Assembly: GCA_947595585.1 (NCBI GenBank)
Contig: CANQET010000004.1
Location: 1-64,000, forward strand
Origin: an uncultured Clostridia bacterium
GTDB lineage: Bacteria; Bacillota; Clostridia; Christensenellales; Borkfalkiaceae
Direction: 5' to 3'
Length of the DNA: 64,000 bases
The notes below the pieces were generated by a model. That model did no database searches. It was not told the DNA's origin and saw only the letters and a list, made by a program, of their open reading frames with translations. The position numbers and the translations under genes are program-made. How positions within the stretch are numbered: position 1 is the stretch's first letter; each line of letters starts with the position of its first letter. This document shows positions 1 to 64,000 of the stretch, in pieces.

Positions 1-884
1 TTCTCGCCAATGTGCGGTGTTACACCGTCTTGACCGTCTTTTCCGTCAGCACCCGTGTCGCCCTTCTCACCTTTTTCGCCTTGGGCCCCGTCTTTTCCGT
101 CGGCACCCTGTGCTTTTATGCCAGTATCCTTTTCGCCGATAAACCAATTACCGTTTTCACCAATGTGAGGTGTAAGACCGTCTACGCCATCTTTACCATC
201 TTGCCCGTCGGCACCATCTTTCCCATCTACACCTTCAGCTTTAATGCCAGTGTCTTTCTCGCCAATAAACCAATTTCCGTTCTCACCGATGTGGGGCGTG
301 AGACCATCCTTGCCGTCTACACCGTCGGCACCGTCCTTACCGTCTTGGCCGTCTTTACCGTCTTTACCGTCTTGCCCGTCGGCACCGTCTTTCCCGTCGG
401 TGCCTTGTGCTTTAATCCCCGTATCTTTCTCGCCAATGAACCAGTTGCCGTTCTCACCGATATGCGGCGTGAGGCCATCGGCACCGTCTTTACCGTCTTT
501 GCCGTCTTGGCCGTCGACGCCGGGATCGCCCTTGTCGCCCTTTTCACCCTGTTCACCGGGATCGCCCTTGTCACCTTTTGGACCTTGGACGTTGCCGCAA
601 GAGACGGAACTTCCATCGGTAAAATGTACGACGAGGTCGCCGTTTTGCTCCACGGTCACGCTTTCGATCCCGATGCCGTAGCCCCGTTCCCCGCTGAGCG
701 CAACGAGAAAATCGTCGTAGGTACCCCCGTATCCGCACGCGCACGCCGCACGATACGCTTCCTCAGGCGTGTAGACCGTCTTCTTCGTACACGTCGATAA
801 AATCGACGAGACGACAATACCCAACACAGCGAGCACTAACCCCGCAAGCAGCACGATAAGCGCCTTGATTTTTGCTGAACTCAT
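1..884 (-). CDS. Collagen-like repeat surface protein, N-terminal part (runs off the window)
   Basis: Reading from the ATG at 884 towards base 1, the frame stays open to the window edge. The N-terminus is a short cytosolic stretch followed by one hydrophobic segment (about residues 8-27), then a conserved YTPEEAYRAAC region. From about residue 95 it becomes collagen-like Gly-X-Y triplets, mostly DGK, DGQ, DGA and EKG. These are interrupted by recurring non-collagen modules of the type TPHIGENGNWFIGEKDTGIKA, seen near bases 1-30, 120-185, 240-305 and 410-480. Such proteins form trimeric stalks on bacterial surfaces. A strong Shine-Dalgarno (GGGAGGGG) precedes the ATG. The 3' end is missing, so an anchor cannot be judged. 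A phage tail-fibre role is the main alternative, but no phage genes are nearby. Confidence 0.8.
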   Translation of the reverse strand, partial: MSSAKIKALIVLLAGLVLAVLGIVVSSILSTCTKKTVYTPEEAYRAACACGYGGTYDDFLVALSGERGYGIGIESVTVEQNGDLVVHFTDGSSVSCGNVQGPKGDKGDPGEQGEKGDKGDPGVDGQDGKDGKDGADGLTPHIGENGNWFIGEKDTGIKAQGTDGKDGADGQDGKDGKDGQDGKDGADGVDGKDGLTPHIGENGNWFIGEKDTGIKAEGVDGKDGADGQDGKDGVDGLTPHIGENGNWFIGEKDTGIKAQGADGKDGAQGEKGEKGDTGADGKDGQDGVTPHIGE

Positions 885-916
885 AATTCCCCTCCCAAAG
901 AGTCTTTGCGAAGAAA

Positions 917-956
917 ATTATATCACATCTTTTCAAAAATGTTCACCTTTTGGTGA
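917..956 (-). promoter_or_regulatory. Promoter and palindromic operator of the collagen-like gene
   Basis: On the minus strand a TGAACA -35 box (940-945) and a perfect TATAAT -10 box (917-922) are separated by 17 bp. A perfect palindrome, TCACC-TTTT-GGTGA (943-956), overlaps the -35 box and could bind a dimeric regulator. The same promoter and palindrome recur at 27065-27104. Confidence 0.7.
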
Positions 957-1043
957 GATTTTTCAGCAAAATTCATAAAATTTTTTTGGGCACTCTGCTC
1001 TACGCCCCCTTCTCGGCTCCTAACGCCCTCTTCTATGAGTTGT

Positions 1044-1236
1044 ACAACTCTTAAACGGCGGGAAAGACCGCAGAAAAGATAACGTTATGGCAAAGGAGAA
1101 GCGCTTCTATTTATCATAACCAAACTGAAGGCGGAAAGCAAGCGATTCCCGAAAAAGATTTTTGATGGAATAAAGGAAATGGGAAATTTGAAAGGGATAA
1201 GGGAAAAAGGGAAAGAGGGAAAGAGAAAAGAGAAAA
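1044..1236. other. Gene-free spacer, A/G-rich
   Basis: Between the duplicated upstream region of the collagen-like gene and the terminator at 1237. The plus strand is very purine-rich from about 1160 to 1236 (runs such as GGGAAAAAGGGAAAGAGGG). I see no gene, RNA or clear promoter in it. Confidence 0.5.
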
Positions 1237-1273
1237 GGGCGAGCGACAAAGCGCTCGCCCTTCCTTTTTTTTT
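1237..1273. terminator. Likely bidirectional terminator
   Basis: A 9-bp GC-rich stem, GGGCGAGCG (1237-1245) paired with CGCTCGCCC (1252-1260), is followed on the plus strand by TTCC and nine T, and on the minus strand by TTTTCTCTTTTCT. For the minus-strand gene ending at 1283 it lies directly downstream of the stop codon. Confidence 0.75.
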
Positions 1274-1282
1274 GGGGGGGGA

Positions 1283-4200
1283 TTATTCTTTTAACGTTGT
1301 ACCATTCGTTGACCAAGAACCACCAAGCCTATAGCCGCCATTCGTTAATTCTCCAGTTACCGCATATTCATTCCCCGGCACCAAGGGATTCTTCGAGGCG
1401 GAATAAGTGTGCGTCCCATTTGCATTTGAAGAGAGCAAAGGTTCATTGCAACCGCTAATAGTAATTGTGATTTCCCAATTGTCTATTTGTTTGCCACACA
1501 GATAGATTTCTTTTACCAAGGTCTGAGTTGTATCAGTCTTTCCATGATATTTTTCTTCGCCCTTGACTTTAATAATGCATTCGATTACACCGTCATGTGT
1601 GCCCGAGTAAGATCCCACACTGAAACTATCTTTCAAATTAACTTTTATCACAGCCTTCTTCGCCAATTTAGGTTTCAACACCACGGCATCTTGATATGCA
1701 TCTTTATCCGCTTGATCGAGGGTATATACTCCACCGGCCTCAACCGCTTTCCCGTTCACGGTCCAACCATAGAAGTATTGATCGAATGTCACATCTTCAT
1801 CGTTGGTAGCATATACGGCATTATAATAATCCGAGAATTGCATGGTGGTTGTATTGGGCACGGTAATCGCCGCATCACCATAATACCAACCTGCAGAGTA
1901 TTCGTAGGACTTACCGTTTACTTCATCGGCTTTGAAAATAACCTGGGTCTTATTTTCCCACTTGGCATACAAGTCCGTATCCCCTGTCAAAGTACCGCTA
2001 AATTTCTCTGTGCAGCCGGAATCCGTGAACCACCCCACGAAGTAACGCTGATATGTTGTATCGCTATTCTTCGTAGTGAGGTCGGGCGCTTTCCAACTTG
2101 TATTTGTAGACAGAACCGTCTCCGACGAAGAATCGGCGTACTCATCGGAATTATAATGATACGTAACGGTAAATGCTTCCGTTCCTGCGGGATACCATCT
2201 GCCGTACAGGGTCAAACCCGTGTAGCTCCCGTCTTTATCTTTCAAAATCTCTTGTCCGTTGATAGAGTTCACGGACGTCGTAAACGAATCATCAAGATAC
2301 CACGCATCGAACACCAATTCGCCGTCTTTCGGTTCTTGAAGTTGGATAGTGCTTTCTATGTTAAACGTTGCGGGATTCTCGTTCGTAATAGGATCACCCG
2401 TTGCCGCCGCCTCGCCTACATAATTATCCATATCATAGGTTATATTATAATCTTTTGGCGTCCACTTGGCATAGAGGTCGAGCTGTCCGCCGCCCAAGAC
2501 GGTGACGGTAGCGTTTATAAGTTCGCCGTCGGCATCGATGACCGGTGTGCCGTCGAAAAACGTCCACCCGCCAAAATTATAGTGTGTTCTGCTTACATTC
2601 GGAGACGTCACTTTCGATGCCCAATCGGAATAGGCGGCCCCCAACAAAACATCATTGTTTACTATCTGTGAAATGCTTTCGCCTGTAATGCCTGTTACAT
2701 TCTCGCCGTTTGCATGATAATTGATAGTATAGCTTGTCGGTGCACGCCATGCGCCTTGTAGATAATTATAGGTGACGTTTTGCACAAAATTACCGTCTCC
2801 CTTGCCGCCCGCTTGCCCGAGCATGCCATGGGCATTCACAGTTGTAACGGTACCCGTGAAGGTAGTTACGAGACTTGCATCGACTAAAAAATCTTGCTGA
2901 ACATTAAATGTTCCTGTTCCACCTATGTATCCAGTATTACTATTCGTAGCGCTGAAATTTAATACTGCCGAATCAGAACCGGTAATATTCCCTCCGAATT
3001 TTCCTTGCAAAGTCAACGAACAATTTGCACCAACCTTCACTTCACTGTTCCCATAACAGATGATCCCGTCCTCTGTATTTGTAGCGGTGAATTTCGCCTT
3101 CTCTGTTAATTGAAGGGTAGCTCCATCCATAAATTCATAGCCGTATGCAGAAGTTGAATCGCCGCCCGATAAAATCAAATCGAAATGAGAGGGGATCGGG
3201 AACTTGATTTTTGCCGTACTCATCTGCACCGTTGCGGGCGCAACAGTCATATTCAGTGCAACATAACCGCCCTCAAAACCATTCGAAATTGTTATTACCT
3301 CACGTGATTTCTCAACCTTCTTTTCAAAAGTTGAACCATTTTTAAGACGGAACAGCCCATTTGTCCCTGATGTGCTGCCAACGATCGTTAATTCCGCAAC
3401 GGACAATCTTGCCTTGATCGTGATGCCCATTGCCGTTTTTTCACCAGTATAAATTCTTACATCACCTTGATAAACGGTACCCGATGAAATACTAAGCGTG
3501 GGACCGTTGATCGCTTGCAGTTTATAATCTTCAAAGGGAAATTCGTTAGGATTATCTGCGGTGATGTTGAGACCAGAACCTATAGAGCTACCTATCCATT
3601 GGCTCCAATCCCCCATGAAACGGCCGGCAGCACTGGAACCACCCGGCCAATCTACAATTTCCATACGCTCGAGAACAGTTCCGTTTGTCGCATTGACGAT
3701 TCCCGTTCCCGTAATATTGCCATAGACTTTTAATGTGTTTGTGGAAACAAGCGTTGCCTGCTCCCCACTCAATACTAACTCGGCATAGCCGCCTGAAATA
3801 CCCCCTTGCGGCTTCTCTGTATTCGTTCTGCCTGTCAGACCGCCAACTACCAATGTTCCTTCATTTTTCAATTCAATTTGGTTCGGAACCGTTAAAGACA
3901 AAAAACGCACAGGACTATAAGCCGAAGGCATTCCTTGCGGCTCTTCGCCTCCGGCGTGAAAACCCGTCGTATCCTCTGCGCTGTACGGCAATAATAATGT
4001 TTCGCCGCTTGAAACGGTATAATTCCCATTCCCCATTGAATATCCGGCGAGGGAAGCAACGCTTGTGCCCGCAAAAGAAGTATCATGTTTTACGGTCGCA
4101 TTGCCGTTTTGTGCCAATGCGTCTTCAATGGTATAGAGGGTGCCGTTTACATCTACTGTTTTGTATTTGAACAGTAGCTCCCTAAATGTTGCATATGACC

Positions 4201-4696
4201 CGTCCAAATAAATATAGTCATTGCTCGCTTGATTTTGGTTCCAACCTTCCAAATGATCTACATCGGGATAGGTGCCAACAATCGCATATTGATCATCGAT
4301 ATTGATCGTAACGCCGGAAATCTGATACGTGCTTCCGACGGTTACGGTATTTTTCTCAACTTTTAAGTCTGTTCCATTGGAAACGGATAGACTATAGGTG
4401 ATTTGAATTGACGAGGTTAAATCTATTACTTGCTTCGCGGTTGGATCATAAAATTCAAATTTTAAGTCGTGTGAACTTACTTTCTCTTTATCGGAAATAT
4501 CTGTCAAATTGATCCCCGATTCCGTATAATCCGCTTCCAAAACGCGCTTTATGTAAACCGGCGTCTGCTTGTTTTCTGCCCAATGGGGTTCAAAAGATGT
4601 GGGGCTGGAGATGATCCATGTGGAAGCGCCGACCGCGCAAAGCAGGGCCGTGAGAAGCGTGAGAAGGATGATGAGGTATTTTCTCGTACGATTCAT
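1283..4696 (-). CDS. Large secreted protein with InlB B-type repeats
   Basis: This is a 1137-residue exported protein. It opens with a basic N-terminus and a signal-peptide-like hydrophobic segment (about residues 7-25) ending in GASTW, resembling the GFASW ends of the two TasA-like proteins nearby. The middle is threonine-, serine- and glycine-rich beta-structure of unknown fold. From about residue 660 it carries at least three repeats ending in LYAKW or LYGRW with internal FGGW/FDAWY/FVGW motifs. These are Listeria-Bacteroides (InlB B, Flg_new) repeats, associated with adhesion. No LPxTG motif or C-terminal membrane helix is visible, so retention on the wall would need another mechanism. 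The start lies 9 bases after the stop of the upstream TasA-like gene, so the two are probably co-transcribed. Confidence 0.8.
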   Translation of the reverse strand: MNRTRKYLIILLTLLTALLCAVGASTWIISSPTSFEPHWAENKQTPVYIKRVLEADYTESGINLTDISDKEKVSSHDLKFEFYDPTAKQVIDLTSSIQITYSLSVSNGTDLKVEKNTVTVGSTYQISGVTINIDDQYAIVGTYPDVDHLEGWNQNQASNDYIYLDGSYATFRELLFKYKTVDVNGTLYTIEDALAQNGNATVKHDTSFAGTSVASLAGYSMGNGNYTVSSGETLLLPYSAEDTTGFHAGGEEPQGMPSAYSPVRFLSLTVPNQIELKNEGTLVVGGLTGRTNTEKPQGGISGGYAELVLSGEQATLVSTNTLKVYGNITGTGIVNATNGTVLERMEIVDWPGGSSAAGRFMGDWSQWIGSSIGSGLNITADNPNEFPFEDYKLQAINGPTLSISSGTVYQGDVRIYTGEKTAMGITIKARLSVAELTIVGSTSGTNGLFRLKNGSTFEKKVEKSREVITISNGFEGGYVALNMTVAPATVQMSTAKIKFPIPSHFDLILSGGDSTSAYGYEFMDGATLQLTEKAKFTATNTEDGIICYGNSEVKVGANCSLTLQGKFGGNITGSDSAVLNFSATNSNTGYIGGTGTFNVQQDFLVDASLVTTFTGTVTTVNAHGMLGQAGGKGDGNFVQNVTYNYLQGAWRAPTSYTINYHANGENVTGITGESISQIVNNDVLLGAAYSDWASKVTSPNVSRTHYNFGGWTFFDGTPVIDADGELINATVTVLGGGQLDLYAKWTPKDYNITYDMDNYVGEAAATGDPITNENPATFNIESTIQLQEPKDGELVFDAWYLDDSFTTSVNSINGQEILKDKDGSYTGLTLYGRWYPAGTEAFTVTYHYNSDEYADSSSETVLSTNTSWKAPDLTTKNSDTTYQRYFVGWFTDSGCTEKFSGTLTGDTDLYAKWENKTQVIFKADEVNGKSYEYSAGWYYGDAAITVPNTTTMQFSDYYNAVYATNDEDVTFDQYFYGWTVNGKAVEAGGVYTLDQADKDAYQDAVVLKPKLAKKAVIKVNLKDSFSVGSYSGTHDGVIECIIKVKGEEKYHGKTDTTQTLVKEIYLCGKQIDNWEITITISGCNEPLLSSNANGTHTYSASKNPLVPGNEYAVTGELTNGGYRLGGSWSTNGTTLKE

Positions 4697-4705
4697 TGCG
4701 TCTCC

Positions 4706-5356
4706 TTATTCGCCGTTTGAGACGGCGACGACGAGGGAAAACGGGTTTTTGAAGGTCGTCTCTTCCGCAGTGGCGCCCGATGTTACAGCTAAGACTTCAT
4801 ACAAATTCGTGTAATTATCGCCTGTATGTTTGAACATGAACTTGCCTTTCAGGGCATTTGCCTGCCCAATCACTGATTTGGCGTTTCCTACCGTAAACGA
4901 AAATTCTGCATGCGTGGAGGTGTAAATAGGTTCATCTACAGTTATTTCCGCACCCGACTCTATCATTTCGAATTCGATGTTACTGAATAATGCCTCTTTC
5001 GCATCTTCTTGCAAGCTTTCGGTTACACCATTTTTGAATGTTAAGGTGAGCTTTACGATTAGTTTGTTTGTGGCGTTGACAAAGTCCTCAAATGTATTAT
5101 TGTCTTTGATCGTGAAAGAAACATCGCAAGTGTTCTTTTCGGGCTCAAACCTTTTCTCCGTTACGACGAAGTTTTCCGTAACGACCGTGACGGTTACATA
5201 ATCGTCGCTGACGATGATGTCTTCGGAGGAGAGGCTGCCCGTGGATTCTGCATTGATGTCGGTGCCGTCGTTGACGTACCACGAGGAAAAGCCCACGCAG
5301 ACGAGGGAACAGCAGGAAAGCACGGCGATGAGGCTTATGAGTGCTCTTTTGAACAT
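4706..5356 (-). CDS. TasA/camelysin-like SipW-type secreted protein
   Basis: A 216-residue protein with a hydrophobic N-terminus (about residues 4-24) ending in GFSSW, followed by a short spacer and a beta-rich domain. This arrangement, a long hydrophobic leader ending in a small-residue-W motif, is characteristic of TasA/camelysin-family proteins matured by SipW-type signal peptidases. It resembles the protein at 17183-17968, whose leader ends in GFASW. A clear AAAGGAGG Shine-Dalgarno precedes the ATG. The neighbouring signal peptidase at 15239-16258 is the obvious candidate maturase, and the downstream InlB-repeat protein may share the pathway. Family assignment rests on leader pattern, size and context; the mature sequence is diverged. 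Confidence 0.6.
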   Translation of the reverse strand: MFKRALISLIAVLSCCSLVCVGFSSWYVNDGTDINAESTGSLSSEDIIVSDDYVTVTVVTENFVVTEKRFEPEKNTCDVSFTIKDNNTFEDFVNATNKLIVKLTLTFKNGVTESLQEDAKEALFSNIEFEMIESGAEITVDEPIYTSTHAEFSFTVGNAKSVIGQANALKGKFMFKHTGDNYTNLYEVLAVTSGATAEETTFKNPFSLVVAVSNGE

Positions 5357-5370
5357 GGGTCTTCCTCCTT

Positions 5371-5950
5371 TTGATGGATTTGGGGGGTGAGATTTCTCGG
5401 CTACGCCTCGAAATGACGTGGAGTGGCAAGCTCGAAATGACGTGCTCCATTCATGGGCTTCGGCGGGGGCGACCTCATACCGAACGTAGCGAGGCTTCTA
5501 TTGTTTATCGAAGCACGGCACGAGCCGTTCGGCGAAGTAGGGCGGAGCCCGAGCGACCTCATACCGAGCGTAGCGAGCGTATCTTTAAGATCCACTCACT
5601 ACGCTACGCTCCGTTCGGGATGAGGGGTCGGACTGCGTAGGGGTTTTTCGACGCCCCACCCCCTTCATCCCCCTCCCACGGAGGGGGTAGGTGTGCGGTC
5701 CTCACATGGAGGGTAAGGCTAAGGCGAGACAAGGTTAAGGCTGAGGCGATTCTTCGACACGCCGCAAGGGCAGCGGCGGCTCAGAATGACGTATTTGGAA
5801 CGAGATTTCTCGGCTACGCCTCGAAATGACGTGGGGCGGCAAGCTCGAAATGACGTGGGCGGGGAGCTCTTGCCCCCTTTCGTCATTCGCTTTGCTCATG
5901 ACACTTTCCCCCCTACGGGGGGACAGCAAGGGATGAGCGGAGAAGGGCCC
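5371..5950. repeat. Intergenic dispersed-repeat cluster
   Basis: About 580 bases with no convincing gene. It contains two copies of a motif reading GAGATTTCTCGGCTACGCC then TCGAAATGACGT (5391-5417 and 5807-5833), each followed by AAGCTCGAAATGACGT. It also holds ATCTTAAAGATCCACTC and GTAGCGAG-type palindromic pieces (5480-5630), and the inverted repeat CCCTCCCACGGAGGGGG near 5672. The same vocabulary recurs at 18180-18960, so this is a dispersed non-coding repeat family of this genome. A promoter for the 5356 gene may be hidden here but I cannot identify one. Confidence 0.65.
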
Positions 5951-5952
5951 CG

Positions 5953-7077
5953 TCAGTCGTTGGGGATGAAGTGGGCGTAAAGGGTCATGTCGGAGAGGAT
6001 GGGCGTGAGGTCGGTGAAACGGCCCGCGTTGACGTTGACGGTGCCGTCTTCGTTGAGCTTCGTATACCATCCGTCGAAGGTGAAGCCCTCGCGCTCGGGC
6101 GTGGGGATCTCATAGCCCGAACGGTAGAAATAGGAGCCGTGGTTCATGACGATGGGCGTATCCATGAGGGTGCCGCTATCGATCATGAAGCGCACGACGT
6201 GGGTATCCGAGCGCTTATCGGAGAGGTCCATGATGACCGTCCAGCCCTCGTTATCCTTATGATAGATCTTATAGTTGAGGCGGTCGAAGTAGAAGTCGCC
6301 ATAGCTGCCCGCGTTGGGGGAAGGGGCGTCTTCGCCGACCGTCCAATTATTGACTTTGGGGATCCTCGTGGTGAGGGAAGTGCCGTCGGTGAGTTCGATA
6401 ACGAGGTAGACGTAGCTCGGGTCGCTTGCGGTGAGGTAGTTATCGACGCGGACGGAGGCGATGCCGACGCCCTGTTCGCCCTTATCGCCCTCGGGCATGG
6501 GGAATTCATAGACGACGGGCTCGCCGTCTTCCCCGGCTACGGCCATGGTGATGACGATGTAGGTGGTGCCTGTCTCTTCGTCGACGCGGGTGGTGATGCT
6601 CGTGATGCGGTCGCCGTCGATGCCGTTGTGGATGGTAAACTCGCTCGTATCGCCGTTGGAAAGGGTGATGGAGAGGCGGTAATCGCCCGTCTCCTCATCG
6701 AGTTCGCAGGTGAAATCGGTGGGGAAGACGCTGTTTTCGAAGGTGAATTCGGAGGGATCGCGGGTCTTATCGGTATAATTCACGGTGATCTTGATCCGAG
6801 CGCCGTCTTCGACGAGTTCGGCGGTGACATCGGAGATGCCGTTGCCCTCTTTGCCCTCTTCGCCGTTGGGAAGGAAGAACATGCTATCGGGGTATTCGTC
6901 GCCGACGTAATCGATGATGACGAGGATGCCCTCTCTCTCGTCCTGTGTGGCGGGACGGTAGTAGATATTTTCGATCTCGCGGCGCTCTTCTTCGGCGAAG
7001 AACGTGCACGCCGCGGCCGTAAGCAAGAGAATGCCGATGAGGATCGCGGAGAAGAGTTTTCCGATTTTTTTGATCAT
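5953..7077 (-). CDS. Lipoprotein with C-terminal InlB-type repeat
   Basis: A 374-residue protein with a type II signal peptide: basic start, hydrophobic core and lipobox LTAAAC (Cys about residue 24). It should be lipid-anchored on the outer face of the membrane. The middle contains acidic beta-strand repeats and short collagen-like pieces (GEEGKEGNGIS, GDKGEQGVGI). The C-terminus (about residues 310-374) has FTFDGWYT ending in LYAHF, one InlB B-type repeat. It is the last gene of the coupled operon that starts at 16985, only 15 bases after the beta-helix gene. Function is unknown; it could be the surface partner of the co-transcribed ABC system or a fibre-associated adhesin. Confidence 0.75.
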   Translation of the reverse strand: MIKKIGKLFSAILIGILLLTAAACTFFAEEERREIENIYYRPATQDEREGILVIIDYVGDEYPDSMFFLPNGEEGKEGNGISDVTAELVEDGARIKITVNYTDKTRDPSEFTFENSVFPTDFTCELDEETGDYRLSITLSNGDTSEFTIHNGIDGDRITSITTRVDEETGTTYIVITMAVAGEDGEPVVYEFPMPEGDKGEQGVGIASVRVDNYLTASDPSYVYLVIELTDGTSLTTRIPKVNNWTVGEDAPSPNAGSYGDFYFDRLNYKIYHKDNEGWTVIMDLSDKRSDTHVVRFMIDSGTLMDTPIVMNHGSYFYRSGYEIPTPEREGFTFDGWYTKLNEDGTVNVNAGRFTDLTPILSDMTLYAHFIPND

Positions 7078-7092
7078 GATGTGAGCTCCTTC

Positions 7093-9675
7093 TTATAGTT
7101 GGTTGCGGATGAGGTCGCGATAGTTGGGCGCGATCGGCTTTCCGTTCTCATCGAAAAGTCCTTCGGCGGAAGTCTCGAACTGGAAGCGGAAGGGCTCGAA
7201 GCCCGTGACCGCCGTGACCGTCTTCGTGAGGACTTCCTTCATGTATCTGATGAAGTCGCGGTTGGAGAGTACGCCGCTGAGGCCGCCGCTTGCGAGACCG
7301 GAGAGATCGAGCGTCGTCGTGAGGTTTAAGTAACTGTCGAGGAGGTCGACGTCGTAGGTTTGGGAGAGCACCTTGCTCTCGATGTTCTCCGAGGTGACGG
7401 AGGAAGCGTTTCGGCCGCCGCCGTAGTAAGCGACGGGGATGCTGATGTATTCCGTGGAAGTCTCGGTGCCCTCTTCATCGGCGGAGGTCATCGTATAGGT
7501 GAGACGTGCGCCGCGTGCGACCGAGGTGAGGATATCTTTGAGGGGGAAGATATCGTCGATCGTGATATCGAAGCTGCCCATATCGAGCCCGGCGACGAGA
7601 TCTGCGATGTGCTGATCGATGAGGCCCGAGATATCCCAATCGCGGAGGGACTTATAGTCGTAGAAGCGCGTATCGCCCGTGAGCTCCACGCTAACGGGGA
7701 GACTTGCCCCGGAGACGTTGTTGGGGAACATAGGGATTGCGGCATCGAGCATTCCGCCGAGGAGCCCCAAGATCCCGCTGATGAGCGACGGCGCATTGTT
7801 GTAGAGGAAGGGCCCGTTGAACATGTTGTTGACGCCGATGCTCGCGATGCCGCTGCGGTAGAACACGGTATCTTTGACGACGGTCGTGCCGTCGAACGTG
7901 CTGCCCACCGCATCCACCCGATCGAGCCCTCTCTGGATGGAGTGCAGTGCCGCCTTCATCTGCTGTTTTTGTGACTTGGGGTCGTATTTCGGGACTTCGG
8001 GCGGCTCGAGGACGTCGTTGAGGTCGGAGAATCCCGCCACGAAGAGGCTGAGGATCTGATCGCCCAAGATGGGGCCTTCGGGCGTCCCCGCGGCGAGATA
8101 ATCGGCCGTCGTCGCGGAGTAGGAGGAGCCGTCGAGCAGGGTGAAATCGTGGAGGGCGGAGTCGTCGGGCGAATTCTTCACATAGTTGTTGCTGCCCACT
8201 TCGAGCAGGAAGTTGCGGGACGTGCTCAAAATGCAGTTTTCGATCGTAAGCCCCTCGGAGCTGAAGCTGCGGAGGATGTTCTTGCCGTTTTGCAGGACGC
8301 AGTTCTTCACCGTCGTGCCGCTGCCGCGGACTTCGAGGACGGTCCCCGTGTAGTTGAGATTGGAGATGATGCGGCCGAAGTCGGCATTGGAGACCTTCAC
8401 GTCGTCGAAGAGGATGCCGTCGCCGTCGAGGTAGATGCCCGTGTTGTCCTGCCCGAAGGCGGTGACGAGGGGCGCCGTGCCGTTGGGATCGCCCAAAAGA
8501 TAGAAGGGCTTGGGGCCGCGGAAGAGATCGTCTTGGCCGAGGACGGCGATCTCATAGGTGCCGCCGTTTCCGTCCGACGTCTCGCGGCGGAGGGACGGGA
8601 AGCACAGATCGTGCAAATTCAGCCTGTAGCCGTTGCCGTAGAAATCCTTCTGTACGCGGAGCCCCGCGACGACATCGGCGTCGATCGGGCGGAAGCCGTT
8701 GCCGTCGGGCGTGCGGATCCATTCGTTCCACTGGTCGATGTATTCGTGGTTGTAGGTCGTCGGGAAGCGGTAGACTTCATCCGCAAAGCTCCCCTCTCCG
8801 CCGAAGCGGGTCACGTTGGAGGCCGTCTCGCCTTCGCAGTTGGCCGCAGATTCGAAATGTTTGCGGAGGACGACGATCTCCCCCTGCTCCGAACGGTTGG
8901 TGCAGGCGAGAAGATCTTCGTAGGTGTAGACGTTGACGCCCCCCGCGACGACCGTAAACACAAACGAGGCTGCGATATCGTCGTCGGCATTGCTGCGGAA
9001 GGCCACCTTGGTCGTACGGCCGTCCGGGAGGACGCCGCGGATGCGGATGGTCCCCTCCCCTTCCCGCATCTCCACGCGCACGTTGTCCGTGGAATTCACG
9101 CTGTCCCACACGATGGTCTTGAGGAGCTCGTCGTCGGAGACGGTGAGATCGAAGGGGATGGAGGCCTCGACCTTGGTGCCCGAGGCGGGATCGCGGTCGT
9201 ATTGGCCGTAGTAGAGCATCGGATCCACATTCTGCGCGGAGGCGTCCGTCTTGGTATTGATGACGAAGGCATTCCCCTGGTAGATGTAGGCCTGCATGCG
9301 CATGGGCGTGACGTTGCCCTTTTCGGTGCCGCAAGTGATCGTCACATAGCCCACCGAACGGGGAACGAGGTAGCTGTTGATGTTATCGGGGCTCTCGATC
9401 GCGGCATGGGGCTCTAAGGCGTCGTCGGCATTCTCCACCGACCACACGAGCCTGCTGCCCGCAGAGCCGAGGTCGGCGGCATTGGCGAGGATGCCCCGCG
9501 CTTCCAAAAGCTGCCGCCCGGCATCGAGGTTGAAGAGCTCGTTTTGGCGGTAATCCCACTCGATGCGGATGACGTCGTTATCGACGAGGTTGAAGGCGGC
9601 GTTGATCGTCACGATCCCGAAGAGCGAGACGAGGAAGGGAACGATCAACAGGATGGCAAGATTTCTCTTCTTCAT
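7093..9675 (-). CDS. Large exported protein with beta-helix-like repeats
   Basis: 860 residues. The N-terminus (MKKRNLAILL onward) is a signal peptide or signal anchor. Residues about 420-520 contain successive short strands of the kind VLEVRGSGTTVKNCVLQNG and GLTIENCILSTSRNF, the pattern of right-handed parallel beta-helices that present an elongated surface. The first 260 residues look like Ig-like or bacterial cell-surface beta domains. No catalytic motif of polysaccharide lyases is evident. The gene starts one base after the permease stop codon, so it is translationally coupled to the ABC transporter and is a plausible substrate or partner. I do not recognise a named family for the full length. 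Confidence 0.7.
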   Translation of the reverse strand: MKKRNLAILLIVPFLVSLFGIVTINAAFNLVDNDVIRIEWDYRQNELFNLDAGRQLLEARGILANAADLGSAGSRLVWSVENADDALEPHAAIESPDNINSYLVPRSVGYVTITCGTEKGNVTPMRMQAYIYQGNAFVINTKTDASAQNVDPMLYYGQYDRDPASGTKVEASIPFDLTVSDDELLKTIVWDSVNSTDNVRVEMREGEGTIRIRGVLPDGRTTKVAFRSNADDDIAASFVFTVVAGGVNVYTYEDLLACTNRSEQGEIVVLRKHFESAANCEGETASNVTRFGGEGSFADEVYRFPTTYNHEYIDQWNEWIRTPDGNGFRPIDADVVAGLRVQKDFYGNGYRLNLHDLCFPSLRRETSDGNGGTYEIAVLGQDDLFRGPKPFYLLGDPNGTAPLVTAFGQDNTGIYLDGDGILFDDVKVSNADFGRIISNLNYTGTVLEVRGSGTTVKNCVLQNGKNILRSFSSEGLTIENCILSTSRNFLLEVGSNNYVKNSPDDSALHDFTLLDGSSYSATTADYLAAGTPEGPILGDQILSLFVAGFSDLNDVLEPPEVPKYDPKSQKQQMKAALHSIQRGLDRVDAVGSTFDGTTVVKDTVFYRSGIASIGVNNMFNGPFLYNNAPSLISGILGLLGGMLDAAIPMFPNNVSGASLPVSVELTGDTRFYDYKSLRDWDISGLIDQHIADLVAGLDMGSFDITIDDIFPLKDILTSVARGARLTYTMTSADEEGTETSTEYISIPVAYYGGGRNASSVTSENIESKVLSQTYDVDLLDSYLNLTTTLDLSGLASGGLSGVLSNRDFIRYMKEVLTKTVTAVTGFEPFRFQFETSAEGLFDENGKPIAPNYRDLIRNQL

Positions 9676-9676
9676 A

Positions 9677-11269
9677 TCAGTTGACCACCTCCAGCTGCTC
9701 GAATAACTGCAGGATGCGCTTGCGGAAGCCGACCGTCCAAGGAAGGCCGCCCGCGACGACCACGGTGATGCCGATGGCGTAGGCGATATAGAGATTGAGC
9801 CCGAAGTAGCTCCCGAGGATCATGGCCCCCGCATAGAGCACGGGGATGACATAGGAGAACATCGAGGAGAAGAAGTAGCTGCGGGAACGGTTCTGGCGGA
9901 CCTGCAGCTCTTCATAGAGCGAAATGACGCTAAACGTCACTTGGATGAGCAAGGTGATGAGCAGCCCGAAGAGCGCCTCGGGGATCGTGAAGCATTGCAG
10001 GACGCACAGGATCCCGTAGCTCAGGATCACCGAGCCCGAGATGAAGGCGAGCGGCAGGCCGATCTTTACGGTGAGCTGCTGAAAGATGCCGACGGGGATC
10101 GTCTTGATGAGGCGGATGTTCTTCCCCTCCGAGGAGATGTAGCTGTTGGCCCCCTGGCTGATGATGAGGCTGATGAGGATGACCATCAACATATCGATGA
10201 TGGGCAAAAAGTTGGGCATGAGGGCGACATAATAGGCGAAGATGCCCGAACGGAAGATGGTATTCACCGAGGAGACGATGAGGTAGACGAGGAGCGGCTG
10301 GACGAGGACGAGCCCCGTGAAGGAGAAGAGATTGTTGCTGTCGCCGAACAGCAAGACGAACTCCTTCTTGATGAGCGCCCGCGTGACGGACGTGCTCCTG
10401 TAGACCGTCTTCTTGGTCCGCGCACGGCGGTTGAAGCGCACGCTGCGCAGGTAGTTGAAGCTGACGATGCACACCGTCGTCCCCAAGAGGAAGACGCCGA
10501 GCGCAACGCAGAGATAGATGCCGATCATGCGCAGATTGCCTGCGAAGAAGAGGTCGACGAGCCAGCCGAGCGGGATCATGTTGCGCTTTGCGGCGATCAT
10601 GGCGTCCACCGTGCTCGAGTTGATGATGGCATCGAAGTTGTTGGAGGCGACGAGCGAGACGAAGACGTTCAGCACGACGCTGTAGAGATAGCACAGCCCG
10701 AAGATGATGATGACGGCCACCGCAAGCTGCACCCATGCATGCTTTTTGAGGAAATCCGAGATGAGCTTGTAGGGATACACGAGGAGCAGGGAGACGCCGC
10801 ACTCGAAGGGGAAGGCCATCGCGGGATAGAAGAGCCCGAGGTAGTAGGCCATCTTGCCGCCGCCGTAGAGGACGTTATACGCCACGATGACGGGATAGGT
10901 GAACATGAGCTCGGTCACGTATTGGGTCAAGAACAAGAACAGCAGTTTGGAGAGGATGATCTGGCTGTTGCCGACGGGCATGCTCGCGAGCGTAGCGATA
11001 TCGCGTTCGTTGAAGAAGAGCTTCTTCGCCTGCGCGACGCCGAGCAGGATCATGAGCACGCTGATGATGCAGAGCGCGACGGAGAGGAAGGCGATCGGGG
11101 CGTTGACATAGGGCTTCAGGCGCGACAAAACGCCCGCCACGATATACGTTTCGATCGCGACGAACAGGGCGAAGAGCAGCGCGCTCAAGAGGTAGGAGAC
11201 CAGCCTCCACTTGCCCGCCTTTCCGCTTGCAAACATCAGTTTGAAGTCTTTTGCCAACAGGAAGATCAT
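9677..11269 (-). CDS. ABC-2-type transporter permease
   Basis: A 530-residue integral membrane protein with around ten or more hydrophobic segments, including pairs near residues 20-90, 130-220, 260-300 and 370-520. It lacks a periplasmic binding protein and is paired with a single ATPase gene, so it is probably an exporter-type permease acting as a homodimer or with two similar halves. The start was set at the ATG at 11269 because this gives a 4-base ATGA overlap with the ATPase gene; the open frame extends further upstream but only as shadow sequence. The substrate is unknown; context suggests surface-protein or cell-envelope material. Confidence 0.8.
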   Translation of the reverse strand: MIFLLAKDFKLMFASGKAGKWRLVSYLLSALLFALFVAIETYIVAGVLSRLKPYVNAPIAFLSVALCIISVLMILLGVAQAKKLFFNERDIATLASMPVGNSQIILSKLLFLFLTQYVTELMFTYPVIVAYNVLYGGGKMAYYLGLFYPAMAFPFECGVSLLLVYPYKLISDFLKKHAWVQLAVAVIIIFGLCYLYSVVLNVFVSLVASNNFDAIINSSTVDAMIAAKRNMIPLGWLVDLFFAGNLRMIGIYLCVALGVFLLGTTVCIVSFNYLRSVRFNRRARTKKTVYRSTSVTRALIKKEFVLLFGDSNNLFSFTGLVLVQPLLVYLIVSSVNTIFRSGIFAYYVALMPNFLPIIDMLMVILISLIISQGANSYISSEGKNIRLIKTIPVGIFQQLTVKIGLPLAFISGSVILSYGILCVLQCFTIPEALFGLLITLLIQVTFSVISLYEELQVRQNRSRSYFFSSMFSYVIPVLYAGAMILGSYFGLNLYIAYAIGITVVVAGGLPWTVGFRKRILQLFEQLEVVN

Positions 11270-12135
11270 TGCTCGGTTCCGTAAGTTTCGATGAAGAGCC
11301 GCGAGAGACGCAGGCGGAGGTTGGGCGAGTGGGCGAGGTCGTAGGAAGCGGCAACGACGCCGCCGTTCACGATCGCCACGCGGTCGCACAGTTTGGAGAC
11401 GAGCTCGATGTTGTGCGAGGTGACGAACACCGTCTTGCCGTGATTGGCGTATTCGCGCATCATCTTTTTGAGCTCCTCCACGGCCATAATATCGAGGCCG
11501 ACGGTAGGCTCATCGAGGATCCACACATCGGGATTGTGCAGAAGGCTCGCGACGAGGCAGAGCTTCTGCTTCATGCCGTGGGAATACCCCGAAATGGGAA
11601 GATGCAGATCGCTCTCTTTGAAGGAAAGCCGCCCCGTGAGGTATTCGGTATTCGCCTTGAAGTCCTTCTGCCCCACGCCATAGACGCTCGCGACGAACTC
11701 GAGGTAGTCATAGCCCGTCATGATATCGTAGCAGGTGGGTTCGCTGGCGACGTACCCGAAGAGCCGCTTGCATTCCACGGCCTCGTGGACGACGTCGTAC
11801 CCGCCGATCTCGATGGTACCGCCGTCGAAGCGTTTTACGCCGATCATGCAGTCGATCGTCGTGGATTTCCCGATACCGTTCCGCCCGATGAAGCCGAAGA
11901 GCTCCCCTTTGTAGACGTCGAGATCGATGCCTTTTAAGACCTCTTTCTTCCCGTAGGATTTTTGCAGCCCCTTGATGGAGATGGCGATCTCCTTCCCCCC
12001 CTTTTCGGGGGAAGCGGGCTTTGCGGGGGAAGCGGGCGCGGCAGGCGCCGCATCCGAAGAAGGCCGGGGGGCCTCTATCGTTTCTGCGGGTCTTTCTTCG
12101 GCTTTTTCGGTTTTCTTTCTCGTAAAAATGCTCAT
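11266..12135 (-). CDS. ABC transporter ATP-binding protein
   Basis: About 289 residues. After a charged, Ala/Pro-rich N-terminal tail of about 50 residues comes a complete ATPase domain. It has Walker A GRNGIGKST, signature YSHGMKQKL (a variant of LSGGQ in which SHGM replaces SGGQ, common in ABC-2 exporters) and Walker B WILDEPTVGLD, followed by the switch histidine in VTSHN. It energises the permease encoded immediately downstream. The ATG at 12135 overlaps the upstream stop by 4 bases. The extended tail is unusual for this class and may be an interaction region. Confidence 0.9.
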   Translation of the reverse strand: MSIFTRKKTEKAEERPAETIEAPRPSSDAAPAAPASPAKPASPEKGGKEIAISIKGLQKSYGKKEVLKGIDLDVYKGELFGFIGRNGIGKSTTIDCMIGVKRFDGGTIEIGGYDVVHEAVECKRLFGYVASEPTCYDIMTGYDYLEFVASVYGVGQKDFKANTEYLTGRLSFKESDLHLPISGYSHGMKQKLCLVASLLHNPDVWILDEPTVGLDIMAVEELKKMMREYANHGKTVFVTSHNIELVSKLCDRVAIVNGGVVAASYDLAHSPNLRLRLSRLFIETYGTEQ

Positions 12136-13412
12136 GCTTTTCTCAATTTGGCAAGCCACACTTTGCTTTCCGCAAAGCGCCACATGGAGCCGCAGCGGCC
12201 GCAGGTATAAAACGTTTGATTTCTCACTTCTTTGCCGCCGCAGACGGGGCAGCGGGTCTCATAGAGCGCCTTGCTCGCCGCGGTAAGCTGCGTCTTTTCG
12301 GCAAGATAGCGGGAAAGAAGCTCCGTTTCATTCCCCCTTGCGGTATGCCGCGGGAACACGTCCCCCTCGGCGTAGGCAAGATCCCACAGGTTTACGGCCT
12401 CGATGCTCGTGAGCCCCTCGGGGTATTCCGCAAGGTCTTTCCGGATGCTCCCGAAGTCCGCGGCGCCGTCGAAGAGCAGCAGATTTCGCGTACATGCCCC
12501 GCCGTTTTGCCTGTTTTCGACGTTCACATAGAGCCCGCCGAACTTCGTATCCGCCTCGAGTTTCAGATGGAATTCTCCCTTGGAGAAGGCCATGGGCCGC
12601 ACGATCCCCTCTCCCTTTTTGCCGCGGGAGGAAGGCGCAAAGCCCGCTTGGCGCAGGGCGAGCAGCATCCGCGTGAAGAAGTACGCCTGCAGGTCTTCCG
12701 TCCTCGCCTGTTCGTCGCCGTAGGTGACGTAGCGCACATAGAAGCGGAAGCAGTGATTATAGAGGCGGTTGTGCTTTAAGACGTTGGTCGCCTCCACATG
12801 GGTGAAGGCCGTGCCCGCCTTTTGGACCTCTTTATAGAAGAAGGTCCCCTTGATGCGCCGCACTTTCTTTGCGAGCGTCTCGAGGCGGAGGATGCGCTGT
12901 TCGAGCGCCGAGCCTTCGAAGGTGAGCGCCCCGTCCCGCGCGAGCGTTCCGAGGAGGTAGTCGTAGAATTTGGTATAATCGGAGATCTGGCTTCCGATCT
13001 GGTCGATGAGGTGGACGATGAAGCGGTTCTCGTAGTTGGCGAGGCGGTCGATGTTCTGGAAGTAGTAGACTTCCGCGGGCGTCATGACCCCGCGTTTATC
13101 TTTCCAGAGCCGCTGGTCGCGGACGGTATCGCGGAACATCTCGGGGGTGAGCCCGTGCGCCTGTTCGGCACGGAGGATGATGGTCTCCCTCTCGTTGACG
13201 ATATGCGGATGGGCGATGATCGACGTGATGACATTGAGCTCGGCGCCGATCTCCCGAAAGAAGGCCTCGTCGTTTTCGAGCTGCAGCTGTTGCAAGCTGA
13301 GCCCTTCGAGGGTTTGGATATCCCGCCAAAAGCAGGCGTCGTCGCGGGAAGCGGCATACTCCCCGATGGCGGCGACTTCTTCTTTCAGCAGTTTTTCGGC
13401 GCAATGGATCAT
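12132..13412 (-). CDS. Unknown protein with C-terminal zinc ribbon, partner of the AAA+ ATPase
   Basis: About 426 residues, no membrane segment. The N-terminal and central parts are helical and charged, with a motif ENRFIVHLIDQIG that loosely recalls DUF2357 proteins found beside McrB-like ATPases; I consider that relation possible, not shown. The last 50 residues hold two CxxC pairs (CPVCGG and CGRCGS) 16 residues apart, a zinc ribbon. The start was placed at the ATG at 13412, just after the stop of the ATPase gene, because the upstream extension is low-complexity shadow. Tight coupling on both sides suggests it works with the membrane AAA+ protein. No nuclease catalytic motif is obvious. 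Confidence 0.6.
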   Translation of the reverse strand: MIHCAEKLLKEEVAAIGEYAASRDDACFWRDIQTLEGLSLQQLQLENDEAFFREIGAELNVITSIIAHPHIVNERETIILRAEQAHGLTPEMFRDTVRDQRLWKDKRGVMTPAEVYYFQNIDRLANYENRFIVHLIDQIGSQISDYTKFYDYLLGTLARDGALTFEGSALEQRILRLETLAKKVRRIKGTFFYKEVQKAGTAFTHVEATNVLKHNRLYNHCFRFYVRYVTYGDEQARTEDLQAYFFTRMLLALRQAGFAPSSRGKKGEGIVRPMAFSKGEFHLKLEADTKFGGLYVNVENRQNGGACTRNLLLFDGAADFGSIRKDLAEYPEGLTSIEAVNLWDLAYAEGDVFPRHTARGNETELLSRYLAEKTQLTAASKALYETRCPVCGGKEVRNQTFYTCGRCGSMWRFAESKVWLAKLRKA

Positions 13413-13419
13413 GACGGTA

Positions 13420-15258
13420 TCAGAGTTTCTTGAGGAGATTGCGGATGACTTTTTCGCTGCGTTTGAAGACGCCTTCGCCATACGTGCTATCGAACAGTTC
13501 GACGACGTGCTTCAAGCCGTCTTTGATGTAATCTTCGAAGCGTCCCTCGAGCTTTGCGAGGATCTTGCGGGCGAAGATGAAGTCGAGCACCTCTTCCTTG
13601 GTGCCGCCGCAGGCGATATAGGTGGGTACGAGCGCCTCGATCTGGTTGAGGACGCGGTTCCCGAAGGCGATATCGAAGGTATCGTAGATGTAATCGGTGA
13701 TGCGGGAAAGTTTGTCGATATCCCCCTTCGTGAGCCTGTTCTCCGTCTCTTGGAGGGCGGCGTCGAAGAGGCTGTGGAGGGCTGCGGCGCCGAGCACGAT
13801 GGGCTCCGAAGGCCCCTCTGCCTCGAAGGCGTCGTTGCGGTTATCGAATTCGATGGGGATCGCACGGTCGTAGACCTTATCGGCGATCGTAAACGTACTG
13901 TCGTCTTTGTTTGCCGTACCCACGAAGTAGCAGTTTTCGGGGATACGGATGATGCCGTCTTCGAGCTTCACGGGCGGAAGGAAGTCTGCGGGAAGCTGCA
14001 TGAGGCGCAATTTCCACTCCGAGGAGGGATATTCGAGCACCGAGAGGAAGTCGGCGAAGTAATACTCCACGCGGGAGATGTTGAGTTCATCGAGGACGAA
14101 GACGTTGATGCGGTCCCCGTCGTAGTTGGCTTCATAGAGCGCGGTGAGGAAATCCGTCTCGTTATACGTCTTGCTGAAGTCGTTGAAATAGCCGAGCAAG
14201 TTCGTGCGGTCGCGCCAAGTGGCCTGCACGGGGATGAAGGTCGCCGTGCCGCCCACGTATTTTGCGAAATAGCGGGGAAGCGAGCTCTTGCCCGTACCGC
14301 TCAGACCCTCGAGGAGGATGAAGCGGGAGGCATTGAGGCCGCTGATGAACATGCGGATGGTCTCGCGGTCGAAGTAGAGCTTCTCCGTCTCGGCGAGATA
14401 GTTGCGGAAGCCCTCCGCAAGGGTGAAAAGCGTCACATCCGAGCTCTCGAGAAGTTCGGCGTCGAAGCCCTCGTAGCGTGCATCCACCGAGGAGAGCGCG
14501 GGGAAGACGATCTCGCGCGCTTCGAGCTCGACGGTCCCGCCCGAGACGGTCGCACTGCCGTTTCCGCCGCCTCCGCCACCGCCGCCGGAGCCGCCGCCCG
14601 TCCCCTCTCCGCCCGAGGAAGCCGAAGCGCTTGCCGCCTCGCCGCCATCGAAACTTTCGGCGACGACCGCATCCTTCTCCTCGTTTTCGGCGAGGATATC
14701 TTCGAGCGAAGCGTCGTCGAAGAAGTCGAAGGGCTCGTTGACTTTACGGAAGTTGACGACGAGCATGACGATCGAGCCGATCATCAACGCGAGCATCACA
14801 TAGAGCATGAGGGCGATCGCGAGGCACTCACCCACGAAGATGAGGTGGTTGAGGACGTTCTCCGCCGTGATCCGCGGCTGAATGAGCAGCCCCAGCCCGA
14901 GCGAGAGCGCAAGGCAGCCGATGAAGGTCGCGATGTAGATGAGCCACATGCGCCACGAATACATCTTCTTGCCGTTGACGAAGGCGAACCGCCGTTCGAA
15001 CACGACCGCGATCGTAAAGATGATGCAGTAGATCGCGACGAGCGCCACGCAAACGAGGCCGAAGATCCCCGAGGAGATCTGCTTGAAGCGCATCGCATCG
15101 GCCATGAGGGCGATGGGATTTTTCGCACTCACGATCGAGCTTTCGCTGCGGTCGAGGCAGAGCGCCACGAAGATCATGAGGATGGAGAACAGCGCGACAA
15201 GAGCAAAGGAAATGAAGTTCTTGCGCGTAAAGTATTGCTTATTGTTTTTTGTCATCAT
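13420..15258 (-). CDS. Membrane-tethered McrB-like AAA+ ATPase
   Basis: 612 residues. Four hydrophobic segments (about 14-34, 63-86, 103-126, 141-168) precede an acidic stretch and a Gly-rich linker (about 215-241). A AAA+ domain of the dynein-related/McrB class follows: Walker A GLSGTGKSS (318-326), Walker B INVFVLDELN (about 384-393) and sensor-1 FVGTANKDD (about 445-453), followed by DRAIPIEF. Known McrB proteins are cytosolic GTP-driven restriction subunits; a membrane-anchored form inside a secretion operon suggests a remodelling role, such as assembling or extracting exported subunits. That role is inference. The start overlaps the signal peptidase gene by 20 bases. Confidence 0.8.
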   Translation of the reverse strand: MMTKNNKQYFTRKNFISFALVALFSILMIFVALCLDRSESSIVSAKNPIALMADAMRFKQISSGIFGLVCVALVAIYCIIFTIAVVFERRFAFVNGKKMYSWRMWLIYIATFIGCLALSLGLGLLIQPRITAENVLNHLIFVGECLAIALMLYVMLALMIGSIVMLVVNFRKVNEPFDFFDDASLEDILAENEEKDAVVAESFDGGEAASASASSGGEGTGGGSGGGGGGGGNGSATVSGGTVELEAREIVFPALSSVDARYEGFDAELLESSDVTLFTLAEGFRNYLAETEKLYFDRETIRMFISGLNASRFILLEGLSGTGKSSLPRYFAKYVGGTATFIPVQATWRDRTNLLGYFNDFSKTYNETDFLTALYEANYDGDRINVFVLDELNISRVEYYFADFLSVLEYPSSEWKLRLMQLPADFLPPVKLEDGIIRIPENCYFVGTANKDDSTFTIADKVYDRAIPIEFDNRNDAFEAEGPSEPIVLGAAALHSLFDAALQETENRLTKGDIDKLSRITDYIYDTFDIAFGNRVLNQIEALVPTYIACGGTKEEVLDFIFARKILAKLEGRFEDYIKDGLKHVVELFDSTYGEGVFKRSEKVIRNLLKKL

Positions 15259-16258
15259 TCGTCCTCGTTTCGATGGTTATGATTTTGGTTTGCCGCGAGG
15301 CGCCATCGTCTATGATTTTGAGCATATCATTCGGTTCCGTCGTCTGCTCCCCCGGCGGAACCTCGGATTTTTTTACGAAGCCCTTCTCGTTGAAGTGATA
15401 TTCGTAACCTTTGTAGTAGATGATCTCGAGATATTCGGCCTTGAGGTCCTTCACATCCGAGAGGTCGTCGATGACGGCCATGAGCTGATCGATCCTCGCC
15501 TGCTCCGCCTTCTCGATCTTCCGCGATACGGCGTCGATCATGAAGAGGCAGTAGATGACGGCGACGATCGTCACGATCCCGGGGACGGACTGCACGAACA
15601 TCACGAAGATGCCCACCGTCCGCGCTCTTCCCCCCGTGTATACGCCCACCACGTCGTTGAGGTTGGGGCGGTAGTAGTCGTCGGAATTGTTGCTGTCGCC
15701 GCGGGTGATAAAGCGCACCCCGCCGGGGCTGTTGTCCTCGACGGAGATGATCTCGCGGATGCGGTGGATGATCGTCGTCCCCTCGTTGTTGCGGTAGGCG
15801 ATCACGTCGTATTGCTTGAGATCTTCCGCCTTCTTCACCTTTTGGATGACGATCACATCGTAGGTGTTGAATTGGTTATCGAGCTGCTCTGTATCGAGAT
15901 AGGTGTTCACGGGGTTGCGCTGGCTCATGGAAGCCGAGGCGACGACGAGGATCCCCCGATCGAACACAGGCCCCTTGGTGAACTTCCCGATGATCGAGAG
16001 GATGAGCACGGGGATGATGATGACGAGGAAGAGCACGAAGAGCACCGTCCGCACGATGGCAAACGCCTTGCGCCTGCGGGTGACCTTGGGGTCCTTCTCC
16101 TTGATCGCCGCATCGATGAGGTCGATATCCCGCTTGCCCGTCTCGATCTGGTTCACCGTCGACTTGCGGTAGGCAAAGTAGAGCAGCGTGAACACACCCG
16201 CAAAGCACAGGAGACCGAAAAATGTTACAACGATGGAAATGAGTTCGGATTGCTGCAT
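15239..16258 (-). CDS. SipW-type (S26B) signal peptidase I
   Basis: 339 residues. Hydrophobic segments lie at about 7-30, 67-91 and 213-238. The catalytic Ser is in VVASASM (Ser110). In place of the bacterial lysine there is a histidine in TTIIHRI (His165), followed by FITRGDSN. A Ser/His pair marks the archaeal/ER-like S26B class to which SipW belongs, which matures TasA-type fibre proteins. The extra N-terminal helix and a charged C-terminal tail of about 95 residues are additions relative to SipW. It is encoded one base after a TasA-like gene, with other likely substrates at 17183 and 4706. Confidence 0.88.
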   Translation of the reverse strand: MQQSELISIVVTFFGLLCFAGVFTLLYFAYRKSTVNQIETGKRDIDLIDAAIKEKDPKVTRRRKAFAIVRTVLFVLFLVIIIPVLILSIIGKFTKGPVFDRGILVVASASMSQRNPVNTYLDTEQLDNQFNTYDVIVIQKVKKAEDLKQYDVIAYRNNEGTTIIHRIREIISVEDNSPGGVRFITRGDSNNSDDYYRPNLNDVVGVYTGGRARTVGIFVMFVQSVPGIVTIVAVIYCLFMIDAVSRKIEKAEQARIDQLMAVIDDLSDVKDLKAEYLEIIYYKGYEYHFNEKGFVKKSEVPPGEQTTEPNDMLKIIDDGASRQTKIITIETRTNDDKKQ

Positions 16259-16259
16259 A

Positions 16260-16985
16260 TCACACCTTCGGGCTGGCGATGAGCGTCAATGTAAACGTGG
16301 GGAGAGAAAACGCACTCCCGGACATCACCATATCATAGAAATCGTTGAGCGTCTCGCGCATCTCGTCGTAGGAGATATCCGCGCCCGCTTCGTCGTAGTA
16401 GAGGCTCGGATTGATCCCGCCGAAGATCTCCCCCCAGGCAAGCGTGAGGGTGAACTTCACCCGCCATGCGTCTTGCTCGGGAATGGAAGTCCCGTCCGAG
16501 AGCGGGATCTCGATGCGCTTCGGCTTCCCCGCCTCCATATCGTAGTAGGCGTCGATATCGAGATACCCCTTCTTCGCCGCATCGATCACCCCTTGCGGGA
16601 GCTCGAGCTCGTATTCGAATTGCTGCAGATAGCGCGAATGCTCGATGACGACGTCGACTTCGACGTTGAGCTTCTCGCAGTCCGTCCCGTTCCACATGAG
16701 GCGGCCCGCGTAGTCGTCCTTTGCAGAATCGAAGCGGAAGCCCGTGTTCACCCTGTGGTCGTCGGATTCGAGGTCTACCTCGAGCCCGTCGAGGGAGACG
16801 CGGCCGAAGTCGAGCGGGCTGTCGATCACCCCCGCGACGGTGATCGTGCTCCCGAGGGAACCGCTTAAGGCGCTGAAGAGCAGCCAGATGGCGATCCCCG
16901 TCACGATGAGCACCACCGCCACGAAGATGAGCGCCGCCGTCATGAGGCGCTTCCGCGAATACTGTTTTTTGGTAAGTTTTGCCAC
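16260..16985 (-). CDS. TasA-like single-pass exported protein
   Basis: About 241 residues. A basic N-terminus (KLTKKQYSRKR) is followed by a hydrophobic segment (about 17-40) and then a beta-rich domain starting STITVAGVID. The layout matches the TasA/camelysin-like neighbours but without the small-residue-W motif. A GTG start at 16985 was chosen because GAGG lies 8 bases upstream; an in-frame ATG at 17024 falls in the intercistronic hairpin region. It is the first gene of the coupled operon and sits directly before the signal peptidase, the position TapA holds relative to SipW in Bacillus. A TapA-like accessory role is inference only; no TapA sequence motif was seen. Confidence 0.6.
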   Translation of the reverse strand: MAKLTKKQYSRKRLMTAALIFVAVVLIVTGIAIWLLFSALSGSLGSTITVAGVIDSPLDFGRVSLDGLEVDLESDDHRVNTGFRFDSAKDDYAGRLMWNGTDCEKLNVEVDVVIEHSRYLQQFEYELELPQGVIDAAKKGYLDIDAYYDMEAGKPKRIEIPLSDGTSIPEQDAWRVKFTLTLAWGEIFGGINPSLYYDEAGADISYDEMRETLNDFYDMVMSGSAFSLPTFTLTLIASPKV

Positions 16986-17022
16986 TCGCTTTTCCTCAAC
17001 TTTGCCCGGGAATTTCGGGGGC

Positions 17023-17152
17023 ACGCGCGCATATATTAGATACGCGTGCGCGCGTAAGAATTTCGGGGCAGAATGCGCCCCGCCGCGGACTCCAAGCCCG
17101 CGTCAATATGAAACTGAGGGGAACAGTAAAGATCTATTCCCCTACAGCTTCA
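17023..17152 (-). promoter_or_regulatory. Three intercistronic hairpins below the major TasA-like gene
   Basis: Between the TasA-like stop (17183) and the next start (16985) the transcript can form three hairpins. The first, 17109-17152, is a long imperfect stem with AGGGGAA/TTCCCCT at its core. The second, 17065-17081, is GGGGC/GCCCC. The third, 17023-17055, is a perfect 9-bp stem ACGCGCGCA/TGCGCGCGT. None is followed by a good U-run, so they look like partial terminators or mRNA-stability elements rather than a full stop. Confidence 0.55.
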
Positions 17153-17182
17153 TAGAGTGATTTTGTGTTATTTACGGAAGGC

Positions 17183-17968
17183 TTAGGCCTTATTGGGCGC
17201 AGATTGGGTCGCCGTGAAGGTGATCGTATAGGTGGTATCGGTAATATTTTGGTTCATCCAAGTAAGCACACCCTTGGCGATCTCACCCCAAGTTGCCGCA
17301 CTGCCGTTTTCGGGCGTACCAACCGTACCGCCGGCGATTGTCCAGTCCGAAGCAGCTTCGTTTTGTCCTTTCACATTGAAGAAGTTATAAGGATTTTGGC
17401 TACCAAAAGCAGAGCCCCAATTGAAAGTTGCGGTGATGTGGAACGTCGTCGAAGACGAGAAATCGAACCCTTCGGCACTCTTGAATTTCACTGTGGCCGA
17501 ACCTTCCGATTGATCCGTGATTGTGATATCTTCCGCGCTCGTAATGGCGCCGGTAGGCGCAGTTTTGCCAACCATATATGTAGGATATCCGACGATCAAG
17601 TTATTCGTTACCGCAGTATCAAAGTTTGCACCTTCGTGTGAGAAAGCGATCTTAAAAGACCCGACCTTGCCTTCGACCGTAACAGTAATATCAACCGCAA
17701 GTTTGCCCTGTCCCGTAGATTGATCTTCAACGAGCCAAGCTCTATCAATATTCATCTCAGCGGGAGAGCCGAAGATGATATTTGCGCCCTCTTCGGGCGA
17801 GACGCTCAACTTGATTCCCTCATCACTTACGGCTTCGGCGGTGACATTGCCCGTCGTGGTGGCTTCCTGTGAGTCCAAAATGACCCAGCTTGCAAAACCC
17901 GTGCCGACCATCGCGACGCATGCGAGCACCGAGGCGGCGACTGCGATCAACCTTGATTTCGATCTCAT
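17183..17968 (-). CDS. TasA/camelysin-like secreted protein (likely major fibre subunit)
   Basis: About 261 residues. The leader MRSKSRLIAVAASVLACVA continues to GTGFASW, then a linker with GNVTAEAVSDEGIKLSV and a beta-sandwich-like mature domain. This is the pattern of TasA/camelysin proteins cleaved by SipW. The ATG at 17968 has AAGGAG upstream; the longer open frame above it is untranslated leader. It has its own strong promoter (18054-18081) and is separated from the downstream operon by hairpins, as expected for an abundantly made subunit. No cysteines or catalytic residues stand out. Whether it actually forms fibres is inference. Confidence 0.72.
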   Translation of the reverse strand: MRSKSRLIAVAASVLACVAMVGTGFASWVILDSQEATTTGNVTAEAVSDEGIKLSVSPEEGANIIFGSPAEMNIDRAWLVEDQSTGQGKLAVDITVTVEGKVGSFKIAFSHEGANFDTAVTNNLIVGYPTYMVGKTAPTGAITSAEDITITDQSEGSATVKFKSAEGFDFSSSTTFHITATFNWGSAFGSQNPYNFFNVKGQNEAASDWTIAGGTVGTPENGSAATWGEIAKGVLTWMNQNITDTTYTITFTATQSAPNKA

Positions 17969-18053
17969 TGTGTTTTTTCTCCTTCTCCTTTTTTTGCGCA
18001 AAATGCACTTTTGTGGGTCCGCAAACTTTTCGCAACCCACATTCTTTGAAACG

Positions 18054-18081
18054 ATTATACCTCACCCCCCCCCCGTGTCAA
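18054..18081 (-). promoter_or_regulatory. Promoter with G10 tract in the spacer (possible phase variation)
   Basis: On the minus strand a perfect TTGACA (18076-18081) and a perfect TATAAT (18054-18059) are separated by 16 bp: C, ten G, then TGAGG. The ideal spacer is 17 bp. A homopolymer at this position is prone to slipped-strand mispairing, and each one-base change alters promoter strength, as known for spacer tracts in fimbrial and porin genes of other bacteria. Confidence 0.8.
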
Positions 18082-18179
18082 ATGTTTTTAACATGTTTTT
18101 TGGAAAAAATTTATAAATTTTTCATCTTTTTTTCACCACCCCCCTTTTTTGCCCCTTTTCCCCCATTTTTCCCCTCGGC

Positions 18180-18960
18180 AGCACGGTTTTGGGCATTACC
18201 CCCTCCGTGGGAGCAACTACGCAGTCCGTCCCTCATCCCGAACGAAGCGTAGCGAAGTGAGCGGATCTTAAAGATTCACTCGCCCCTAACGGGGCTCGGA
18301 ATGAGGTTCGCACATAATACGCGCGCCCGTCATTTCGAACCCCGTTAGGGGTGAGAAATCTCAAAGAACGAGATTCCTCGGCTCACGCCTCGGAATGACG
18401 TACTGAAAAGCTCCTACGCAGTCCGCCCTCCTCGGGAGAACAGTCCGCCTACCCCCTCCGTGGGAGGGGGATCAAGGGGGTGGAGCGGCGACGGGGCAAC
18501 TACGCAGTCCGTCCCCTTGCTTCCCCTTATAGGGGAAGTACCCACGTCAGCGGGGGATAGGGTTTCAAAACCCCTCAGTCACGGCTATGCCGTGCCAGCT
18601 CCCCTACAAGGGGCGCCAAGGGTCGCGTGTGATGGCCCCGTCGTCTCCTGCCCACCCCCCTACCCCCCTCCAATGGAGGGGGTGTCGCACGTGATTAGCC
18701 CCGTCGTCACCCGCACGTCATTTCGCCCCGACCGCAGCTTCTATTTGTTCTACTAAGGTCGGCACGAGCCGTTCGGCGAAGTAACGTAGTGAGAAATCTC
18801 GCCCTTGAGATTCCTCGGCTATGCCTCGGAATGACGTACTGATGTGCCCCCGCCGTCTCCTGCCCACCCCCCTACCCCCCCTCCAATGGAGGGGGTATCG
18901 CATAGGATACACCGTGTCCGGGCGCACTGCCACCACAGAGGGGGTACGCGCGGAATAAAC
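18180..18960. repeat. Long intergenic dispersed-repeat cluster
   Basis: Nearly 800 bases without a credible gene. Two copies of a unit reading GAGATTCCTCGGCT, then CCTCGGAATGACGTACTG lie at 18380-18406 and 18808-18842. Two copies of CACCCCCCTACCCCC followed by a CCTCCAATGGAGG stem lie near 18650-18684 and 18862-18898. Further GGAGGGGG/CCCCCTCC palindromes occur at 18453-18472. The ATCTTAAAGATTCACTC piece near 18265 matches 5580-5600. Homopolymer C and T runs at 18130-18170 precede it. This is the same repeat family as at 5371-5950. Confidence 0.65.
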
Positions 18961-19000
18961 TACCACGTGTCCCCGCGTTTGGGAAAAAGAGCATAGCAAA

Positions 19001-19031
19001 CACCCCGCCGATGCATTACATCGGCGGGGTG
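19001..19031 (-). terminator. Terminator-like hairpin after the TIR-LRR gene
   Basis: A perfect 13-bp stem, CACCCCGCCGATG with CATCGGCGGGGTG, around a 5-base loop, 14 bases past the stop codon of the minus-strand gene. The U-run (TTTGCT) is short. Confidence 0.7.
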
Positions 19032-19044
19032 CCATTTTTGCGAT

Positions 19045-22000
19045 TTAGTTGCGGATCTCCGTGCCGTCTTTATTGATCGTCCCGTCTGTACAAACAATGG
19101 TATAGTCGTCCAGACCATATAACCAATCTGTACCGAGCGAAATCAATTTCCAATCGTCGATCTTCCCATTGTAACGAATATTTTTCAGGTTGATACAGTT
19201 AATAAACGCGTAATTTTCTATCTGAGTCACGCCGCTCCCGATCGTAACACTCGTAAGCCCGTTGCAATCCCGAAACGCCCCCTCCATTATTCGATTCACG
19301 CCGCTCCCGATCGTAACACTTGTAAGACCATTGAGACTACGAAACGTATCGGTCCAAATCGACCGCACATCGTTGGGAATTCGCGCGTCGCCTTGGATCG
19401 CATACGGAACATAGATAATAGTTCTCTCCCCTACAACCTCAGTTCCATTCATAGCTTGCTGATATAAAATTCCATCTTGGCTGCTATAATAAGAATTCGT
19501 CGGCGCAACATCAATTGCTTTCAACATGCTGCAGCCTGCAAACAAGCCGCCTCCAAGCAGTGATACGTTGCTGCCAAACGTCACATGTTGCAAGCTACTG
19601 CAACTCGAAAACGCCAGATCACCTATCTGAAACACGCCGTCTCCGATGCGCACATCTGTGAGTCTGATACACCCCTCAAACGCACTGTTGCCGATCTTTT
19701 GTACAGTATCGGGGATCGTGACGCTTGTGAGCCAAGCACACCCGTAGAGCGCATAGTCCGGGATCGTCTTTACACCGCTCAAAAAGGTCACTTGGTTCAA
19801 CTTGTCACAACGGAAAAATATAGAGCGCGTGGAGTAATGTTCATCTCCTACCTCAGTGCAATTTGTGGCGTTCCAAATAACAGTTTGAAGCTCTGTGCAA
19901 CCATGAAATGCTCCTTCGCCAATCGAACCCACACCTTTGGGAATTGTTACACTCTCCAATTCAGTGCAATACGCAAACGCAAGACCGTCGATCGTATGCA
20001 CATTTTCGGACATCTTTACGCGTTTTAGCCCGCTGCAATTCCGAAATGCGCTGTGGCCAATCGTATGCACATTTTTGGGGATCGTTACACTCTTCAGCGC
20101 ACTACAATACATAAATGCACCCGTGGGGATCTCATAAAGATCATTCCATTGTGCAATACCAACCCCGATCAAGATCAAGAGCACAGAGAGTATGGTCGCT
20201 ATATGCGGGATCCAAATCTTATAGGAATACTTGTTCTTTCTTTTTCGCACAACGAAGAAATTTACGAGCAAGAGGACCGCGGTCGAAACAACAAGCAACA
20301 AGATCCCAATTGCACCGATGTCCCTTAGTAAAGAGCGATTAAAATTAAACAAGACCATTGCCGCAACAAAGAGCGGGCCGGATTCCGTGATCGCGCACAG
20401 AAGCGTTATGAACACAGCAAAGGCAACGGCGCATGCGATCGCGGTAAAAATCAACCCTTTTCTTTGTTTAGGCGAGAATATGGAGACATCGTATTTGATA
20501 AAATTCTTTCTGCTTGCCTCGGCTTGATCTTGCAGAATATGCTGTGTAAGCTCCACCGTCTCGGCCTTAGAAACGCGCGCAAACAGGTCGGCGCGAAGCA
20601 GAAGCGGATCCGACGTGATATCCTCCCGCAAGTCAAAGAAGGCCTCTGCATTTGCGCACTCGTATTTTTGGCAAAGCTCATGGAAGCAGCGCTGCGCTTC
20701 TGCCTGCAAACACCGCATGACTTGCTCTTTGCAGGTCGCAAGCTCTTCTTTTTGCAGATACAGAGTATCTGCGATAAACTTTCTGCACTTCTTCTCCGTG
20801 ATATCCGATGCAAGACCTTTCACGGCATCGCTGATATCGAGGTAGAGGTTATTGCGGTCGGGGAATTTCTCGGTATAACTGTTGATCGCCGAAAAGTAAT
20901 CGGGATCGTCCAAAAGCGCCCCCGCGATGTTGACGAGCTCAAAGGGATTGCGGAACTTATGCTTGATCAGCACGCGGTTAAAATACGCCGTGTGGTCCAT
21001 TGTATCGATGCTGAGAAGCAATTCATTATATTTTGCAATATAATTGACGCGGCCGCTCTTCAACATCGTTTCGACGAACAAATGCAGATCGGAAACGAAG
21101 ATCTCGTCTTCTGATTTCGGAATGATCGAGAGCAGATAGTCGAACAGGCGGCAGGCGTCTTCGGGGCGGGATGTTGTAAATTTCAGGCAGATCTTGAAGA
21201 GGTTTTCATGCGCATACGCATTGAAGCCATAGGAGAAGAGCGCTTCCTCAAATGCCGCGGCGCCGCCTTCCAAAAAGGCACCGAGGACCGCCTGATCGTC
21301 TTGCCCCTTCTCCAAATAAAATACTTTCCAAAGGGCCTCGGCGGAGCCCTCATCCGCATCGAGAATGTTTTTATAATACTTCATCGCAAGCTGCGGATCG
21401 GTGCGATCGAAGAGTTCTGCGAACTTGAAGTTCATCCCGATGTATTTATCGGTATCCGTCACCGTCTTCAACGCTTCATCGAAAACTTGTTCGCTGCGCG
21501 TCTCTAACGCCAATTGATACATGACTTCGGTGAGCTCGCCGATCTTCTTTGCGTCGCTCTCGGGAAGTTCGATGTATTCCTTGTAGGAAGACAGGTTCTT
21601 CGTCTCCACGACGTTGCGATAGAGGATGTCGTAAAGTTCGCTGCGGCGGGCGGGATCCTGCGTGCAGGCGATCGCCTTTTCAAAATCGGAGAAATCAAGG
21701 TTCTTGCTCCGCTTATACCGATAGAACGCATGCTCATCGGGGCAGGAAAGCGAGGTAAGGAAGCGAAGATAATATGCCTCGCCGTCCGTCGGGTTCTCAT
21801 TGAGCATGTTGCTGAGGTACTTCGCCGCACTCTCAAAATCGCCGCGGCGCATCATGTCTTTCGCGATCTTGAGCTGTGCAGGGTTGGAGATCTTGATCTC
21901 GCTCTCTACCGTCTCCAACGTGCGCTTCGTGACGCTGTGGCGCATGGTCTGCTTTTTGGTATAGGCCGACCCCTTGTATTCCTTCCGCTTGATCTCGAGC

Positions 22001-22917
22001 ATCTCGGGCGGAATATGACGGAACGAAGAGATATATTCCTCGATGCGCGAATAGGCATCGGGGCGGGCAAGGTCGATCCCCTGCAATTTTCCGTCGATCC
22101 CGGGGAGCCGCTCGATGGGAGCGCCGCGGAAGACGAAGGAAATGGCGCCGAGCGCCTTCTCTTCGCGCAGGACCATCGCCGAAAAACGCGTATATTCGTT
22201 CTTGACCCAACGGGTCTTCAGATACTCTTCATCGGAGCAGACGATGAGCATACACTTGGAAGAATACAGCGCGTAGAGGATGAGGGCTTCGTAGTCCTTC
22301 CCCTCGCGGCCCTGTGTCTCTTCCTCCGAATAAAATGGGGCATACCCCCGCTTTTTGAGGTGATTGTAGATGCGGAGCGCCTCATGGCTGTCCTGTGTGG
22401 TACCGCCCTTATCGTCGGAGACCTTCACGCACAGGAAGCAGTCGTAGGAAAGGCCGCTCTCCTTGAGGCGGAGAAATTCGCTGCGGATGGCATCGATCTC
22501 CTTGCCCCTTGCCTCGTAGACCTCTCTGCGGACGGGGGAAGCGAGCGCGATCGCACGCTTGTAGGCGGCATCCTCCGTGAAGCGCTTCTTGGAGATCTCG
22601 TGGCAGATGGGCTGCAGACGGGGCGGATCTTTGGTCTCGTCCTTGAGATATTGCACCTTGAAGGATGCGACCGCCATCCCGAACTGCGCCTCGGGGTCCT
22701 TGGAGTCGAGCTCTGCGGCCTTCTGATAGGCGGAATACGCCTCCTCGAACCTGCAGATGTCCAGATCGTGCTCCCCCATGCGCAAAAATTCCAGCGCGGC
22801 GGGGTTTGCGGGCTGCGGGACCGTCCAGCGGGTGCCGCAGTAAGCGCATACGACGACTTCGCCCTTCGCTTCGAGCGTGGCGCCGCAGCTCTTGCAAGTG
22901 AACCTCGTAAGCTCCAT
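19045..22917 (-). CDS. Zinc ribbon-TIR-transmembrane-BspA LRR protein
   Basis: 1290 residues. An N-terminal zinc ribbon (Cys8, 11, 24, 27) and a TPR-like segment (about 45-90) precede a TIR domain (about 158-300), which starts YDCFLCVKVS. It carries Glu210 in the DYEALILYAL helix, aligning by eye with the catalytic Glu of NAD-cleaving TIR domains. A long helical, TPR-like region follows. Three or four hydrophobic segments occupy about 822-930. The C-terminus (about 935-1260) is a run of BspA-type leucine-rich repeats with LxSVTIPxxVxxIGxxAF spacing. The positive-inside rule favours three helices and an external LRR. This is the order of a Toll-like receptor in reverse. It could be an antiphage or surface-sensing protein. 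It has its own strong promoter. Confidence 0.82.
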   Translation of the reverse strand: MELTRFTCKSCGATLEAKGEVVVCAYCGTRWTVPQPANPAALEFLRMGEHDLDICRFEEAYSAYQKAAELDSKDPEAQFGMAVASFKVQYLKDETKDPPRLQPICHEISKKRFTEDAAYKRAIALASPVRREVYEARGKEIDAIRSEFLRLKESGLSYDCFLCVKVSDDKGGTTQDSHEALRIYNHLKKRGYAPFYSEEETQGREGKDYEALILYALYSSKCMLIVCSDEEYLKTRWVKNEYTRFSAMVLREEKALGAISFVFRGAPIERLPGIDGKLQGIDLARPDAYSRIEEYISSFRHIPPEMLEIKRKEYKGSAYTKKQTMRHSVTKRTLETVESEIKISNPAQLKIAKDMMRRGDFESAAKYLSNMLNENPTDGEAYYLRFLTSLSCPDEHAFYRYKRSKNLDFSDFEKAIACTQDPARRSELYDILYRNVVETKNLSSYKEYIELPESDAKKIGELTEVMYQLALETRSEQVFDEALKTVTDTDKYIGMNFKFAELFDRTDPQLAMKYYKNILDADEGSAEALWKVFYLEKGQDDQAVLGAFLEGGAAAFEEALFSYGFNAYAHENLFKICLKFTTSRPEDACRLFDYLLSIIPKSEDEIFVSDLHLFVETMLKSGRVNYIAKYNELLLSIDTMDHTAYFNRVLIKHKFRNPFELVNIAGALLDDPDYFSAINSYTEKFPDRNNLYLDISDAVKGLASDITEKKCRKFIADTLYLQKEELATCKEQVMRCLQAEAQRCFHELCQKYECANAEAFFDLREDITSDPLLLRADLFARVSKAETVELTQHILQDQAEASRKNFIKYDVSIFSPKQRKGLIFTAIACAVAFAVFITLLCAITESGPLFVAAMVLFNFNRSLLRDIGAIGILLLVVSTAVLLLVNFFVVRKRKNKYSYKIWIPHIATILSVLLILIGVGIAQWNDLYEIPTGAFMYCSALKSVTIPKNVHTIGHSAFRNCSGLKRVKMSENVHTIDGLAFAYCTELESVTIPKGVGSIGEGAFHGCTELQTVIWNATNCTEVGDEHYSTRSIFFRCDKLNQVTFLSGVKTIPDYALYGCAWLTSVTIPDTVQKIGNSAFEGCIRLTDVRIGDGVFQIGDLAFSSCSSLQHVTFGSNVSLLGGGLFAGCSMLKAIDVAPTNSYYSSQDGILYQQAMNGTEVVGERTIIYVPYAIQGDARIPNDVRSIWTDTFRSLNGLTSVTIGSGVNRIMEGAFRDCNGLTSVTIGSGVTQIENYAFINCINLKNIRYNGKIDDWKLISLGTDWLYGLDDYTIVCTDGTINKDGTEIRN

Positions 22918-22949
22918 CGGTGTTACTCCAAATTTATTTTTTCTCGATT

Positions 22950-22978
22950 ATTATACGTCAGGTCCCAAGTTTTGTCAA
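22950..22978 (-). promoter_or_regulatory. Promoter of the TIR-LRR gene
   Basis: A perfect TTGACA (22973-22978), 17-bp spacer and perfect TATAAT (22950-22955) on the minus strand. The consensus match suggests strong constitutive transcription. Confidence 0.85.
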
Positions 22979-23019
22979 GATGAATAATACAAAATTCGTA
23001 TAAAAATATGAAAACAACA

Positions 23020-23052
23020 GAGGAAAACCGCCGCCCGTGCGACGGTTTTCTC
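23020..23052 (-). terminator. Terminator-like hairpin overlapping the EFR1 gene stop
   Basis: GAGAAAACCGTCGC pairs with GCGGCGGTTTTCCTC with one mismatch and one bulge, ending in a TTTTCCTC run on the minus strand. It overlaps the stop codon of the gene ending at 23051. Confidence 0.55.
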
Positions 23053-23914
23053 ACTCCTTGTGCCCGGTTTCGGCCTCGTTTTCGATCTCGTGGAAGTAGC
23101 GCAGGTACGACTTATGGCAATATTTGCAGACTTCCTCGTCTGCCGCGGCGTCGCCTTCGAAGCTGTAGGCGCCGTTCACCCGCCACGAATTGAAGAGTGA
23201 GACGCTCACGGCGTCCTTGGGACAGCCGAAGGCACAGGCCATGCAGCCCACGCAGGACTTCCCGAAGACGGGCCGCCCGTCCTTCATCGTGATGTTGCCT
23301 TGCGGGCAGACCGCAGCGCATTTTCCGCAGCCGATACACCCCTCCCGCACGCGGAAGCGCCGTCCGACGAGGGGCATTGCCGTGTGTTCGATGCGGAGCG
23401 CAAACGCCGCCATCCGCCGAAACGGCCCCACACGCCGCTTCGTGCCGCCGCCCGCATCGATGAGAGAAGCATCCCGCTTGGCCCTCGCCTTGGCCGTCTG
23501 CCACATCCGCGCCGCCATCTTATCGCTGTGGCGGAAGATGATGTTGTAGGGCATCACATAGGAGAATTCCCCGACGACGCTGTAGCCGCGCTTCTTGAGG
23601 ATGCGCTTGGGGGTGATCCCCGAGGCGTCGTTGAGCCGCAGCGGCTCCCCCGAGGAGCGCATGAGATAGACGGGCATGTTCTCGGCTTTCGGCAGCTGTT
23701 TTAAGAATGCGAGGAAGGGCGTGGGCGCATTGAAGGCATGCACGGGGTAGCCCACGATCAGGGCGTCGTATCCCGAAAAGATCGGCATAGGTACCCCCCG
23801 TTTTACCGCGTAGAGCTCGGTCTCATGGCCGAGCGCATTGAGCTCGGCGGCGAGAAGTTCCCCCACGCGGCGGGTGTTGCCCGTCCCCGAAAAGATGCAA
23901 AAGAGCAGTTTCAT
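23051..23914 (-). CDS. EFR1-family flavodoxin-ferredoxin protein
   Basis: 287 residues. The first 155 residues are flavodoxin-like, with the FMN phosphate loop FSGTGNTRR at 8-16. The C-terminal third carries two 4Fe-4S ferredoxin motifs, CIGCGKCAAVCP and CVGCMACAFGCP. This combination defines EFR1-type ferredoxin proteins of anaerobic Firmicutes, thought to shuttle electrons in the cytosol. The last 50 residues contain a CKYCH motif, possibly another metal site. Its start overlaps the epimerase gene stop by 4 bases (ATGA), so the two are translationally coupled and probably work in one redox process. The electron partner is unknown. Confidence 0.87.
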   Translation of the reverse strand: MKLLFCIFSGTGNTRRVGELLAAELNALGHETELYAVKRGVPMPIFSGYDALIVGYPVHAFNAPTPFLAFLKQLPKAENMPVYLMRSSGEPLRLNDASGITPKRILKKRGYSVVGEFSYVMPYNIIFRHSDKMAARMWQTAKARAKRDASLIDAGGGTKRRVGPFRRMAAFALRIEHTAMPLVGRRFRVREGCIGCGKCAAVCPQGNITMKDGRPVFGKSCVGCMACAFGCPKDAVSVSLFNSWRVNGAYSFEGDAAADEEVCKYCHKSYLRYFHEIENEAETGHKE

Positions 23915-25449
23915 GCCTCATCCTCCGGGGGGAGCACCTGCGCCTTGCCCGCGCTGTCGTAGCCGTAGACGGCGTCGTCCTCTTTGTCGTGGGAATCGTA
24001 CCACACCTGCGCGAAGAAGGGGATATCCTTTGCGAGTTTCCCGAAGCGCCAAGGATCGGGCTGACAGCACACGGGGCACCAGTGTCCGCCCCGCAAGACC
24101 GTAAACGGGCTCGCCGCAAATTCGTGCCCCATGTGGCATTTCCACGTGATTTTTTGATATAGGCCCCCCATCGTTTCCGAGACGACCTCGCCCCCGCGGA
24201 AGTGCGCCGCGGCGCGGAGATCTTCCATCGTCCAATCCGCCATGGGCTTATTTTCGTCGTATCCATGGGAGAGGAGCACGGCGTTTTGCTTGTCGCGCAG
24301 GGCGTCGTAATCGCCGAAATCGCCCTTCGCCATGAGTTTATAGTCCTTCCAATCGGGGGAGAGCGCCTTCGCCGCTTCAAGGGAACCGAAGGTCGCCTTC
24401 GCACGGGCTTCGTCCCCGTTTTTCACCCACGTCATGGGGGAATTGGGATGCTTTAAGAGCCTGCGGAAGAGGAAAAAGTGGATGAGGCCCTTGGGCACAC
24501 ACTTGCCGAGGGCGTAGATCTTGTGCTGCTTTCCGATCTCCTTCCAATATTCGTGTACGCCGTCCCTCTGGTAGGAGAAGTACTTCTCGAGCTCGTCGCC
24601 GTCGTAAAACCACAGGCCGTGGAAGTTGCGGGTCGCAAGCCAGTTGGGCTTGAAGAACTTCTCCGCGGAACCGCCGATGATCGCGAATCCGTCGTTGAAG
24701 GTATCATAGCCCGTCTCCATGCCGCGGACCCCGGCGCCGATGTTGTAGATATTCCCCCAAAAATCTTCGATCTCGCCCGCGTCGTCCCGCTCGAGGATGC
24801 GCTTTATGAGATAGCCGCTGTCCCGCGAGGTCGACCACTCGAGGGGCGCATTGAGGGCGGTGTGGAACATCAGCCCGTCGGAGATGTTCTGCTTCATCAT
24901 CTCGGGATAGAGCATCGCCGTCTGACGCAGTACGACAAAGCGCTTCAGTTCCGCATCGAGGCAATACCGCTCCCCATAGAGTTTGTGCATGGCATACACG
25001 TCGAAGGCGCTCACGAGCAAGGGGTCCCCCACCCTGCCGAAGGGATGCTTCTCATCGCGGTTGCCGTAGAGCGCGACCGTCGAGACGTGGATATACGAGG
25101 GCTGGGGATCGCACGCCTTCACGGCGTCGACGATGGCCATCGCACCCCGCTTGTTGCACTCCTCGCTCGCCGCGGGATCGGCATCCGAACGGGGCGGGAT
25201 GACGGCCGCCATGTGGATGACGTGATCCACCCCCTCTACGAGCTTCTTGCAGATCTCACGGTCGGCAACGGAGCCGCGGAGGATCTGCACGCGTGCCCCG
25301 TATTGCTTCTTTAAGCGCTTTGCGAGTTTATCGTTTTTCTTTTTGCGGGTGAGCAGGATGCGGACAAATTCCACTTGGGAAAGCTCGAGCGTCTGCTTCA
25401 GCGCCTCACGCCCCATGTTTCCGCTCGTCCCGGTCATTGCGATCTTCAT
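23911..25449 (-). CDS. NAD-dependent epimerase/dehydratase fused to treble-clef zinc finger
   Basis: 512 residues. The N-terminal 330 residues are an extended SDR enzyme with the Rossmann motif TGTSGNMG (about 7-14), DHVIHMAA, and a YxxxK-type catalytic region in YAMHKLYGERY. The remaining 180 residues are unusual for this family. They include WKCHMGHEF, SPFTVLRGGHWCPVCC, which matches the treble-clef zinc-ribbon pattern of DUF4379-type proteins. The enzyme would act on a nucleotide-sugar or steroid-like substrate using NAD(P). Coupling with the EFR1 protein suggests a redox role. It is led by a strong promoter divergent from the lipoprotein gene at 25678. Confidence 0.8.
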   Translation of the reverse strand: MKIAMTGTSGNMGREALKQTLELSQVEFVRILLTRKKKNDKLAKRLKKQYGARVQILRGSVADREICKKLVEGVDHVIHMAAVIPPRSDADPAASEECNKRGAMAIVDAVKACDPQPSYIHVSTVALYGNRDEKHPFGRVGDPLLVSAFDVYAMHKLYGERYCLDAELKRFVVLRQTAMLYPEMMKQNISDGLMFHTALNAPLEWSTSRDSGYLIKRILERDDAGEIEDFWGNIYNIGAGVRGMETGYDTFNDGFAIIGGSAEKFFKPNWLATRNFHGLWFYDGDELEKYFSYQRDGVHEYWKEIGKQHKIYALGKCVPKGLIHFFLFRRLLKHPNSPMTWVKNGDEARAKATFGSLEAAKALSPDWKDYKLMAKGDFGDYDALRDKQNAVLLSHGYDENKPMADWTMEDLRAAAHFRGGEVVSETMGGLYQKITWKCHMGHEFAASPFTVLRGGHWCPVCCQPDPWRFGKLAKDIPFFAQVWYDSHDKEDDAVYGYDSAGKAQVLPPEDEA

Positions 25450-25492
25450 TTGAAATTCCTCTTTTGCGGCTTTTCGCCTTTTGGATAAAATA

Positions 25493-25521
25493 AGTATACT
25501 TTATCTACGAATGCTTGTCAA
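25493..25521 (-). promoter_or_regulatory. Promoter of the epimerase-EFR1 operon
   Basis: Minus-strand TTGACA (25516-25521), 17-bp spacer, TATACT (25493-25498). Near-consensus sigma-A promoter. Confidence 0.82.
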
Positions 25522-25593
25522 CCTCTGTAATGCGCGGATATGACATTTTTCACAAAAAAATCTGCCTTGCGTTCGGAATTGTTTCCGAATTGC

Positions 25594-25622
25594 TTGCGCA
25601 AACGGCTCCTATGTGGTATAAT
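25594..25622 (+). promoter_or_regulatory. Promoter of the lipoprotein gene
   Basis: TTGCGC (25594-25599), 17-bp spacer and TATAAT (25617-25622), with an extended -10 TGG directly before it. Transcription should start near 25629, upstream of the GTG at 25678. Confidence 0.78.
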
Positions 25623-25677
25623 GGAATACAGCAGAAGATCGTATGCGCTTTTGGCCATCGATCGAAGGGGGCCTATC

Positions 25678-26778
25678 GTGAAAAAAGCAATTTCCGCACT
25701 TGTTTCGCTCTTGCTCGGCGGCGCCGTCGCCCTGTCGTTTGCAGGCTGCACAACGCAGAATACGGCGGGCGGGACCGTCTCGAACTCCGAGGCGCATCGC
25801 GGCCTTGTTTCGAACAGCGAACTCGCGGCGGGCATCGTAAAAAATGACCCATATACGTGGTTTGAGGCCGAGAAGGCCGTCCTTCCGAGCCGCACGGACT
25901 GCGAGAAGATCGCCCTCGGTATGACCTTGAACGCGGTCATCCGCGCGATCGGAAAACCCCAGCGGGACATCGGCTACGGCGCCTCCGTCTTCCAGTTCGA
26001 CGTTGCGGACGGCTCCGTCTTCACGGTGCGGTTTGCGCCCGACCTCGGCACGGACCCCTCGCTTCCCTCCTACGATCGCCTCGTCGTCGCGGCGACGGAC
26101 TTCGGGACTGCCGTTCCCGAGCTCTATTTCCCGCAGCAGGTGGTCTTCAGCACGCTCTATCCGTGGATGGCCGAGCTCGACATGGCGGATATCACCGAGG
26201 TCCGCTATGAAGCGGCCGCCATCGGCGTCGCACCGTATTGCCACTATCGGGATATCGCCTATTCGGAAGCCCAAGCGGATATCGAAGGCGCCTACCGCCT
26301 GTTCTCTTCGCCGCTCCACGCCATCGCAGAGGAGGAGGGCATGATCGATGGCGGCGGGTACGTCAAATACGATTTCATCACGGCGGAGAAGACCTATTCG
26401 GTGACCCTGTCCAATCAAACCGTCTTCCTCGACGGCAAATATTATCGGTTCGACGGCGCCCTCTACAAGTTTGCCGCCCCGAGCACGACGTGCCAAGCGT
26501 TCATCACATATATCGAGGAAGACCCCTTCGAGATCTACACCTATGCGGAGCAGAGCGAGAAGGTGGGTGAATTCCAAGGCCTCGGGAAATTCGAATTCCG
26601 CGCGTATGAAGGAATTTTGGAAAATATGCCGAAATACGTGCTGAAAACCGCAGGCGAGGTCGAGCTTTTGATCCTTTCGGCAAGACAGTTCATGATCAAA
26701 GGCGATGCGAATACCGTCATCTACCAACTCACCTCCCCCGCAGATTTTTCCTTCCTCTTCCCCGCCGCCGAAGAATAA
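25678..26778 (+). CDS. Lipoprotein of unknown function
   Basis: About 366 residues. The GTG at 25678 was chosen because it gives a clean lipoprotein signal: VKKAISALVSLLLGG, then the lipobox LSFAGC, with a GGGGG ribosome site 7 bases upstream. Upstream in-frame codons lie before or at the promoter, so a longer start is unlikely. The mature protein is soluble, mixed alpha/beta, with two similar-looking sections around 90-170 and 210-300 that may be duplicated domains. It lacks recognisable catalytic or binding motifs. A strong terminator follows, so it is a single-gene transcript. I do not recognise the family. Confidence 0.75.
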   Translation: MKKAISALVSLLLGGAVALSFAGCTTQNTAGGTVSNSEAHRGLVSNSELAAGIVKNDPYTWFEAEKAVLPSRTDCEKIALGMTLNAVIRAIGKPQRDIGYGASVFQFDVADGSVFTVRFAPDLGTDPSLPSYDRLVVAATDFGTAVPELYFPQQVVFSTLYPWMAELDMADITEVRYEAAAIGVAPYCHYRDIAYSEAQADIEGAYRLFSSPLHAIAEEEGMIDGGGYVKYDFITAEKTYSVTLSNQTVFLDGKYYRFDGALYKFAAPSTTCQAFITYIEEDPFEIYTYAEQSEKVGEFQGLGKFEFRAYEGILENMPKYVLKTAGEVELLILSARQFMIKGDANTVIYQLTSPADFSFLFPAAEE

Positions 26779-27032
26779 CTTTGCAAACAATTCCATTGCA
26801 CCCAAAAGGGCCTTACCATTCCCTCGGTAAGGCCCTTTTTCTCACCCGCAGCGAGAAAATCGTCATAGGTACCCCCGTATCCGCACGCGCACGCCGCACG
26901 ATACGCTTCCTCGGGCGTGTAGACCGTCTTCTTCGTACACGTCGATAAAATCGACGAGACGACCATACCCAACACCGTGAGCACTAACCCCGCAAGCAGC
27001 TCGATAAGCACCTTGATCTTTGCTGAACTCAT
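26721..27032 (-). pseudogene. Truncated duplicate of the collagen-like gene 5' end
   Basis: From the ATG at 27032 the first 60 residues nearly repeat the N-terminus of the collagen-like protein at 884: the same membrane segment, then YTPEEAYRAAC and GGTYDDFL. Similarity ends near 26849, before any collagen repeat. The frame then reads backwards through the terminator and 3' end of the plus-strand lipoprotein gene for 43 codons. That tail is not protein-like. I interpret this as a broken copy left by a duplication. A functional 104-residue membrane peptide is possible because the promoter and ribosome site are intact. Confidence 0.72.
26806..26841 (+). terminator. Intrinsic terminator of the lipoprotein gene
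   Basis: A perfect 12-bp stem, AAGGGCCTTACC with GGTAAGGCCCTT, around an 8-base loop, followed by TTT and C. It lies 28 bases past the stop codon. Confidence 0.9.
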
Positions 27033-27193
27033 AATTCCCCTCCCAAAGAGTCTTTGCGAAGAAAATTATATCACATCTTTTCAAAAATGTTCACCTTTTG
27101 GTGAGATTTTTCAACAAAATTCATAAAATTTTTTTTGGGTACTCTATTTTACGTCCCCCCTGCGGCTCCTATACGTCCTCTTCTATGAGTGGT
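26849..27193 (-). repeat. Second copy of the 700-1043 segment
   Basis: About 345 bases closely matching 700-1043, covering the first 60 codons of the collagen-like gene, its ribosome site, promoter, palindromic operator and about 85 bases further upstream. Differences are scattered single substitutions, mostly around 26940-27010 and 27120-27170. No terminal inverted repeats or transposase are visible at the ends. Confidence 0.85.
27065..27104 (-). promoter_or_regulatory. Duplicated promoter and palindromic operator
   Basis: TGTTCA/TATAAT arrangement identical to 917-956: -35 TGAACA (27088-27093), 17-bp spacer, -10 TATAAT (27065-27070), and palindrome TCACC-TTTT-GGTGA (27091-27104). It now drives only the truncated copy. 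Confidence 0.68.
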
Positions 27194-27363
27194 AAAGTGA
27201 AACCGCGGGACGTATCGTACAAACAAAAGCGCGGCGGAGATCGTCTCGAAGGCGCTTGCAAAAGGAAGCATTAACCAAGTACGTTAGACGAAAGAGATAA
27301 AAAATAACCGCCCGTAAATACGGACGGTTAGAAAAACGGTCGACTATCGTTTTTCGTGGGTTC

Positions 27364-27705
27364 GTGGCGCACCCAACCCTGTTGGACCTTGCCAACTTTA
27401 TAGTCGTCAAGAATGATTATAGCAAGGTGGAAATAAAATGTCAAGCGTTTTCGCTCCGGAAGACATGCCTGTCGCGCGAGCGGTCGTTTGTCACGCGGAC
27501 GTGGCAGACTTCCCGCAACGGAAACGCGTATCTGCGCATCAAGGGGCATACGGTCGTCCTCTTCGAACTTTCCCGCGCGGACGGAACGAAATACGGGTGG
27601 AAGTATGCCTTCGACAAGCATTTTTCCCGCTATCAATACGCGACAAAGGAGGAGGCGATGCGAGACGCATTCGACGAATTGGAAGCGGAGCTTGCAAAAA
27701 ATTGA
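27364..27705 (+). CDS. Small protein of unknown function
   Basis: Up to 113 residues if the GTG at 27364 is used. The last 75 residues look genuinely coding: W-x-TSRNGNAYLRIKGHTVVLFEL then a helix ATKEEAMRDAFDELEAEL, with G/C-rich third positions. The start is uncertain. A very good ribosome site (AAGGTGG) and ATG lie at 27438, but that ATG is in a different frame that looks non-coding, so a frameshift near 27440-27480 or a non-ATG start nearby is possible. It lies upstream of the WYL operon, but a promoter separates them. I do not recognise the family. Confidence 0.5.
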   Translation: MAHPTLLDLANFIVVKNDYSKVEIKCQAFSLRKTCLSRERSFVTRTWQTSRNGNAYLRIKGHTVVLFELSRADGTKYGWKYAFDKHFSRYQYATKEEAMRDAFDELEAELAKN

Positions 27706-27709
27706 CCCC

Positions 27710-27764
27710 TTGCAAAATATTTCTGATTATGCTATACTGTCCTTGTCCCGTTTTCGGGACAAGG
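27710..27764 (+). promoter_or_regulatory. WYL-operon promoter with palindrome at the start site
   Basis: TTGCAA (27710-27715), 17-bp spacer and TATACT (27733-27738) with an extended -10 TGC. Immediately downstream is a perfect 10-bp inverted repeat, CCTTGTCCCG-TTTT-CGGGACAAGG (27741-27764), followed by CTTTT. It covers the expected transcription start, so it is a good operator candidate for the WYL regulator; it could also end the transcript of the small upstream gene. Confidence 0.65.
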
Positions 27765-27796
27765 CTTTTGCTATGATAAGGCAAAAGGAGAACGAA

Positions 27797-29173
27797 ATGG
27801 AAAGCTATGGACCCAAAAAGCTGCTCATCTTGCGCATTCTCGAGATCTTGACGGAGTATTCGGACGCCGAGCATAAACTTCATCAGGGCGATATTATAAG
27901 CCTTCTCAAAGTCGTCTACGGCATCGAGTGCGAGAGAAAGGCCGTTGCACGGAACATCGAATACTTACAAGACGCGAGCTACGAAATTATCTCCGATAGA
28001 TCCGGCGTCTATCTTGCGGAAAAGAAGTTCGAAGTGGGAGAGCTTCGCCTTCTCGTCGATTCGGTGCTTGCAAGCCGCAACATCTGCAAGGCGCATACGA
28101 AGGCGCTCATCGAGAAACTTACGAAAGAGGGCGGGAAGTACTTCAAAAATTATGCCCGCCACGTCGTCAATCTCGATGACTACTGCAAGGCCGACGGGCA
28201 GGAATTCTTCCTCTTTGTCGAACTTCTCACCGAAGCGATCGCCGCAAAGAAAAAAGTGCGCTTTTGCTATCAGGACTACGGTTTGGATAAAAAATTGCAT
28301 CCGAGAAGAGAAAAACCGTACCTCATATGCCCATTTCAGCTGTTTTTGAAGAACGGCGGATACTATCTCGCCTGTGCCTTCGAGGGGCACGACGACTTGG
28401 CGTTCGTCCGCGTCGACCGCATGGCGGAAGTTGCCGTCTTGGAAGAGCGTGCCCGCCCCGTCACCGCGATAAAGGGCTGTGAAGGCGGGCTGAATTTGGG
28501 AAAACTGCAAAGCCGTCTTCCCAATCTTTATTACGACGAACCACAGCGGGTCGTCTTCGAAACGCGGAATCGGCCGCAAAACATCCTCGATTACGTGTTC
28601 GATACCTTCGGGAAGGACGTAGAGATCATGCCCCTCCCCTCGGAAGAATACCGCATCGCGCTCACCACCTCCCCCCGCGCCATGCGCTTTTGGCTCTTGA
28701 GCTATGGGCGATACGTCAAAGTCCTCTCTCCGCAGTCCCTCGTCGATACGATACGAGAGGACATCGAGGAGATGAAAAGGAATTATGAAGGAGAAATGCG
28801 GGGGACTGTGGTCGATAAAACCCAATCGAACGCGTTTGTTCTTCTCGATATCGAGACGAGCGGCTTGCATGAAAACCGCGACCGCGTGATCTCTGTCTCG
28901 GCCGACAAAGTCATAGATGGGAAGGTGGCAGAACGGTTTTTCACCTATGTTTCCTTCGAGGGCAAACTCTCGCGCGCGGCCATGGAGCTTACGGGCATTC
29001 GGGAGGAAATGCTCGCGGGGGCGCCCGATCTCGATACCGTCATGAAAAACTTCGCGGCGTTTTGCGGCGACCTCCCGATCTATGCAGACAACGTGCTCTT
29101 TATAAAGAAATTTTTGCGCAGATACGACCTCGAGATCCGCGAAAGGAGTATGGATGGATCTGAAAGAATTTGA
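27797..29173 (+). CDS. WYL-domain regulator fused to a degenerate DEDD exonuclease
   Basis: About 458 residues; ATG at 27797 with AGGAG 7 bases upstream. An N-terminal winged-helix region (about 5-70) is followed by a WYL domain (about 145-225, with KKVRFCYQDY and PFQLFLKNGGYYLAC) and a WCX-type C-terminal extension to about 325. Such proteins are ligand-responsive DNA-binding regulators, often of DNA-damage or defence genes. The last 110 residues resemble a DnaQ-type 3'-5' exonuclease, with FVLLDIETSG and a LTGIREEML motif. The expected later motif reads ADNVLFIKKFL, lacking the usual His and Asp, and the C-terminal active-site part is absent. The exonuclease domain is probably inactive or only ligand-binding. 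Confidence 0.78.
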   Translation: MESYGPKKLLILRILEILTEYSDAEHKLHQGDIISLLKVVYGIECERKAVARNIEYLQDASYEIISDRSGVYLAEKKFEVGELRLLVDSVLASRNICKAHTKALIEKLTKEGGKYFKNYARHVVNLDDYCKADGQEFFLFVELLTEAIAAKKKVRFCYQDYGLDKKLHPRREKPYLICPFQLFLKNGGYYLACAFEGHDDLAFVRVDRMAEVAVLEERARPVTAIKGCEGGLNLGKLQSRLPNLYYDEPQRVVFETRNRPQNILDYVFDTFGKDVEIMPLPSEEYRIALTTSPRAMRFWLLSYGRYVKVLSPQSLVDTIREDIEEMKRNYEGEMRGTVVDKTQSNAFVLLDIETSGLHENRDRVISVSADKVIDGKVAERFFTYVSFEGKLSRAAMELTGIREEMLAGAPDLDTVMKNFAAFCGDLPIYADNVLFIKKFLRRYDLEIRERSMDGSERI

Positions 29174-29546
29174 TGCCCTGATCGATCGGTTTGCGGAAAC
29201 GGAGCGGCCGATCTTCGCCCTCTGCGCGGCGGATCTTGGGCATATTCGCGAAGAATATGTGCTCTGCGAAGCCGAAGAGATTTCTTCAAACGATGCAGAG
29301 GGACTTGCACGGCGGATCAATGAATTTTCCGCCGCCCCGCATGAGATCTATCTTATCGCGCTCTCTATTCCCAAAGATGCGCTCGATCCAATCGTACAGC
29401 GCCTCGAGCTCCGCGGAACTTCCGCACTGCTCTGCGCGATCGAAAGAGAAGGATATGCGGCCGTCGTCGGAGGTTACAACAAGAAACATAAGGAGAATGA
29501 AAATGAACGAAGAAATCTTGGAAAACGTCGTAAAAAAACTACATGA
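29154..29546 (+). CDS. Unknown 130-residue protein in the WYL operon
   Basis: Starts at the ATG at 29154 with AAAGGAG upstream, overlapping the WYL gene end by 20 bases, and ends 44 bases inside the next gene. The first 110 residues look like an alpha/beta fold (DLKEFDALIDRFAE, IFALCAADLGHI, IYLIALSIPKDAL). The last 25 residues are highly charged. No known motif is visible. It might be the displaced C-terminal part of the exonuclease domain after a frameshift, but it lacks the expected motif, and its own ribosome site argues against that. Overlaps on both sides suggest tight co-translation. Confidence 0.6.
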   Translation: MDLKEFDALIDRFAETERPIFALCAADLGHIREEYVLCEAEEISSNDAEGLARRINEFSAAPHEIYLIALSIPKDALDPIVQRLELRGTSALLCAIEREGYAAVVGGYNKKHKENENERRNLGKRRKKTT

Positions 29547-30822
29547 GTTCAATTTCGGGGAGGGCGGGGTGATCGGGTTTGCATCCGACGGCTCCGACTA
29601 CAATTTCAGAAAGCTCAAAGACGGTATGCATAAATTCGGCCCCGATCCGAAGCTTTGCGCCCTTTGCGGCCGTTGCAAGGGCAAGGAGTTTACGCGCATC
29701 ACGCACGGAACGCACACCTTCGACTTTTTGGATGCGCATGGGGTCGATCATGCTGCGGTTGCGGCTTGGTCGCAAAAGCCCGTCCTCTTCGTCATGGAAA
29801 ACCCGGGCGCAGTCGACGACAACAGCGATCTACTGCTTGATTGCGGAAGATACATAAGAAAGTATTGGTATTGGGTCATGCAGCAGTATAATGCGCCGAA
29901 CGACGCGTTTATCTATCCTCAATATTTCATTCAGAAAGAATACGGCTGGATGATTTATTCCGTGATCCGCACTTTCAAAATGGCGAACGCCTATGTGACG
30001 AATATGGTGAAGTGCGGCATGGTAAGCGAAGAGGAAAAGGGCAAGAAAAATTATCTCACGACGGATGAATACCCCCAGGACGTTGTTGATAGATGTATCG
30101 CAGAGCGTTTGAAAAAAGAACTCGATCGTCTGCGCGAAGGATACAACGATGAAGTCATCGTCTTTGCCTTCGGCGAACGGACGTATTACCGCCTGAAAAA
30201 AGCGCTCAAAGATGAAAATATCTCACTGCAACTTCTGCCCCATCCCGCAAACCGCCTTGCCAACGATTCTCGGAAATACGTTCTCCTCGGCAAGATCTTG
30301 CGTGCCCTGCTGCAAAATCATTTTTACGACGGCGCCACAGAAAAGCCCGACTTTGAGGCAATTTTAGCCGCCGACAAAGACAAAGAACCCGAAGAAAGCC
30401 GTGAGGACTTCTGCAAAGTAACGTTGCAAGACATCTTAAATAAGGATGAGAAGATCTCAAATAAGAAACTGAAAAAACAGAAGAGTTATACAACGGATGA
30501 TTCGATTTGCTACCAATTTTCCTATTTGAAAGATCCGCAGGGCGTCGTCTCGGACGAGCCGGAAGCGTTGGTCCTCCGCCAAAGGATCTCCGTCAACCAT
30601 ACGATCGAGACCAAAGAATATGCATTTCAGGTGAGCTGGGTCGAATATAATTTCCGCACAAAAGAGATCCGCCTCTTTGCCGGTGAAGGCGGAACCGCAA
30701 ATATTTTTATCGAGAATAAGGATGATAACGTCACTGAGAAATTCCCAATTCTCCGCATCATAACAGAATTTGCAGAAGCCTATCAAGCCAAATACGAACC
30801 TTCCACCCCCACCGCCGACTGA
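29503..30822 (+). CDS. Uracil-DNA-glycosylase-like protein with extra C-terminal domain
   Basis: About 439 residues; ATG at 29503 chosen for AAGGAG 7 bases upstream. Residues about 45-60 hold CALCGRC, a possible metal or Fe-S site. It then shows the order of motifs seen in family 4/5 uracil-DNA glycosylases: VLFVMENPG (about 94-102, compare GExPG), YVTNMVKCG (about 165-173, compare ITNxVKCRPP), VFAFGERTYYRLKKA, and LPHPANRL (about 245, compare HPS). The last 150 residues form an additional domain I do not recognise, rich in beta strands. Likely a DNA-base-damage enzyme or a nucleic-acid-binding relative. It is the last gene of the WYL operon, before a terminator. Confidence 0.65.
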   Translation: MNEEILENVVKKLHEFNFGEGGVIGFASDGSDYNFRKLKDGMHKFGPDPKLCALCGRCKGKEFTRITHGTHTFDFLDAHGVDHAAVAAWSQKPVLFVMENPGAVDDNSDLLLDCGRYIRKYWYWVMQQYNAPNDAFIYPQYFIQKEYGWMIYSVIRTFKMANAYVTNMVKCGMVSEEEKGKKNYLTTDEYPQDVVDRCIAERLKKELDRLREGYNDEVIVFAFGERTYYRLKKALKDENISLQLLPHPANRLANDSRKYVLLGKILRALLQNHFYDGATEKPDFEAILAADKDKEPEESREDFCKVTLQDILNKDEKISNKKLKKQKSYTTDDSICYQFSYLKDPQGVVSDEPEALVLRQRISVNHTIETKEYAFQVSWVEYNFRTKEIRLFAGEGGTANIFIENKDDNVTEKFPILRIITEFAEAYQAKYEPSTPTAD

Positions 30823-30830
30823 CTCCAAAA

Positions 30831-30864
30831 TGGCATGAAAAAATGCCACAGGGTGGCACTTTTT
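30831..30864. terminator. Convergent terminator between UDG-like gene and trxA
   Basis: Three alternating TGGCA/TGCCA arms allow two competing hairpins; the pair TGCCAC/GTGGCA (30844-30858) is followed by CTTTTT on the plus strand, and the A-rich left side gives a T-run on the minus strand. Serves both converging genes. Confidence 0.75.
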
Positions 30865-30870
30865 CGGGAA

Positions 30871-31185
30871 TTATTGCAGGTTGGTCTTCAGAAAGAGCCG
30901 CATCCCCTCTTCGGGCACATAGCCCAAGTTATGCGCTTTCACCTTGCCGTCCGCAAAGATATACACGTCGGGGATGGAGAAGATCCCGAGCGAGGCTGCG
31001 AGGTCGCCGTTTTCATCGACGTTGACTTTCACGAACTTCACCTCGGGGAACTCCTCGGAGAGTTTTTCCATCACAGGTCCCAACATTCTGCAGGGGCCGC
31101 ACCACGGCGCCCAGAAATCGCAGACGACGGTCTCCCCCGCCTCCACGAGCGCATCGAGCGCGTGTCCTTCTGTTTCCGTCACCAT
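30871..31185 (-). CDS. trxA: Thioredoxin
   Basis: 104 residues, full length for thioredoxin. The redox site is FWAPWCGPC (Cys about 29 and 32) and the cis-proline loop is FSIPDVYIF, where most thioredoxins have IPT. It reduces protein disulfides in the cytosol using electrons from thioredoxin reductase, which is not in this window. The ATG lies 3 bases after the hisS stop codon, so trxA is probably translated from the hisS transcript. The replacement of Thr by Asp after the cis-proline may shift partner preference, but the overall match leaves no doubt about the fold. Confidence 0.93.
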   Translation of the reverse strand: MVTETEGHALDALVEAGETVVCDFWAPWCGPCRMLGPVMEKLSEEFPEVKFVKVNVDENGDLAASLGIFSIPDVYIFADGKVKAHNLGYVPEEGMRLFLKTNLQ

Positions 31186-31188
31186 ATT

Positions 31189-32457
31189 TCACTCCTTTTC
31201 GGGCAGTTTGCCCGTTCTTATGTAGCTTATCAGATCTTCCAAGGGGACCTCTTCCGAAGTCGATCTTCCGAGGTGTTTGACCTGTGCCGCACCGCGGGAG
31301 AGCTCTTCTTCGCCGAGGATGACGGCGTAGCGCGCGAGACGCTTATCCGCATACTTCATCTGCGCCTTCAGGGAGCGGCCTAAAAGGTCGCATTCCGCGA
31401 TGAAGCCCGCTTCCCGCAGCTTTTCGGCGACGCGGAAGGCCTCCATGCGGGAGGTATCGTCGAGCCCCATCACGATACAATCGGGGCAGCGCTCGACCGC
31501 AGGTACGCCGATGGCGTCCATGATGAGGATGAGCCGCTCCAGCCCCGCCGCGAAGCCCACGGCGGGCACGGGTTTTCCGCCGAGCTGCCCGAGGAGGGTA
31601 TCGTACCGCCCGCCCGCGAGCACCGTATTCTGCGCCCCGAGCGCCCCAGAGGTGAATTCGAACACCGTGCGGCTGTAGTAATCGAGGCCGCGCACGATGT
31701 AGGGGTTGACGACGTAATCGATACAGGCGGCGTCGAGCAGGCGCTGTACCGCGGCAAAATGCGCACGGCAATCGGGGCAGAGATGATCGAGTACGCGGGG
31801 CGCGCCCTTGCAAATTTCCTTGCATTCGGGCACCTTGCAATCGAGCATGCGGAGGGGATTCTTTTCATAGCGAACGCGGCAATCGGGGCACATTTTCGCA
31901 AGATGGGGTTCGAAATATGCCTTCAGCGCCGCCGCGTATTCCTTTCTGCATTCGGGGCAGCCGATGGAATTGAGCTCGAGCGTGACGTCGGAAAGCTGCA
32001 GTTCCTTCAGAAACCGAGCCGCGAGCGCGATGACTTCGGCATCCGCTTCGGGCGATTCGGAGCCGTAGAGTTCGGCGCCGAATTGGTGAAATTCGCGGAG
32101 TCTGCCCGCCTGCGGCCGCTCGTAGCGGAAGGCGGAGATGAGATAATAGGCCTTGAAAGGCATCGTGCCCCCCGCGAGCCCGTGTTCGAGGAAGGCCCGC
32201 GCGACCCCTGCCGTCCCCTCGGGGCGGAGCGTCACCGATCTTCCCCCCTTATCGAGGAAGGTATACATCTCCTTGGTGACGATATCCGAGGTATCGCCCA
32301 CCCCCCGCGCGAAGAGCTCGGTGTGCTCAAACGTGGGGGTACGCATCTCCTGAAAGCCGTAGCGCTTGGCGACGTCGCGTGCCGTACACTCGACATCCTG
32401 CCATCTGCCCGCGTCCTCGGGCAAGACATCTTTGCATCCCTTGGGGATCTGGATCAT
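31189..32457 (-). CDS. hisS: Histidyl-tRNA synthetase
   Basis: 422 residues, typical length. Class II aminoacyl-tRNA synthetase that charges tRNA-His in the cytosol. The N-terminus MIQIPKGCKDVLPED matches the family. Motif 2 is FRYERPQAGRLREFHQFG (about residues 111-128), the histidine-specific LDYYSRTVFEF region and LAGGRYDTLLGQLGG follow, and motif 3 is AVGFAAGLERL. A central segment contains several CxxC pairs (CPECR, CPDCR, CKVPEC, CPDC), more cysteines than in Bacillus HisS, suggesting a zinc-binding insertion. It is followed by trxA. Confidence 0.95.
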   Translation of the reverse strand: MIQIPKGCKDVLPEDAGRWQDVECTARDVAKRYGFQEMRTPTFEHTELFARGVGDTSDIVTKEMYTFLDKGGRSVTLRPEGTAGVARAFLEHGLAGGTMPFKAYYLISAFRYERPQAGRLREFHQFGAELYGSESPEADAEVIALAARFLKELQLSDVTLELNSIGCPECRKEYAAALKAYFEPHLAKMCPDCRVRYEKNPLRMLDCKVPECKEICKGAPRVLDHLCPDCRAHFAAVQRLLDAACIDYVVNPYIVRGLDYYSRTVFEFTSGALGAQNTVLAGGRYDTLLGQLGGKPVPAVGFAAGLERLILIMDAIGVPAVERCPDCIVMGLDDTSRMEAFRVAEKLREAGFIAECDLLGRSLKAQMKYADKRLARYAVILGEEELSRGAAQVKHLGRSTSEEVPLEDLISYIRTGKLPEKE

Positions 32458-32505
32458 AACTGCTCCTTTTTACGAGATCGCTCCCGTGTGGGGTCGATTT
32501 TTTCT

Positions 32506-32549
32506 TTTTATCTACTACATCCCCCCGCGTTTTTCCAAATCGGGGGGAT
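32506..32549. repeat. Hairpin plus 20-base element flanking the Sel1 gene
   Basis: A 9-bp stem, ATCCCCCCG (32519-32527) with CGGGGGGAT (32541-32549), lies just past the Sel1 gene stop. Next to it, on the minus strand, is GGGGGATGTAGTAGATAAAA (32506-32525). The same 20 bases with one change occur on the plus strand at 33415-33434, so the gene between is flanked by an inverted pair. The hairpin may act as a weak terminator, but no U-run follows. Confidence 0.55.
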
Positions 32550-32557
32550 CTGCACTT

Positions 32558-33388
32558 TCAGTCTACTTGCCCGAGACGGTCTAAGCCGTCCCATGCTTCG
32601 GCATCGCCGAGGTCTGCCGCCTTACGATAATACTCCGCCGCACGTGCAAGATCGGATGCGGTCCCGATGCCGTATTCATAGCACCTGCCGAGCGCACAGA
32701 GCGCCCAAGGGTTCTCCAATTCGGCGGAGCGGCGGTAAAAAGCCAAGGCATATGCCGCATTTTGCTCCGTGCCCGTCCCCTCTTCGCAGCACTTTGCGAG
32801 GAAGTAGAGCGCCATGGCATCCCCCTGCGATGCGGCCTTCTGCAGCCAGAAGACGGCCTGATCGAAGTCCTGCGCCACGTAGCCGGGCGTAATATAGGAG
32901 GCGGCCTTCTCGCCGTAGCCGTGGTAGTAGAGCATCGCGAGGTCGTATTGTGCGGCAAAGGCGCCCTTTTCGGCCGCTTCTTTGAGGAGGGCCCTCCCCT
33001 TTTCGAGGTGCGCCGCCGTCCCTTCTCCCGCGAGATAGCATCGGCTCAAGGCGTAGAGCGCTTCGGCATCGCCCCGCTCTGCGGCCTTCTCGAACCAAGA
33101 AAACGCCATACGGTAGTACTCCTGCGCCCCGTCCGAGAGCGGATCGTGCTCGCCGATGTTGTAGGGTGCACGCATCCTCGGGCTGCCCGAGGGAAGCGAG
33201 CGAAGCTCCTCCATGAGCGCATCGCCCTCGGCACGGTAGGTGCATGCTAAAAGGTATTGCGCGGACGCATCCCCCGCCTCGGCACGGGAAAGCAGCGCTT
33301 GAAATTCCTCCTTCGTTTGGGGAAGCGGCGCCTCTTCATGCGGCGGCGTGAGGGAAAACGTTTCGACCGAGATCGTGATCGGGATCAT
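32558..33388 (-). CDS. Sel1-repeat protein
   Basis: 276 residues, no signal peptide. At least five Sel1-like (TPR-type) repeats of about 36 residues, with the signature AxxWxxKAAExGDAEAxxxLxxCYxxGxGT: FSWFEKAAERGDAEALYAL, ALLKEAAEKGAF, VFWLQKAASQGDAM, LAFYRRSAELENPWAL, AEYYRKAADLGDAEAW. Such solenoids mediate protein-protein contacts. It sits between hisS and hslU and may have been inserted there: it is flanked by an inverted 20-base element, and in Bacillus this position after hslU is taken by codY. Its partner is unknown. Confidence 0.85.
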   Translation of the reverse strand: MIPITISVETFSLTPPHEEAPLPQTKEEFQALLSRAEAGDASAQYLLACTYRAEGDALMEELRSLPSGSPRMRAPYNIGEHDPLSDGAQEYYRMAFSWFEKAAERGDAEALYALSRCYLAGEGTAAHLEKGRALLKEAAEKGAFAAQYDLAMLYYHGYGEKAASYITPGYVAQDFDQAVFWLQKAASQGDAMALYFLAKCCEEGTGTEQNAAYALAFYRRSAELENPWALCALGRCYEYGIGTASDLARAAEYYRKAADLGDAEAWDGLDRLGQVD

Positions 33389-33414
33389 AGCAGGCCTCCT
33401 CTTCGAAATAAGTC

Positions 33415-33434
33415 GGGGGATGTGGTAGATAAAA
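33415..33434 (+). repeat. Second arm of the Sel1-flanking inverted pair
   Basis: GGGGGATGTGGTAGATAAAA, matching the reverse complement of 32506-32525 at 19 of 20 positions. Confidence 0.55.
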
Positions 33435-33470
33435 CCCCTATGCGGCCTACGATAAGCCCCGCGCGGAGGC

Positions 33471-34778
33471 TCAAAGTACGTATTTCTTCAGATCGCGGTC
33501 GCGGGTGATATCTTTGAGGTGCTCTTCGACGTAAGCCCGATTGATCTCCACGGATACAAGCGGGTAATCGCCGCCTGCCTCGTAAGAGATATCCTCCAAC
33601 AGGTGCTCCATCACGGTATGCAGCCTTCTTGCGCCGATATCTTCGCTCGTGAGGTTGATGTCCTCCGAGATCTCGGCGATCGCTTCGATCGCGTCGGGCG
33701 TAAATTTGAGGTCGATGTTGTCCACCCCGAGCAGCAGCGCATATTGCTGGGTGAGGGAGTGCTCGGTGCTCGTGAGGATGCGAACGAAGTCTTCCTTGGT
33801 GAGCGAATGCAGCTCGACGGAGACGGGGAAGCGCCCCTGCAGTTCGGGGATGAGATCTTCCACGCGGGAGACGTGGAAGGCCCCCGCCGCGATGAAGAGC
33901 ATGTAGTCCGTCTTGACGGGACCGTACTTCGTCATCACCGTGCTGCCCTCGACGATGGGCAAGATGTCGCGCTGGACGCCCTCGCGGGAGACGTCCGCCC
34001 CCGAGGTATTGCCCTTGCCCGCGATCTTATCGATCTCATCGATGAAGATGATGCCGTCGTTTTCGGCACGGCGAAGGGCCTCGTCGGTCACGGCGTCGTC
34101 GTCGATGAGCTTCTCGGCTTCCTCGGCAAAGAAGAGCTTCATCGCCTCTTTCACGGTGAGCTTGCGCTTCTTGCGCTTGGGGGGAAGCATATCGCCGAAG
34201 ATCGACCCAAGGTTGATCGCGGCGCCTCCCGGCACGAGCTCCATGTTCTTGGGCTCATCGCGCACTTCGGCCTCGATGACCGTCTGATCGAAGGTCCCCT
34301 TGCGCAGAGAGGCGAGGAGGTTGTCCTCGAAGACCTTGCGGTCGAGTTCGCCGCGGTCGTTCTTCTTGAGCTCGACGAGGATCTTGAGCATGCGCTGTTC
34401 GGCGGCCTCTTTCGCCTTCACGGAGACTTCTGCCGTCTTTTCGTCCTTGACGAGACGGATCGCGCACTCGACGAGATCGCGCACCATGCCTTCGACGTCT
34501 TTGCCGACGTAGCCGACTTCGGTGTACTTCGTCGCCTCCACCTTGATGAAGGGCGCCTTGACGAGCTTGGCGAGCCGCCTTGCGATCTCGGTCTTGCCGA
34601 CGCCCGTGGGACCCTTCATGATGATGTTCTTGGGGGTGATCTCCTCACGGAGCTCGGCGGAGAGCTGTGCGCGGCGGTAGCGGTTGCGAAGCGCGATGGC
34701 GACGGCCTTCTTGGCCTCATCCTGCCCGACGATGTGTTTATTCAGTTCATTGACAATTTGCTTGGGGGAAAGATCCAT
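33471..34778 (-). CDS. hslU: ATP-dependent protease ATPase subunit HslU
   Basis: About 435 residues. The ATG at 34778 follows GAGGTGG and overlaps the hslV stop by one base (TAATG). AAA+ unfoldase with Walker A GPTGVGKTE (about 56-64), Walker B IIFIDEIDKI, a pore-loop region at GYVGKDVE, and the C-terminal DLKKYVL tail that docks into HslV. The I-domain (about 110-220) is present but somewhat short, explaining the length below the usual 440-470. It unfolds proteins and feeds them to the HslV peptidase in the cytosol. Directly downstream of hslV in the usual order. Confidence 0.95.
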   Translation of the reverse strand: MDLSPKQIVNELNKHIVGQDEAKKAVAIALRNRYRRAQLSAELREEITPKNIIMKGPTGVGKTEIARRLAKLVKAPFIKVEATKYTEVGYVGKDVEGMVRDLVECAIRLVKDEKTAEVSVKAKEAAEQRMLKILVELKKNDRGELDRKVFEDNLLASLRKGTFDQTVIEAEVRDEPKNMELVPGGAAINLGSIFGDMLPPKRKKRKLTVKEAMKLFFAEEAEKLIDDDAVTDEALRRAENDGIIFIDEIDKIAGKGNTSGADVSREGVQRDILPIVEGSTVMTKYGPVKTDYMLFIAAGAFHVSRVEDLIPELQGRFPVSVELHSLTKEDFVRILTSTEHSLTQQYALLLGVDNIDLKFTPDAIEAIAEISEDINLTSEDIGARRLHTVMEHLLEDISYEAGGDYPLVSVEINRAYVEEHLKDITRDRDLKKYVL

Positions 34779-35311
34779 TATACCACCTCGCAGATGATGT
34801 GATCGTTTGTATAGACGCAAATTTCACTTGCGATCTTGAGGGACTTTCGGGCGATCTCCTCTGCCGAAAAATCCGTGTTCTGCGCGAGGGCGCGGGCCGC
34901 GGCGAGGGCGTAGTTCCCCCCGCTTCCGATCGCACAGATCCCCTCGTCTGGCTCGATGACTTCCCCCGTCCCCGAGAGGATGAGCAGGGTATCCTTATCC
35001 GCCGTGATCATCATCGCATCGAGCTTGCGGCCGATCTTATCCGACCGCCAAAGATCGGCAAGCTCCACCGCCGAGCGCATGAGGTTGCCTGCAAACTTAT
35101 TGAGCATGCCCTCGAAGCGCTCTGAGAGCGAGAAGGCATCGGTGACCGAACCCGCAAAGCCCAAAATGACTTTGCCGCCGTAGATCCTGCGCACCTTGAT
35201 CGCCGTATTTTTGAAGACGACGCTCTCGCCCATGGTGACTTGTCCGTCCCCCGCGATCGCCGTAACGCCGCCCTTTTTGACGGCACAGATCGTCGTACCT
35301 CTGAATTCCAT
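34778..35311 (-). CDS. hslV: ATP-dependent protease peptidase subunit HslV
   Basis: 177 residues, typical length. A proteasome beta-subunit relative that forms two stacked hexamers with HslU. The precursor begins [15 protein letters not shown]; processing is expected to expose a threonine (Thr6 by alignment to the TTI motif) as the nucleophile. [13 protein letters not shown] and the glycine-rich [12 protein letters not shown] and [16 protein letters not shown] motifs are conserved. AAGGAGG precedes the start. It is followed with a one-base overlap by hslU. Upstream is a TIR-domain gene instead of the codV/xerC recombinase found in Bacillus. Confidence 0.95.
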
Positions 35312-35373
35312 GTAATCCTCCTTATAATGACGTACGCCTATTATTTACCCAAATTTTTCCTCTTTGAAACGCA

Positions 35374-36906
35374 TTATCTTTTCAGACGGTTGAGGGCACA
35401 ATTGCTTTCTACAAAATTAACGATTCGTTGATCCGCGTCGCTATGCGAAAGATCTATTCCTTGTACCCTTCCATTCCACCCAGGAAAATGCTCAATCGGC
35501 ATACCACAGTAGGCAATCGCAATACTGTCTTTGTCCATTTGCCCGTCATTTATGCGCTGTAGAAATTGCATATATTCGTTCTTTAGCCATGATTGTAAAT
35601 ATTCCTCATTCGAACAAACAACAACCATACACCTGCTTGTCAAAAGCGCATGCTGAATGAATGTATCATAATCAGCCCCTACCGCATTAAGCAAATCTCG
35701 CTCCGCATAAAACGGTTTATACCCCTCACTTTGCAAAAGATCGTAGATATATTCTGCATCGATGCTGTCCTGGGTCACTCCTCCATTTCCGTCGCTTATT
35801 TTTACACAAAGGAAACAGTCATAATCTGATTCTATTTTGGAAATTGACTTGGGTTGAGGCTGAGGCTGGGATTTTTGCGCAAGAACAGGGGCTTGTGTTA
35901 CTTTGGGGCTTTGGGCGGGGGCCTGTGTGGTTTTATCGAAGCCGTATTCATGATCGAGGAGCCGCTTTAATACATCTTCGGGCGTACGGGCATATTCGAG
36001 ATTCTCGAAAAATTTTTCCAACAAGTACTTCGCGCCCATCGTCGTCTTGCCGTTATCGCTTGCGGGGCGATATTCCACGCGGTAGATCTCCGGCAAATGA
36101 TCGCGGAAATAGGGAAGCTCCACCCCGAGCGCATCGCAACTGCGGTCCCGCGAATTTCCTGTGGAAATAAACACCACGCTCTTGCAACTGCGCATGGCGG
36201 TCTCGAGGAGGCGCTGATAATTCTCGGCCGCCCCCTTCCCGTGGCGAAGGTTGCGCAACGCCACAAAGCAACTGAATCCCTCGCCTTCCAAAAAGTCTGT
36301 GAGTTCGTTGACTTCGGCCATATCCTTGCTTGAATAGGCGATGAAGACGTCGCGCGGAAGATCGGCATCGTATACGCCTTTATCGAGCTTTTCGGCCTCC
36401 TCCTCGATGCGGGAGGTGTACTTCGTGTATTCCCCGCTCGTAAAGATCCCCGACCGATGGGCGCGGTCGATAAAATCTTTCAATGCGCCTACGTTGCGCT
36501 TCTCGAGGGAGCGCAGCATGAAGTCACACACGGAAGAGAGGAAAAATTTATCCTGCTTTGCAACATCCGCGCGTTCGAGGAAGTGATTGACACTGCGTAC
36601 ATCTTCCTCGCAGGCCGCCGCATAGAAATTTGCCATGAAGTCGTCGGAGATATATTTTTTGACCTCACGTGCCCCCGCGATCACCTTCTCGCTGCTCACG
36701 TCTTCCGCGTGCACGGCATCGTAGAGCATGCGGCGGGCATTGGAAAGCATCTCCTGCTTTACCTCTCCGAGCGCCGCGAGAAGGGCTTCCTGATCGCTGA
36801 GGGTCTTTTCGCGTAACTCGCTGCCGCAATAACTGCAGATATAGACTCCGTTTTTCTCCACCAGATCGCCGCCGCAATTCGGGCAAGCAACAGCCGAAAG
36901 TTTCAT
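35374..36906 (-). CDS. Zinc ribbon protein with two TIR domains
   Basis: 510 residues, no membrane segment. An N-terminal zinc ribbon (Cys8, 11, 24, 27) and a helical region precede TIR domain 1 (about 185-310, beginning RDVFIAYSSKD) and, after a Gln/Pro-rich linker (about 325-357), TIR domain 2 (about 361-500, beginning DYDCFLCVKIS). Domain 2 closely resembles the TIR domain of the 19045-22917 protein. At the position of that protein's Glu210, domain 2 has Asp414 and domain 1 appears to have Tyr or Gln, so NAD-cleaving activity is doubtful. It may be a scaffold or signalling partner. AAAGGAG precedes the start, and it lies 33 bases after trmFO in a housekeeping gene string. Confidence 0.82.
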   Translation of the reverse strand: MKLSAVACPNCGGDLVEKNGVYICSYCGSELREKTLSDQEALLAALGEVKQEMLSNARRMLYDAVHAEDVSSEKVIAGAREVKKYISDDFMANFYAAACEEDVRSVNHFLERADVAKQDKFFLSSVCDFMLRSLEKRNVGALKDFIDRAHRSGIFTSGEYTKYTSRIEEEAEKLDKGVYDADLPRDVFIAYSSKDMAEVNELTDFLEGEGFSCFVALRNLRHGKGAAENYQRLLETAMRSCKSVVFISTGNSRDRSCDALGVELPYFRDHLPEIYRVEYRPASDNGKTTMGAKYLLEKFFENLEYARTPEDVLKRLLDHEYGFDKTTQAPAQSPKVTQAPVLAQKSQPQPQPKSISKIESDYDCFLCVKISDGNGGVTQDSIDAEYIYDLLQSEGYKPFYAERDLLNAVGADYDTFIQHALLTSRCMVVVCSNEEYLQSWLKNEYMQFLQRINDGQMDKDSIAIAYCGMPIEHFPGWNGRVQGIDLSHSDADQRIVNFVESNCALNRLKR

Positions 36907-36939
36907 AGCCTCTCCTTTGTTTTTCTCTTATTTTTCTGT

Positions 36940-38220
36940 TTATAGCCCGAGCGCGGCACGATACGCTTCGATATCGTTCAGGGAGCGTTCGGCGAGAAGA
37001 CGGCGGCGGGAGCGCTTATCGCGGACTTCCTCGAAGCCGCCCGCGAGGACGCCGTAGTTGGCGTTCATGGGCTGAAAATTCGAATTGGGGGCGGAAATAT
37101 AGCGGCAAAGCGCGCCGCAGACCGTCGTAGACGGGGGGACGATCGTCTCCTTTCCCATCTGCCGCCGCCACGCATGGATGCCCGCAAGAAGCCCCGAAGC
37201 CGCACTCTCGACATAGCCTTCGACGCCCGTCATCTGCCCTGCGAAGAAGAGCGTGGGGCAATCGCGGGACGAGAGGTCTGCATTGAGGCACTTGGGCGAT
37301 TCGAGGTAGGTATTGCGGTGCATGACGCCGTATCGCTCGAACTCGGCCGCATGGAGGGCGGGGATCATCGAGAACACCCGCTTCTGTTCGCCGAATTTGA
37401 GGTTGGTCTGGCAGCCGACGAGGTTGTAGCTCGTGCCCGCCGCATTCTCCTTGCGGAGCTGTAAAACCGCATAGGGCCTCCCCCCTTCCCACGAAAGCCC
37501 CACGGGTTTGAAGGGGCCGAAGCGGAGGGTATCTTCCCCCCGTGCTGCCATGACTTCAATGGGCATGCAGCCCTCGAAGATCTCGCCGCGCTCGAAGTCG
37601 TGCAGCTCGGCCCGCTCGGCCGAGACGAGCTCCCGCCAAAACGCCGTGTATTCCTCCCGCGTCATGGGGCAGTTGAGATAGTCCCCCGTGCCGTTTCCGT
37701 AGCGGTCCTGCGTGAAGGTATGGGCAAGATCGAGGCTCTCCGCCGAGACGATGGGCGCCGAGGCATCGAAGAAGTGCAGGGCGCCGTAGCGCGCTTCGAT
37801 CGCGACAAAGAGCCCGCCCGAAGTGAGCGGACCCGTGGCAACGATCCCCTCCGCGGGAAGCTGTTCTTCCTCACGGCTCAAGACCGTAATGTTCGGATGG
37901 GTGCGTAAAACGCGGGTGACGTACCCCGAAAATTTCTCTCTGTCTACGGCAAGGGCGCCGCCCGCGGGGACGCGGGAAGCCTCCGCCGCCCGCATCGTGA
38001 GCGACCCCAAGCGGCGCATCTCCTCCTTGAGGAGGCCGCAGGCGTTGCCGAAGACATCGTCGCTCTTTAGGGAATTGGAGCAGACGAGCTCGCACAGATC
38101 CGCACTCGCATGGGCGGGCGTGCAATTGGGCTTCATATCGATGAGCTCTACCTTCACCCCGTGTTCGGCGAGAAAGTAGGCCGCCTCGCTGCCCGCAAGC
38201 CCGGCGCCGACGATCTTCAC
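36940..38220 (-). CDS. trmFO: tRNA (uracil-54-C5) methyltransferase, folate-dependent
   Basis: 426 residues. It uses methylene-tetrahydrofolate and FADH2 to make ribothymidine at position 54 of tRNA. The N-terminal FAD-binding motif is VGAGLAGSEAAYFLAEHG (about 4-21), followed by the family signatures IDMKP and ELVCSNSLKSDD with its conserved cysteine. The C-terminal region contains LFFAGQMTGVEGYVESAASG. It overlaps topA by 4 bases (ATGA), the classic topA-trmFO coupling of Firmicutes. Confidence 0.96.
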   Translation of the reverse strand: MKIVGAGLAGSEAAYFLAEHGVKVELIDMKPNCTPAHASADLCELVCSNSLKSDDVFGNACGLLKEEMRRLGSLTMRAAEASRVPAGGALAVDREKFSGYVTRVLRTHPNITVLSREEEQLPAEGIVATGPLTSGGLFVAIEARYGALHFFDASAPIVSAESLDLAHTFTQDRYGNGTGDYLNCPMTREEYTAFWRELVSAERAELHDFERGEIFEGCMPIEVMAARGEDTLRFGPFKPVGLSWEGGRPYAVLQLRKENAAGTSYNLVGCQTNLKFGEQKRVFSMIPALHAAEFERYGVMHRNTYLESPKCLNADLSSRDCPTLFFAGQMTGVEGYVESAASGLLAGIHAWRRQMGKETIVPPSTTVCGALCRYISAPNSNFQPMNANYGVLAGGFEEVRDKRSRRRLLAERSLNDIEAYRAALGL

Positions 38221-40433
38221 GCCTTCTTCCCCCGCGGCTTCTTTTCGGACGGGACCTTATAGGAACAATCGCGGTTGGAGCAGCGGACGTTGCCGCGCGC
38301 CGTCTTCACGAGCGCCCCGCCGCAATTCGGGCATTTGTCGCCCGTGGGGACGTCCCAGCTCATAAATTTGCATACGGGGTACCCGCTGCAGCCGTAATAC
38401 GTCTTGCCCGTGCGGGTCTTGAGCCGCTTGGTGGGCTTGCCGCATTCGGGGCAGACCCCCTCAAATACTTCGTCCGCGGGCGGTTCGCCGTAGGGCAGGG
38501 TAGACTTGCAGGCGGGATAATTGGGGCAGGCGAGGAATTTGCCGTATCTGCCGCTCTTGATGACCATCTGCGCGCCGCACTTGGGGCAGGCGGTATCCGA
38601 GAGTTCGGCTTCCCCCTCGCTCACGATGTTGGAGCAGGCGGGGTAGTTGGAACAGGCGAGGTACTTGCCGTATTTGCCCGTCTTGCGGACCATGGGCGAG
38701 CCGCATTTCTCGCAGCGGATCTCGGTAACCTCGTCGCCGTCCGTCGAAGCCGCACGCAGCTGTGCCTCGAAGGGCGGGTAGAAGGCGGCGATGATGCTCC
38801 GCCAATCCTTTCCGCCTTCCTCGATCTCATCGAGCTTCTCCTCCATATCGGCGGTGAAGCCGACGTCCATGACGTCCGTGAAGTATTGCACGAGCATATC
38901 CGTGATGCGGTAGGCGATCTCGGTCGGCTTCATATACTTGCCGTCTTTCTCGACATATTTGCGCTTGGTGAGCACCGAGATGATGGAGGCGTACGTCGAG
39001 GGGCGCCCGATGCCCTTATCTTCCATCGCCTTGACGAGGGATGCATCCGTATAGCGGACGGGTGGCTTGGTGAATTTTTGCTCCGCATCGACGCCGAGCG
39101 CGTTCAGGGGCGCTCCCTCTTCGAGCGGGGGAAGCAGGCCCTTTGCTTCGTCTTCATCGGGGCTGCGGAAATCGGCGTAGACGGCGGTAAAGCCCGCAAA
39201 CTTGAGGGCCCTGCCGCTCGCACGGAATCCGTATGCCCCGTTCTCGATCTCGATCTGCATCACGTCGTATTGCGCTTCGGACATCTGCGAGGCGACAAAG
39301 CGGTCGTAGATGAGTTTGTAGACGTTGTAGTGCTTCTTATCGAGGAGCTTCTTGACGGACTCGGGCGTACGGGAAAGGTCGATGGGACGGATGGCCTCGT
39401 GCGCATCCTGCGCTCCCTTCTTGGAGGCGTAGAAGTTGGGCTTCTCGGGAAGATATTCCTTCCCGTATTTCTCCGCGATATACTCCCGTGCCGCCGCCTG
39501 TGCTTCGGCGGAGACGCGCGTCGAATCGGTTCGGATATAGGTGACGAACGCGACATGCCCCTCTTTATCGAGGTCCATGCCCTCATAGAGGTGCTGCGCC
39601 ATGAGCATGGTCTCGGGCGCCGTCATGCCGAGTTTGTTGGAGGCGTCCTGCTGGAGGGTGGACGTCGTGAAGGGGGCGGGCGCATGGGACCGCGCGACCG
39701 TCTTCTTCACGCTGAGGACTTTATACTGCCCCGCGGCGAGGGCGGCGAGGATGGCATCCGCCTCTTTTTTCGACCCCACCTTACACTTTTTGCCGTTCTT
39801 CTTCTCGAGAAGGGCACGGAAGGAGGGATACTGCTCCCCGAGGTCCTGCAGCTGGGCGGCGATCGTCCAATACTCTTCGGGCACGAAGGCAAGGATCTCC
39901 CGCTCCCGCTCGACGACGAGCCGTAGCGCGACCGATTGCACCCTGCCCGCCGAGAGCCCGTTTTGGATCTTGTTGTTGAGAAGGGGCGAAAGCTTGTAGC
40001 CGACGAGGCGGTCGAGCACCCGCCGCGCCTGCTGGGCGTCGACGAGGTTGTAGTCGATCCTGCGGGGATGCTGCAGCGCATACTTCACCGCCTTGGGCGA
40101 GATCTCGTTGAATTCGATGCGGTTGGCCCCGTCTTCGGGAAGGCCCAAGACCGTCTGAAGATGCCACGAGATCGCTTCCCCCTCGCGGTCGGGGTCGGTC
40201 GCGAGATAGACGCGCCCCGCACGGGAAGCCTCCTCCGTGAGACGGCGGATGACCTCCTCTTTTCCGGGAGAAGTGACATAGCGGGGTTCGTAGTTGTGTT
40301 CGACGGAGACGCCGAGCTTCTTGGGCGGAAGGTCGCGGATGTGGCCGCCCGAAGCGTCCACGCGGTAGCTGCCGCCAAGATACCTTGCGATCGTCTTGGC
40401 CTTGGAGGGTGATTCCACAATGATAAGATCCAT
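38217..40433 (-). CDS. topA: DNA topoisomerase I
   Basis: 738 residues. Type IA topoisomerase relaxing negative supercoils. It has the Toprim domain (LIIVESPSKAKTI and the DPDREGEAISWH acidic motif) and the active-site tyrosine in VTYIRTDSTRVS (about residue 300). Four C-terminal zinc ribbons follow from about 575: CEKCGSPM, CPKCGAQM, CPECGKPT and CPNCGGAL, each with a second Cys pair such as CSNYPAC. The basic tail is KKPRGKKA. It lies between dprA (25-base gap) and trmFO (4-base overlap). Confidence 0.97.
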   Translation of the reverse strand: MDLIIVESPSKAKTIARYLGGSYRVDASGGHIRDLPPKKLGVSVEHNYEPRYVTSPGKEEVIRRLTEEASRAGRVYLATDPDREGEAISWHLQTVLGLPEDGANRIEFNEISPKAVKYALQHPRRIDYNLVDAQQARRVLDRLVGYKLSPLLNNKIQNGLSAGRVQSVALRLVVEREREILAFVPEEYWTIAAQLQDLGEQYPSFRALLEKKNGKKCKVGSKKEADAILAALAAGQYKVLSVKKTVARSHAPAPFTTSTLQQDASNKLGMTAPETMLMAQHLYEGMDLDKEGHVAFVTYIRTDSTRVSAEAQAAAREYIAEKYGKEYLPEKPNFYASKKGAQDAHEAIRPIDLSRTPESVKKLLDKKHYNVYKLIYDRFVASQMSEAQYDVMQIEIENGAYGFRASGRALKFAGFTAVYADFRSPDEDEAKGLLPPLEEGAPLNALGVDAEQKFTKPPVRYTDASLVKAMEDKGIGRPSTYASIISVLTKRKYVEKDGKYMKPTEIAYRITDMLVQYFTDVMDVGFTADMEEKLDEIEEGGKDWRSIIAAFYPPFEAQLRAASTDGDEVTEIRCEKCGSPMVRKTGKYGKYLACSNYPACSNIVSEGEAELSDTACPKCGAQMVIKSGRYGKFLACPNYPACKSTLPYGEPPADEVFEGVCPECGKPTKRLKTRTGKTYYGCSGYPVCKFMSWDVPTGDKCPNCGGALVKTARGNVRCSNRDCSYKVPSEKKPRGKKA

Positions 40434-40458
40434 ATTAAACCTCTTGTTTTTTTACGTT

Positions 40459-41523
40459 TCAGACCGCTGCGTAGCGGTTTCCGCCCGCCTTCACGGCGAG
40501 CCCCTTGAGCTCGAGCGCCGAGAGATGGGCGCTTGCCTCGAAGACCTGCATCCCCGCCCGCTCGGCAAGCACGGCGAGGTGGGCTTCTCCGACCTCTTTG
40601 AGCAGTGCGAGCAGCTTTTCTTCCCCCGCCGAAAGGGGCGGAAGTTCCTTTTCTTGGGACGCAAATCCGTAGTATGAGAGAATATCTTCGGCCTCGGTGA
40701 CGAGGTACGCCCCCTTCTTGATGAGGTCGTTGCACCCCTCTCCGTGCACGGAGCCGACGTTGTGCGGAAAGGCGAAGACGTCCCGCCCGAAGTCGAGGGC
40801 GCAATTCGCCGTGATGAGCGCCCCGCTGCGCCTTGCCGCGGAGACGACGAGCACTCCCTCCGCAAGCCCCGCGAGAAGGCGGTTGCGCGCATGGAAGGAA
40901 TACTTCTTCGCCTCTTCCCCGGGGAGAAGTTCGGAAAGGAGCAGGCCCGAGGCGCGGATCTTCTCCTTGAGTGAAGCATGCGCCGCGGGATAGCACATAT
41001 CCAGTCCGCACGGAAGCACGCTGATGAGGTTTCCGCGGGGCATGGCCCCCTCAATCGCGGCGAGGTCTCCCCCCTCCGCGAGCCCCGTGACGACCGCAAA
41101 GCGGGAAGCGATCTCCCCGCTCACCTTGGCGGCGAGCTTCTCGGCCCAAGGCGGCGTGATGCGGGAGCCGACGACGCAGAACTTCCTCGCCCGCAGAAGC
41201 TCCCTGTTCCCCGCGCCGAAGAGCGCAAGCGGGGGCGTGGAGATCTGTTTGAGGGCCTCGGGGTAGTCCTCCGAGAGGAGCGTGACGGCAAAGTATCCCT
41301 TCTTTGCGAGGGAGGCAAGGAAGGCGTCGGCCTCCCGTTCCCGCACGCTGCGGGGCGGAAGGACGGATAGTGCGGCCTCGGGAAAGATCTCTTCGGCACG
41401 GGCGATGAGTTCGGCGGGCGGCGCGGCGCGCAATGCGGCGACGCGCGCACGGTAATCGAGATGCGTGCACCCGATGAGCCAGAGATATCCGCGTTCCTCT
41501 TCCGTGATCCGCATGACGCTCAC
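40459..41523 (-). CDS. dprA: DNA-processing protein DprA
   Basis: 354 residues. DprA binds incoming single-stranded DNA and loads RecA in natural transformation. The Rossmann-like domain shows VVGSRITPPWAEKLA, GLAEGGDLAAIEGA (normally SGLARGIDxAAH), and a nucleotide-binding stretch LISVLPCGLDMCYPAAH followed by GLLLSELLPG. A helical N-terminal SAM-like part and a C-terminal winged helix (last 65 residues) are present. The GTG at 41523 overlaps the comM stop (GTGA); an alternative ATG lies 9 bases on. Together with comM this suggests a transformation ability or its remnant. Confidence 0.93.
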   Translation of the reverse strand: MSVMRITEEERGYLWLIGCTHLDYRARVAALRAAPPAELIARAEEIFPEAALSVLPPRSVREREADAFLASLAKKGYFAVTLLSEDYPEALKQISTPPLALFGAGNRELLRARKFCVVGSRITPPWAEKLAAKVSGEIASRFAVVTGLAEGGDLAAIEGAMPRGNLISVLPCGLDMCYPAAHASLKEKIRASGLLLSELLPGEEAKKYSFHARNRLLAGLAEGVLVVSAARRSGALITANCALDFGRDVFAFPHNVGSVHGEGCNDLIKKGAYLVTEAEDILSYYGFASQEKELPPLSAGEEKLLALLKEVGEAHLAVLAERAGMQVFEASAHLSALELKGLAVKAGGNRYAAV

Positions 41524-43043
41524 CCGATCTTATCGAAGATCCTGTAGGAGACGGCTTCGAAGACGTGCTTGGGGCGGATCGCCTCGGAATGATCGAGATC
41601 GGCGATCGTCCTTGCGACCTTGATGATACGGGAACGTGCCCGTGCGGAGAGGTGCATGCGCTCGAAGGCGGCGCGGAGGATATCGTCCCCCTCGCGGTCG
41701 AGCATGCAATACTCGGCGAGCTCGCGCTCCCCCATCTCGGCGTTGGTGCGGATGCCCGCTTCCTCGAAGCGGCAAGCCTGGATGCGCCGCGCTTCCTCCA
41801 CTCTCCCCTTCACGGCTTCGGAATTTTCCCTGACTTCGCCCGAAGTGAGGTCGTCGTAGCCGATATCGTCGACTTCGACCTGCAGATCGATCCTGTCGAG
41901 CAGGGGCCCCGAGATCTTTCTGCGGTACCTGCGGATCTCGGCGGGCGTGCACGAACAAGTCCGCTCGGAAGAACCGTAGTTGCCGCAAGGGCAGGGATTC
42001 ATGCTCGCGCAGAGCATGAAACGGGCAGGGAAGGTGACCGTACCGCCCGCACGGGAGACGGTGATCTTCCCGTCTTCGAGGGGCTGGCGGAGGGCCTCGA
42101 GCGTAGAGCGCTTATATTCGGGGAGCTCATCCAAGAAGAGGACGCCCCCGTGTGCAAGGGAGATTTCCCCGGGGTGGATGATCTTGTTGCCGCCGCCGCA
42201 CATGGAGACGGTCGTGGCCGTGTGGTGCGGGGTACGGAAGGGGCGTTCGGTGACGATCCCCTCTTCCCCCAAGACCCCCGCGACCGAGTGGATCTTGGTG
42301 ATCTCGAGCGCTTCATCGAAGGTGAGATCGGACATGATCGTGGGAAGACAGCGGGCGAGCATGGTCTTGCCCGTCCCGGGAGGCCCCACCATGAGCAGGT
42401 TGTGTCCGCCCGCGACGGCGATCTCGATCGCACGCCGCGCCATGGGCTGTCCCTTCACGTAGGCGAGATCGGTCGTCGACCTGCTCCCCGCATGGGGGAC
42501 GAACTGCGCCGTCTCGAGCGGGGCGATGGGCGCCGTACCCATGATGTGCCCGACGACTTCGTTGAGCGTCGCCGCGGGATAGATCTCCGCGCCGCCCATG
42601 AAGCGGGCTTCGCTCGCATTGCCCGCAGGGACGATGAAGCGGGTAAACCCGTGCCCCTTGGCGGAAATAAGGATGGGCAGGATGCCCGCGACGGGGCGTA
42701 CATCGCCGTTCAGGGCGAGTTCGCCCAAGAAGACGACGTCCTTCACGTCTGCCCCGACGAGCTGCTCGCTCGCCTTCAGAAGGCTGATGGCGACGGCAAG
42801 ATCGAACGAGGCGCCCTCCTTCTTGATATCCGCGGGTGCGAAGTTGATCGTGATGCGGTTCATGGGGAAGAGCAGCCCGCTGTTCTTCAGCGCAGAGCGT
42901 ACGCGCTCCTTGCTCTCCTTGACGGCGGCATCGGGAAGCCCCACCATATCGTAGGAGGGGACGCCCTTGTTGACGTCCGTCTCCACTTCCACGGGGACCC
43001 CCTCAAGCCCGTTCAGTGCATAACATACGATCTTGGCGATCAT
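41520..43043 (-). CDS. comM: Mg-chelatase-like ATPase ComM (YifB)
   Basis: 507 residues. Hexameric helicase that drives branch migration of incoming DNA during natural transformation. The N-terminal S5-fold ChlI domain starts MIAKIVCYALNGLEGVPVEVE; the AAA+ part contains Walker A MVGPPGTGKTM (about 217-227), Walker B GVLFLDELPEY and a zinc-binding insertion CPCGNYGSSERTCSC. The C-terminal Mg-chelatase lid includes SARARSRIIKVARTIADL. It overlaps dprA by 4 bases, an arrangement often seen in Clostridia. Confidence 0.95.
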   Translation of the reverse strand: MIAKIVCYALNGLEGVPVEVETDVNKGVPSYDMVGLPDAAVKESKERVRSALKNSGLLFPMNRITINFAPADIKKEGASFDLAVAISLLKASEQLVGADVKDVVFLGELALNGDVRPVAGILPILISAKGHGFTRFIVPAGNASEARFMGGAEIYPAATLNEVVGHIMGTAPIAPLETAQFVPHAGSRSTTDLAYVKGQPMARRAIEIAVAGGHNLLMVGPPGTGKTMLARCLPTIMSDLTFDEALEITKIHSVAGVLGEEGIVTERPFRTPHHTATTVSMCGGGNKIIHPGEISLAHGGVLFLDELPEYKRSTLEALRQPLEDGKITVSRAGGTVTFPARFMLCASMNPCPCGNYGSSERTCSCTPAEIRRYRRKISGPLLDRIDLQVEVDDIGYDDLTSGEVRENSEAVKGRVEEARRIQACRFEEAGIRTNAEMGERELAEYCMLDREGDDILRAAFERMHLSARARSRIIKVARTIADLDHSEAIRPKHVFEAVSYRIFDKIG

Positions 43044-43079
43044 AGTTTTCCTCCTCTATGTTATTTCGGCGATCGGATC

Positions 43080-45215
43080 TTACCCGATGAGCGAAGTCTG
43101 AAAGCTCGCGGGAAGCGGGATCGAGAACACGAAGACGGCGGTGAGCGCAAAGCCCACGGCGAGCAATACGATGTAGACGATCTCTGCGATCTTAAGTGCC
43201 TTGGTATAGCGATCGGGGTAGGTCTCCCCGAAGATCGTCGCGCCGAGCAGGAAGCAGAAGACGAGGAAGAGGACGACGAAGGCTGCGGCGCCCTTTACGG
43301 CAAGGGCGGCGATCATCGAAAGAAGCAGTCCGCCGAGCAGGATCGCATACCTGCGCAGGCCGGCACGCCACTTCTTATCGTGCTCCTTTTGCAGGCAGAG
43401 CGTGATGATGCGGTAGATCGCGATGCCCACGCCCATCGCGCCGACGAGCAGGGCGACGGGGTTGACGACGGCGGCGGTCACGGCGTACATCGTGCCTTCG
43501 CCGCGGAACAAAATGCGGAAGATATTCCACGCATTCTCCCCCATGTATGCATTTGTGCCCGTAAATCCGCCCGCGAAGAGCTTCCACGCGAACAGGAACA
43601 CGTTGCCCTTGGGGAGGGCGGGATCATCGAACAGTTTCAGGTAGACGAAGTAGGAGGGCAGCATGCCGATGAGCGCGAAGAAGAAGGTCCCGAAGATGAT
43701 CCCGAGCGCAAAGAGCGCGGGAGCCGCGGTGTTGCGGAAGCGGTACTCGGCGACCACTTTACCCGCACGCTGTGCAGGCGTCTCGGGTTCTGTCTCCTCC
43801 GAAGCGGGCTCCTCGGGCGTTTCCGCAGGCGCGAGGGCCTTTTCAAGGGCATACTTTCTCGCCCTGCTCTGGCGGACCATGCCGCAGACGAAGAGCGCCA
43901 CGACGCCGGCGAGCGGGATCGCAAATGCCCCGTTCACGCACATCGCCATCCCGCCGAAGACGCCCGCCGCAAGCAGGGGCACCACATGCAGGAAGTTCGC
44001 CTTCGCGATGCCGTTCGCGTAGAAGCGGTGTACGAGGTCGAGCGCGCACACGAAGAAGAAGACTCCGAGCATAAGGGGCGTGCCGAGGTGCCCGTAGGCA
44101 AAGAACATCCCCGAGAGCCCGAAGGTAAGCGCAAACAGGAAGCCCGCACGTTCGCTCTTCGTGAGGCGGACGAGAAGGCGGGAGAGCACGACGAGCGCTC
44201 CGAACGCCGCGAGCATGGGGAAGAAGCGCAGCCCGAAGGGGCTCATGCCGAACATCAGCGTGCCGAGGGCGAGAAGGTCCGTCCCGAAGGCGCCGTAGAT
44301 GCGGTCTGCGTAGTAGACGTCGATGGATTCCCCCGAAGCGTCGGCGGAATACTCGCTCCCGCGGCGCATTTCGGCGATCGTCATGAGCGAGGCCGTCTCT
44401 TCCCGGGAAAATCTCGAATAGGAAGACTGCCCGCCGAACGTCGTCGCGTCCACCTTGCGGGCCATGAGCGGCGTCCCCTCTTCCACGGCTTTCGGCGCAT
44501 AGTTGAGATCGCCGTCGAGCAGGGCCGCGGCGCGCGTACGGGCCGCCTCCGCGCTCTCCTCGGGCGTCGGCGTCGCCTCATAGATGTAGGCGGGGATGAT
44601 GTAGTATTCCCCCGTCCCGCCCGAAGATGCGGAATTATCGATCTCCTCGCCCACGAACACGACTTCGTTGATGAGCACGTTGGGGCAGGATTCGAAGACG
44701 GAGAGACGGTAGTAGGAATACGTGCTCACCGCACTGCCCGTGTTGATCGCAAAGCCCGAGACGTAGCGGAAGAAGACGTCTTGCGCATCGGCCGCCGCGG
44801 CGCTCTCCCCCTCTTTTTCGGGAAGGGGATCTTCGAAATTTGCAAACGTCGCGTCGACGGCCGAGGAGAAGGTCTCGCCCGAAGTGCTGCGCTCGAGGCG
44901 GAGCTTCGCGGGCACCGTCTCTTCCCCGTAGATGACGGCGAGGTTGACGTAGACGGAATCGATCCGAAGGCCGATGGTCTCGGTCGTGCCGTCGTCCTTC
45001 GTGCGGGAAGGGTTCTTGAGGCGGAACACGACGGAGGGCGCAAGAAGATCGCTCGACTGCTTGCGCAAAAGGGCATAGGCCTCACCCGTATCGCGGACGG
45101 AGCCGAGCGTCGCAAGCCCTGCCGCGAGCAAGACGACGAGGAGAATGAGGAAGGCACGGAAATATCCGCTGAGCTTCTTCCATTTCCCGTAGGGAGCTGC
45201 AAGGAAATTTTTCAT
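43080..45215 (-). CDS. Polytopic GT-C/PMT-like glycosyltransferase-type membrane protein
   Basis: 711 residues. One N-terminal helix (about 18-42) is followed by an extracytosolic beta-rich domain of about 200 residues, then at least ten hydrophobic segments from about 310. The motif DRIYGAFGTDLLALGTLMFG and FFPMLAAFGALVVLSRLLVRLTKSERAG resemble the front helices of GT39 (PMT-type) polyprenyl-phosphate-dependent glycosyltransferases. A cytosolic Ala/Glu/Pro-rich loop lies at about 475-505. The usual acidic catalytic motif is not clear, so activity is unsure. It has its own promoter and lies between rplS and comM. Confidence 0.6.
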   Translation of the reverse strand: MKNFLAAPYGKWKKLSGYFRAFLILLVVLLAAGLATLGSVRDTGEAYALLRKQSSDLLAPSVVFRLKNPSRTKDDGTTETIGLRIDSVYVNLAVIYGEETVPAKLRLERSTSGETFSSAVDATFANFEDPLPEKEGESAAAADAQDVFFRYVSGFAINTGSAVSTYSYYRLSVFESCPNVLINEVVFVGEEIDNSASSGGTGEYYIIPAYIYEATPTPEESAEAARTRAAALLDGDLNYAPKAVEEGTPLMARKVDATTFGGQSSYSRFSREETASLMTIAEMRRGSEYSADASGESIDVYYADRIYGAFGTDLLALGTLMFGMSPFGLRFFPMLAAFGALVVLSRLLVRLTKSERAGFLFALTFGLSGMFFAYGHLGTPLMLGVFFFVCALDLVHRFYANGIAKANFLHVVPLLAAGVFGGMAMCVNGAFAIPLAGVVALFVCGMVRQSRARKYALEKALAPAETPEEPASEETEPETPAQRAGKVVAEYRFRNTAAPALFALGIIFGTFFFALIGMLPSYFVYLKLFDDPALPKGNVFLFAWKLFAGGFTGTNAYMGENAWNIFRILFRGEGTMYAVTAAVVNPVALLVGAMGVGIAIYRIITLCLQKEHDKKWRAGLRRYAILLGGLLLSMIAALAVKGAAAFVVLFLVFCFLLGATIFGETYPDRYTKALKIAEIVYIVLLAVGFALTAVFVFSIPLPASFQTSLIG

Positions 45216-45248
45216 GAGTCTTTATTCCTTATTATATTGGTAGTTCCT

Positions 45249-45277
45249 ATTCTAACCGATTCCATGCGAATTGTAAA
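45249..45277 (-). promoter_or_regulatory. Promoter for the GT-C-like gene and downstream operon
   Basis: Minus-strand TTTACA (45272-45277), 17-bp spacer, TAGAAT (45249-45254). The next strong terminator is far downstream, so it may also serve comM, dprA, topA and trmFO. Confidence 0.68.
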
Positions 45278-45327
45278 TTGATTTTTCGGCAATTTGCGAA
45301 AAAAATTTCATGGGCAGAAAAATTGCA

Positions 45328-45365
45328 TAAAAAAACAGTCCGCCATGACCTTTGGCGGACTGTCC
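45328..45365 (-). terminator. rplS terminator
   Basis: A perfect 10-bp stem, ACAGTCCGCC (45335-45344) with GGCGGACTGT (45354-45363), followed on the minus strand by seven T. Confidence 0.9.
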
Positions 45366-45374
45366 TTTTGCTTC

Positions 45375-45716
45375 TTACTTCTTCTCTTTGATCTTGGCGG
45401 CCTTACCCGTGAGCCCGCGAAGATAATACAGCTTCGCACGACGCACTTTTCCTGCCTTCACGAGCGTGACATACTTGATCCTCGGGGAATGCAGGGGGAA
45501 GCAGCGCTCCACGCCGACCCCGAACGAGAGGCGGCGGACGGTGAACGTCTCGCGGATGCCGCCGTTCTTCTTGGCGATGACCACACCTTCGAAGTTCTGT
45601 ACGCGCTCTTTGCCGCCTTCGATGATGCGGTAGCCCACGCGCACGGTATCGCCGACATTGAACTTGGGGGGATTTTCGAGCATCCCTTCGGCTTCGATCG
45701 CTTCGATGAGTCCCAT
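45375..45716 (-). CDS. rplS: 50S ribosomal protein L19
   Basis: 113 residues. The bases GGAGG that overlap an upstream in-frame ATG (45731) are better read as the ribosome site for the ATG at 45716, giving [11 protein letters not shown] and the family's usual length. L19 sits at the interface of the ribosomal subunits. Conserved stretches include [49 protein letters not shown] and [18 protein letters not shown]. It is a single-gene unit with its own promoter and terminator. Confidence 0.96.
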
Positions 45717-45786
45717 GACTTTTACCTCCATATTTACGCGGCGTTCGTGCTCATAACGGCAGAGGACCGCCCGAAGTCAATTCACG

Positions 45787-45815
45787 ATTATATCCGAAAT
45801 CCCCAGAAAAGGCAA
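45787..45815 (-). promoter_or_regulatory. rplS promoter
   Basis: Minus-strand TTGCCT (45810-45815), 17-bp spacer, TATAAT (45787-45792). The 5' leader of about 60 bases has no obvious attenuator. Confidence 0.75.
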
Positions 45816-45867
45816 GCGCTTTTGCATGGGTTTGCGAAATTTTCCGCAAAAAAGTTGCCTCGTCCGC

Positions 45868-46089
45868 TTAAGAATCCCGCAGGCAAAGGATATACTCGGC
45901 GGAAAGGTCGAGTTCCTTGCATAGCCGTGCAAAAGTATCGAGCCGCGGAAGTTTCTTGGTCGTCGTGTATTGCGTCACCATTTCGGGCGACACGCCGATC
46001 CGCCGCGCGATCTCCACCGTAGTGAGACCGCTCGCCTTGAGTTCTTCCCGCAAACGCGCTTTGATCGCCTCTTCCATTGCTTCTTGCAT
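45868..46089 (-). CDS. XRE-type helix-turn-helix regulator
   Basis: About 73 residues from the ATG at 46089, which has GAGG upstream; a few codons of possible upstream extension exist. The helix-turn-helix reads TTVEIARRIGVSPEMVTQYTTTKKLPRLDTFARLCKELDL, a typical lambda-repressor/XRE fold (about residues 22-60). Such small proteins bind DNA as dimers, usually as repressors. It is divergently transcribed from the BspA-like lipoprotein gene, and two matching inverted repeats lie between them (46116-46130 and 46146-46160), so autoregulation plus control of the lipoprotein is likely. Confidence 0.85.
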   Translation of the reverse strand: MQEAMEEAIKARLREELKASGLTTVEIARRIGVSPEMVTQYTTTKKLPRLDTFARLCKELDLSAEYILCLRDS

Positions 46090-46112
46090 CACGATTGCCT
46101 CTTCCCTCAAAA

Positions 46113-46167
46113 AATATAACCTACAGTTAGCATTTTGCTTGACTTCTAACTATTGGTTAGTTATAAT
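46113..46167. promoter_or_regulatory. Divergent promoters with two CTAAC-N5-GTTAG operators
   Basis: Rightward: TTGACT (46139-46144), 17-bp spacer, TATAAT (46162-46167). The spacer contains a perfect inverted repeat CTAAC-TATTG-GTTAG (46146-46160). Leftward: a TATATT -10 box (46113-46118) is overlapped by a second copy, ATAAC-CTACA-GTTAG (46116-46130). The two centres are 30 bp apart, about three helical turns, which suits cooperative binding. Confidence 0.8.
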
Positions 46168-46190
46168 AAAAGGAAAAAGGAGGAACTATA

Positions 46191-48317
46191 ATGAAACCCC
46201 AAAAAATCTTTGCGATCGCGCTTGCATGCGCGGTCACATGCAGTCTGTTTTCTGCGTGCGGCGATAAACATGCGACCATAGACCCAGGGAAGCATACGCA
46301 CCGTTGGAGCGAATGGACCGTAACAAAGGCGCCGTCTTGCGAGACGGCGGGAGAAGAGCGGCGTGTCTGCAAAGACAACGCAGAGCATTTCGAGACGCGC
46401 CCCGTCGCCGCGCTCGGGCACAAATGGAGCAAGGAATGGACAAAGGACGAAACGACCCACTACCATGCTTGCGAAAGAGGCTGCGGACAGCGTTCCGATG
46501 AGGCGGAGCATTCCCTTCACGATCTCACGTGCGGCGTCTGCGGATATTCGCTTGCGTCCTCCGCGCTCACCTATGAACCGATCGAAGATGAGAGCGGCAA
46601 GACCGTCGCCTACGCCGTCTCGGGTTGGGCAGAAAGCGAAAAAGACCGCTCGCGCCTCGTCATACCGGCGAGCCATGAGAACAAGCCTGTAACTTCCGTC
46701 GGTACGCAAGCATTTTATGCCGAAGAAGATACGCCCGACACCACATTGGAAGAAGTCCTTCTCCCCTCTACCGTAATTGATATCGGCGAGAACGCCTTTA
46801 CCCATTGCCAAGCGCTGAATAAGATCGAACTTGAAAATATTGTGTCGATCCGAACGGCCGCCTTCTGGGATACGGCGGTCGCCGAGGCAGATCTTTCCGC
46901 CGCGACGCTCGTAGAGAGCTACGCATTTTACGGCGACGTTGCGCTCACCGACGTGACGCTCGGAGACGGTCTTTCGGAATTCGGGAAAAAGGCATTTTAC
47001 GGCACCTCGATCGAACGGCTATCCCTCGGGAAGGCGTTCTCCATGCAACTCGAAGATTTTCTCTCCATTACGCTATTCGACGATTCTCCCTTCCCCGCAA
47101 CGCTCGAGGAAATCTCCGTCTCTTCCGAAAATCCCCTCTATACCTGCAAGGGAAACGTTGTCTACGATAAAAATGTGTCCGAGATCCTATGCGTCCCGTT
47201 CTCGGCCAAGGGCAGCATCAAGATCGAAAACGGCGTCACGGCGATCGCCGGCACGCTCATGCAGTTCCGTCTGCATACCAACATCACTTCGCTCACGATC
47301 CCCTCGAGCGTGAGCGCGATCGATTCGGACTTCGATGCGGCGTTCTCGGACTGCGTCCGCCTTGCCGAGATCTTCAACGGAAGCGGGATCGATCTCCTCG
47401 CCGAGAAGCGGGGGGAAAACCTGTATGGGATCAATGATTGGACGGTCGTCCGCACCGATCTCAACGGAAAATCGATCCTCGCCCAAGATCAAGAAGGCTA
47501 CGTTTGGGCCACGGGCGACGAAACAAAACTCGTCGCCTATTTCGGAGACGAGACCGAACTTACTCTGCCTATGTCCCATGCGGGCGCACGGTATTCCATT
47601 TCGGGAAATGCTTTTTATCAGAGCAATTTGAAAAAGGCCGTCGTCTCGGGCGGAGTGCGCGAGATCGGCGAAAACAGTTTCCGCGAGAGCGCTTCCCTCA
47701 AAGAGGTCGTGCTCGAAGAGGGCGTAGAGACCATTGCAAAGAGTGCTTTTTACGCATGTGCGGAGCTTACGCGTCTCTCCCTTCCCTTGAGTCTGAAGTC
47801 GATGGGTACGGGCGCAGTCGCATTCTGCACGGCGTTGGAGAAGGTCATATACCCCGGGGACGTCTCTGATTTTGCCGCGATCCAATTTGCACATAGTCTG
47901 TGGCGTGCCAACGATACGCTTACCCTCGAGCTCGCGGGAACGCCGCTTCCCGAGACGATCGTCATCGAAAATGATATTGCGGGCGCGGCATTCGAACAAT
48001 GCCCTACCGTGAAAACGGTGATCCTGCGCGGCGTAAAAGTCATCGAGCAGAATGCCTTCGTCGATATGCCCAATCTCGAGCGCGTCGTCATGGGCAGAGA
48101 GATCGAAAATTTCCGCTATGCCTTTGATGTGGACGAGCTGCACGTCATCGATCTGTTTTTTGAGGGCAACGCGGATGAATGGGAGGCGATCCTCGCACAA
48201 CACAACAACCGCTTCACCGCCGATGCGTTTACGGTCTACTTCTATGCGAACGACCCGCCCGCAGGATCGGGACAGTATTGGCACTACGCAGAAGACCTTC
48301 CCGTAAAATGGGAATGA
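46191..48317 (+). CDS. BspA-like leucine-rich-repeat lipoprotein
   Basis: 708 residues. Type II signal peptide with lipobox SLFSAC (Cys about 23). A segment rich in His, Trp and Cys (about 35-125) follows, with HTHRWSEWT, CETAGEERRVCKD and ALGHKWSKEWT, a module common in Clostridial surface proteins. The rest is BspA-type leucine-rich repeats (for example LEEVLLPSTVIDIGENAFTHC and LKEVVLEEGVETIAKSAFYAC), which mediate adhesion in other species. A strong AGGAGG ribosome site lies before the ATG. It is controlled from the operator region shared with the XRE regulator and ends at a terminator. Confidence 0.87.
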   Translation: MKPQKIFAIALACAVTCSLFSACGDKHATIDPGKHTHRWSEWTVTKAPSCETAGEERRVCKDNAEHFETRPVAALGHKWSKEWTKDETTHYHACERGCGQRSDEAEHSLHDLTCGVCGYSLASSALTYEPIEDESGKTVAYAVSGWAESEKDRSRLVIPASHENKPVTSVGTQAFYAEEDTPDTTLEEVLLPSTVIDIGENAFTHCQALNKIELENIVSIRTAAFWDTAVAEADLSAATLVESYAFYGDVALTDVTLGDGLSEFGKKAFYGTSIERLSLGKAFSMQLEDFLSITLFDDSPFPATLEEISVSSENPLYTCKGNVVYDKNVSEILCVPFSAKGSIKIENGVTAIAGTLMQFRLHTNITSLTIPSSVSAIDSDFDAAFSDCVRLAEIFNGSGIDLLAEKRGENLYGINDWTVVRTDLNGKSILAQDQEGYVWATGDETKLVAYFGDETELTLPMSHAGARYSISGNAFYQSNLKKAVVSGGVREIGENSFRESASLKEVVLEEGVETIAKSAFYACAELTRLSLPLSLKSMGTGAVAFCTALEKVIYPGDVSDFAAIQFAHSLWRANDTLTLELAGTPLPETIVIENDIAGAAFEQCPTVKTVILRGVKVIEQNAFVDMPNLERVVMGREIENFRYAFDVDELHVIDLFFEGNADEWEAILAQHNNRFTADAFTVYFYANDPPAGSGQYWHYAEDLPVKWE

Positions 48318-48320
48318 CCC

Positions 48321-48350
48321 AAAAGCCGCACCCGATGGTGCGGCTTTTTT
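48321..48350. terminator. Convergent terminator
   Basis: A perfect 12-bp stem AAAAGCCGCACC (48321-48332) with GGTGCGGCTTTT (48337-48348), loop CGAT, and T-runs on both strands. Serves the BspA-like gene and the vanW gene. Confidence 0.92.
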
Positions 48351-48366
48351 GCGGCGTTTTTTCTAC

Positions 48367-49617
48367 TCATGTATCTATTTTCTGCGCTTGGGGCGGGGCT
48401 TCCCCCTCCCGATCTTCTCCCATGGCGGGCGGGGCGTGCTCCTCGATGCCCTGCACGCAGGCATAGGTATCCCGCCGTATGCGGATGCGCGCACACTCCC
48501 GCTCCCCCTCATAGACGACGAGGAAGCTCTCGCTCGCAAGTCCCTTCTGCTCCTGCCGCAAGATGCGGTTTTCGCTGCCCTCCACGATCTTCTTGGGCGG
48601 CGGCTCGAGGGTGAAGAGCACCTCGGAGACGACTTCATACCGCTTGCCCGTGGGCAGTCCGTAAATTTCAAACGTCACCCGCCCCTCCTCGGCCCTTCCG
48701 AGCAAATAGACGGGGTACCTATGTGGATTTTTGAACTTCAGATCGCTGTATTCGGAGACCATTGCGTCCTGCGAGGGGGCGACGTACCCCACCGAGAGCG
48801 AATGCGGATGGCTCTCGACGATCTCCATTCCCGCCCGCAATGCGGCCCCGAAGAGGGTGGTACTCGCCTGGCACACGCCCCCGCCGATCCCCTGCACATA
48901 GGCCCCCTCCGAGATGACCGCGGCGACCGCAAACCCGTTTTCCGCCGTGCGCTTCCCCACGATCTCGTTGAAGGAAAGCTCCTCCCCGGGGCCGACGGCC
49001 GTCCCCGAGATGCGCTCGGTCGCAAGGGCGATATTGTGGCTCCGCGGCAGATTTTTGGCGCTGTAGCGGGTGGAAAAGGAAGCAAGAAGGCGGGTCCTTT
49101 CCCGCAGAACTTCCTCGGTGACGGCGGGCGCATAGGCCCTGCAGGGAAGCTCGATCGCCCCGCCGCCCGCTTGCACCGCCGCCGTCGCACGGCGAACGGC
49201 CTCCGAGTAGTCGCATGCGATGCCCTCCCGCCCCGCCGTATACGTAAACCCCTCCCGCGAAAAGCCGAGCACGGCGTCCTCCGCCGCCCGCGCGTTGTCT
49301 TCACAGAGCGAAGCGAGCGCCGCTTCGAGCTCGGCCCATTGCGTCCGCACGCGCGTATGATAGGCCTCGCCCCGCCTTGCACGGCGCAAAAGGGCGGGGA
49401 CGTCATCTTGAAATTCGAGGAAATACTCCGCTTCGCCCGAGGGCGTCTTCACGGTGAGGACGCACTCCTTTTGGATCTTGCTTCGGACCACGCGCACGGC
49501 CTCTTCGCGGGGCAGCCCGCCCACGGGAAGACCATCCACCGTGACGCCTGCGGGCACCCGCGCTCCGCCCAAAAAAAAGCTCCCCGCAAGGAGGAGCGAT
49601 CGTATCTTCTTATTCAT
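48367..49617 (-). CDS. VanW-family exported protein
   Basis: 416 residues. A short N-terminal hydrophobic signal is followed by a region resembling a putative peptidoglycan-binding domain (VTVDGLPVGGLPREEAV, about 24-125) and a VanW domain (about 195-340) with SFNEIVGKRTAENGF and the signature GGGVCQASTTLFGAAL, then HSLSVGYV. VanW proteins are linked to cell-wall and glycopeptide-resistance loci, but their biochemical role is not established. The C-terminal 70 residues resemble a G5-like extension. The gene overlaps the PHP gene upstream by 4 bases (ATGA). Confidence 0.87.
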   Translation of the reverse strand: MNKKIRSLLLAGSFFLGGARVPAGVTVDGLPVGGLPREEAVRVVRSKIQKECVLTVKTPSGEAEYFLEFQDDVPALLRRARRGEAYHTRVRTQWAELEAALASLCEDNARAAEDAVLGFSREGFTYTAGREGIACDYSEAVRRATAAVQAGGGAIELPCRAYAPAVTEEVLRERTRLLASFSTRYSAKNLPRSHNIALATERISGTAVGPGEELSFNEIVGKRTAENGFAVAAVISEGAYVQGIGGGVCQASTTLFGAALRAGMEIVESHPHSLSVGYVAPSQDAMVSEYSDLKFKNPHRYPVYLLGRAEEGRVTFEIYGLPTGKRYEVVSEVLFTLEPPPKKIVEGSENRILRQEQKGLASESFLVVYEGERECARIRIRRDTYACVQGIEEHAPPAMGEDREGEAPPQAQKIDT

Positions 49618-50519
49618 ATGCTCCCCTCGAGCGAGAGGAGCAGTTCGGCGATCTCATCCGCATCGAACGCGGGATAGCCGATCCTTCGCGCAGTGCCGTC
49701 GGCGTGGAAATCCGAGCCGCCCGTAACAAACAGCCCGTGCGCCCGCGCAAAGCCCGAGAGCTCCTCCGTCTCCTCCGCAGTATGCGTCGGATGAAAGCAT
49801 TCTATGCCGTCGAGGCCTTCGTCCGCGAGTTGTTCCATGAGCGCATTGCGTGCCCCCGCGTAGCGTTTTTTGACGGCGCGGCGCTCCTCTTCCCCAAAAG
49901 AATGATAGCATTCCCCGACTTCTTGGGGCAGGAGCAGAATCTGGGCGGGATGGGCGAGCACGGCCTTTCCGCCCATGGCGTGGATGATACGCAGGGCGTC
50001 GGAAGGGGTAGGGCGGCAAATTTCCGAAAACGCGGGCCGCCCGGGGGCAAAATAGGCGCGATAGAGTTCGCCGACGTCCGCATTCCGAAGGGCGGCATAC
50101 GTCCGAACGACGTGCATGGTATGCAGCGGGGCGTCCGCACGCGCCTGCCGCGCTTCGACGTCCGCAAGCGTCACATGCATCGAAAAACAGGCATTTGCCT
50201 TGCGGATCGCGTCCTCCGCACGCAGTTTTGCACCATCGATACGCTCACGCAGGAATTCAAAGTAGGCCTCCCCCTCTCTGCAGCCGTAGCCGAGCATATG
50301 CACTTTGGCGCCGCCGAGATAGGCGGATACCTCGATCCCCCGCACGAAATGCAGCCCGAGCCTCTTCGCTTCGGCGCTTGCCTCGGCGTTTCCGCCCATA
50401 TTATCGTGGTCGGTGAGCGAAAAAAGACTAAGGCCCCCCGCCTTTATGCGTTCCGCGAGCGCCGCGGGCGGCAAAAGTCCGTCGGAACAGACCGAATGCA
50501 TATGAAGATCCGCTCTCAT
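49614..50519 (-). CDS. PHP-domain phosphoesterase (RNase AM/YciV-like)
   Basis: About 301 residues from the ATG at 50519; upstream in-frame sequence belongs to recF shadow. The metal-binding motifs DLHMHSVCSDG (about 4-14), LTDHDNMGG, RGIEVSA, AHPAQ and GGSDFHADG mark a PHP-fold phosphatase acting on 3',5'-nucleoside bisphosphates or 5' RNA ends. It would act in the cytosol in RNA turnover or sulfur-nucleotide clearing. It lies between recF and vanW, overlapping the latter by 4 bases. Confidence 0.9.
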   Translation of the reverse strand: MRADLHMHSVCSDGLLPPAALAERIKAGGLSLFSLTDHDNMGGNAEASAEAKRLGLHFVRGIEVSAYLGGAKVHMLGYGCREGEAYFEFLRERIDGAKLRAEDAIRKANACFSMHVTLADVEARQARADAPLHTMHVVRTYAALRNADVGELYRAYFAPGRPAFSEICRPTPSDALRIIHAMGGKAVLAHPAQILLLPQEVGECYHSFGEEERRAVKKRYAGARNALMEQLADEGLDGIECFHPTHTAEETEELSGFARAHGLFVTGGSDFHADGTARRIGYPAFDADEIAELLLSLEGSI

Positions 50520-50541
50520 GCTTTTCCTCCGAAATCTTCCC

Positions 50542-51642
50542 TCATGTATGATTTTCCGTGCCGATGATCTTCCCCGCGCGGATCCTGATCTTGTTGCAGT
50601 CGGCGCCGTAGAGCACCCGCTCGGCATGCGTACACGTGAGGATGCACTGCACCCCCTCGATGCGGGAGAGCAGCTTCTTGCGGCGGGAGAGATCAAGCTC
50701 GCTCATCACGTCGTCGAGGATGAGGACGGGCGTCTCCCCCGAGAGCACTTTGAAGATCTCCACCTCGGCGAGCTTCATGGAGAGCGCCGCCGTACGCGCC
50801 TGCCCCTGCGAGGAAAACCCGCGGGCGTCGGCGCCGTTCAGAAGGATGCGGATGTCGTCCCGATGGGGGCCTACCGTCGTAAATCCCAGCCGAAGGTCCC
50901 GCTCGCGGCTCTCTTCGAACTCCCGCTTCAGGCGCTCGGCGATCTCGGCTTCCTCCCCTTTATAGACGCGGTCGGGCGCAAGAGAGAGCTCCTCGGCGCC
51001 GTCGGTGAGGAAGGCGTGTGCCTCGGCGGCACGGGGAGAGAGTTCGGCGAGGTATTCCCTCCGCTTGGCCGCGATCCGTGCGGCATAGGCGGCGAGCTGA
51101 TCGTCCCACACGGGCAGCGTCTCCAAAATGAGGGAGGCATCCCGCTCTTTCAAAAGACGGTTGCGCTGTTCGAGGATGCGCGTATAGCGGAGAAGGGCCG
51201 TGCAATACTCGCGGGACGTCTGCGAGATCGAGAGGTTCAGAAAGCGCCTGCGCTCATCTGGGCCGTCCTGGATGAGGCGGAGTTCCCCGGGGGAGAAGAA
51301 GACGCTCCGCATGTTGCCGAGGAAGTCCACCGTGCGCGAGACGCGGTTGCCGTTGAGATAGAGCTCGCGGCGGCTCTCGAAGATCCTCGCCTCGAGAAGA
51401 ACGCTCCCGTAGCGGGTCTCGGTCTCGGCCCGTACGCGGGCAAAGTCCGCCCCCGTGCGGATGAGCTGGCGGTCATGGCGGATGCGCAGCGAGGCCCCCG
51501 TACACAGGTAGAATACGGCCTCGGCGCAATTCGTCTTGCCCTGTGCGTTTTTTCCCGTGAGGATATTGAGCCCGTCTGCGAAACAGAACGTCTCTTTCTC
51601 GTAATTTCTGAAATTTTCCAGCTCCAATTTTTTTACGCGCAT
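50542..51642 (-). CDS. recF: DNA replication and repair protein RecF
   Basis: 366 residues. SMC-like ATPase that loads RecA at gapped DNA. It has the N-terminal LENFRNY motif, Walker A GKNAQGKTN (about 30-38), the signature SSQGQARTAALSMKLAE and Walker B PVLILDDVMSELD. In most bacteria recF follows dnaN downstream of dnaA, but here recF is transcribed divergently from dnaA, with 128 bases between starts and no dnaN. The ribosome site is weak. Confidence 0.96.
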   Translation of the reverse strand: MRVKKLELENFRNYEKETFCFADGLNILTGKNAQGKTNCAEAVFYLCTGASLRIRHDRQLIRTGADFARVRAETETRYGSVLLEARIFESRRELYLNGNRVSRTVDFLGNMRSVFFSPGELRLIQDGPDERRRFLNLSISQTSREYCTALLRYTRILEQRNRLLKERDASLILETLPVWDDQLAAYAARIAAKRREYLAELSPRAAEAHAFLTDGAEELSLAPDRVYKGEEAEIAERLKREFEESRERDLRLGFTTVGPHRDDIRILLNGADARGFSSQGQARTAALSMKLAEVEIFKVLSGETPVLILDDVMSELDLSRRKKLLSRIEGVQCILTCTHAERVLYGADCNKIRIRAGKIIGTENHT

Positions 51643-51655
51643 ACGCCAAAATCAC

Positions 51656-51684
51656 TTTCTTTTCCGAGGGAATTGTGGTACAAT
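51656..51684 (+). promoter_or_regulatory. Likely dnaA promoter
   Basis: TACAAT (51679-51684) with an extended -10 TGG and a weak TTTCTT -35 (51656-51661), 17-bp spacer. No DnaA box (TTATCCACA-like) was found in the recF-dnaA gap. Confidence 0.55.
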
Positions 51685-51770
51685 GAAAAGGCAAGCGAGC
51701 CGCACTACTACGGGTATTATAGCAAATTTGCGCGAAAAGAGAAAGCGTTTGCACACAAAAAGAGGAAAAA

Positions 51771-53114
51771 ATGGCTGAAAAACCGCAATTCGAAGTATTA
51801 TGGGAGAAAATCAAGGAGCGTGCGGAGAAACTTCTCACGGCGATCACCTTCACGACCTATTTCGAGCCGCTCGTACCCGTAGACGTCATCAATAAGAAGC
51901 TCATCCTCCGTGCCCCCGGGGAGACGGCGGCGGGCGTCGTCATGCGCAATGCCGATAAGCTCCGCGAGGCCATCCTCACGGCGGATATGGGGCTCAACGA
52001 CTTCGTCGTCTTTGTCGAAGGGAGCGATACCTACCCCCTCGATGAAGATGAGCTCGAGGCCGATGAAGAGAGCTATGTGCAGACGGACAAGCGCTTCACC
52101 TTCGATTCCTTCGTCGTCGGCACCTCCAATAAATTCGTCTATGCGGCGGCGAAATCCGTCGCGATGGCGCCCGGGGAGAACTTTAACCCCCTCTATATCT
52201 ACGGCGGGACGGGCCTCGGGAAGACCCACCTTCTGCAGGCGATCGCCAATGAGCTCGCCGAAAAGAAGCCTGCCCTCAAAGTCCGCTATACGACGAGCGA
52301 GAAATTCCTCAACGAATATGTCGACAGCCTCTATTCGACGAAGAAGGGCGAGGGCAACGAAGCGCGTTTCCGCAACCGCTACCGCAATGTCGACGTGCTC
52401 CTCATCGACGATATCCAATTCTGGGCGGGAAAGCGCGGCGTGCAGGAGGCCTTCTTCCACACCTTCAACGAGCTCTTCGCGCAGAACAAGCAGATCGTCA
52501 TCACGTCCGACTGCCCCGCAAAGGATCTCACGACCCTCGAGGAGCGCCTTCGCACCCGCTTCGAGGGAGGCCTCATCGCCGATATCCAACCCCCCGATCT
52601 CGAGACGAAGGTCGCGATCTTAAAGCGCAAGGCCCTCGAGAAGAAGTTCGTATTGCCCGACGACGTCGTCGCCTTCCTCGTGAAGAACACCGATAACAAC
52701 GTGCGTACCCTCGAGGGGCGGCTCAACACCGTGATCTTCGCGAGCAAGCTCCACGAGGAGCCCATCAGCCTGCAACTCGCCGCAACGGCGCTGCAGGAGG
52801 CCATCAGCACCGAGGAGCAGGAGGCGGTCACGCCCGAGGCGATCGTGCGGGCGACGTGCGCATACTTTTCGGTCACGAAGGAGGCCCTCCTCGGCAAAAA
52901 CAAGCGTGCCGAACTCGTGCGGGCAAGGCAGATCTGCACCTACCTCATGTGCGATATGCTCGCCCTGCCCCTCGTCAACATCGGGCAGGAGATGGGCGGA
53001 AGAGACCATGCGACGATCATCTATTCGCGCAACAAGGTCGCCGAGCTCATGCAGGTCAACGCCTCCATCGCCAAAGAGGTCAACGATATCAAGAGCGTCG
53101 TTTTGAAACAGTAG
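51771..53114 (+). CDS. dnaA: Chromosomal replication initiator DnaA
   Basis: 447 residues. Domain I (about 1-75) with FEVLWEKIKERAE, a short acidic linker (about 90-105), an AAA+ domain with Walker A YGGTGLGKTHLL (about 145-156) and Walker B LLIDDIQFWAGK, and the C-terminal DNA-binding domain with GGRDHATIIYSRNKV. It binds DnaA boxes and opens the origin. A terminator follows, then mnmG. Its neighbours recF (divergent) and mnmG suggest this is a relocated or rearranged origin-type locus. Confidence 0.97.
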   Translation: MAEKPQFEVLWEKIKERAEKLLTAITFTTYFEPLVPVDVINKKLILRAPGETAAGVVMRNADKLREAILTADMGLNDFVVFVEGSDTYPLDEDELEADEESYVQTDKRFTFDSFVVGTSNKFVYAAAKSVAMAPGENFNPLYIYGGTGLGKTHLLQAIANELAEKKPALKVRYTTSEKFLNEYVDSLYSTKKGEGNEARFRNRYRNVDVLLIDDIQFWAGKRGVQEAFFHTFNELFAQNKQIVITSDCPAKDLTTLEERLRTRFEGGLIADIQPPDLETKVAILKRKALEKKFVLPDDVVAFLVKNTDNNVRTLEGRLNTVIFASKLHEEPISLQLAATALQEAISTEEQEAVTPEAIVRATCAYFSVTKEALLGKNKRAELVRARQICTYLMCDMLALPLVNIGQEMGGRDHATIIYSRNKVAELMQVNASIAKEVNDIKSVVLKQ

Positions 53115-53120
53115 AACGTA

Positions 53121-53148
53121 CCCCCTCCCGTTCCGCGGAGGGGGTTTT
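53121..53148 (+). terminator. dnaA terminator
   Basis: A perfect 8-bp stem CCCCCTCC (53121-53128) with GGAGGGGG (53137-53144), then TTTT. Part of the right arm may also serve as the mnmG ribosome site. Confidence 0.8.
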
Positions 53149-53156
53149 CAGAGCAT

Positions 53157-55019
53157 ATGGATACTTTTTACGAGACAACCTGCGATGCCGTCGTCATCGG
53201 CGCCGGGCATGCGGGCGCGGAAGCCGCGCTCGCGCTTGCGCGTACGGGGCTTTCCACCGTCGTACTGACGCTCAACCCCGACAGCATCGGCTTCATGCCC
53301 TGCAACCCCTCCGTCGGCGGCACCGCGAAGGGGCACCTCGTGCGTGAGATCGATGCGCTCGGCGGAGAAATGGGCCTGTGCGCGGATAAGTGCGCCCTGC
53401 AGTTCCGCATGCTCAACGAGGGCAAGGGCGCTGCCGTCCGCTCCTTGCGTGCCCAAATCGATAAAAACAAGTACCATACCGAGATGAAGCGCACCTTCGA
53501 GCACACCGAGAACCTCCGCATCTTGCAGGGGGAAGCGAAGGAGCTCATCGTCGAAGAAGGGAAGATCGCGGGCGTCGTTACGGCATACGGCGGTATCCTG
53601 CGCTGCCGTGCGGTCGTCGTCGCCACAGGCGTCTACCTCGGCGCGCGGACGATCACGGGCGAATACATCAAGCCCACGGGGCCGAACGGCTTCGAACGGG
53701 CGACCCTGCTCACCCAAAACCTTCTCTCGCTCGGCTTCTCCGTCCGCCGCTTCAAGACGGGCACCCCCGCCCGCCTCGACGGCAGGACGATCGATTTCTC
53801 CCGCCTCACCCCCCAAGCGGGAGAGCATGTGTACCCGTTTTCCTTCATGGACGACACCGTCCCCGCGGCGCAGACGCCCTGCTATCTCGCCTACACCAAC
53901 GAGCAGACGCACGCCCTCATCCGCGAAAATCTCACAAGGGCCCCCCTCTTTAACGGCACCATCTCCTCGGTCGGCCCGCGCTATTGCCCCTCGATCGAGA
54001 CCAAGGTCGTCCGCTTTTCCGAGAAGACCCGCCACCAGCTCTTCCTCGAGCCCGAGGGGGCAGATACGCAGGAGATCTACGTACAGGGGCTCTCCACTTC
54101 CCTTCCACACGACCTGCAGAAGAAGATGTATCGCACGGTGGAAGGGCTCGAAAAATGCGAGATCGTGCGCTACGCCTATGCGATCGAATACGACTGCATC
54201 GACAGCCTCGATCTTCTGCCCACGCTCGAGACAAAACGCATCCATGGGCTGTATTTTGCGGGACAGATCAACGGCACGAGCGGCTACGAAGAGGCCGCGG
54301 CGCAGGGCCTCATGGCGGGGCTGAATGCCTCCCTCGCCCTCCGCGGGCGTCCTCCGCTCATCTTGGGGCGGGATGAAGCCTACATCGGCGTGCTCATCGA
54401 CGACCTCGTCACCAAGGGCACCGACGAACCCTACCGCATGATGACTTCCCGCGCCGAATTCCGCCTCATGCTGCGGCAGGACAACGCCGATGAACGTCTC
54501 ACCGAAAAGGGGTACGCGGCGGGGCTCGTAAGCGAAGCACGGCATGCGCGCTTCCTCATGCGTATGGCGCAAAAAAAGGAGGCCCTCGAGGTGCTCGCGG
54601 GGCGTGCGGAGCAGAAAACGGCGGGGGCCCTCATCGAAAAACGGGGGGAAGCGCCCCCCGCGGCGGGGCTCACCTATGCCGATCTTCTGCGGCGGGGCAT
54701 CGATATCCACGAGATCTGCACGGCCTACGGGATCCTCTCCGGCCTCCCCGAAGATATCCTCTTGCGGTGTGAGACCGAGATCCGCTACGAGGGCTACTTA
54801 AAGCGCGGAAGGGCCGAGGCGGAGCACGTAAAACGCATGGGGGCCTGCCCCCTTCCCGAAGATATCGACTACGCCGCGATCTCGGGGCTGCGGCTCGAAG
54901 CGCGGGAAAAGCTCGCGCGCATCCGCCCCCTCGACCTTGGGCAGGCGGGCCGCATTTCGGGCGTCTCCCCCGCCGACATCGCCGTGCTCATGATCTATCT
55001 CGAAACCAAAAAACGCTGA
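53157..55019 (+). CDS. mnmG: tRNA uridine 5-carboxymethylaminomethyl modification enzyme MnmG
   Basis: 620 residues, full length. The FAD/NAD enzyme works with MnmE to modify wobble uridine 34. Motifs: VIGAGHAGAEAALALA (about 12-27), NPSVGGTAKGHLVREIDALGG, RRFKTGTPARLDGRTID, and LYFAGQINGTSGYEEAAAQG, followed by a C-terminal helical domain ending in ISGVSPADIAVLMIYLE. The start lies 9 bases past the dnaA terminator. MnmE, its usual partner, is not in the window. Confidence 0.96.
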   Translation: MDTFYETTCDAVVIGAGHAGAEAALALARTGLSTVVLTLNPDSIGFMPCNPSVGGTAKGHLVREIDALGGEMGLCADKCALQFRMLNEGKGAAVRSLRAQIDKNKYHTEMKRTFEHTENLRILQGEAKELIVEEGKIAGVVTAYGGILRCRAVVVATGVYLGARTITGEYIKPTGPNGFERATLLTQNLLSLGFSVRRFKTGTPARLDGRTIDFSRLTPQAGEHVYPFSFMDDTVPAAQTPCYLAYTNEQTHALIRENLTRAPLFNGTISSVGPRYCPSIETKVVRFSEKTRHQLFLEPEGADTQEIYVQGLSTSLPHDLQKKMYRTVEGLEKCEIVRYAYAIEYDCIDSLDLLPTLETKRIHGLYFAGQINGTSGYEEAAAQGLMAGLNASLALRGRPPLILGRDEAYIGVLIDDLVTKGTDEPYRMMTSRAEFRLMLRQDNADERLTEKGYAAGLVSEARHARFLMRMAQKKEALEVLAGRAEQKTAGALIEKRGEAPPAAGLTYADLLRRGIDIHEICTAYGILSGLPEDILLRCETEIRYEGYLKRGRAEAEHVKRMGACPLPEDIDYAAISGLRLEAREKLARIRPLDLGQAGRISGVSPADIAVLMIYLETKKR

Positions 55020-55024
55020 AAAAT

Positions 55025-55057
55025 GCGGCGGCAGTGATCTGCCGCCGCTTACTTTTT
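55025..55057 (+). terminator. mnmG terminator
   Basis: A perfect 10-bp stem GCGGCGGCAG with CTGCCGCCGC around TGAT, followed by TTACTTTTT. Confidence 0.9.
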
Positions 55058-55080
55058 CGACCCCATGTGCGCAAAATGCG

Positions 55081-55929
55081 CTATTTCCGCGTGAGAATTT
55101 CGGCCGAAAGCGGATACACGCTCCCGCTGTTTATGATCTCCCCGTATCCGTCGGCGACGATCTTCCCCCGCCGCGGGTTCTTGACGGAGTCCACGCTTCC
55201 GAGGATCTCGGCCGCGACGTCGCTGTATTCGAAGGCGAGGTCGCACCCCTCCATCGTACAATCGATCAATCTTAGCCCTTCGCAATAGCAGAGCGGCTGG
55301 GTGCCGCGGATCTTGCAGCGGACGAGGGTGAGCCCCCGCGAATACCAACCGAGGTACTCCCCGTCGATCACCGAATCCTCCACGCGCACGTCTTCGGCAT
55401 GCCAGAAGGCGTCCTTCGTCTTGAGACAGGAATCGCGGATGACGAGGCCGCGGCAGTATTGGAAGGCATATTTGCCCGTGAAATCGAGCTTGGAAAATTC
55501 GAGGTTTTTGCTCTCCAAAAAGGCGTATTCCGAGGATATGGTGCAGTTTTTTGCGGTGAGGCCGCGGACTTTCCAGCCGAATTCGGGGGAATCGGCCGTC
55601 ACGCCGCAGAGCGCCACGTTCCTACATTCGCGGAGGGCCTTGATGCCGTTCATTTTGCAATTTTCGATCGTGACGTCGGTATCATACCAGAGTGCGGCGC
55701 GGCAGTGCTCGGTCATCTCGCTGTCCGCAAGCACAAGCCCCTCCACATGCCAAAGGGGGTAGCGTAGGTCCATAAAACACCTGCGTACCTCGATGTTGCG
55801 GCTCTCCTTCAAGAAAGATTCACCGTCCTCTTCCCCCGCGACGCGGCAATTCTCGATCACGGCGTCCTGCGTGTAATAGAGCGCCCGCTCCCCGGGAAAA
55901 GTTTGGTTTTCGATCCTCTGTTTTTTCAT
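55081..55929 (-). CDS. DUF3737 family beta-helix protein
   Basis: 282 residues. It begins KKQRIENQTFPGERALYYTQDAVIENC and runs through short, regularly spaced strands such as GLTAKNCTISSEYAFLESKNLEFSKLDF and GLVIRDSCLKTKDAFWHAEDVRVEDSVIDG. This right-handed beta-helix of about 22-residue turns is DUF3737, widespread in Firmicutes and of unknown function. No signal peptide, so cytosolic. No catalytic residues can be proposed. A bidirectional terminator separates it from the mreB-like gene upstream. Confidence 0.9.
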   Translation of the reverse strand: MKKQRIENQTFPGERALYYTQDAVIENCRVAGEEDGESFLKESRNIEVRRCFMDLRYPLWHVEGLVLADSEMTEHCRAALWYDTDVTIENCKMNGIKALRECRNVALCGVTADSPEFGWKVRGLTAKNCTISSEYAFLESKNLEFSKLDFTGKYAFQYCRGLVIRDSCLKTKDAFWHAEDVRVEDSVIDGEYLGWYSRGLTLVRCKIRGTQPLCYCEGLRLIDCTMEGCDLAFEYSDVAAEILGSVDSVKNPRRGKIVADGYGEIINSGSVYPLSAEILTRK

Positions 55930-55985
55930 AGCGTCCCCACCCTTTTTGTCTCATACTCCGCCCCCGTTCTTCGGGCAAAAAAAGA

Positions 55986-56024
55986 AACCTCACTCCGAAA
56001 ATGCGGACATGAGTGAGGTTTTTT
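55986..56024. terminator. Terminator of the ppx-maf-mreB-like operon
   Basis: A perfect 10-bp stem AACCTCACTC (55986-55995) with GAGTGAGGTT (56011-56020), with T-runs on both strands. On the minus strand it ends the mreB-like transcript before the DUF3737 gene. Confidence 0.88.
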
Positions 56025-56034
56025 GCGGTTTTTG

Positions 56035-57030
56035 TTACGAAGGCATGCACACCTTGCGCATGAGCGCAGGGCTTGCGATGACCCTCCCGCCGCCGAGGAT
56101 GACGGCCGTCTCCACATCGTTGCGGCAATGCACTTCCATGTGCAGGTTCTCCGAAATGTGGTCGGCAAACCCCGCAAGCGCGCACACGCCCCCGCTCAAA
56201 TAGATCCCGTTGCGGCTCATCGTCGCCGAGACCTCCGCGGGAAGTTTGCGAAGGAGCAGGTCGGCGTATTCGAGGATCTTATCCACGAAGAAGCGGATGG
56301 GATACAGGATCTCCTGCGAGGAGATCGTCACCGTCCGCGGCCGCCCCGTGCCGTTATCCTGCCCGTTGACGGGCATGCTCTGATTGTCGTCCTGATAGAG
56401 GCTGCCCACCGTGCTCTTGAGTTTTTCGGCGGTGAGAAGCCCGATCTTGAGGTTGAAGACATCGACGATCTGGTCGATGATGCGGCTATCCATGTTGTTG
56501 CCGCCCACGCACATCGTAAGCCCTGCGATGATGCCGTCGAGGGAGAGCACGGCGAGCGAAGTCTTCCCCGCGCCGACGTCCATCGCGAAGACGGGATTGG
56601 ATTCGGAGAGCGGGAAGTCCTGCCCGATCGCGGCAAGGTAGGGCGTCTCGGCGAAGTTGACCCGCGAAATGCCCGCCGCCTTGGCGACGCGGTAATACTT
56701 CCTGCGCTCCTCGAGAGAACAGGCGCAGGGCACGCAGAAGAGCACCTCAATGCCCGTGACGGGACGGCGGGGCACGACCTTTTTCACAAAATATTCGAGC
56801 AGGATGCCCGCATAGCGTTCATCGCGGATCTCGCCCTCCCAGACGGGGAAGACGATATCCGTGAGTTCGGCCGTCTTGCCGAGCAGACGCTTGGCTTCAT
56901 CGCCGTAGGCACGGATCTCCTTGGTCTCCCGCGAGATGCTGAGCGCGGTCGCCTCGGAGAGGACGGCGCCCTCGCCCACGCGGTAGATCTTGGTGAGCGA
57001 CGTCCCCATTTCGATTGCAAGTTTTACCAT
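56035..57030 (-). CDS. MreB/Mbl-like actin-fold protein
   Basis: 331 residues, typical length for MreB. It has the actin-type phosphate-1 motif IEMGTSLTKIYRV, phosphate-2 AMDVGAGKTSLAVLSLDG, an adenosine motif LSGGVCALAGFADHI, and the FAETPYLAAIGQ connection similar to MreB. MreB assembles filaments under the membrane that guide wall synthesis. The divergence from standard MreB and the absence of mreC and mreD nearby mean it could be a MreB paralogue. The ATG overlaps the end of maf by 7 bases. Followed by a strong terminator. Confidence 0.8.
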   Translation of the reverse strand: MVKLAIEMGTSLTKIYRVGEGAVLSEATALSISRETKEIRAYGDEAKRLLGKTAELTDIVFPVWEGEIRDERYAGILLEYFVKKVVPRRPVTGIEVLFCVPCACSLEERRKYYRVAKAAGISRVNFAETPYLAAIGQDFPLSESNPVFAMDVGAGKTSLAVLSLDGIIAGLTMCVGGNNMDSRIIDQIVDVFNLKIGLLTAEKLKSTVGSLYQDDNQSMPVNGQDNGTGRPRTVTISSQEILYPIRFFVDKILEYADLLLRKLPAEVSATMSRNGIYLSGGVCALAGFADHISENLHMEVHCRNDVETAVILGGGRVIASPALMRKVCMPS

Positions 57031-57581
57031 TTTGTTCCTCCGATCCTCGAAAGCAGGGCGCGCACCGTCTCCTCGGGCAGCCCCACCACGTTCGTATAGC
57101 TTCCCTCGATGTGTTCGACGAGCGGGAAGCCGTCTTGTATGCCGTAGGCACCCGCCTTATCGAGGGGGAGCCCGCTTTTTACATATGCTGCGATGAGGTC
57201 TTCCTCCAAGGGGTGAAAGAAGACTTTCGTTGCGACGACTTCCTCCCCGCAAAACCCCGAAGAAAGCACACATACCCCCGTGAATACCTCGTGCATCCTC
57301 CCGCTCAGAAGGCGGAGCATGCGCGCGGCGTCCGCTTCGTCTTCGGGCTTTCCGAGGATGTTCCCCCCGAGGCAGACGACGGTATCCGCGCCGAGCACCA
57401 CATCGTTCGGATGGCGCGAAAATACGTCCTCTGCCTTCCCACGGGCAAAGGCGAGGACGGTCTCCCGTGCCGTAAGGCCCTCCCCCTTCTCTTCGAACCG
57501 GGAGGGCTCTACTTCAAATTCGAGCCCCAGCTGCGAAAGGATCTCCCGCCGCCGCGGCGAATTGCTGGCAAGAATGAGCAT
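57024..57581 (-). CDS. maf: Maf-type nucleotide pyrophosphatase
   Basis: About 185 residues from the ATG at 57581, which overlaps the ppx stop by one base. The N-terminus MLILASNSPRRREIL, the central FARGKAEDVF and GADTVVCLGG, and KAGAYGIQDGF are Maf signatures. Maf hydrolyses non-canonical nucleoside triphosphates such as dTTP/UTP or m5UTP and affects septum formation in Bacillus. It lies between ppx and an mreB-like gene, echoing the maf-radC-mreBCD locus of Bacillus, though radC and mreCD are absent. Confidence 0.93.
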   Translation of the reverse strand: MLILASNSPRRREILSQLGLEFEVEPSRFEEKGEGLTARETVLAFARGKAEDVFSRHPNDVVLGADTVVCLGGNILGKPEDEADAARMLRLLSGRMHEVFTGVCVLSSGFCGEEVVATKVFFHPLEEDLIAAYVKSGLPLDKAGAYGIQDGFPLVEHIEGSYTNVVGLPEETVRALLSRIGGTKW

Positions 57582-59092
57582 CAGAGGATCTCGAGGTTCT
57601 TCTTGAAGGCCCGCTTGAACTCCCCGCCCGCATTCATCGCCTGCCGGATCTCGAGGGAGGCATCCCCCGCGAGCTCGGTCTTCATGATGACGGAATCCCC
57701 GAGCACGTCGCAATTGATCCCCTTGACCATGCCGAGGCCGCTGCGATCGAAGCTCTCCGCGATGCGGAGGAGCACGCCGAGCTTGCGGACGATATCGAGG
57801 TCCTCTTCACTGACGATATCCTTATAGCGGTTCCAATCGGCGGGAGCGAGGTCTTCCTTTCTATGGCACCCCGCGACGAACGCCGCGAGCACGATCTCCC
57901 TGTGCGTGGCGCCGTAGATGCCCGAATTGAGGATCATATAGCGGCTGTGCTTCTGGTTGTTGTAGTAGCGGACGCGCAGCCCGCAGTCGTGCAAGCTCGC
58001 CGCGATCTTGAGCACCTTGAGGTAGATCCTCGGGAATTTATGCAATACCCGCAGCTGTTTGAAGAGCTGGATCGAAAGATGCACGACGTGCTCCACATGG
58101 GCCTCGTTGCAGCCGTAGTACTTGACGAGGGTGGAGAGCGAATAGGAGAGCACATCCGAGATGGGGCGCTCGAGGGTGAGCGGGATGGCGTAGTTGAACA
58201 TGATCCCCTCTCTCAGGCCGCATCCCCCGATCGTGAAGCTCTCGATGTGCAGATAATCGGTGAACGCCTTGATGATGGCGAGCGCGGCGGGCATGATGTC
58301 CGCACGGGCGGGCGAAAGTCCGCGGATGCGCTTGCGCTTCTCGACGTCGAGCACCCGCACCATGCCATAGACAGAGCGGAAATCATCCACCGCGAATTGG
58401 TAGTTATGCACGATGTTGAGCGGATATTTGCGGATGACGCGGTTGATCTTGTAGAGGTTGCGAAAGGAACCGCCCACGCCGATCATCTGGGCGTCGGGTT
58501 CGACTTCCGAGAGCCATGCGATCTTCTTGAACTGTTCGGTGAAGAACTCCTCGATCTTCGCCGTCTGCTCCTCGGGGGTGCCGTCGTCGGCAAAGAGATC
58601 GGTGAGGGTGACGGCGCCGAATGCGAGCGTCTCGTAGTGCAGGATGCTCCTGCGGTTGTAGTAGATGATCTTGGTGCTGCCGCCGCCGATCTCGAGGATG
58701 ATCCCCTTGGGGATGTCCATCGAATTGATGACGCCGCGGTAGACGAGGGTCGCCTCCTCCTCTTCGGAGAGCACGTCGACGCGGATGCCGCAGGTCGCCT
58801 GGATCTCATCGAGGAAAGAGCGCTGATTTTTGGCACGGCGGACCGCCGCCGTCGCAACGGCGATGATACGCTCGACGCCCGTGGCATCGCACAGGCGCTT
58901 GAACATCTTGAGTGTCTTGATGGTTTCGGCGACGCGTTGCGGCTTCAGAAAGCCGTCCCTATCCATGTCCTGACCAAGGCGTACGCTCTCCTTGAGCTCG
59001 TCCTCCACCATGAAATGCCCGTCTCCGAGCATCCGCACGATCACCAGCCTTGCGGAATTCGACCCGAGGTCGATAATGCCGATCTTTTCCAT
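57581..59092 (-). CDS. ppx: Exopolyphosphatase/pppGpp phosphatase
   Basis: 503 residues. Ppx/GppA proteins hydrolyse polyphosphate or pppGpp in the cytosol. Actin-fold motifs: GIIDLGSNSARLVIVR (about 5-20), VATAAVRRAKNQ, LEIGGGSTKIIYY and GVGGSFRNLYKI. The C-terminal third (about 310-500) is an HD-like domain with SLHDCGLRVRYYNNQKHSRYM. The start ATG at 59092 lies behind a strong leader promoter. It is the first gene of a unit with maf and the mreB-like gene, joined by short overlaps. Confidence 0.93.
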   Translation of the reverse strand: MEKIGIIDLGSNSARLVIVRMLGDGHFMVEDELKESVRLGQDMDRDGFLKPQRVAETIKTLKMFKRLCDATGVERIIAVATAAVRRAKNQRSFLDEIQATCGIRVDVLSEEEEATLVYRGVINSMDIPKGIILEIGGGSTKIIYYNRRSILHYETLAFGAVTLTDLFADDGTPEEQTAKIEEFFTEQFKKIAWLSEVEPDAQMIGVGGSFRNLYKINRVIRKYPLNIVHNYQFAVDDFRSVYGMVRVLDVEKRKRIRGLSPARADIMPAALAIIKAFTDYLHIESFTIGGCGLREGIMFNYAIPLTLERPISDVLSYSLSTLVKYYGCNEAHVEHVVHLSIQLFKQLRVLHKFPRIYLKVLKIAASLHDCGLRVRYYNNQKHSRYMILNSGIYGATHREIVLAAFVAGCHRKEDLAPADWNRYKDIVSEEDLDIVRKLGVLLRIAESFDRSGLGMVKGINCDVLGDSVIMKTELAGDASLEIRQAMNAGGEFKRAFKKNLEIL

Positions 59093-59182
59093 AGTTTTTG
59101 CATGTCCCGTCCTTTCTCAAAATTGCAGAATTTCCATCTGCGCGGGAGAAATCGAACACTTACCCTATTTTACGTTATTGCC

Positions 59183-59211
59183 ATTTTACCACAGTCAAAA
59201 AGGTTTGTCCA
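59183..59211 (-). promoter_or_regulatory. Promoter of the ppx-maf-mreB-like operon
   Basis: Minus-strand TGGACA (59206-59211), 17-bp spacer, TAAAAT (59183-59188) with an extended -10 TGG. A second TAAAAT downstream may add a weaker start. Confidence 0.65.
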
Positions 59212-59238
59212 TACCCTTTTTGAAAATATTTCCCGATT

Positions 59239-59619
59239 TTATAAACTTTTTTTGCCGCGTGAGAAGATCGCCTCCCGCAATGTGAGAAAGGAGAGGAAGA
59301 TGAGGAAGGCGCCGAAGCCTTTCCTGAGCGCCGCGGCGGGAAGAAAAGAGGCCAAAAGCGAGGATAGGGCCGCGCTCAAAAGGGCGGGGACGATGAGCCG
59401 AAAAAGCCCGTTTTTTTGCACCAGTCCCCCGCGTTTGTGGACGGAAAGGGCGAGGGCGGCCATGGGAAGAAAGGCGAGGAGATTGACCCCTTGCGCCGCG
59501 GTCTGCTCCACGCCGAGGCACAAGGTAAGCAGGGGGATGAGGGCGCTTCCGCCCCCCATGCCCATGCCGCCGAGGATCCCCCCGAGCACCCCGCAGAAGA
59601 AGAGAAGGAAGAAGGCCAT
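59239..59619 (-). CDS. TSUP (TauE/SafE) transporter, second half
   Basis: About 126 residues with four hydrophobic segments (about 1-20, 40-60, 74-95, 100-118). It begins MAFFLLFFCGVLGGILGGMGMGGGS, the glycine-rich motif that opens each half of TSUP transporters (sulfite or organosulfur exporters). The normal protein has two such halves in one chain of about 250 residues. Here the first half is encoded separately just upstream, and the ATG overlaps its stop by one base (TGATG), giving translational coupling. The two probably assemble as a heterodimer in the membrane. The substrate is unknown. Confidence 0.8.
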   Translation of the reverse strand: MAFFLLFFCGVLGGILGGMGMGGGSALIPLLTLCLGVEQTAAQGVNLLAFLPMAALALSVHKRGGLVQKNGLFRLIVPALLSAALSSLLASFLPAAALRKGFGAFLIFLSFLTLREAIFSRGKKSL

Positions 59620-59969
59620 CAGAAGAGCATCCTCACGCCCGCCGCAAACATGAGAAGGGCGAAGAGCAGGGAGAGCGCCCGCACGGGGAGCTTTGCGAGA
59701 AATTTCGCGCCGAAGACCCCTCCTGAGGCGACGCCGAGGGAGACGGGCAGAAGGACGGAGAGCGGGACGAGCCCCCGCAGAAGATAGATGAGCCCGCCCG
59801 CAAGGGAGACGGGAAGGATGACTGCGATCGCCGTGGCATGCGCCGCCCGCACTCCCCGCCCCGCCGCGCGCAAGATGGGTACGGCGACCATGCCGCCGCC
59901 CCCGCCGAAGAGCCCGCCGGCCGCCCCGACCGCGATGCCGCCGAGCAAATACGTCATGTTTTTGTGCAT
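59619..59969 (-). CDS. TSUP (TauE/SafE) transporter, first half
   Basis: 116 residues; ATG at 59969 with AGGAGG 6 bases upstream. It starts MHKNMTYLLGGIAVGAAGGLFGGGGGMVAVP, the N-terminal TSUP motif, and has four hydrophobic segments ending in GVRMLF. Together with the gene at 59239-59619 it makes up a complete TSUP-type carrier split in two. Such split carriers occur in some Firmicutes, so this is not necessarily a mutation; the overlapping TGATG start suggests a functional pair. Not a frameshift, because both halves have complete ends. Confidence 0.8.
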   Translation of the reverse strand: MHKNMTYLLGGIAVGAAGGLFGGGGGMVAVPILRAAGRGVRAAHATAIAVILPVSLAGGLIYLLRGLVPLSVLLPVSLGVASGGVFGAKFLAKLPVRALSLLFALLMFAAGVRMLF

Positions 59970-60071
59970 TTTTTCCTCCTTTGCCGCGCTTCCGCGCCCC
60001 CGCTTTGCGCGTATTTCCAAGGAAAAGTATGTGTCGGACGAAAAAATTTTGTCTTCCTCCCGCGAAATTGC

Positions 60072-60100
60072 TTGCCACGCGCGACGTTTTATATTAAAAT
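60072..60100 (+). promoter_or_regulatory. Promoter of the 1218-residue surface protein gene
   Basis: TTGCCA (60072-60077), 17-bp spacer, TAAAAT (60095-60100). It is followed by an AAAGGTG ribosome site before the ATG at 60180. Confidence 0.7.
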
Positions 60101-60179
60101 AGAGAAGATTTCCAATCGATAAATTTTTGACCGCGGGCAAACGGCGCTCTGTTTCTCGCGATCGGCAAAGGTGTGAAAT

Positions 60180-63100
60180 ATGGCAAACTTCTTCAAATCG
60201 GGCAAGCGGAAAAAAACCGTGGCACTGGCGCTCGGCGCCGTGCTCTCGTTCAGCCTCTCCCTCGGCGCTCTCGCGGCATGCGGAAAGGAAAATACGCCGA
60301 ACGAGGACGATACGTCCAAACCCGCCGTGACCGATACCCAGCTGCTCAAAAACGGCAATTTCGAATTCTACAGCGAAAAGGATGAGGACGATCGGGACAA
60401 GCTCCGCAACCTCATCAACTCGCCGACCGATTGGTCGTTCTCCTCGGGCTCTCCCTCTTCGGATACGAGCTCGGGCATCATCGACCTCTCCCTCTGGGAT
60501 TACTACGCGAAGGCCGGCAGGGCGTTCTCCTCGGCCGACGATGCGGCCGCCCACTGGAACGATGAAGGCGTCACGGCATACGACCGCCTCAAGTTCTACG
60601 ACGACAACGACATCGATTCCTCCACGGAATTCTCGCTCTACGGCGATTATCGCTACACCGTAGACTATGAAGACGTCCGCTATCTCGATGAGGAAGTGGG
60701 CGCGCTCAAGCTGCACGACGACGAAAAGCAGACCGAAGACGGGGAGACGAGCATCCTCATGATCCACAACCGCCGCACTTCGGACGGCGTCCGCGGCACG
60801 GCGCAGTACTATTCCTCTTCGTCGACGATCACCCTCTCCGCAGGCACGGCGGCCGCGGTCTCCGTATGGGTCCGTACGGCAAGCCTCTACCACTATGCGG
60901 CGAGCACGAGCGGCGAGGACGACGTGGAAGTCACCCGCAGGGCAGGCGCCTACATCGGCGTACGCACCACCGTCGGCGGCAAGACCCTTTCCGACGACAT
61001 GCAGATCAAGAACATCAACACGGCGGACGTCACCGAGAACAACGGTTGGAAGCAGTACACCGTGTACATCCGTGCCAACACCTATGCGACGACGACCTTC
61101 CGCCTTCTTCTCGGGCTCGGGCAGGGCACCTCGGACAACCGCTACTATGCCGTAGACGGCTATGCCTTCTTCGACGACGTCACCTGCAAGCTCATCTCCG
61201 AACAGGAATACCTCGAGAAGACGGAGGGCCTCAACAATACGACCTGCGATCTCGGCAGCAAGAAGACCGAGAAGCAGTTCGAGGCCGTCGATCCCGCAAC
61301 GGGCGCGATGACCCCCTACGATACCTATGCGATCGACCTCTCCGCCGAGCTCTCGCGGCTCAACCTCAAGGGAGCGGAGTCCGAATACAGCTTCGCGCTC
61401 ACCAAGGAGACTTCGGGCAGCAAGACGTACACCTCCGCCACCATCGATCCTTCCCTCGGCGATCTCACCAATTCCGCCGATAAGACCAAGGCGAGCATCA
61501 CGCAGGTGATGACGCTCGACGAGATCGCCGCGACCGAAAACGGCTACCTCAAGACGATCTACGAGAACGACTTCAAAGAGAAGTTTCCCTTCGAGAACAC
61601 CGAAGACATCGTGATGCTCCTCTCCTCCAACGGGGCCGCGTATACCGCTTCCCTTTCGATGAAGGAGTTCACCTTGCAGCCCAAGTCCCGCATCCTCCTC
61701 TCCTTCTTCGTGAAGACGAGCGAAGTGCGCACGGGCAAGACGGGTGCGGGCGCAAGCATCATCGACGGCGAAAACAAGACGACGATCTCCTCCTTCGATT
61801 CGACCAAAGTCGCGACGGTGGATATCGATACCGACGACGAGACGCTCACGGATATCTATAAGGGTTGGGTGCAGTGCTTCTTCTTCATCGAGAACGCCAC
61901 CGAGACCGAGAAGACCTTCCGCCTCGAGCTCACCTGCGGCCCCACTGCCATCGCAAGCTCGGAGAAGAGCGCCTACGGCGACGGCTATGCCGCATTCGCG
62001 AACTTCCGCACGGCGGAGCTCACCGAAACGCAATACGGCTACGGGACTTCGGGCACCTATTCTTCGATCGTCTCCCTCACCGAATCGGTGAAGGATAGCT
62101 CCAAGTTCGATAACGCAGCCGCCAACGGGCCGCAGCTCGAAGACGGCCTCGCCGTTCCCGCAAGCTACACGGGCGTGCTCTCGGGCAGCAACGTGCTCGT
62201 CGAGAGCAAGAAGGATGAAGACGGGAACATCACCAACGGCAACCCCGGCCGCGCAGATCTGCAAAGCAAATACAGCATCTACACGGGCCTTCTCTCCAAT
62301 GAATATGCGGAGAAGTACGTGGCGGGCGATGCGCCTTGGCAGACCTTCCTGAACACGCTGGCGGGCACGACCGATCCCAACGAATGGTGGCGCAACCTCT
62401 TCGGCAACAAGAAGACGGCCGCCGACGCCGCCTATCAGCCCCTCGTCATCCTCAACACTTCGGCTTCGCCCACGACCTCTTACGGCTTCTTCGCGAAGAA
62501 CACGGCGACCTTTGCGGCGAGCAGCGCCACCCTCGTCACCGTGCGCGTGAAGCTCTCCCTCGGGGCCAAGGCGTACTTCTACCTCACCGACGTCTCGGAT
62601 GTGGAGAAGGGATACAACGATCGCCTCTCCCCCACCCTTCCCAAAGTCACCTATTGGTATGATGAAGACGGGAACATCGTGGCGAAGGACCCCGAGAGCA
62701 AGGACTATAACGAGGATACGGATATCCTCTACACCCTCGAGGAGAACGGCCTCTATAAGAAGGTCAAAGGCGAGGGCGAGGACTACTTCGCGAACCTTGC
62801 CGCCTATGAGCGCGACGACGATGGCAACTATGTGACCAAGAGCGGCACGATCGCCTTCTATCATAAGCAGGACGACGCCGATCCCGATACCGCCTACGCC
62901 TATTACGACGAAGAGAGCGAGACCTATTCGCAGCCCGTGAAGCCGCTTCCCGCGACCGACGGCGTGCGCTACACCTCCCCCGATCTCTCCTCCTACGATG
63001 CCGTCCTCTCCGTGGAAGGCACCGCGGACAACGCAGATCGCTGGGTGACCGTCAGCTTCTTCGTGCAGACGGGCAACGAGGCGAAGACCTACCGTCTTGA

Positions 63101-63836
63101 AATGTGGGCGGGCGCGCGCGAGGACGATGCTTCGACCTCCGAAAACGAGGCCCTCATCCCCGGGAACAGCTATGTGTTCTTCGACCGCTGCACGACGCAG
63201 TCCCTCTCCAACTACGGTGAGCTCCTCGGCGAGGCCGAGGAAGCCATGCTCGCCTATCAGGATGCCGAGGGCAACTATCCCTACCGCGATGCGGCGGACG
63301 CGAAGAAGCTCAAAGAGGCCTATGCGCTCTACTACACCTTCACCTTCTTCGATTCGCCCGATTACCTCCGCTATGACAAGACGCAGGATACCGAGAAGCT
63401 CGGCGATCCTTGGCGGGAATACGATCAATCTTCCTATGAGGAGACCAACGTCTATCTTCTCTGCGAAGATATGAAGGGCGATATCCTGAACGGGGCCCCC
63501 TCCGTCTCGATGTTCTTGAGCTACGCCTCCAACGAAGTCACCGTGGAGAAGGCGGCCGACGAGACAACGGACGATACGACGACCCCCGACACGAACACTT
63601 CGACCGACGGCACGACGGGCGGCATGAACATCTGGCTCGCGCTCTCCTCGGGCGCCCTCGTCATCGCCCTGCTCTTCGTGATCGTCGCCCTGCTCGTGCG
63701 TATGTTCCTCAAAAAGGCCAAAAAGAACGGCAAACCCGCAAAGGGCAAGAAGCAGAAGCCGCAGCCCAAGGCGCCTGCCGAAAAGCCTTCGAAGGCGCCC
63801 GCACCCAAGGATGAAAACGATCCGTACAACGAATAA
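60180..63836 (+). CDS. Giant lipoprotein with C-terminal membrane anchor
   Basis: 1218 residues. The N-terminus has a basic region, a hydrophobic core and the lipobox LGALAAC (Cys about 35). LLKNGNFEF soon after resembles the start of carbohydrate-binding modules (NGxFE). The long extracytosolic part shows repeated beta-rich units, for example three regions with SxxFVKTSEVRTG, VTVSFFVQTG and AAVSVWVRTA, likely several beta-sandwich domains. Near the C-terminus a Thr/Asp-rich stalk precedes a strong transmembrane helix (about 1150-1175) and a Lys/Pro-rich cytosolic tail. Double anchoring by lipid and helix is unusual. It is probably a large surface-binding protein. Confidence 0.78.
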   Translation: MANFFKSGKRKKTVALALGAVLSFSLSLGALAACGKENTPNEDDTSKPAVTDTQLLKNGNFEFYSEKDEDDRDKLRNLINSPTDWSFSSGSPSSDTSSGIIDLSLWDYYAKAGRAFSSADDAAAHWNDEGVTAYDRLKFYDDNDIDSSTEFSLYGDYRYTVDYEDVRYLDEEVGALKLHDDEKQTEDGETSILMIHNRRTSDGVRGTAQYYSSSSTITLSAGTAAAVSVWVRTASLYHYAASTSGEDDVEVTRRAGAYIGVRTTVGGKTLSDDMQIKNINTADVTENNGWKQYTVYIRANTYATTTFRLLLGLGQGTSDNRYYAVDGYAFFDDVTCKLISEQEYLEKTEGLNNTTCDLGSKKTEKQFEAVDPATGAMTPYDTYAIDLSAELSRLNLKGAESEYSFALTKETSGSKTYTSATIDPSLGDLTNSADKTKASITQVMTLDEIAATENGYLKTIYENDFKEKFPFENTEDIVMLLSSNGAAYTASLSMKEFTLQPKSRILLSFFVKTSEVRTGKTGAGASIIDGENKTTISSFDSTKVATVDIDTDDETLTDIYKGWVQCFFFIENATETEKTFRLELTCGPTAIASSEKSAYGDGYAAFANFRTAELTETQYGYGTSGTYSSIVSLTESVKDSSKFDNAAANGPQLEDGLAVPASYTGVLSGSNVLVESKKDEDGNITNGNPGRADLQSKYSIYTGLLSNEYAEKYVAGDAPWQTFLNTLAGTTDPNEWWRNLFGNKKTAADAAYQPLVILNTSASPTTSYGFFAKNTATFAASSATLVTVRVKLSLGAKAYFYLTDVSDVEKGYNDRLSPTLPKVTYWYDEDGNIVAKDPESKDYNEDTDILYTLEENGLYKKVKGEGEDYFANLAAYERDDDGNYVTKSGTIAFYHKQDDADPDTAYAYYDEESETYSQPVKPLPATDGVRYTSPDLSSYDAVLSVEGTADNADRWVTVSFFVQTGNEAKTYRLEMWAGAREDDASTSENEALIPGNSYVFFDRCTTQSLSNYGELLGEAEEAMLAYQDAEGNYPYRDAADAKKLKEAYALYYTFTFFDSPDYLRYDKTQDTEKLGDPWREYDQSSYEETNVYLLCEDMKGDILNGAPSVSMFLSYASNEVTVEKAADETTDDTTTPDTNTSTDGTTGGMNIWLALSSGALVIALLFVIVALLVRMFLKKAKKNGKPAKGKKQKPQPKAPAEKPSKAPAPKDENDPYNE

Positions 63837-63844
63837 CAAACCAT

Positions 63845-63873
63845 CGGCGGGGCCATGCCCCGCCGAATTTTTC
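63845..63873 (+). terminator. Terminator of the surface lipoprotein gene
   Basis: A perfect 9-bp stem CGGCGGGGC (63845-63853) with GCCCCGCCG (63857-63865), then AATTTTT. It lies directly before the next start codon, so it could also act as an attenuator. Confidence 0.9.
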
Positions 63874-63875
63874 TC

Positions 63876-64000
63876 ATGAAAGCCTTCTTCCGCTCAATCA
63901 CTCCATTTGAATATGCCCTGTGGGGCGGCGCGGTCGCGGCGATCGTCATCTCCTTTTTCATCTGCGGCAATACCGCGTATTACAACCTCTTCGGCTCTAT
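63876..64000 (+). CDS. PnuC-like nicotinamide riboside transporter, N-terminal part
   Basis: Starts at the ATG at 63876 and runs off the window. The 41 residues visible, MKAFFRSITPFEYALWGGAVAA onward to SFFICGNTAYYNLFGS, match the opening of PnuC-type NMN/nicotinamide riboside carriers (compare FELALWLGSxxxIxxSFFLCG). No ribosome site precedes the ATG; its expression may depend on read-through of the terminator just upstream. Only the N-terminus is available, so the identification is tentative. Confidence 0.55.
   Translation, partial: MKAFFRSITPFEYALWGGAVAAIVISFFICGNTAYYNLFGS

Follow-up and report, generated by a model that had tools for sequence, protein, structure and literature searches.

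What do bacteria gain from a tightly packed run of nine genes that places a signal peptidase beside an AAA+ NTPase and an ABC transporter, and does the run act as one machine? We analysed this island (genes g1–g9) in a 64-kb stretch of DNA, the window to which all positions refer. The nine minus-strand ORFs, from 17968 to 5953, are all intact with zero internal stops (Table 1). With starts set by homologues, the successive joints from g2 to g9 measure 1, -20, 7, -4, -4, 1 and 15 nt, confirming an earlier note on this DNA, which had described overlaps or gaps of 15 nt or less from 16985 to 5953; g1 and g2 are spaced by 197 nt. The start of g5 was placed at 13412, where its homologues begin, rather than at the mechanical 13481.

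Table 1 Features of the locus, with their positions in the window.
Feature	Position	Strand	Length	Basis or remark
Promoter-like TTGACA-16-TATAAT	18054..18081	-		Sigma-70 consensus 12/12; 85 nt upstream of g1
g1, T-family secreted protein	17183..17968	-	261 aa	Intact ORF; signal end GFASW
g2, second T-family secreted protein	16260..16985	-	241 aa	GTG start; T profile 37.9 bits
g3, S26B (SipW/archaeal-type) signal peptidase	15239..16258	-	339 aa	NCBIfam sigpep_I_arch
g4, membrane McrB-like NxD AAA+ NTPase	13420..15258	-	612 aa	Five predicted TM segments (hydropathy)
g5, McrC-like DUF2357 protein with C-terminal zinc ribbon	12132..13412	-		Family DUF2357 matches
g6, ABC transporter ATPase	11266..12135	-		PF00005 7e-22
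g7, ABC-2 permease	9677..11269	-		~13 hydrophobic segments (hydropathy)
g8, N-terminally anchored protein	7093..9675	-	860 aa	Two Ig-like domains, then right-handed beta-helix
g9, lipoprotein	5953..7077	-	374 aa	C-terminal Listeria-Bacteroides (List_Bact) repeat, PF09479 1.2e-8
g10, third T-family secreted protein	4706..5356	-	216 aa	Third and last T-profile match
g11, large secreted protein	1283..4696	-	1137 aa	Intact ORF; SipW-type-like signal (GASTW), List_Bact repeat
Intrinsic terminator-like hairpin	1233..1264	-		13-pair stem, T-rich tail; directly 3' of g11

The earlier note treated the nine genes as the unit. All nine are present, but transcription probably runs on to 1283, giving a unit of 11 genes from the sigma-70 promoter to the 13-bp terminator, since g10 and g11 sit between g9 and the 13-pair hairpin. 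In the region 900–19100 the real sequence has one perfect (12/12) promoter match, whereas 300 first-order Markov sequences gave none; the entire 64-kb window has three. Terminator-like sites in the region were near random in number (25, shuffled mean 20.7); the minus-strand candidates within the unit have 5- or 6-pair stems only before the 13-pair hairpin at 1264–1233 is reached (site scan), and the same terminator scan of the region found no such site in the g9–g10 interval. This interval, at 596 nt, may offer space enough for a second promoter before g10.

The flanks hold features of their own. Short intergenic repeats (CGTCATTCCGAGG...GAGGAATCTC) lie upstream of the operon at about 18300–18850, and the regular three-residue periodicity of frames at 1–800 points to a possible collagen-like repeat gene on the window edge. 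Upstream of the island on the same strand, 19045–22917 (-) encodes a protein of 1290 aa that combines a TIR domain (TIR_2 3.7e-9) with TPR repeats and leucine-rich repeats of the BspA type (LRR_5 2.3e-67); hydrophobic segments lie between these parts.

The nine-gene set is almost certainly a real, order-conserved system, found across distant Firmicutes, and the cluster belongs to uncultured, mainly gut, bacteria. A g4-profile scan of 84,980 species genomes gave 322 relatives; we analysed the best 80, with locus counts using all open frames and one profile per gene. Two T-family genes followed by g3 to g9 stood unbroken on one strand at 44 of these best 80 of 322 loci; as the 80 were picked by the likeness of their g4 to that of the window, the proportion 44 of 80 does not extend to all 322. 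Many of the other 36 loci are interrupted by contig ends. Judged by record titles, the 44 full-set loci comprise 16 from Clostridia, 15 from Bacilli, 2 from Mollicutes, 1 from Erysipelotrichia and 10 without a class, and amino-acid identity of g4 among related loci falls as low as 42%. The Mollicutes are bacteria without a cell wall; one full set (L078) is in a record titled Anaeroplasma bactoclasticum and placed in that class.

Adjacency was assessed at eligible loci, those on contigs long enough for the pair in question. The T–T pair, 5' of the peptidase, was intact at 52 of 54, and the remaining joints held as follows: T–3 57/57, 3–4 65/74, 4–5 80/80, 5–6 68/75, 6–7 66/67, 7–8 61/61 and 8–9 54/55, with joints from 3–4 onward mostly within 30 nt. 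The nine 3–4 failures fall into four loci at which a gene matching the broad g11 profile separates the peptidase from the AAA+ gene (L107, L111, L112 and L125) and five with no peptidase there (L135, L139, L142, L143 and L147). Two loci are without 6-7-8 (L130 and L145), and at a third (L149) these genes are displaced.

With g8 as a second anchor, 396 genomes of the order held eight close copies (at least 819 bits), the window's included. Five are surrounded by the full nine genes (G562, G621, G748, G751 and G085), and at two (G119 and G685) the neighbours agree up to the contig ends. The seven copies other than the window's are contigs already in the 80 and add no new loci; in these 396 genomes a close g8 was never seen away from the nine-gene set. 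In a phylum-wide sample, the nine-gene form occurred in 1 of 398 genomes, the window's own, and is therefore rare overall, though conserved. Co-occurrence across genomes, proposed by the earlier note as a check, is thus borne out by the 44 ordered sets. That note also took as refutation the ABC, AAA+ and peptidase genes lying apart in all relatives; within the family they mostly stand together, although outside it both halves do occur apart.

We then asked what each gene encodes. The peptidase g3 is the sole S26B (sigpep_I_arch) match of the genome, at 52.0 bits against a cut-off of 51.85; it matches the SipW model at 3.7e-16 (59.3 bits, under the equivalog cut-off of 190), and both models are matched by 25 of 25 aligned family members. 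Residues S110, H165, D188 and D194 are invariant in these 25, and the Ser-His catalytic pair (S110/H165) is present. For g3, Pfam also gave matches with 7tm and DUF families, which were weak, below cut-off and confined to membrane segments, and were rejected.

The T-family proteins are similarly concentrated, with three profile matches in the whole genome at E 0.01 (g1, g2 and g10), all in this unit. Residues G24, F25, W28, W184, N192 and P193 are invariant among 31 aligned members. The signal motif G-x-A-x-W is found in 141 of 161 complete T ORFs and in 15 of 108 other N-terminally hydrophobic ORFs, a count for which the T ORFs were chosen by profiles that themselves include the signal. Relatives L070–L075 also carry a T gene after g9, and several have a g11-like gene after T (broad profile); the List_Bact repeat of g11 matches TIGR02543 at 2.8e-5. 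The T and g11 HMMs were built iteratively and drifted toward each other, so T subtypes are not separated and g11 counts are rough. Seven loci (L101, L103, L104, L105, L117, L132 and L148) have five to seven tandem T genes upstream of the peptidase.

The predicted structure of g1 is a beta-sandwich (pLDDT 77) with a poorly ordered N-terminus. For the TasA/camelysin family, whose model name we take to be Peptidase_M73, g1 and g2 gave no match at E 1 in Pfam or NCBIfam, nine T proteins gave none at 0.1 in NCBIfam, and the T profile gave no TasA match at E 10 in the PDB. Homology to TasA was found neither by sequence (Pfam, NCBIfam and PDB profiles) nor by fold comparison. The term ‘TasA-like’, which the earlier note applied to these proteins, is valid solely for signal type and beta-sandwich fold, with no family match.

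Private SipW-type peptidases adjoining small secreted beta-rich proteins are also encoded by B. subtilis tapA-sipW-tasA, B. cereus sipW-tasA/calY and C. perfringens sipW-bsaA, and the island shares this arrangement; it differs in that no TasA family model is matched by its T proteins. The descriptions of these operons, as far as covered here, name no AAA+, McrC-like or ABC gene. Secretion and polymerization of C. perfringens BsaA are both described as needing SipW (PMC7395162), and TasA polymerization as proceeding through an N-terminal donor strand (PMC9674648).

The family profile of g4 matched the E. coli McrB structures 6hz4 and 6ut6 as top PDB matches, at ~1e-5. Its motifs comprise Walker A, LDExN and N450-K-D452-D453, the NxD form of the McrB signature; N450, D452 and D453 are invariant in 10 of 10 aligned sequences, and a T[AM]NxD[DE] motif is present in 72 of 75 AAA sequences. 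A Gly-rich linker follows the TM segments, and the E/K-rich stretch of peptidase-linked relatives is absent from g4 in the alignment. A Pfam match to MprF, weak, below cut-off and on membrane segments, was set aside.

The partner gene, g5, belongs to a family in which 31 of 46 members match DUF2357 (E 0.01 or better; best 3.9e-10) and 15 do not, the window's own protein reaching 0.014 only. Its zinc-ribbon residues C411, C414, C427 and C430 are invariant in the 46 members, in whose alignment no PD-(D/E)xK nuclease residues are conserved; after residue 250 the 80% level is reached by a single acidic column (263) and by none for Lys. The zinc ribbon that the earlier note had recognized is therefore right, and its bearer can be refined to the McrC-like (DUF2357) family. 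Like McrBC Type IV restriction systems, the g4–g5 pair combines an McrB AAA+ core with a DUF2357 partner in adjacent genes; unlike them, g4 has membrane segments in place of the DNA-reading domain, and g5 has a C-terminal zinc ribbon and is without conserved nuclease residues.

A rapidly built tree of 98 AAA cores set the nine-gene family apart from 22 relatives with an SH-aLRT of 100; relatives failing the motif filter were left out of these 22 rows, and loci were labelled as nine-gene unless known to miss parts, even where the contig was cut. The nine-gene branch also includes six AAA-partner pairs without a peptidase and two loci without ABC genes.

Known systems offer a partial counterpart. 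CoCoPALM, named in a few sentences of PMC11090510 (eLife 2024) with detail deferred to a later paper, is outlined there as an McrB-like NxD GTPase with an FtsB-like TM segment and coiled coil, linked to signal peptidases, and its McrC homologue is likewise fused to a coiled coil; the same paper defines the NxD clade and describes how the DUF2357 domain of McrC activates McrB-type rings through its stalk. The peptidase half of the island resembles CoCoPALM, with an McrB-like protein of the NxD clade bearing membrane segments, an McrC homologue and a signal-peptidase neighbour. It differs from that outline in its added ABC ATPase, permease, beta-helix protein and lipoprotein, and probably also in g4, for which about five TM segments are predicted where CoCoPALM has an FtsB-like TM segment plus coiled coil. 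Peptidase-linked g4 relatives have 1–3 TM segments (hydropathy), and the nine-gene g4 occupies a branch separate from theirs in the AAA tree. The whole words SipW, TasA and ABC are absent from the main text of PMC11090510. The earlier note, in saying that it knew of no described system, overlooked CoCoPALM as outlined in that paper, but no description of the nine-gene form itself was found in the literature searched, which lay largely outside subscription journals.

The distal genes encode the ABC pair and two exported proteins. The window's g7 has no Pfam match, and in its family of 39 members weak matches were found to ABC2_membrane_4 (8 members) and ABC_tran_2 (6 members). The AlphaFold model of g8 shows an N-terminal helix and a beta-helix (pLDDT 85.8), and the protein is probably extracellular. 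At E 0.01, the 46 members of the g8 family matched four Pfam families, with Beta_helix in 8 of 46 and no NosD-named family among them; NosD was not among the matches listed in structure searches. The lipobox cysteine of g9, C24, is invariant in 20 of 20 aligned sequences. Profiles and models thus agree with the earlier assignments of an McrB-like ATPase, SipW-type peptidase, ABC exporter, beta-helix protein and lipoprotein. In one relative the island is followed by a GH5 cellulase gene (L033 199–1437 (-); Cellulase 2.9e-28) with a lipoprotein-like start.

In NosD-NosF-NosY(-NosL), an ABC ATPase, an ABC-2 permease, an extracellular beta-helix and a lipoprotein are encoded adjacently, and ATP drives movement of the outer beta-helix of NosDFY. 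The adjacent g6-g7-g8 genes, with the lipoprotein gene g9, resemble this set in architecture only, differing in the lack of a NosD-named family among the g8 matches and of any copper context.

The island is a stable merger of two modules, as both are found apart in other genomes. Module A comprises the SipW-type peptidase, its substrates, the McrB-like NxD NTPase with about five spans and the McrC-like (DUF2357) zinc-ribbon protein; module B combines the ABC ATPase and ABC-2 permease with the anchored beta-helix and occurs by itself in other places too, among them this genome. Relatives of g4 occur in 36 of 151 genomes of the order, and 37 loci around them were examined, with those of G036 and G087 outside the 37. 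Over 32 loci, excluding two nine-gene loci and three in which the g4 gene was missed, a SipW-type peptidase lay within 7 kb on the same strand at 16, the other 16 being without. This count is cluster-based (30 of 30 peptidase cluster members match SipW models) and was used instead of a regular-expression scan for S26B in the vicinity of AAA genes, which found 6 of 29 loci and missed true members. Secreted proteins of TYAWF type adjoin many of the peptidase loci. At the peptidase loci, blastp found no match to the window's g7 or g8 (1e-4), while ABC ATPase matches occurred at several. Two AAA+ genes of the g4 kind lie close together, with no SipW-cluster peptidase nearby, at L047, L051, L053, L055 and L057; in L047, L053 and L055 large membrane-anchored proteins follow the pair.

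Distant g8 matches only were found in 70 of 396 genomes. We examined 14 such loci, including one from G085 (a genome that has a close copy as well), together with the one in this genome. The order 6-7-8 was kept at 14 of the 15, although at two a single ORF separates 7 from 8, and the remaining locus stops at a contig edge; g3, g4, g5 and T genes gave no match at E 1e-5 at any of the 15. The second, distant ABC ATPase/ABC-2/beta-helix module of the window's own genome (G000:C2:145134-151142, L153 5134-11142) adjoins a giant repeat protein and is without AAA, peptidase or T genes. Large neighbours of standalone modules carried MBG_2 and Flg_new repeats in 2 of 3 tested (Pfam); a Listeria-Bacteroides motif scan near these modules found 1 of 15 loci and is too narrow, recovering 20 of 61 g9 copies.

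For this observed gene system, the best reading of its function, and one to which we give somewhat better than even weight, is a surface-fibre assembly machine, the working model of the earlier note. We slightly favour a single two-motor machine for producing and assembling a fibre whose subunits are small beta-sandwich proteins: T proteins g1, g2 and g10 and perhaps the repeat protein g11, with g1 as the probable main subunit. Judged by their signals, the T proteins would leave by Sec and be held in the membrane by the SipW-class G-x-A-x-W signal. The private peptidase g3, its class established and its pairing with the T proteins suggested by co-location, would cut them, freeing a new N-terminal segment that could serve as a donor strand for polymerization, as in TasA. 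On the cytoplasmic face, g4, by family an McrB-type NTPase, may form a membrane-anchored ring; g5, McrC-type and lacking conserved nuclease residues, would stimulate hydrolysis, with its zinc ribbon coupling the ring to a partner, and the pair would gate or power the passage of subunits to the peptidase. Carrying membrane segments where McrBC has a DNA reader, and a zinc ribbon where it has a nuclease, g4 and g5 should act on proteins at the membrane. Outside the membrane, the ABC pair g6–g7, a recognizable module, would work on anchored g8, by analogy with the action of NosFY on NosD, so that g8 might capture, fold or release subunits. The g9 lipoprotein may hold or cap the fibre base, and the inner and outer motors would serve one fibre.

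Some observations count against this reading: the AAA-partner pair occurs without T or peptidase genes, ABC/beta-helix modules occur alone, neither motor is named in the descriptions of SipW fibres covered here, and BsaA is described as polymerizing alone in E. coli. A biofilm-matrix operon would accommodate them differently, with the SipW-type peptidase and T proteins forming fibres unaided, as in tapA-sipW-tasA, while a different product, be it a glycan, a lipid or a peptide, leaves through the ABC pair, g8 acts on it as a glycan-active enzyme and the McrBC-like pair is a regulator. The fold of g8 is indeed common to glycan-cutting enzymes, but g8 retains an N-terminal anchor and has 8% identity to glycan-active enzymes, and a glycosyltransferase model matches none of the nine proteins. 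The adjacency of 3-4-5 with 6-7-8 across two classes, together with the tight joints, argues for one machine, and we regard the matrix operon as rather unlikely. That the halves occur apart in other genomes might even suggest neighbours brought together by chance or a shared strand, an explanation to which nine genes in the same order at 44 of the best 80 of 322 loci, with g4 identities down to 42%, leave almost no probability.

Defence is a further alternative, in which a membrane-located McrBC related to CoCoNuTs would detect phage attack, with the secreted fibre or the peptidase as effector or surface shield. The NxD McrB motif is common to g4 and CoCoNuTs as described in PMC11090510, the PADLOC candidate PDC-M26A matches g4 at 8.9e-41, and occurrence in the order is patchy, with close g8 copies in 8 of 396 genomes. 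Yet g5 is without conserved nuclease residues, the products are mostly secreted, and PADLOC gives no match for seven of the nine proteins; g6 matches 19 of its models (best mad3, 2.2e-25), which we take to reflect a shared ABC-type ATPase fold. Gene order is also, in our judgement, more rigid than defence islands usually show, and we consider a defensive role improbable.

On the fibre-assembly reading, the finding bears on McrBC-type NTPases, otherwise known as nucleic-acid restriction motors. As such an NTPase is here locked into operons with a peptidase and its likely substrates in two classes, it probably acts on proteins at the membrane. A broader proposal, which we put forward tentatively and hold to be less than evenly likely, recasts the McrBC-type ring as a membrane protein-handling motor that, with the ABC/beta-helix engine, would form a two-motor, sortase-independent pathway for processing and polymerizing donor-strand fibres, in walled Firmicutes as well as in the wall-less Mollicutes. 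The nine-gene form and its two separable halves provide a compact, order-fixed set for testing the unexplained link between McrBC and pilus assembly in CoCoPALM. They also supply a candidate pathway to sortase-free fibres for uncultured Firmicutes and Mollicutes of the gut.
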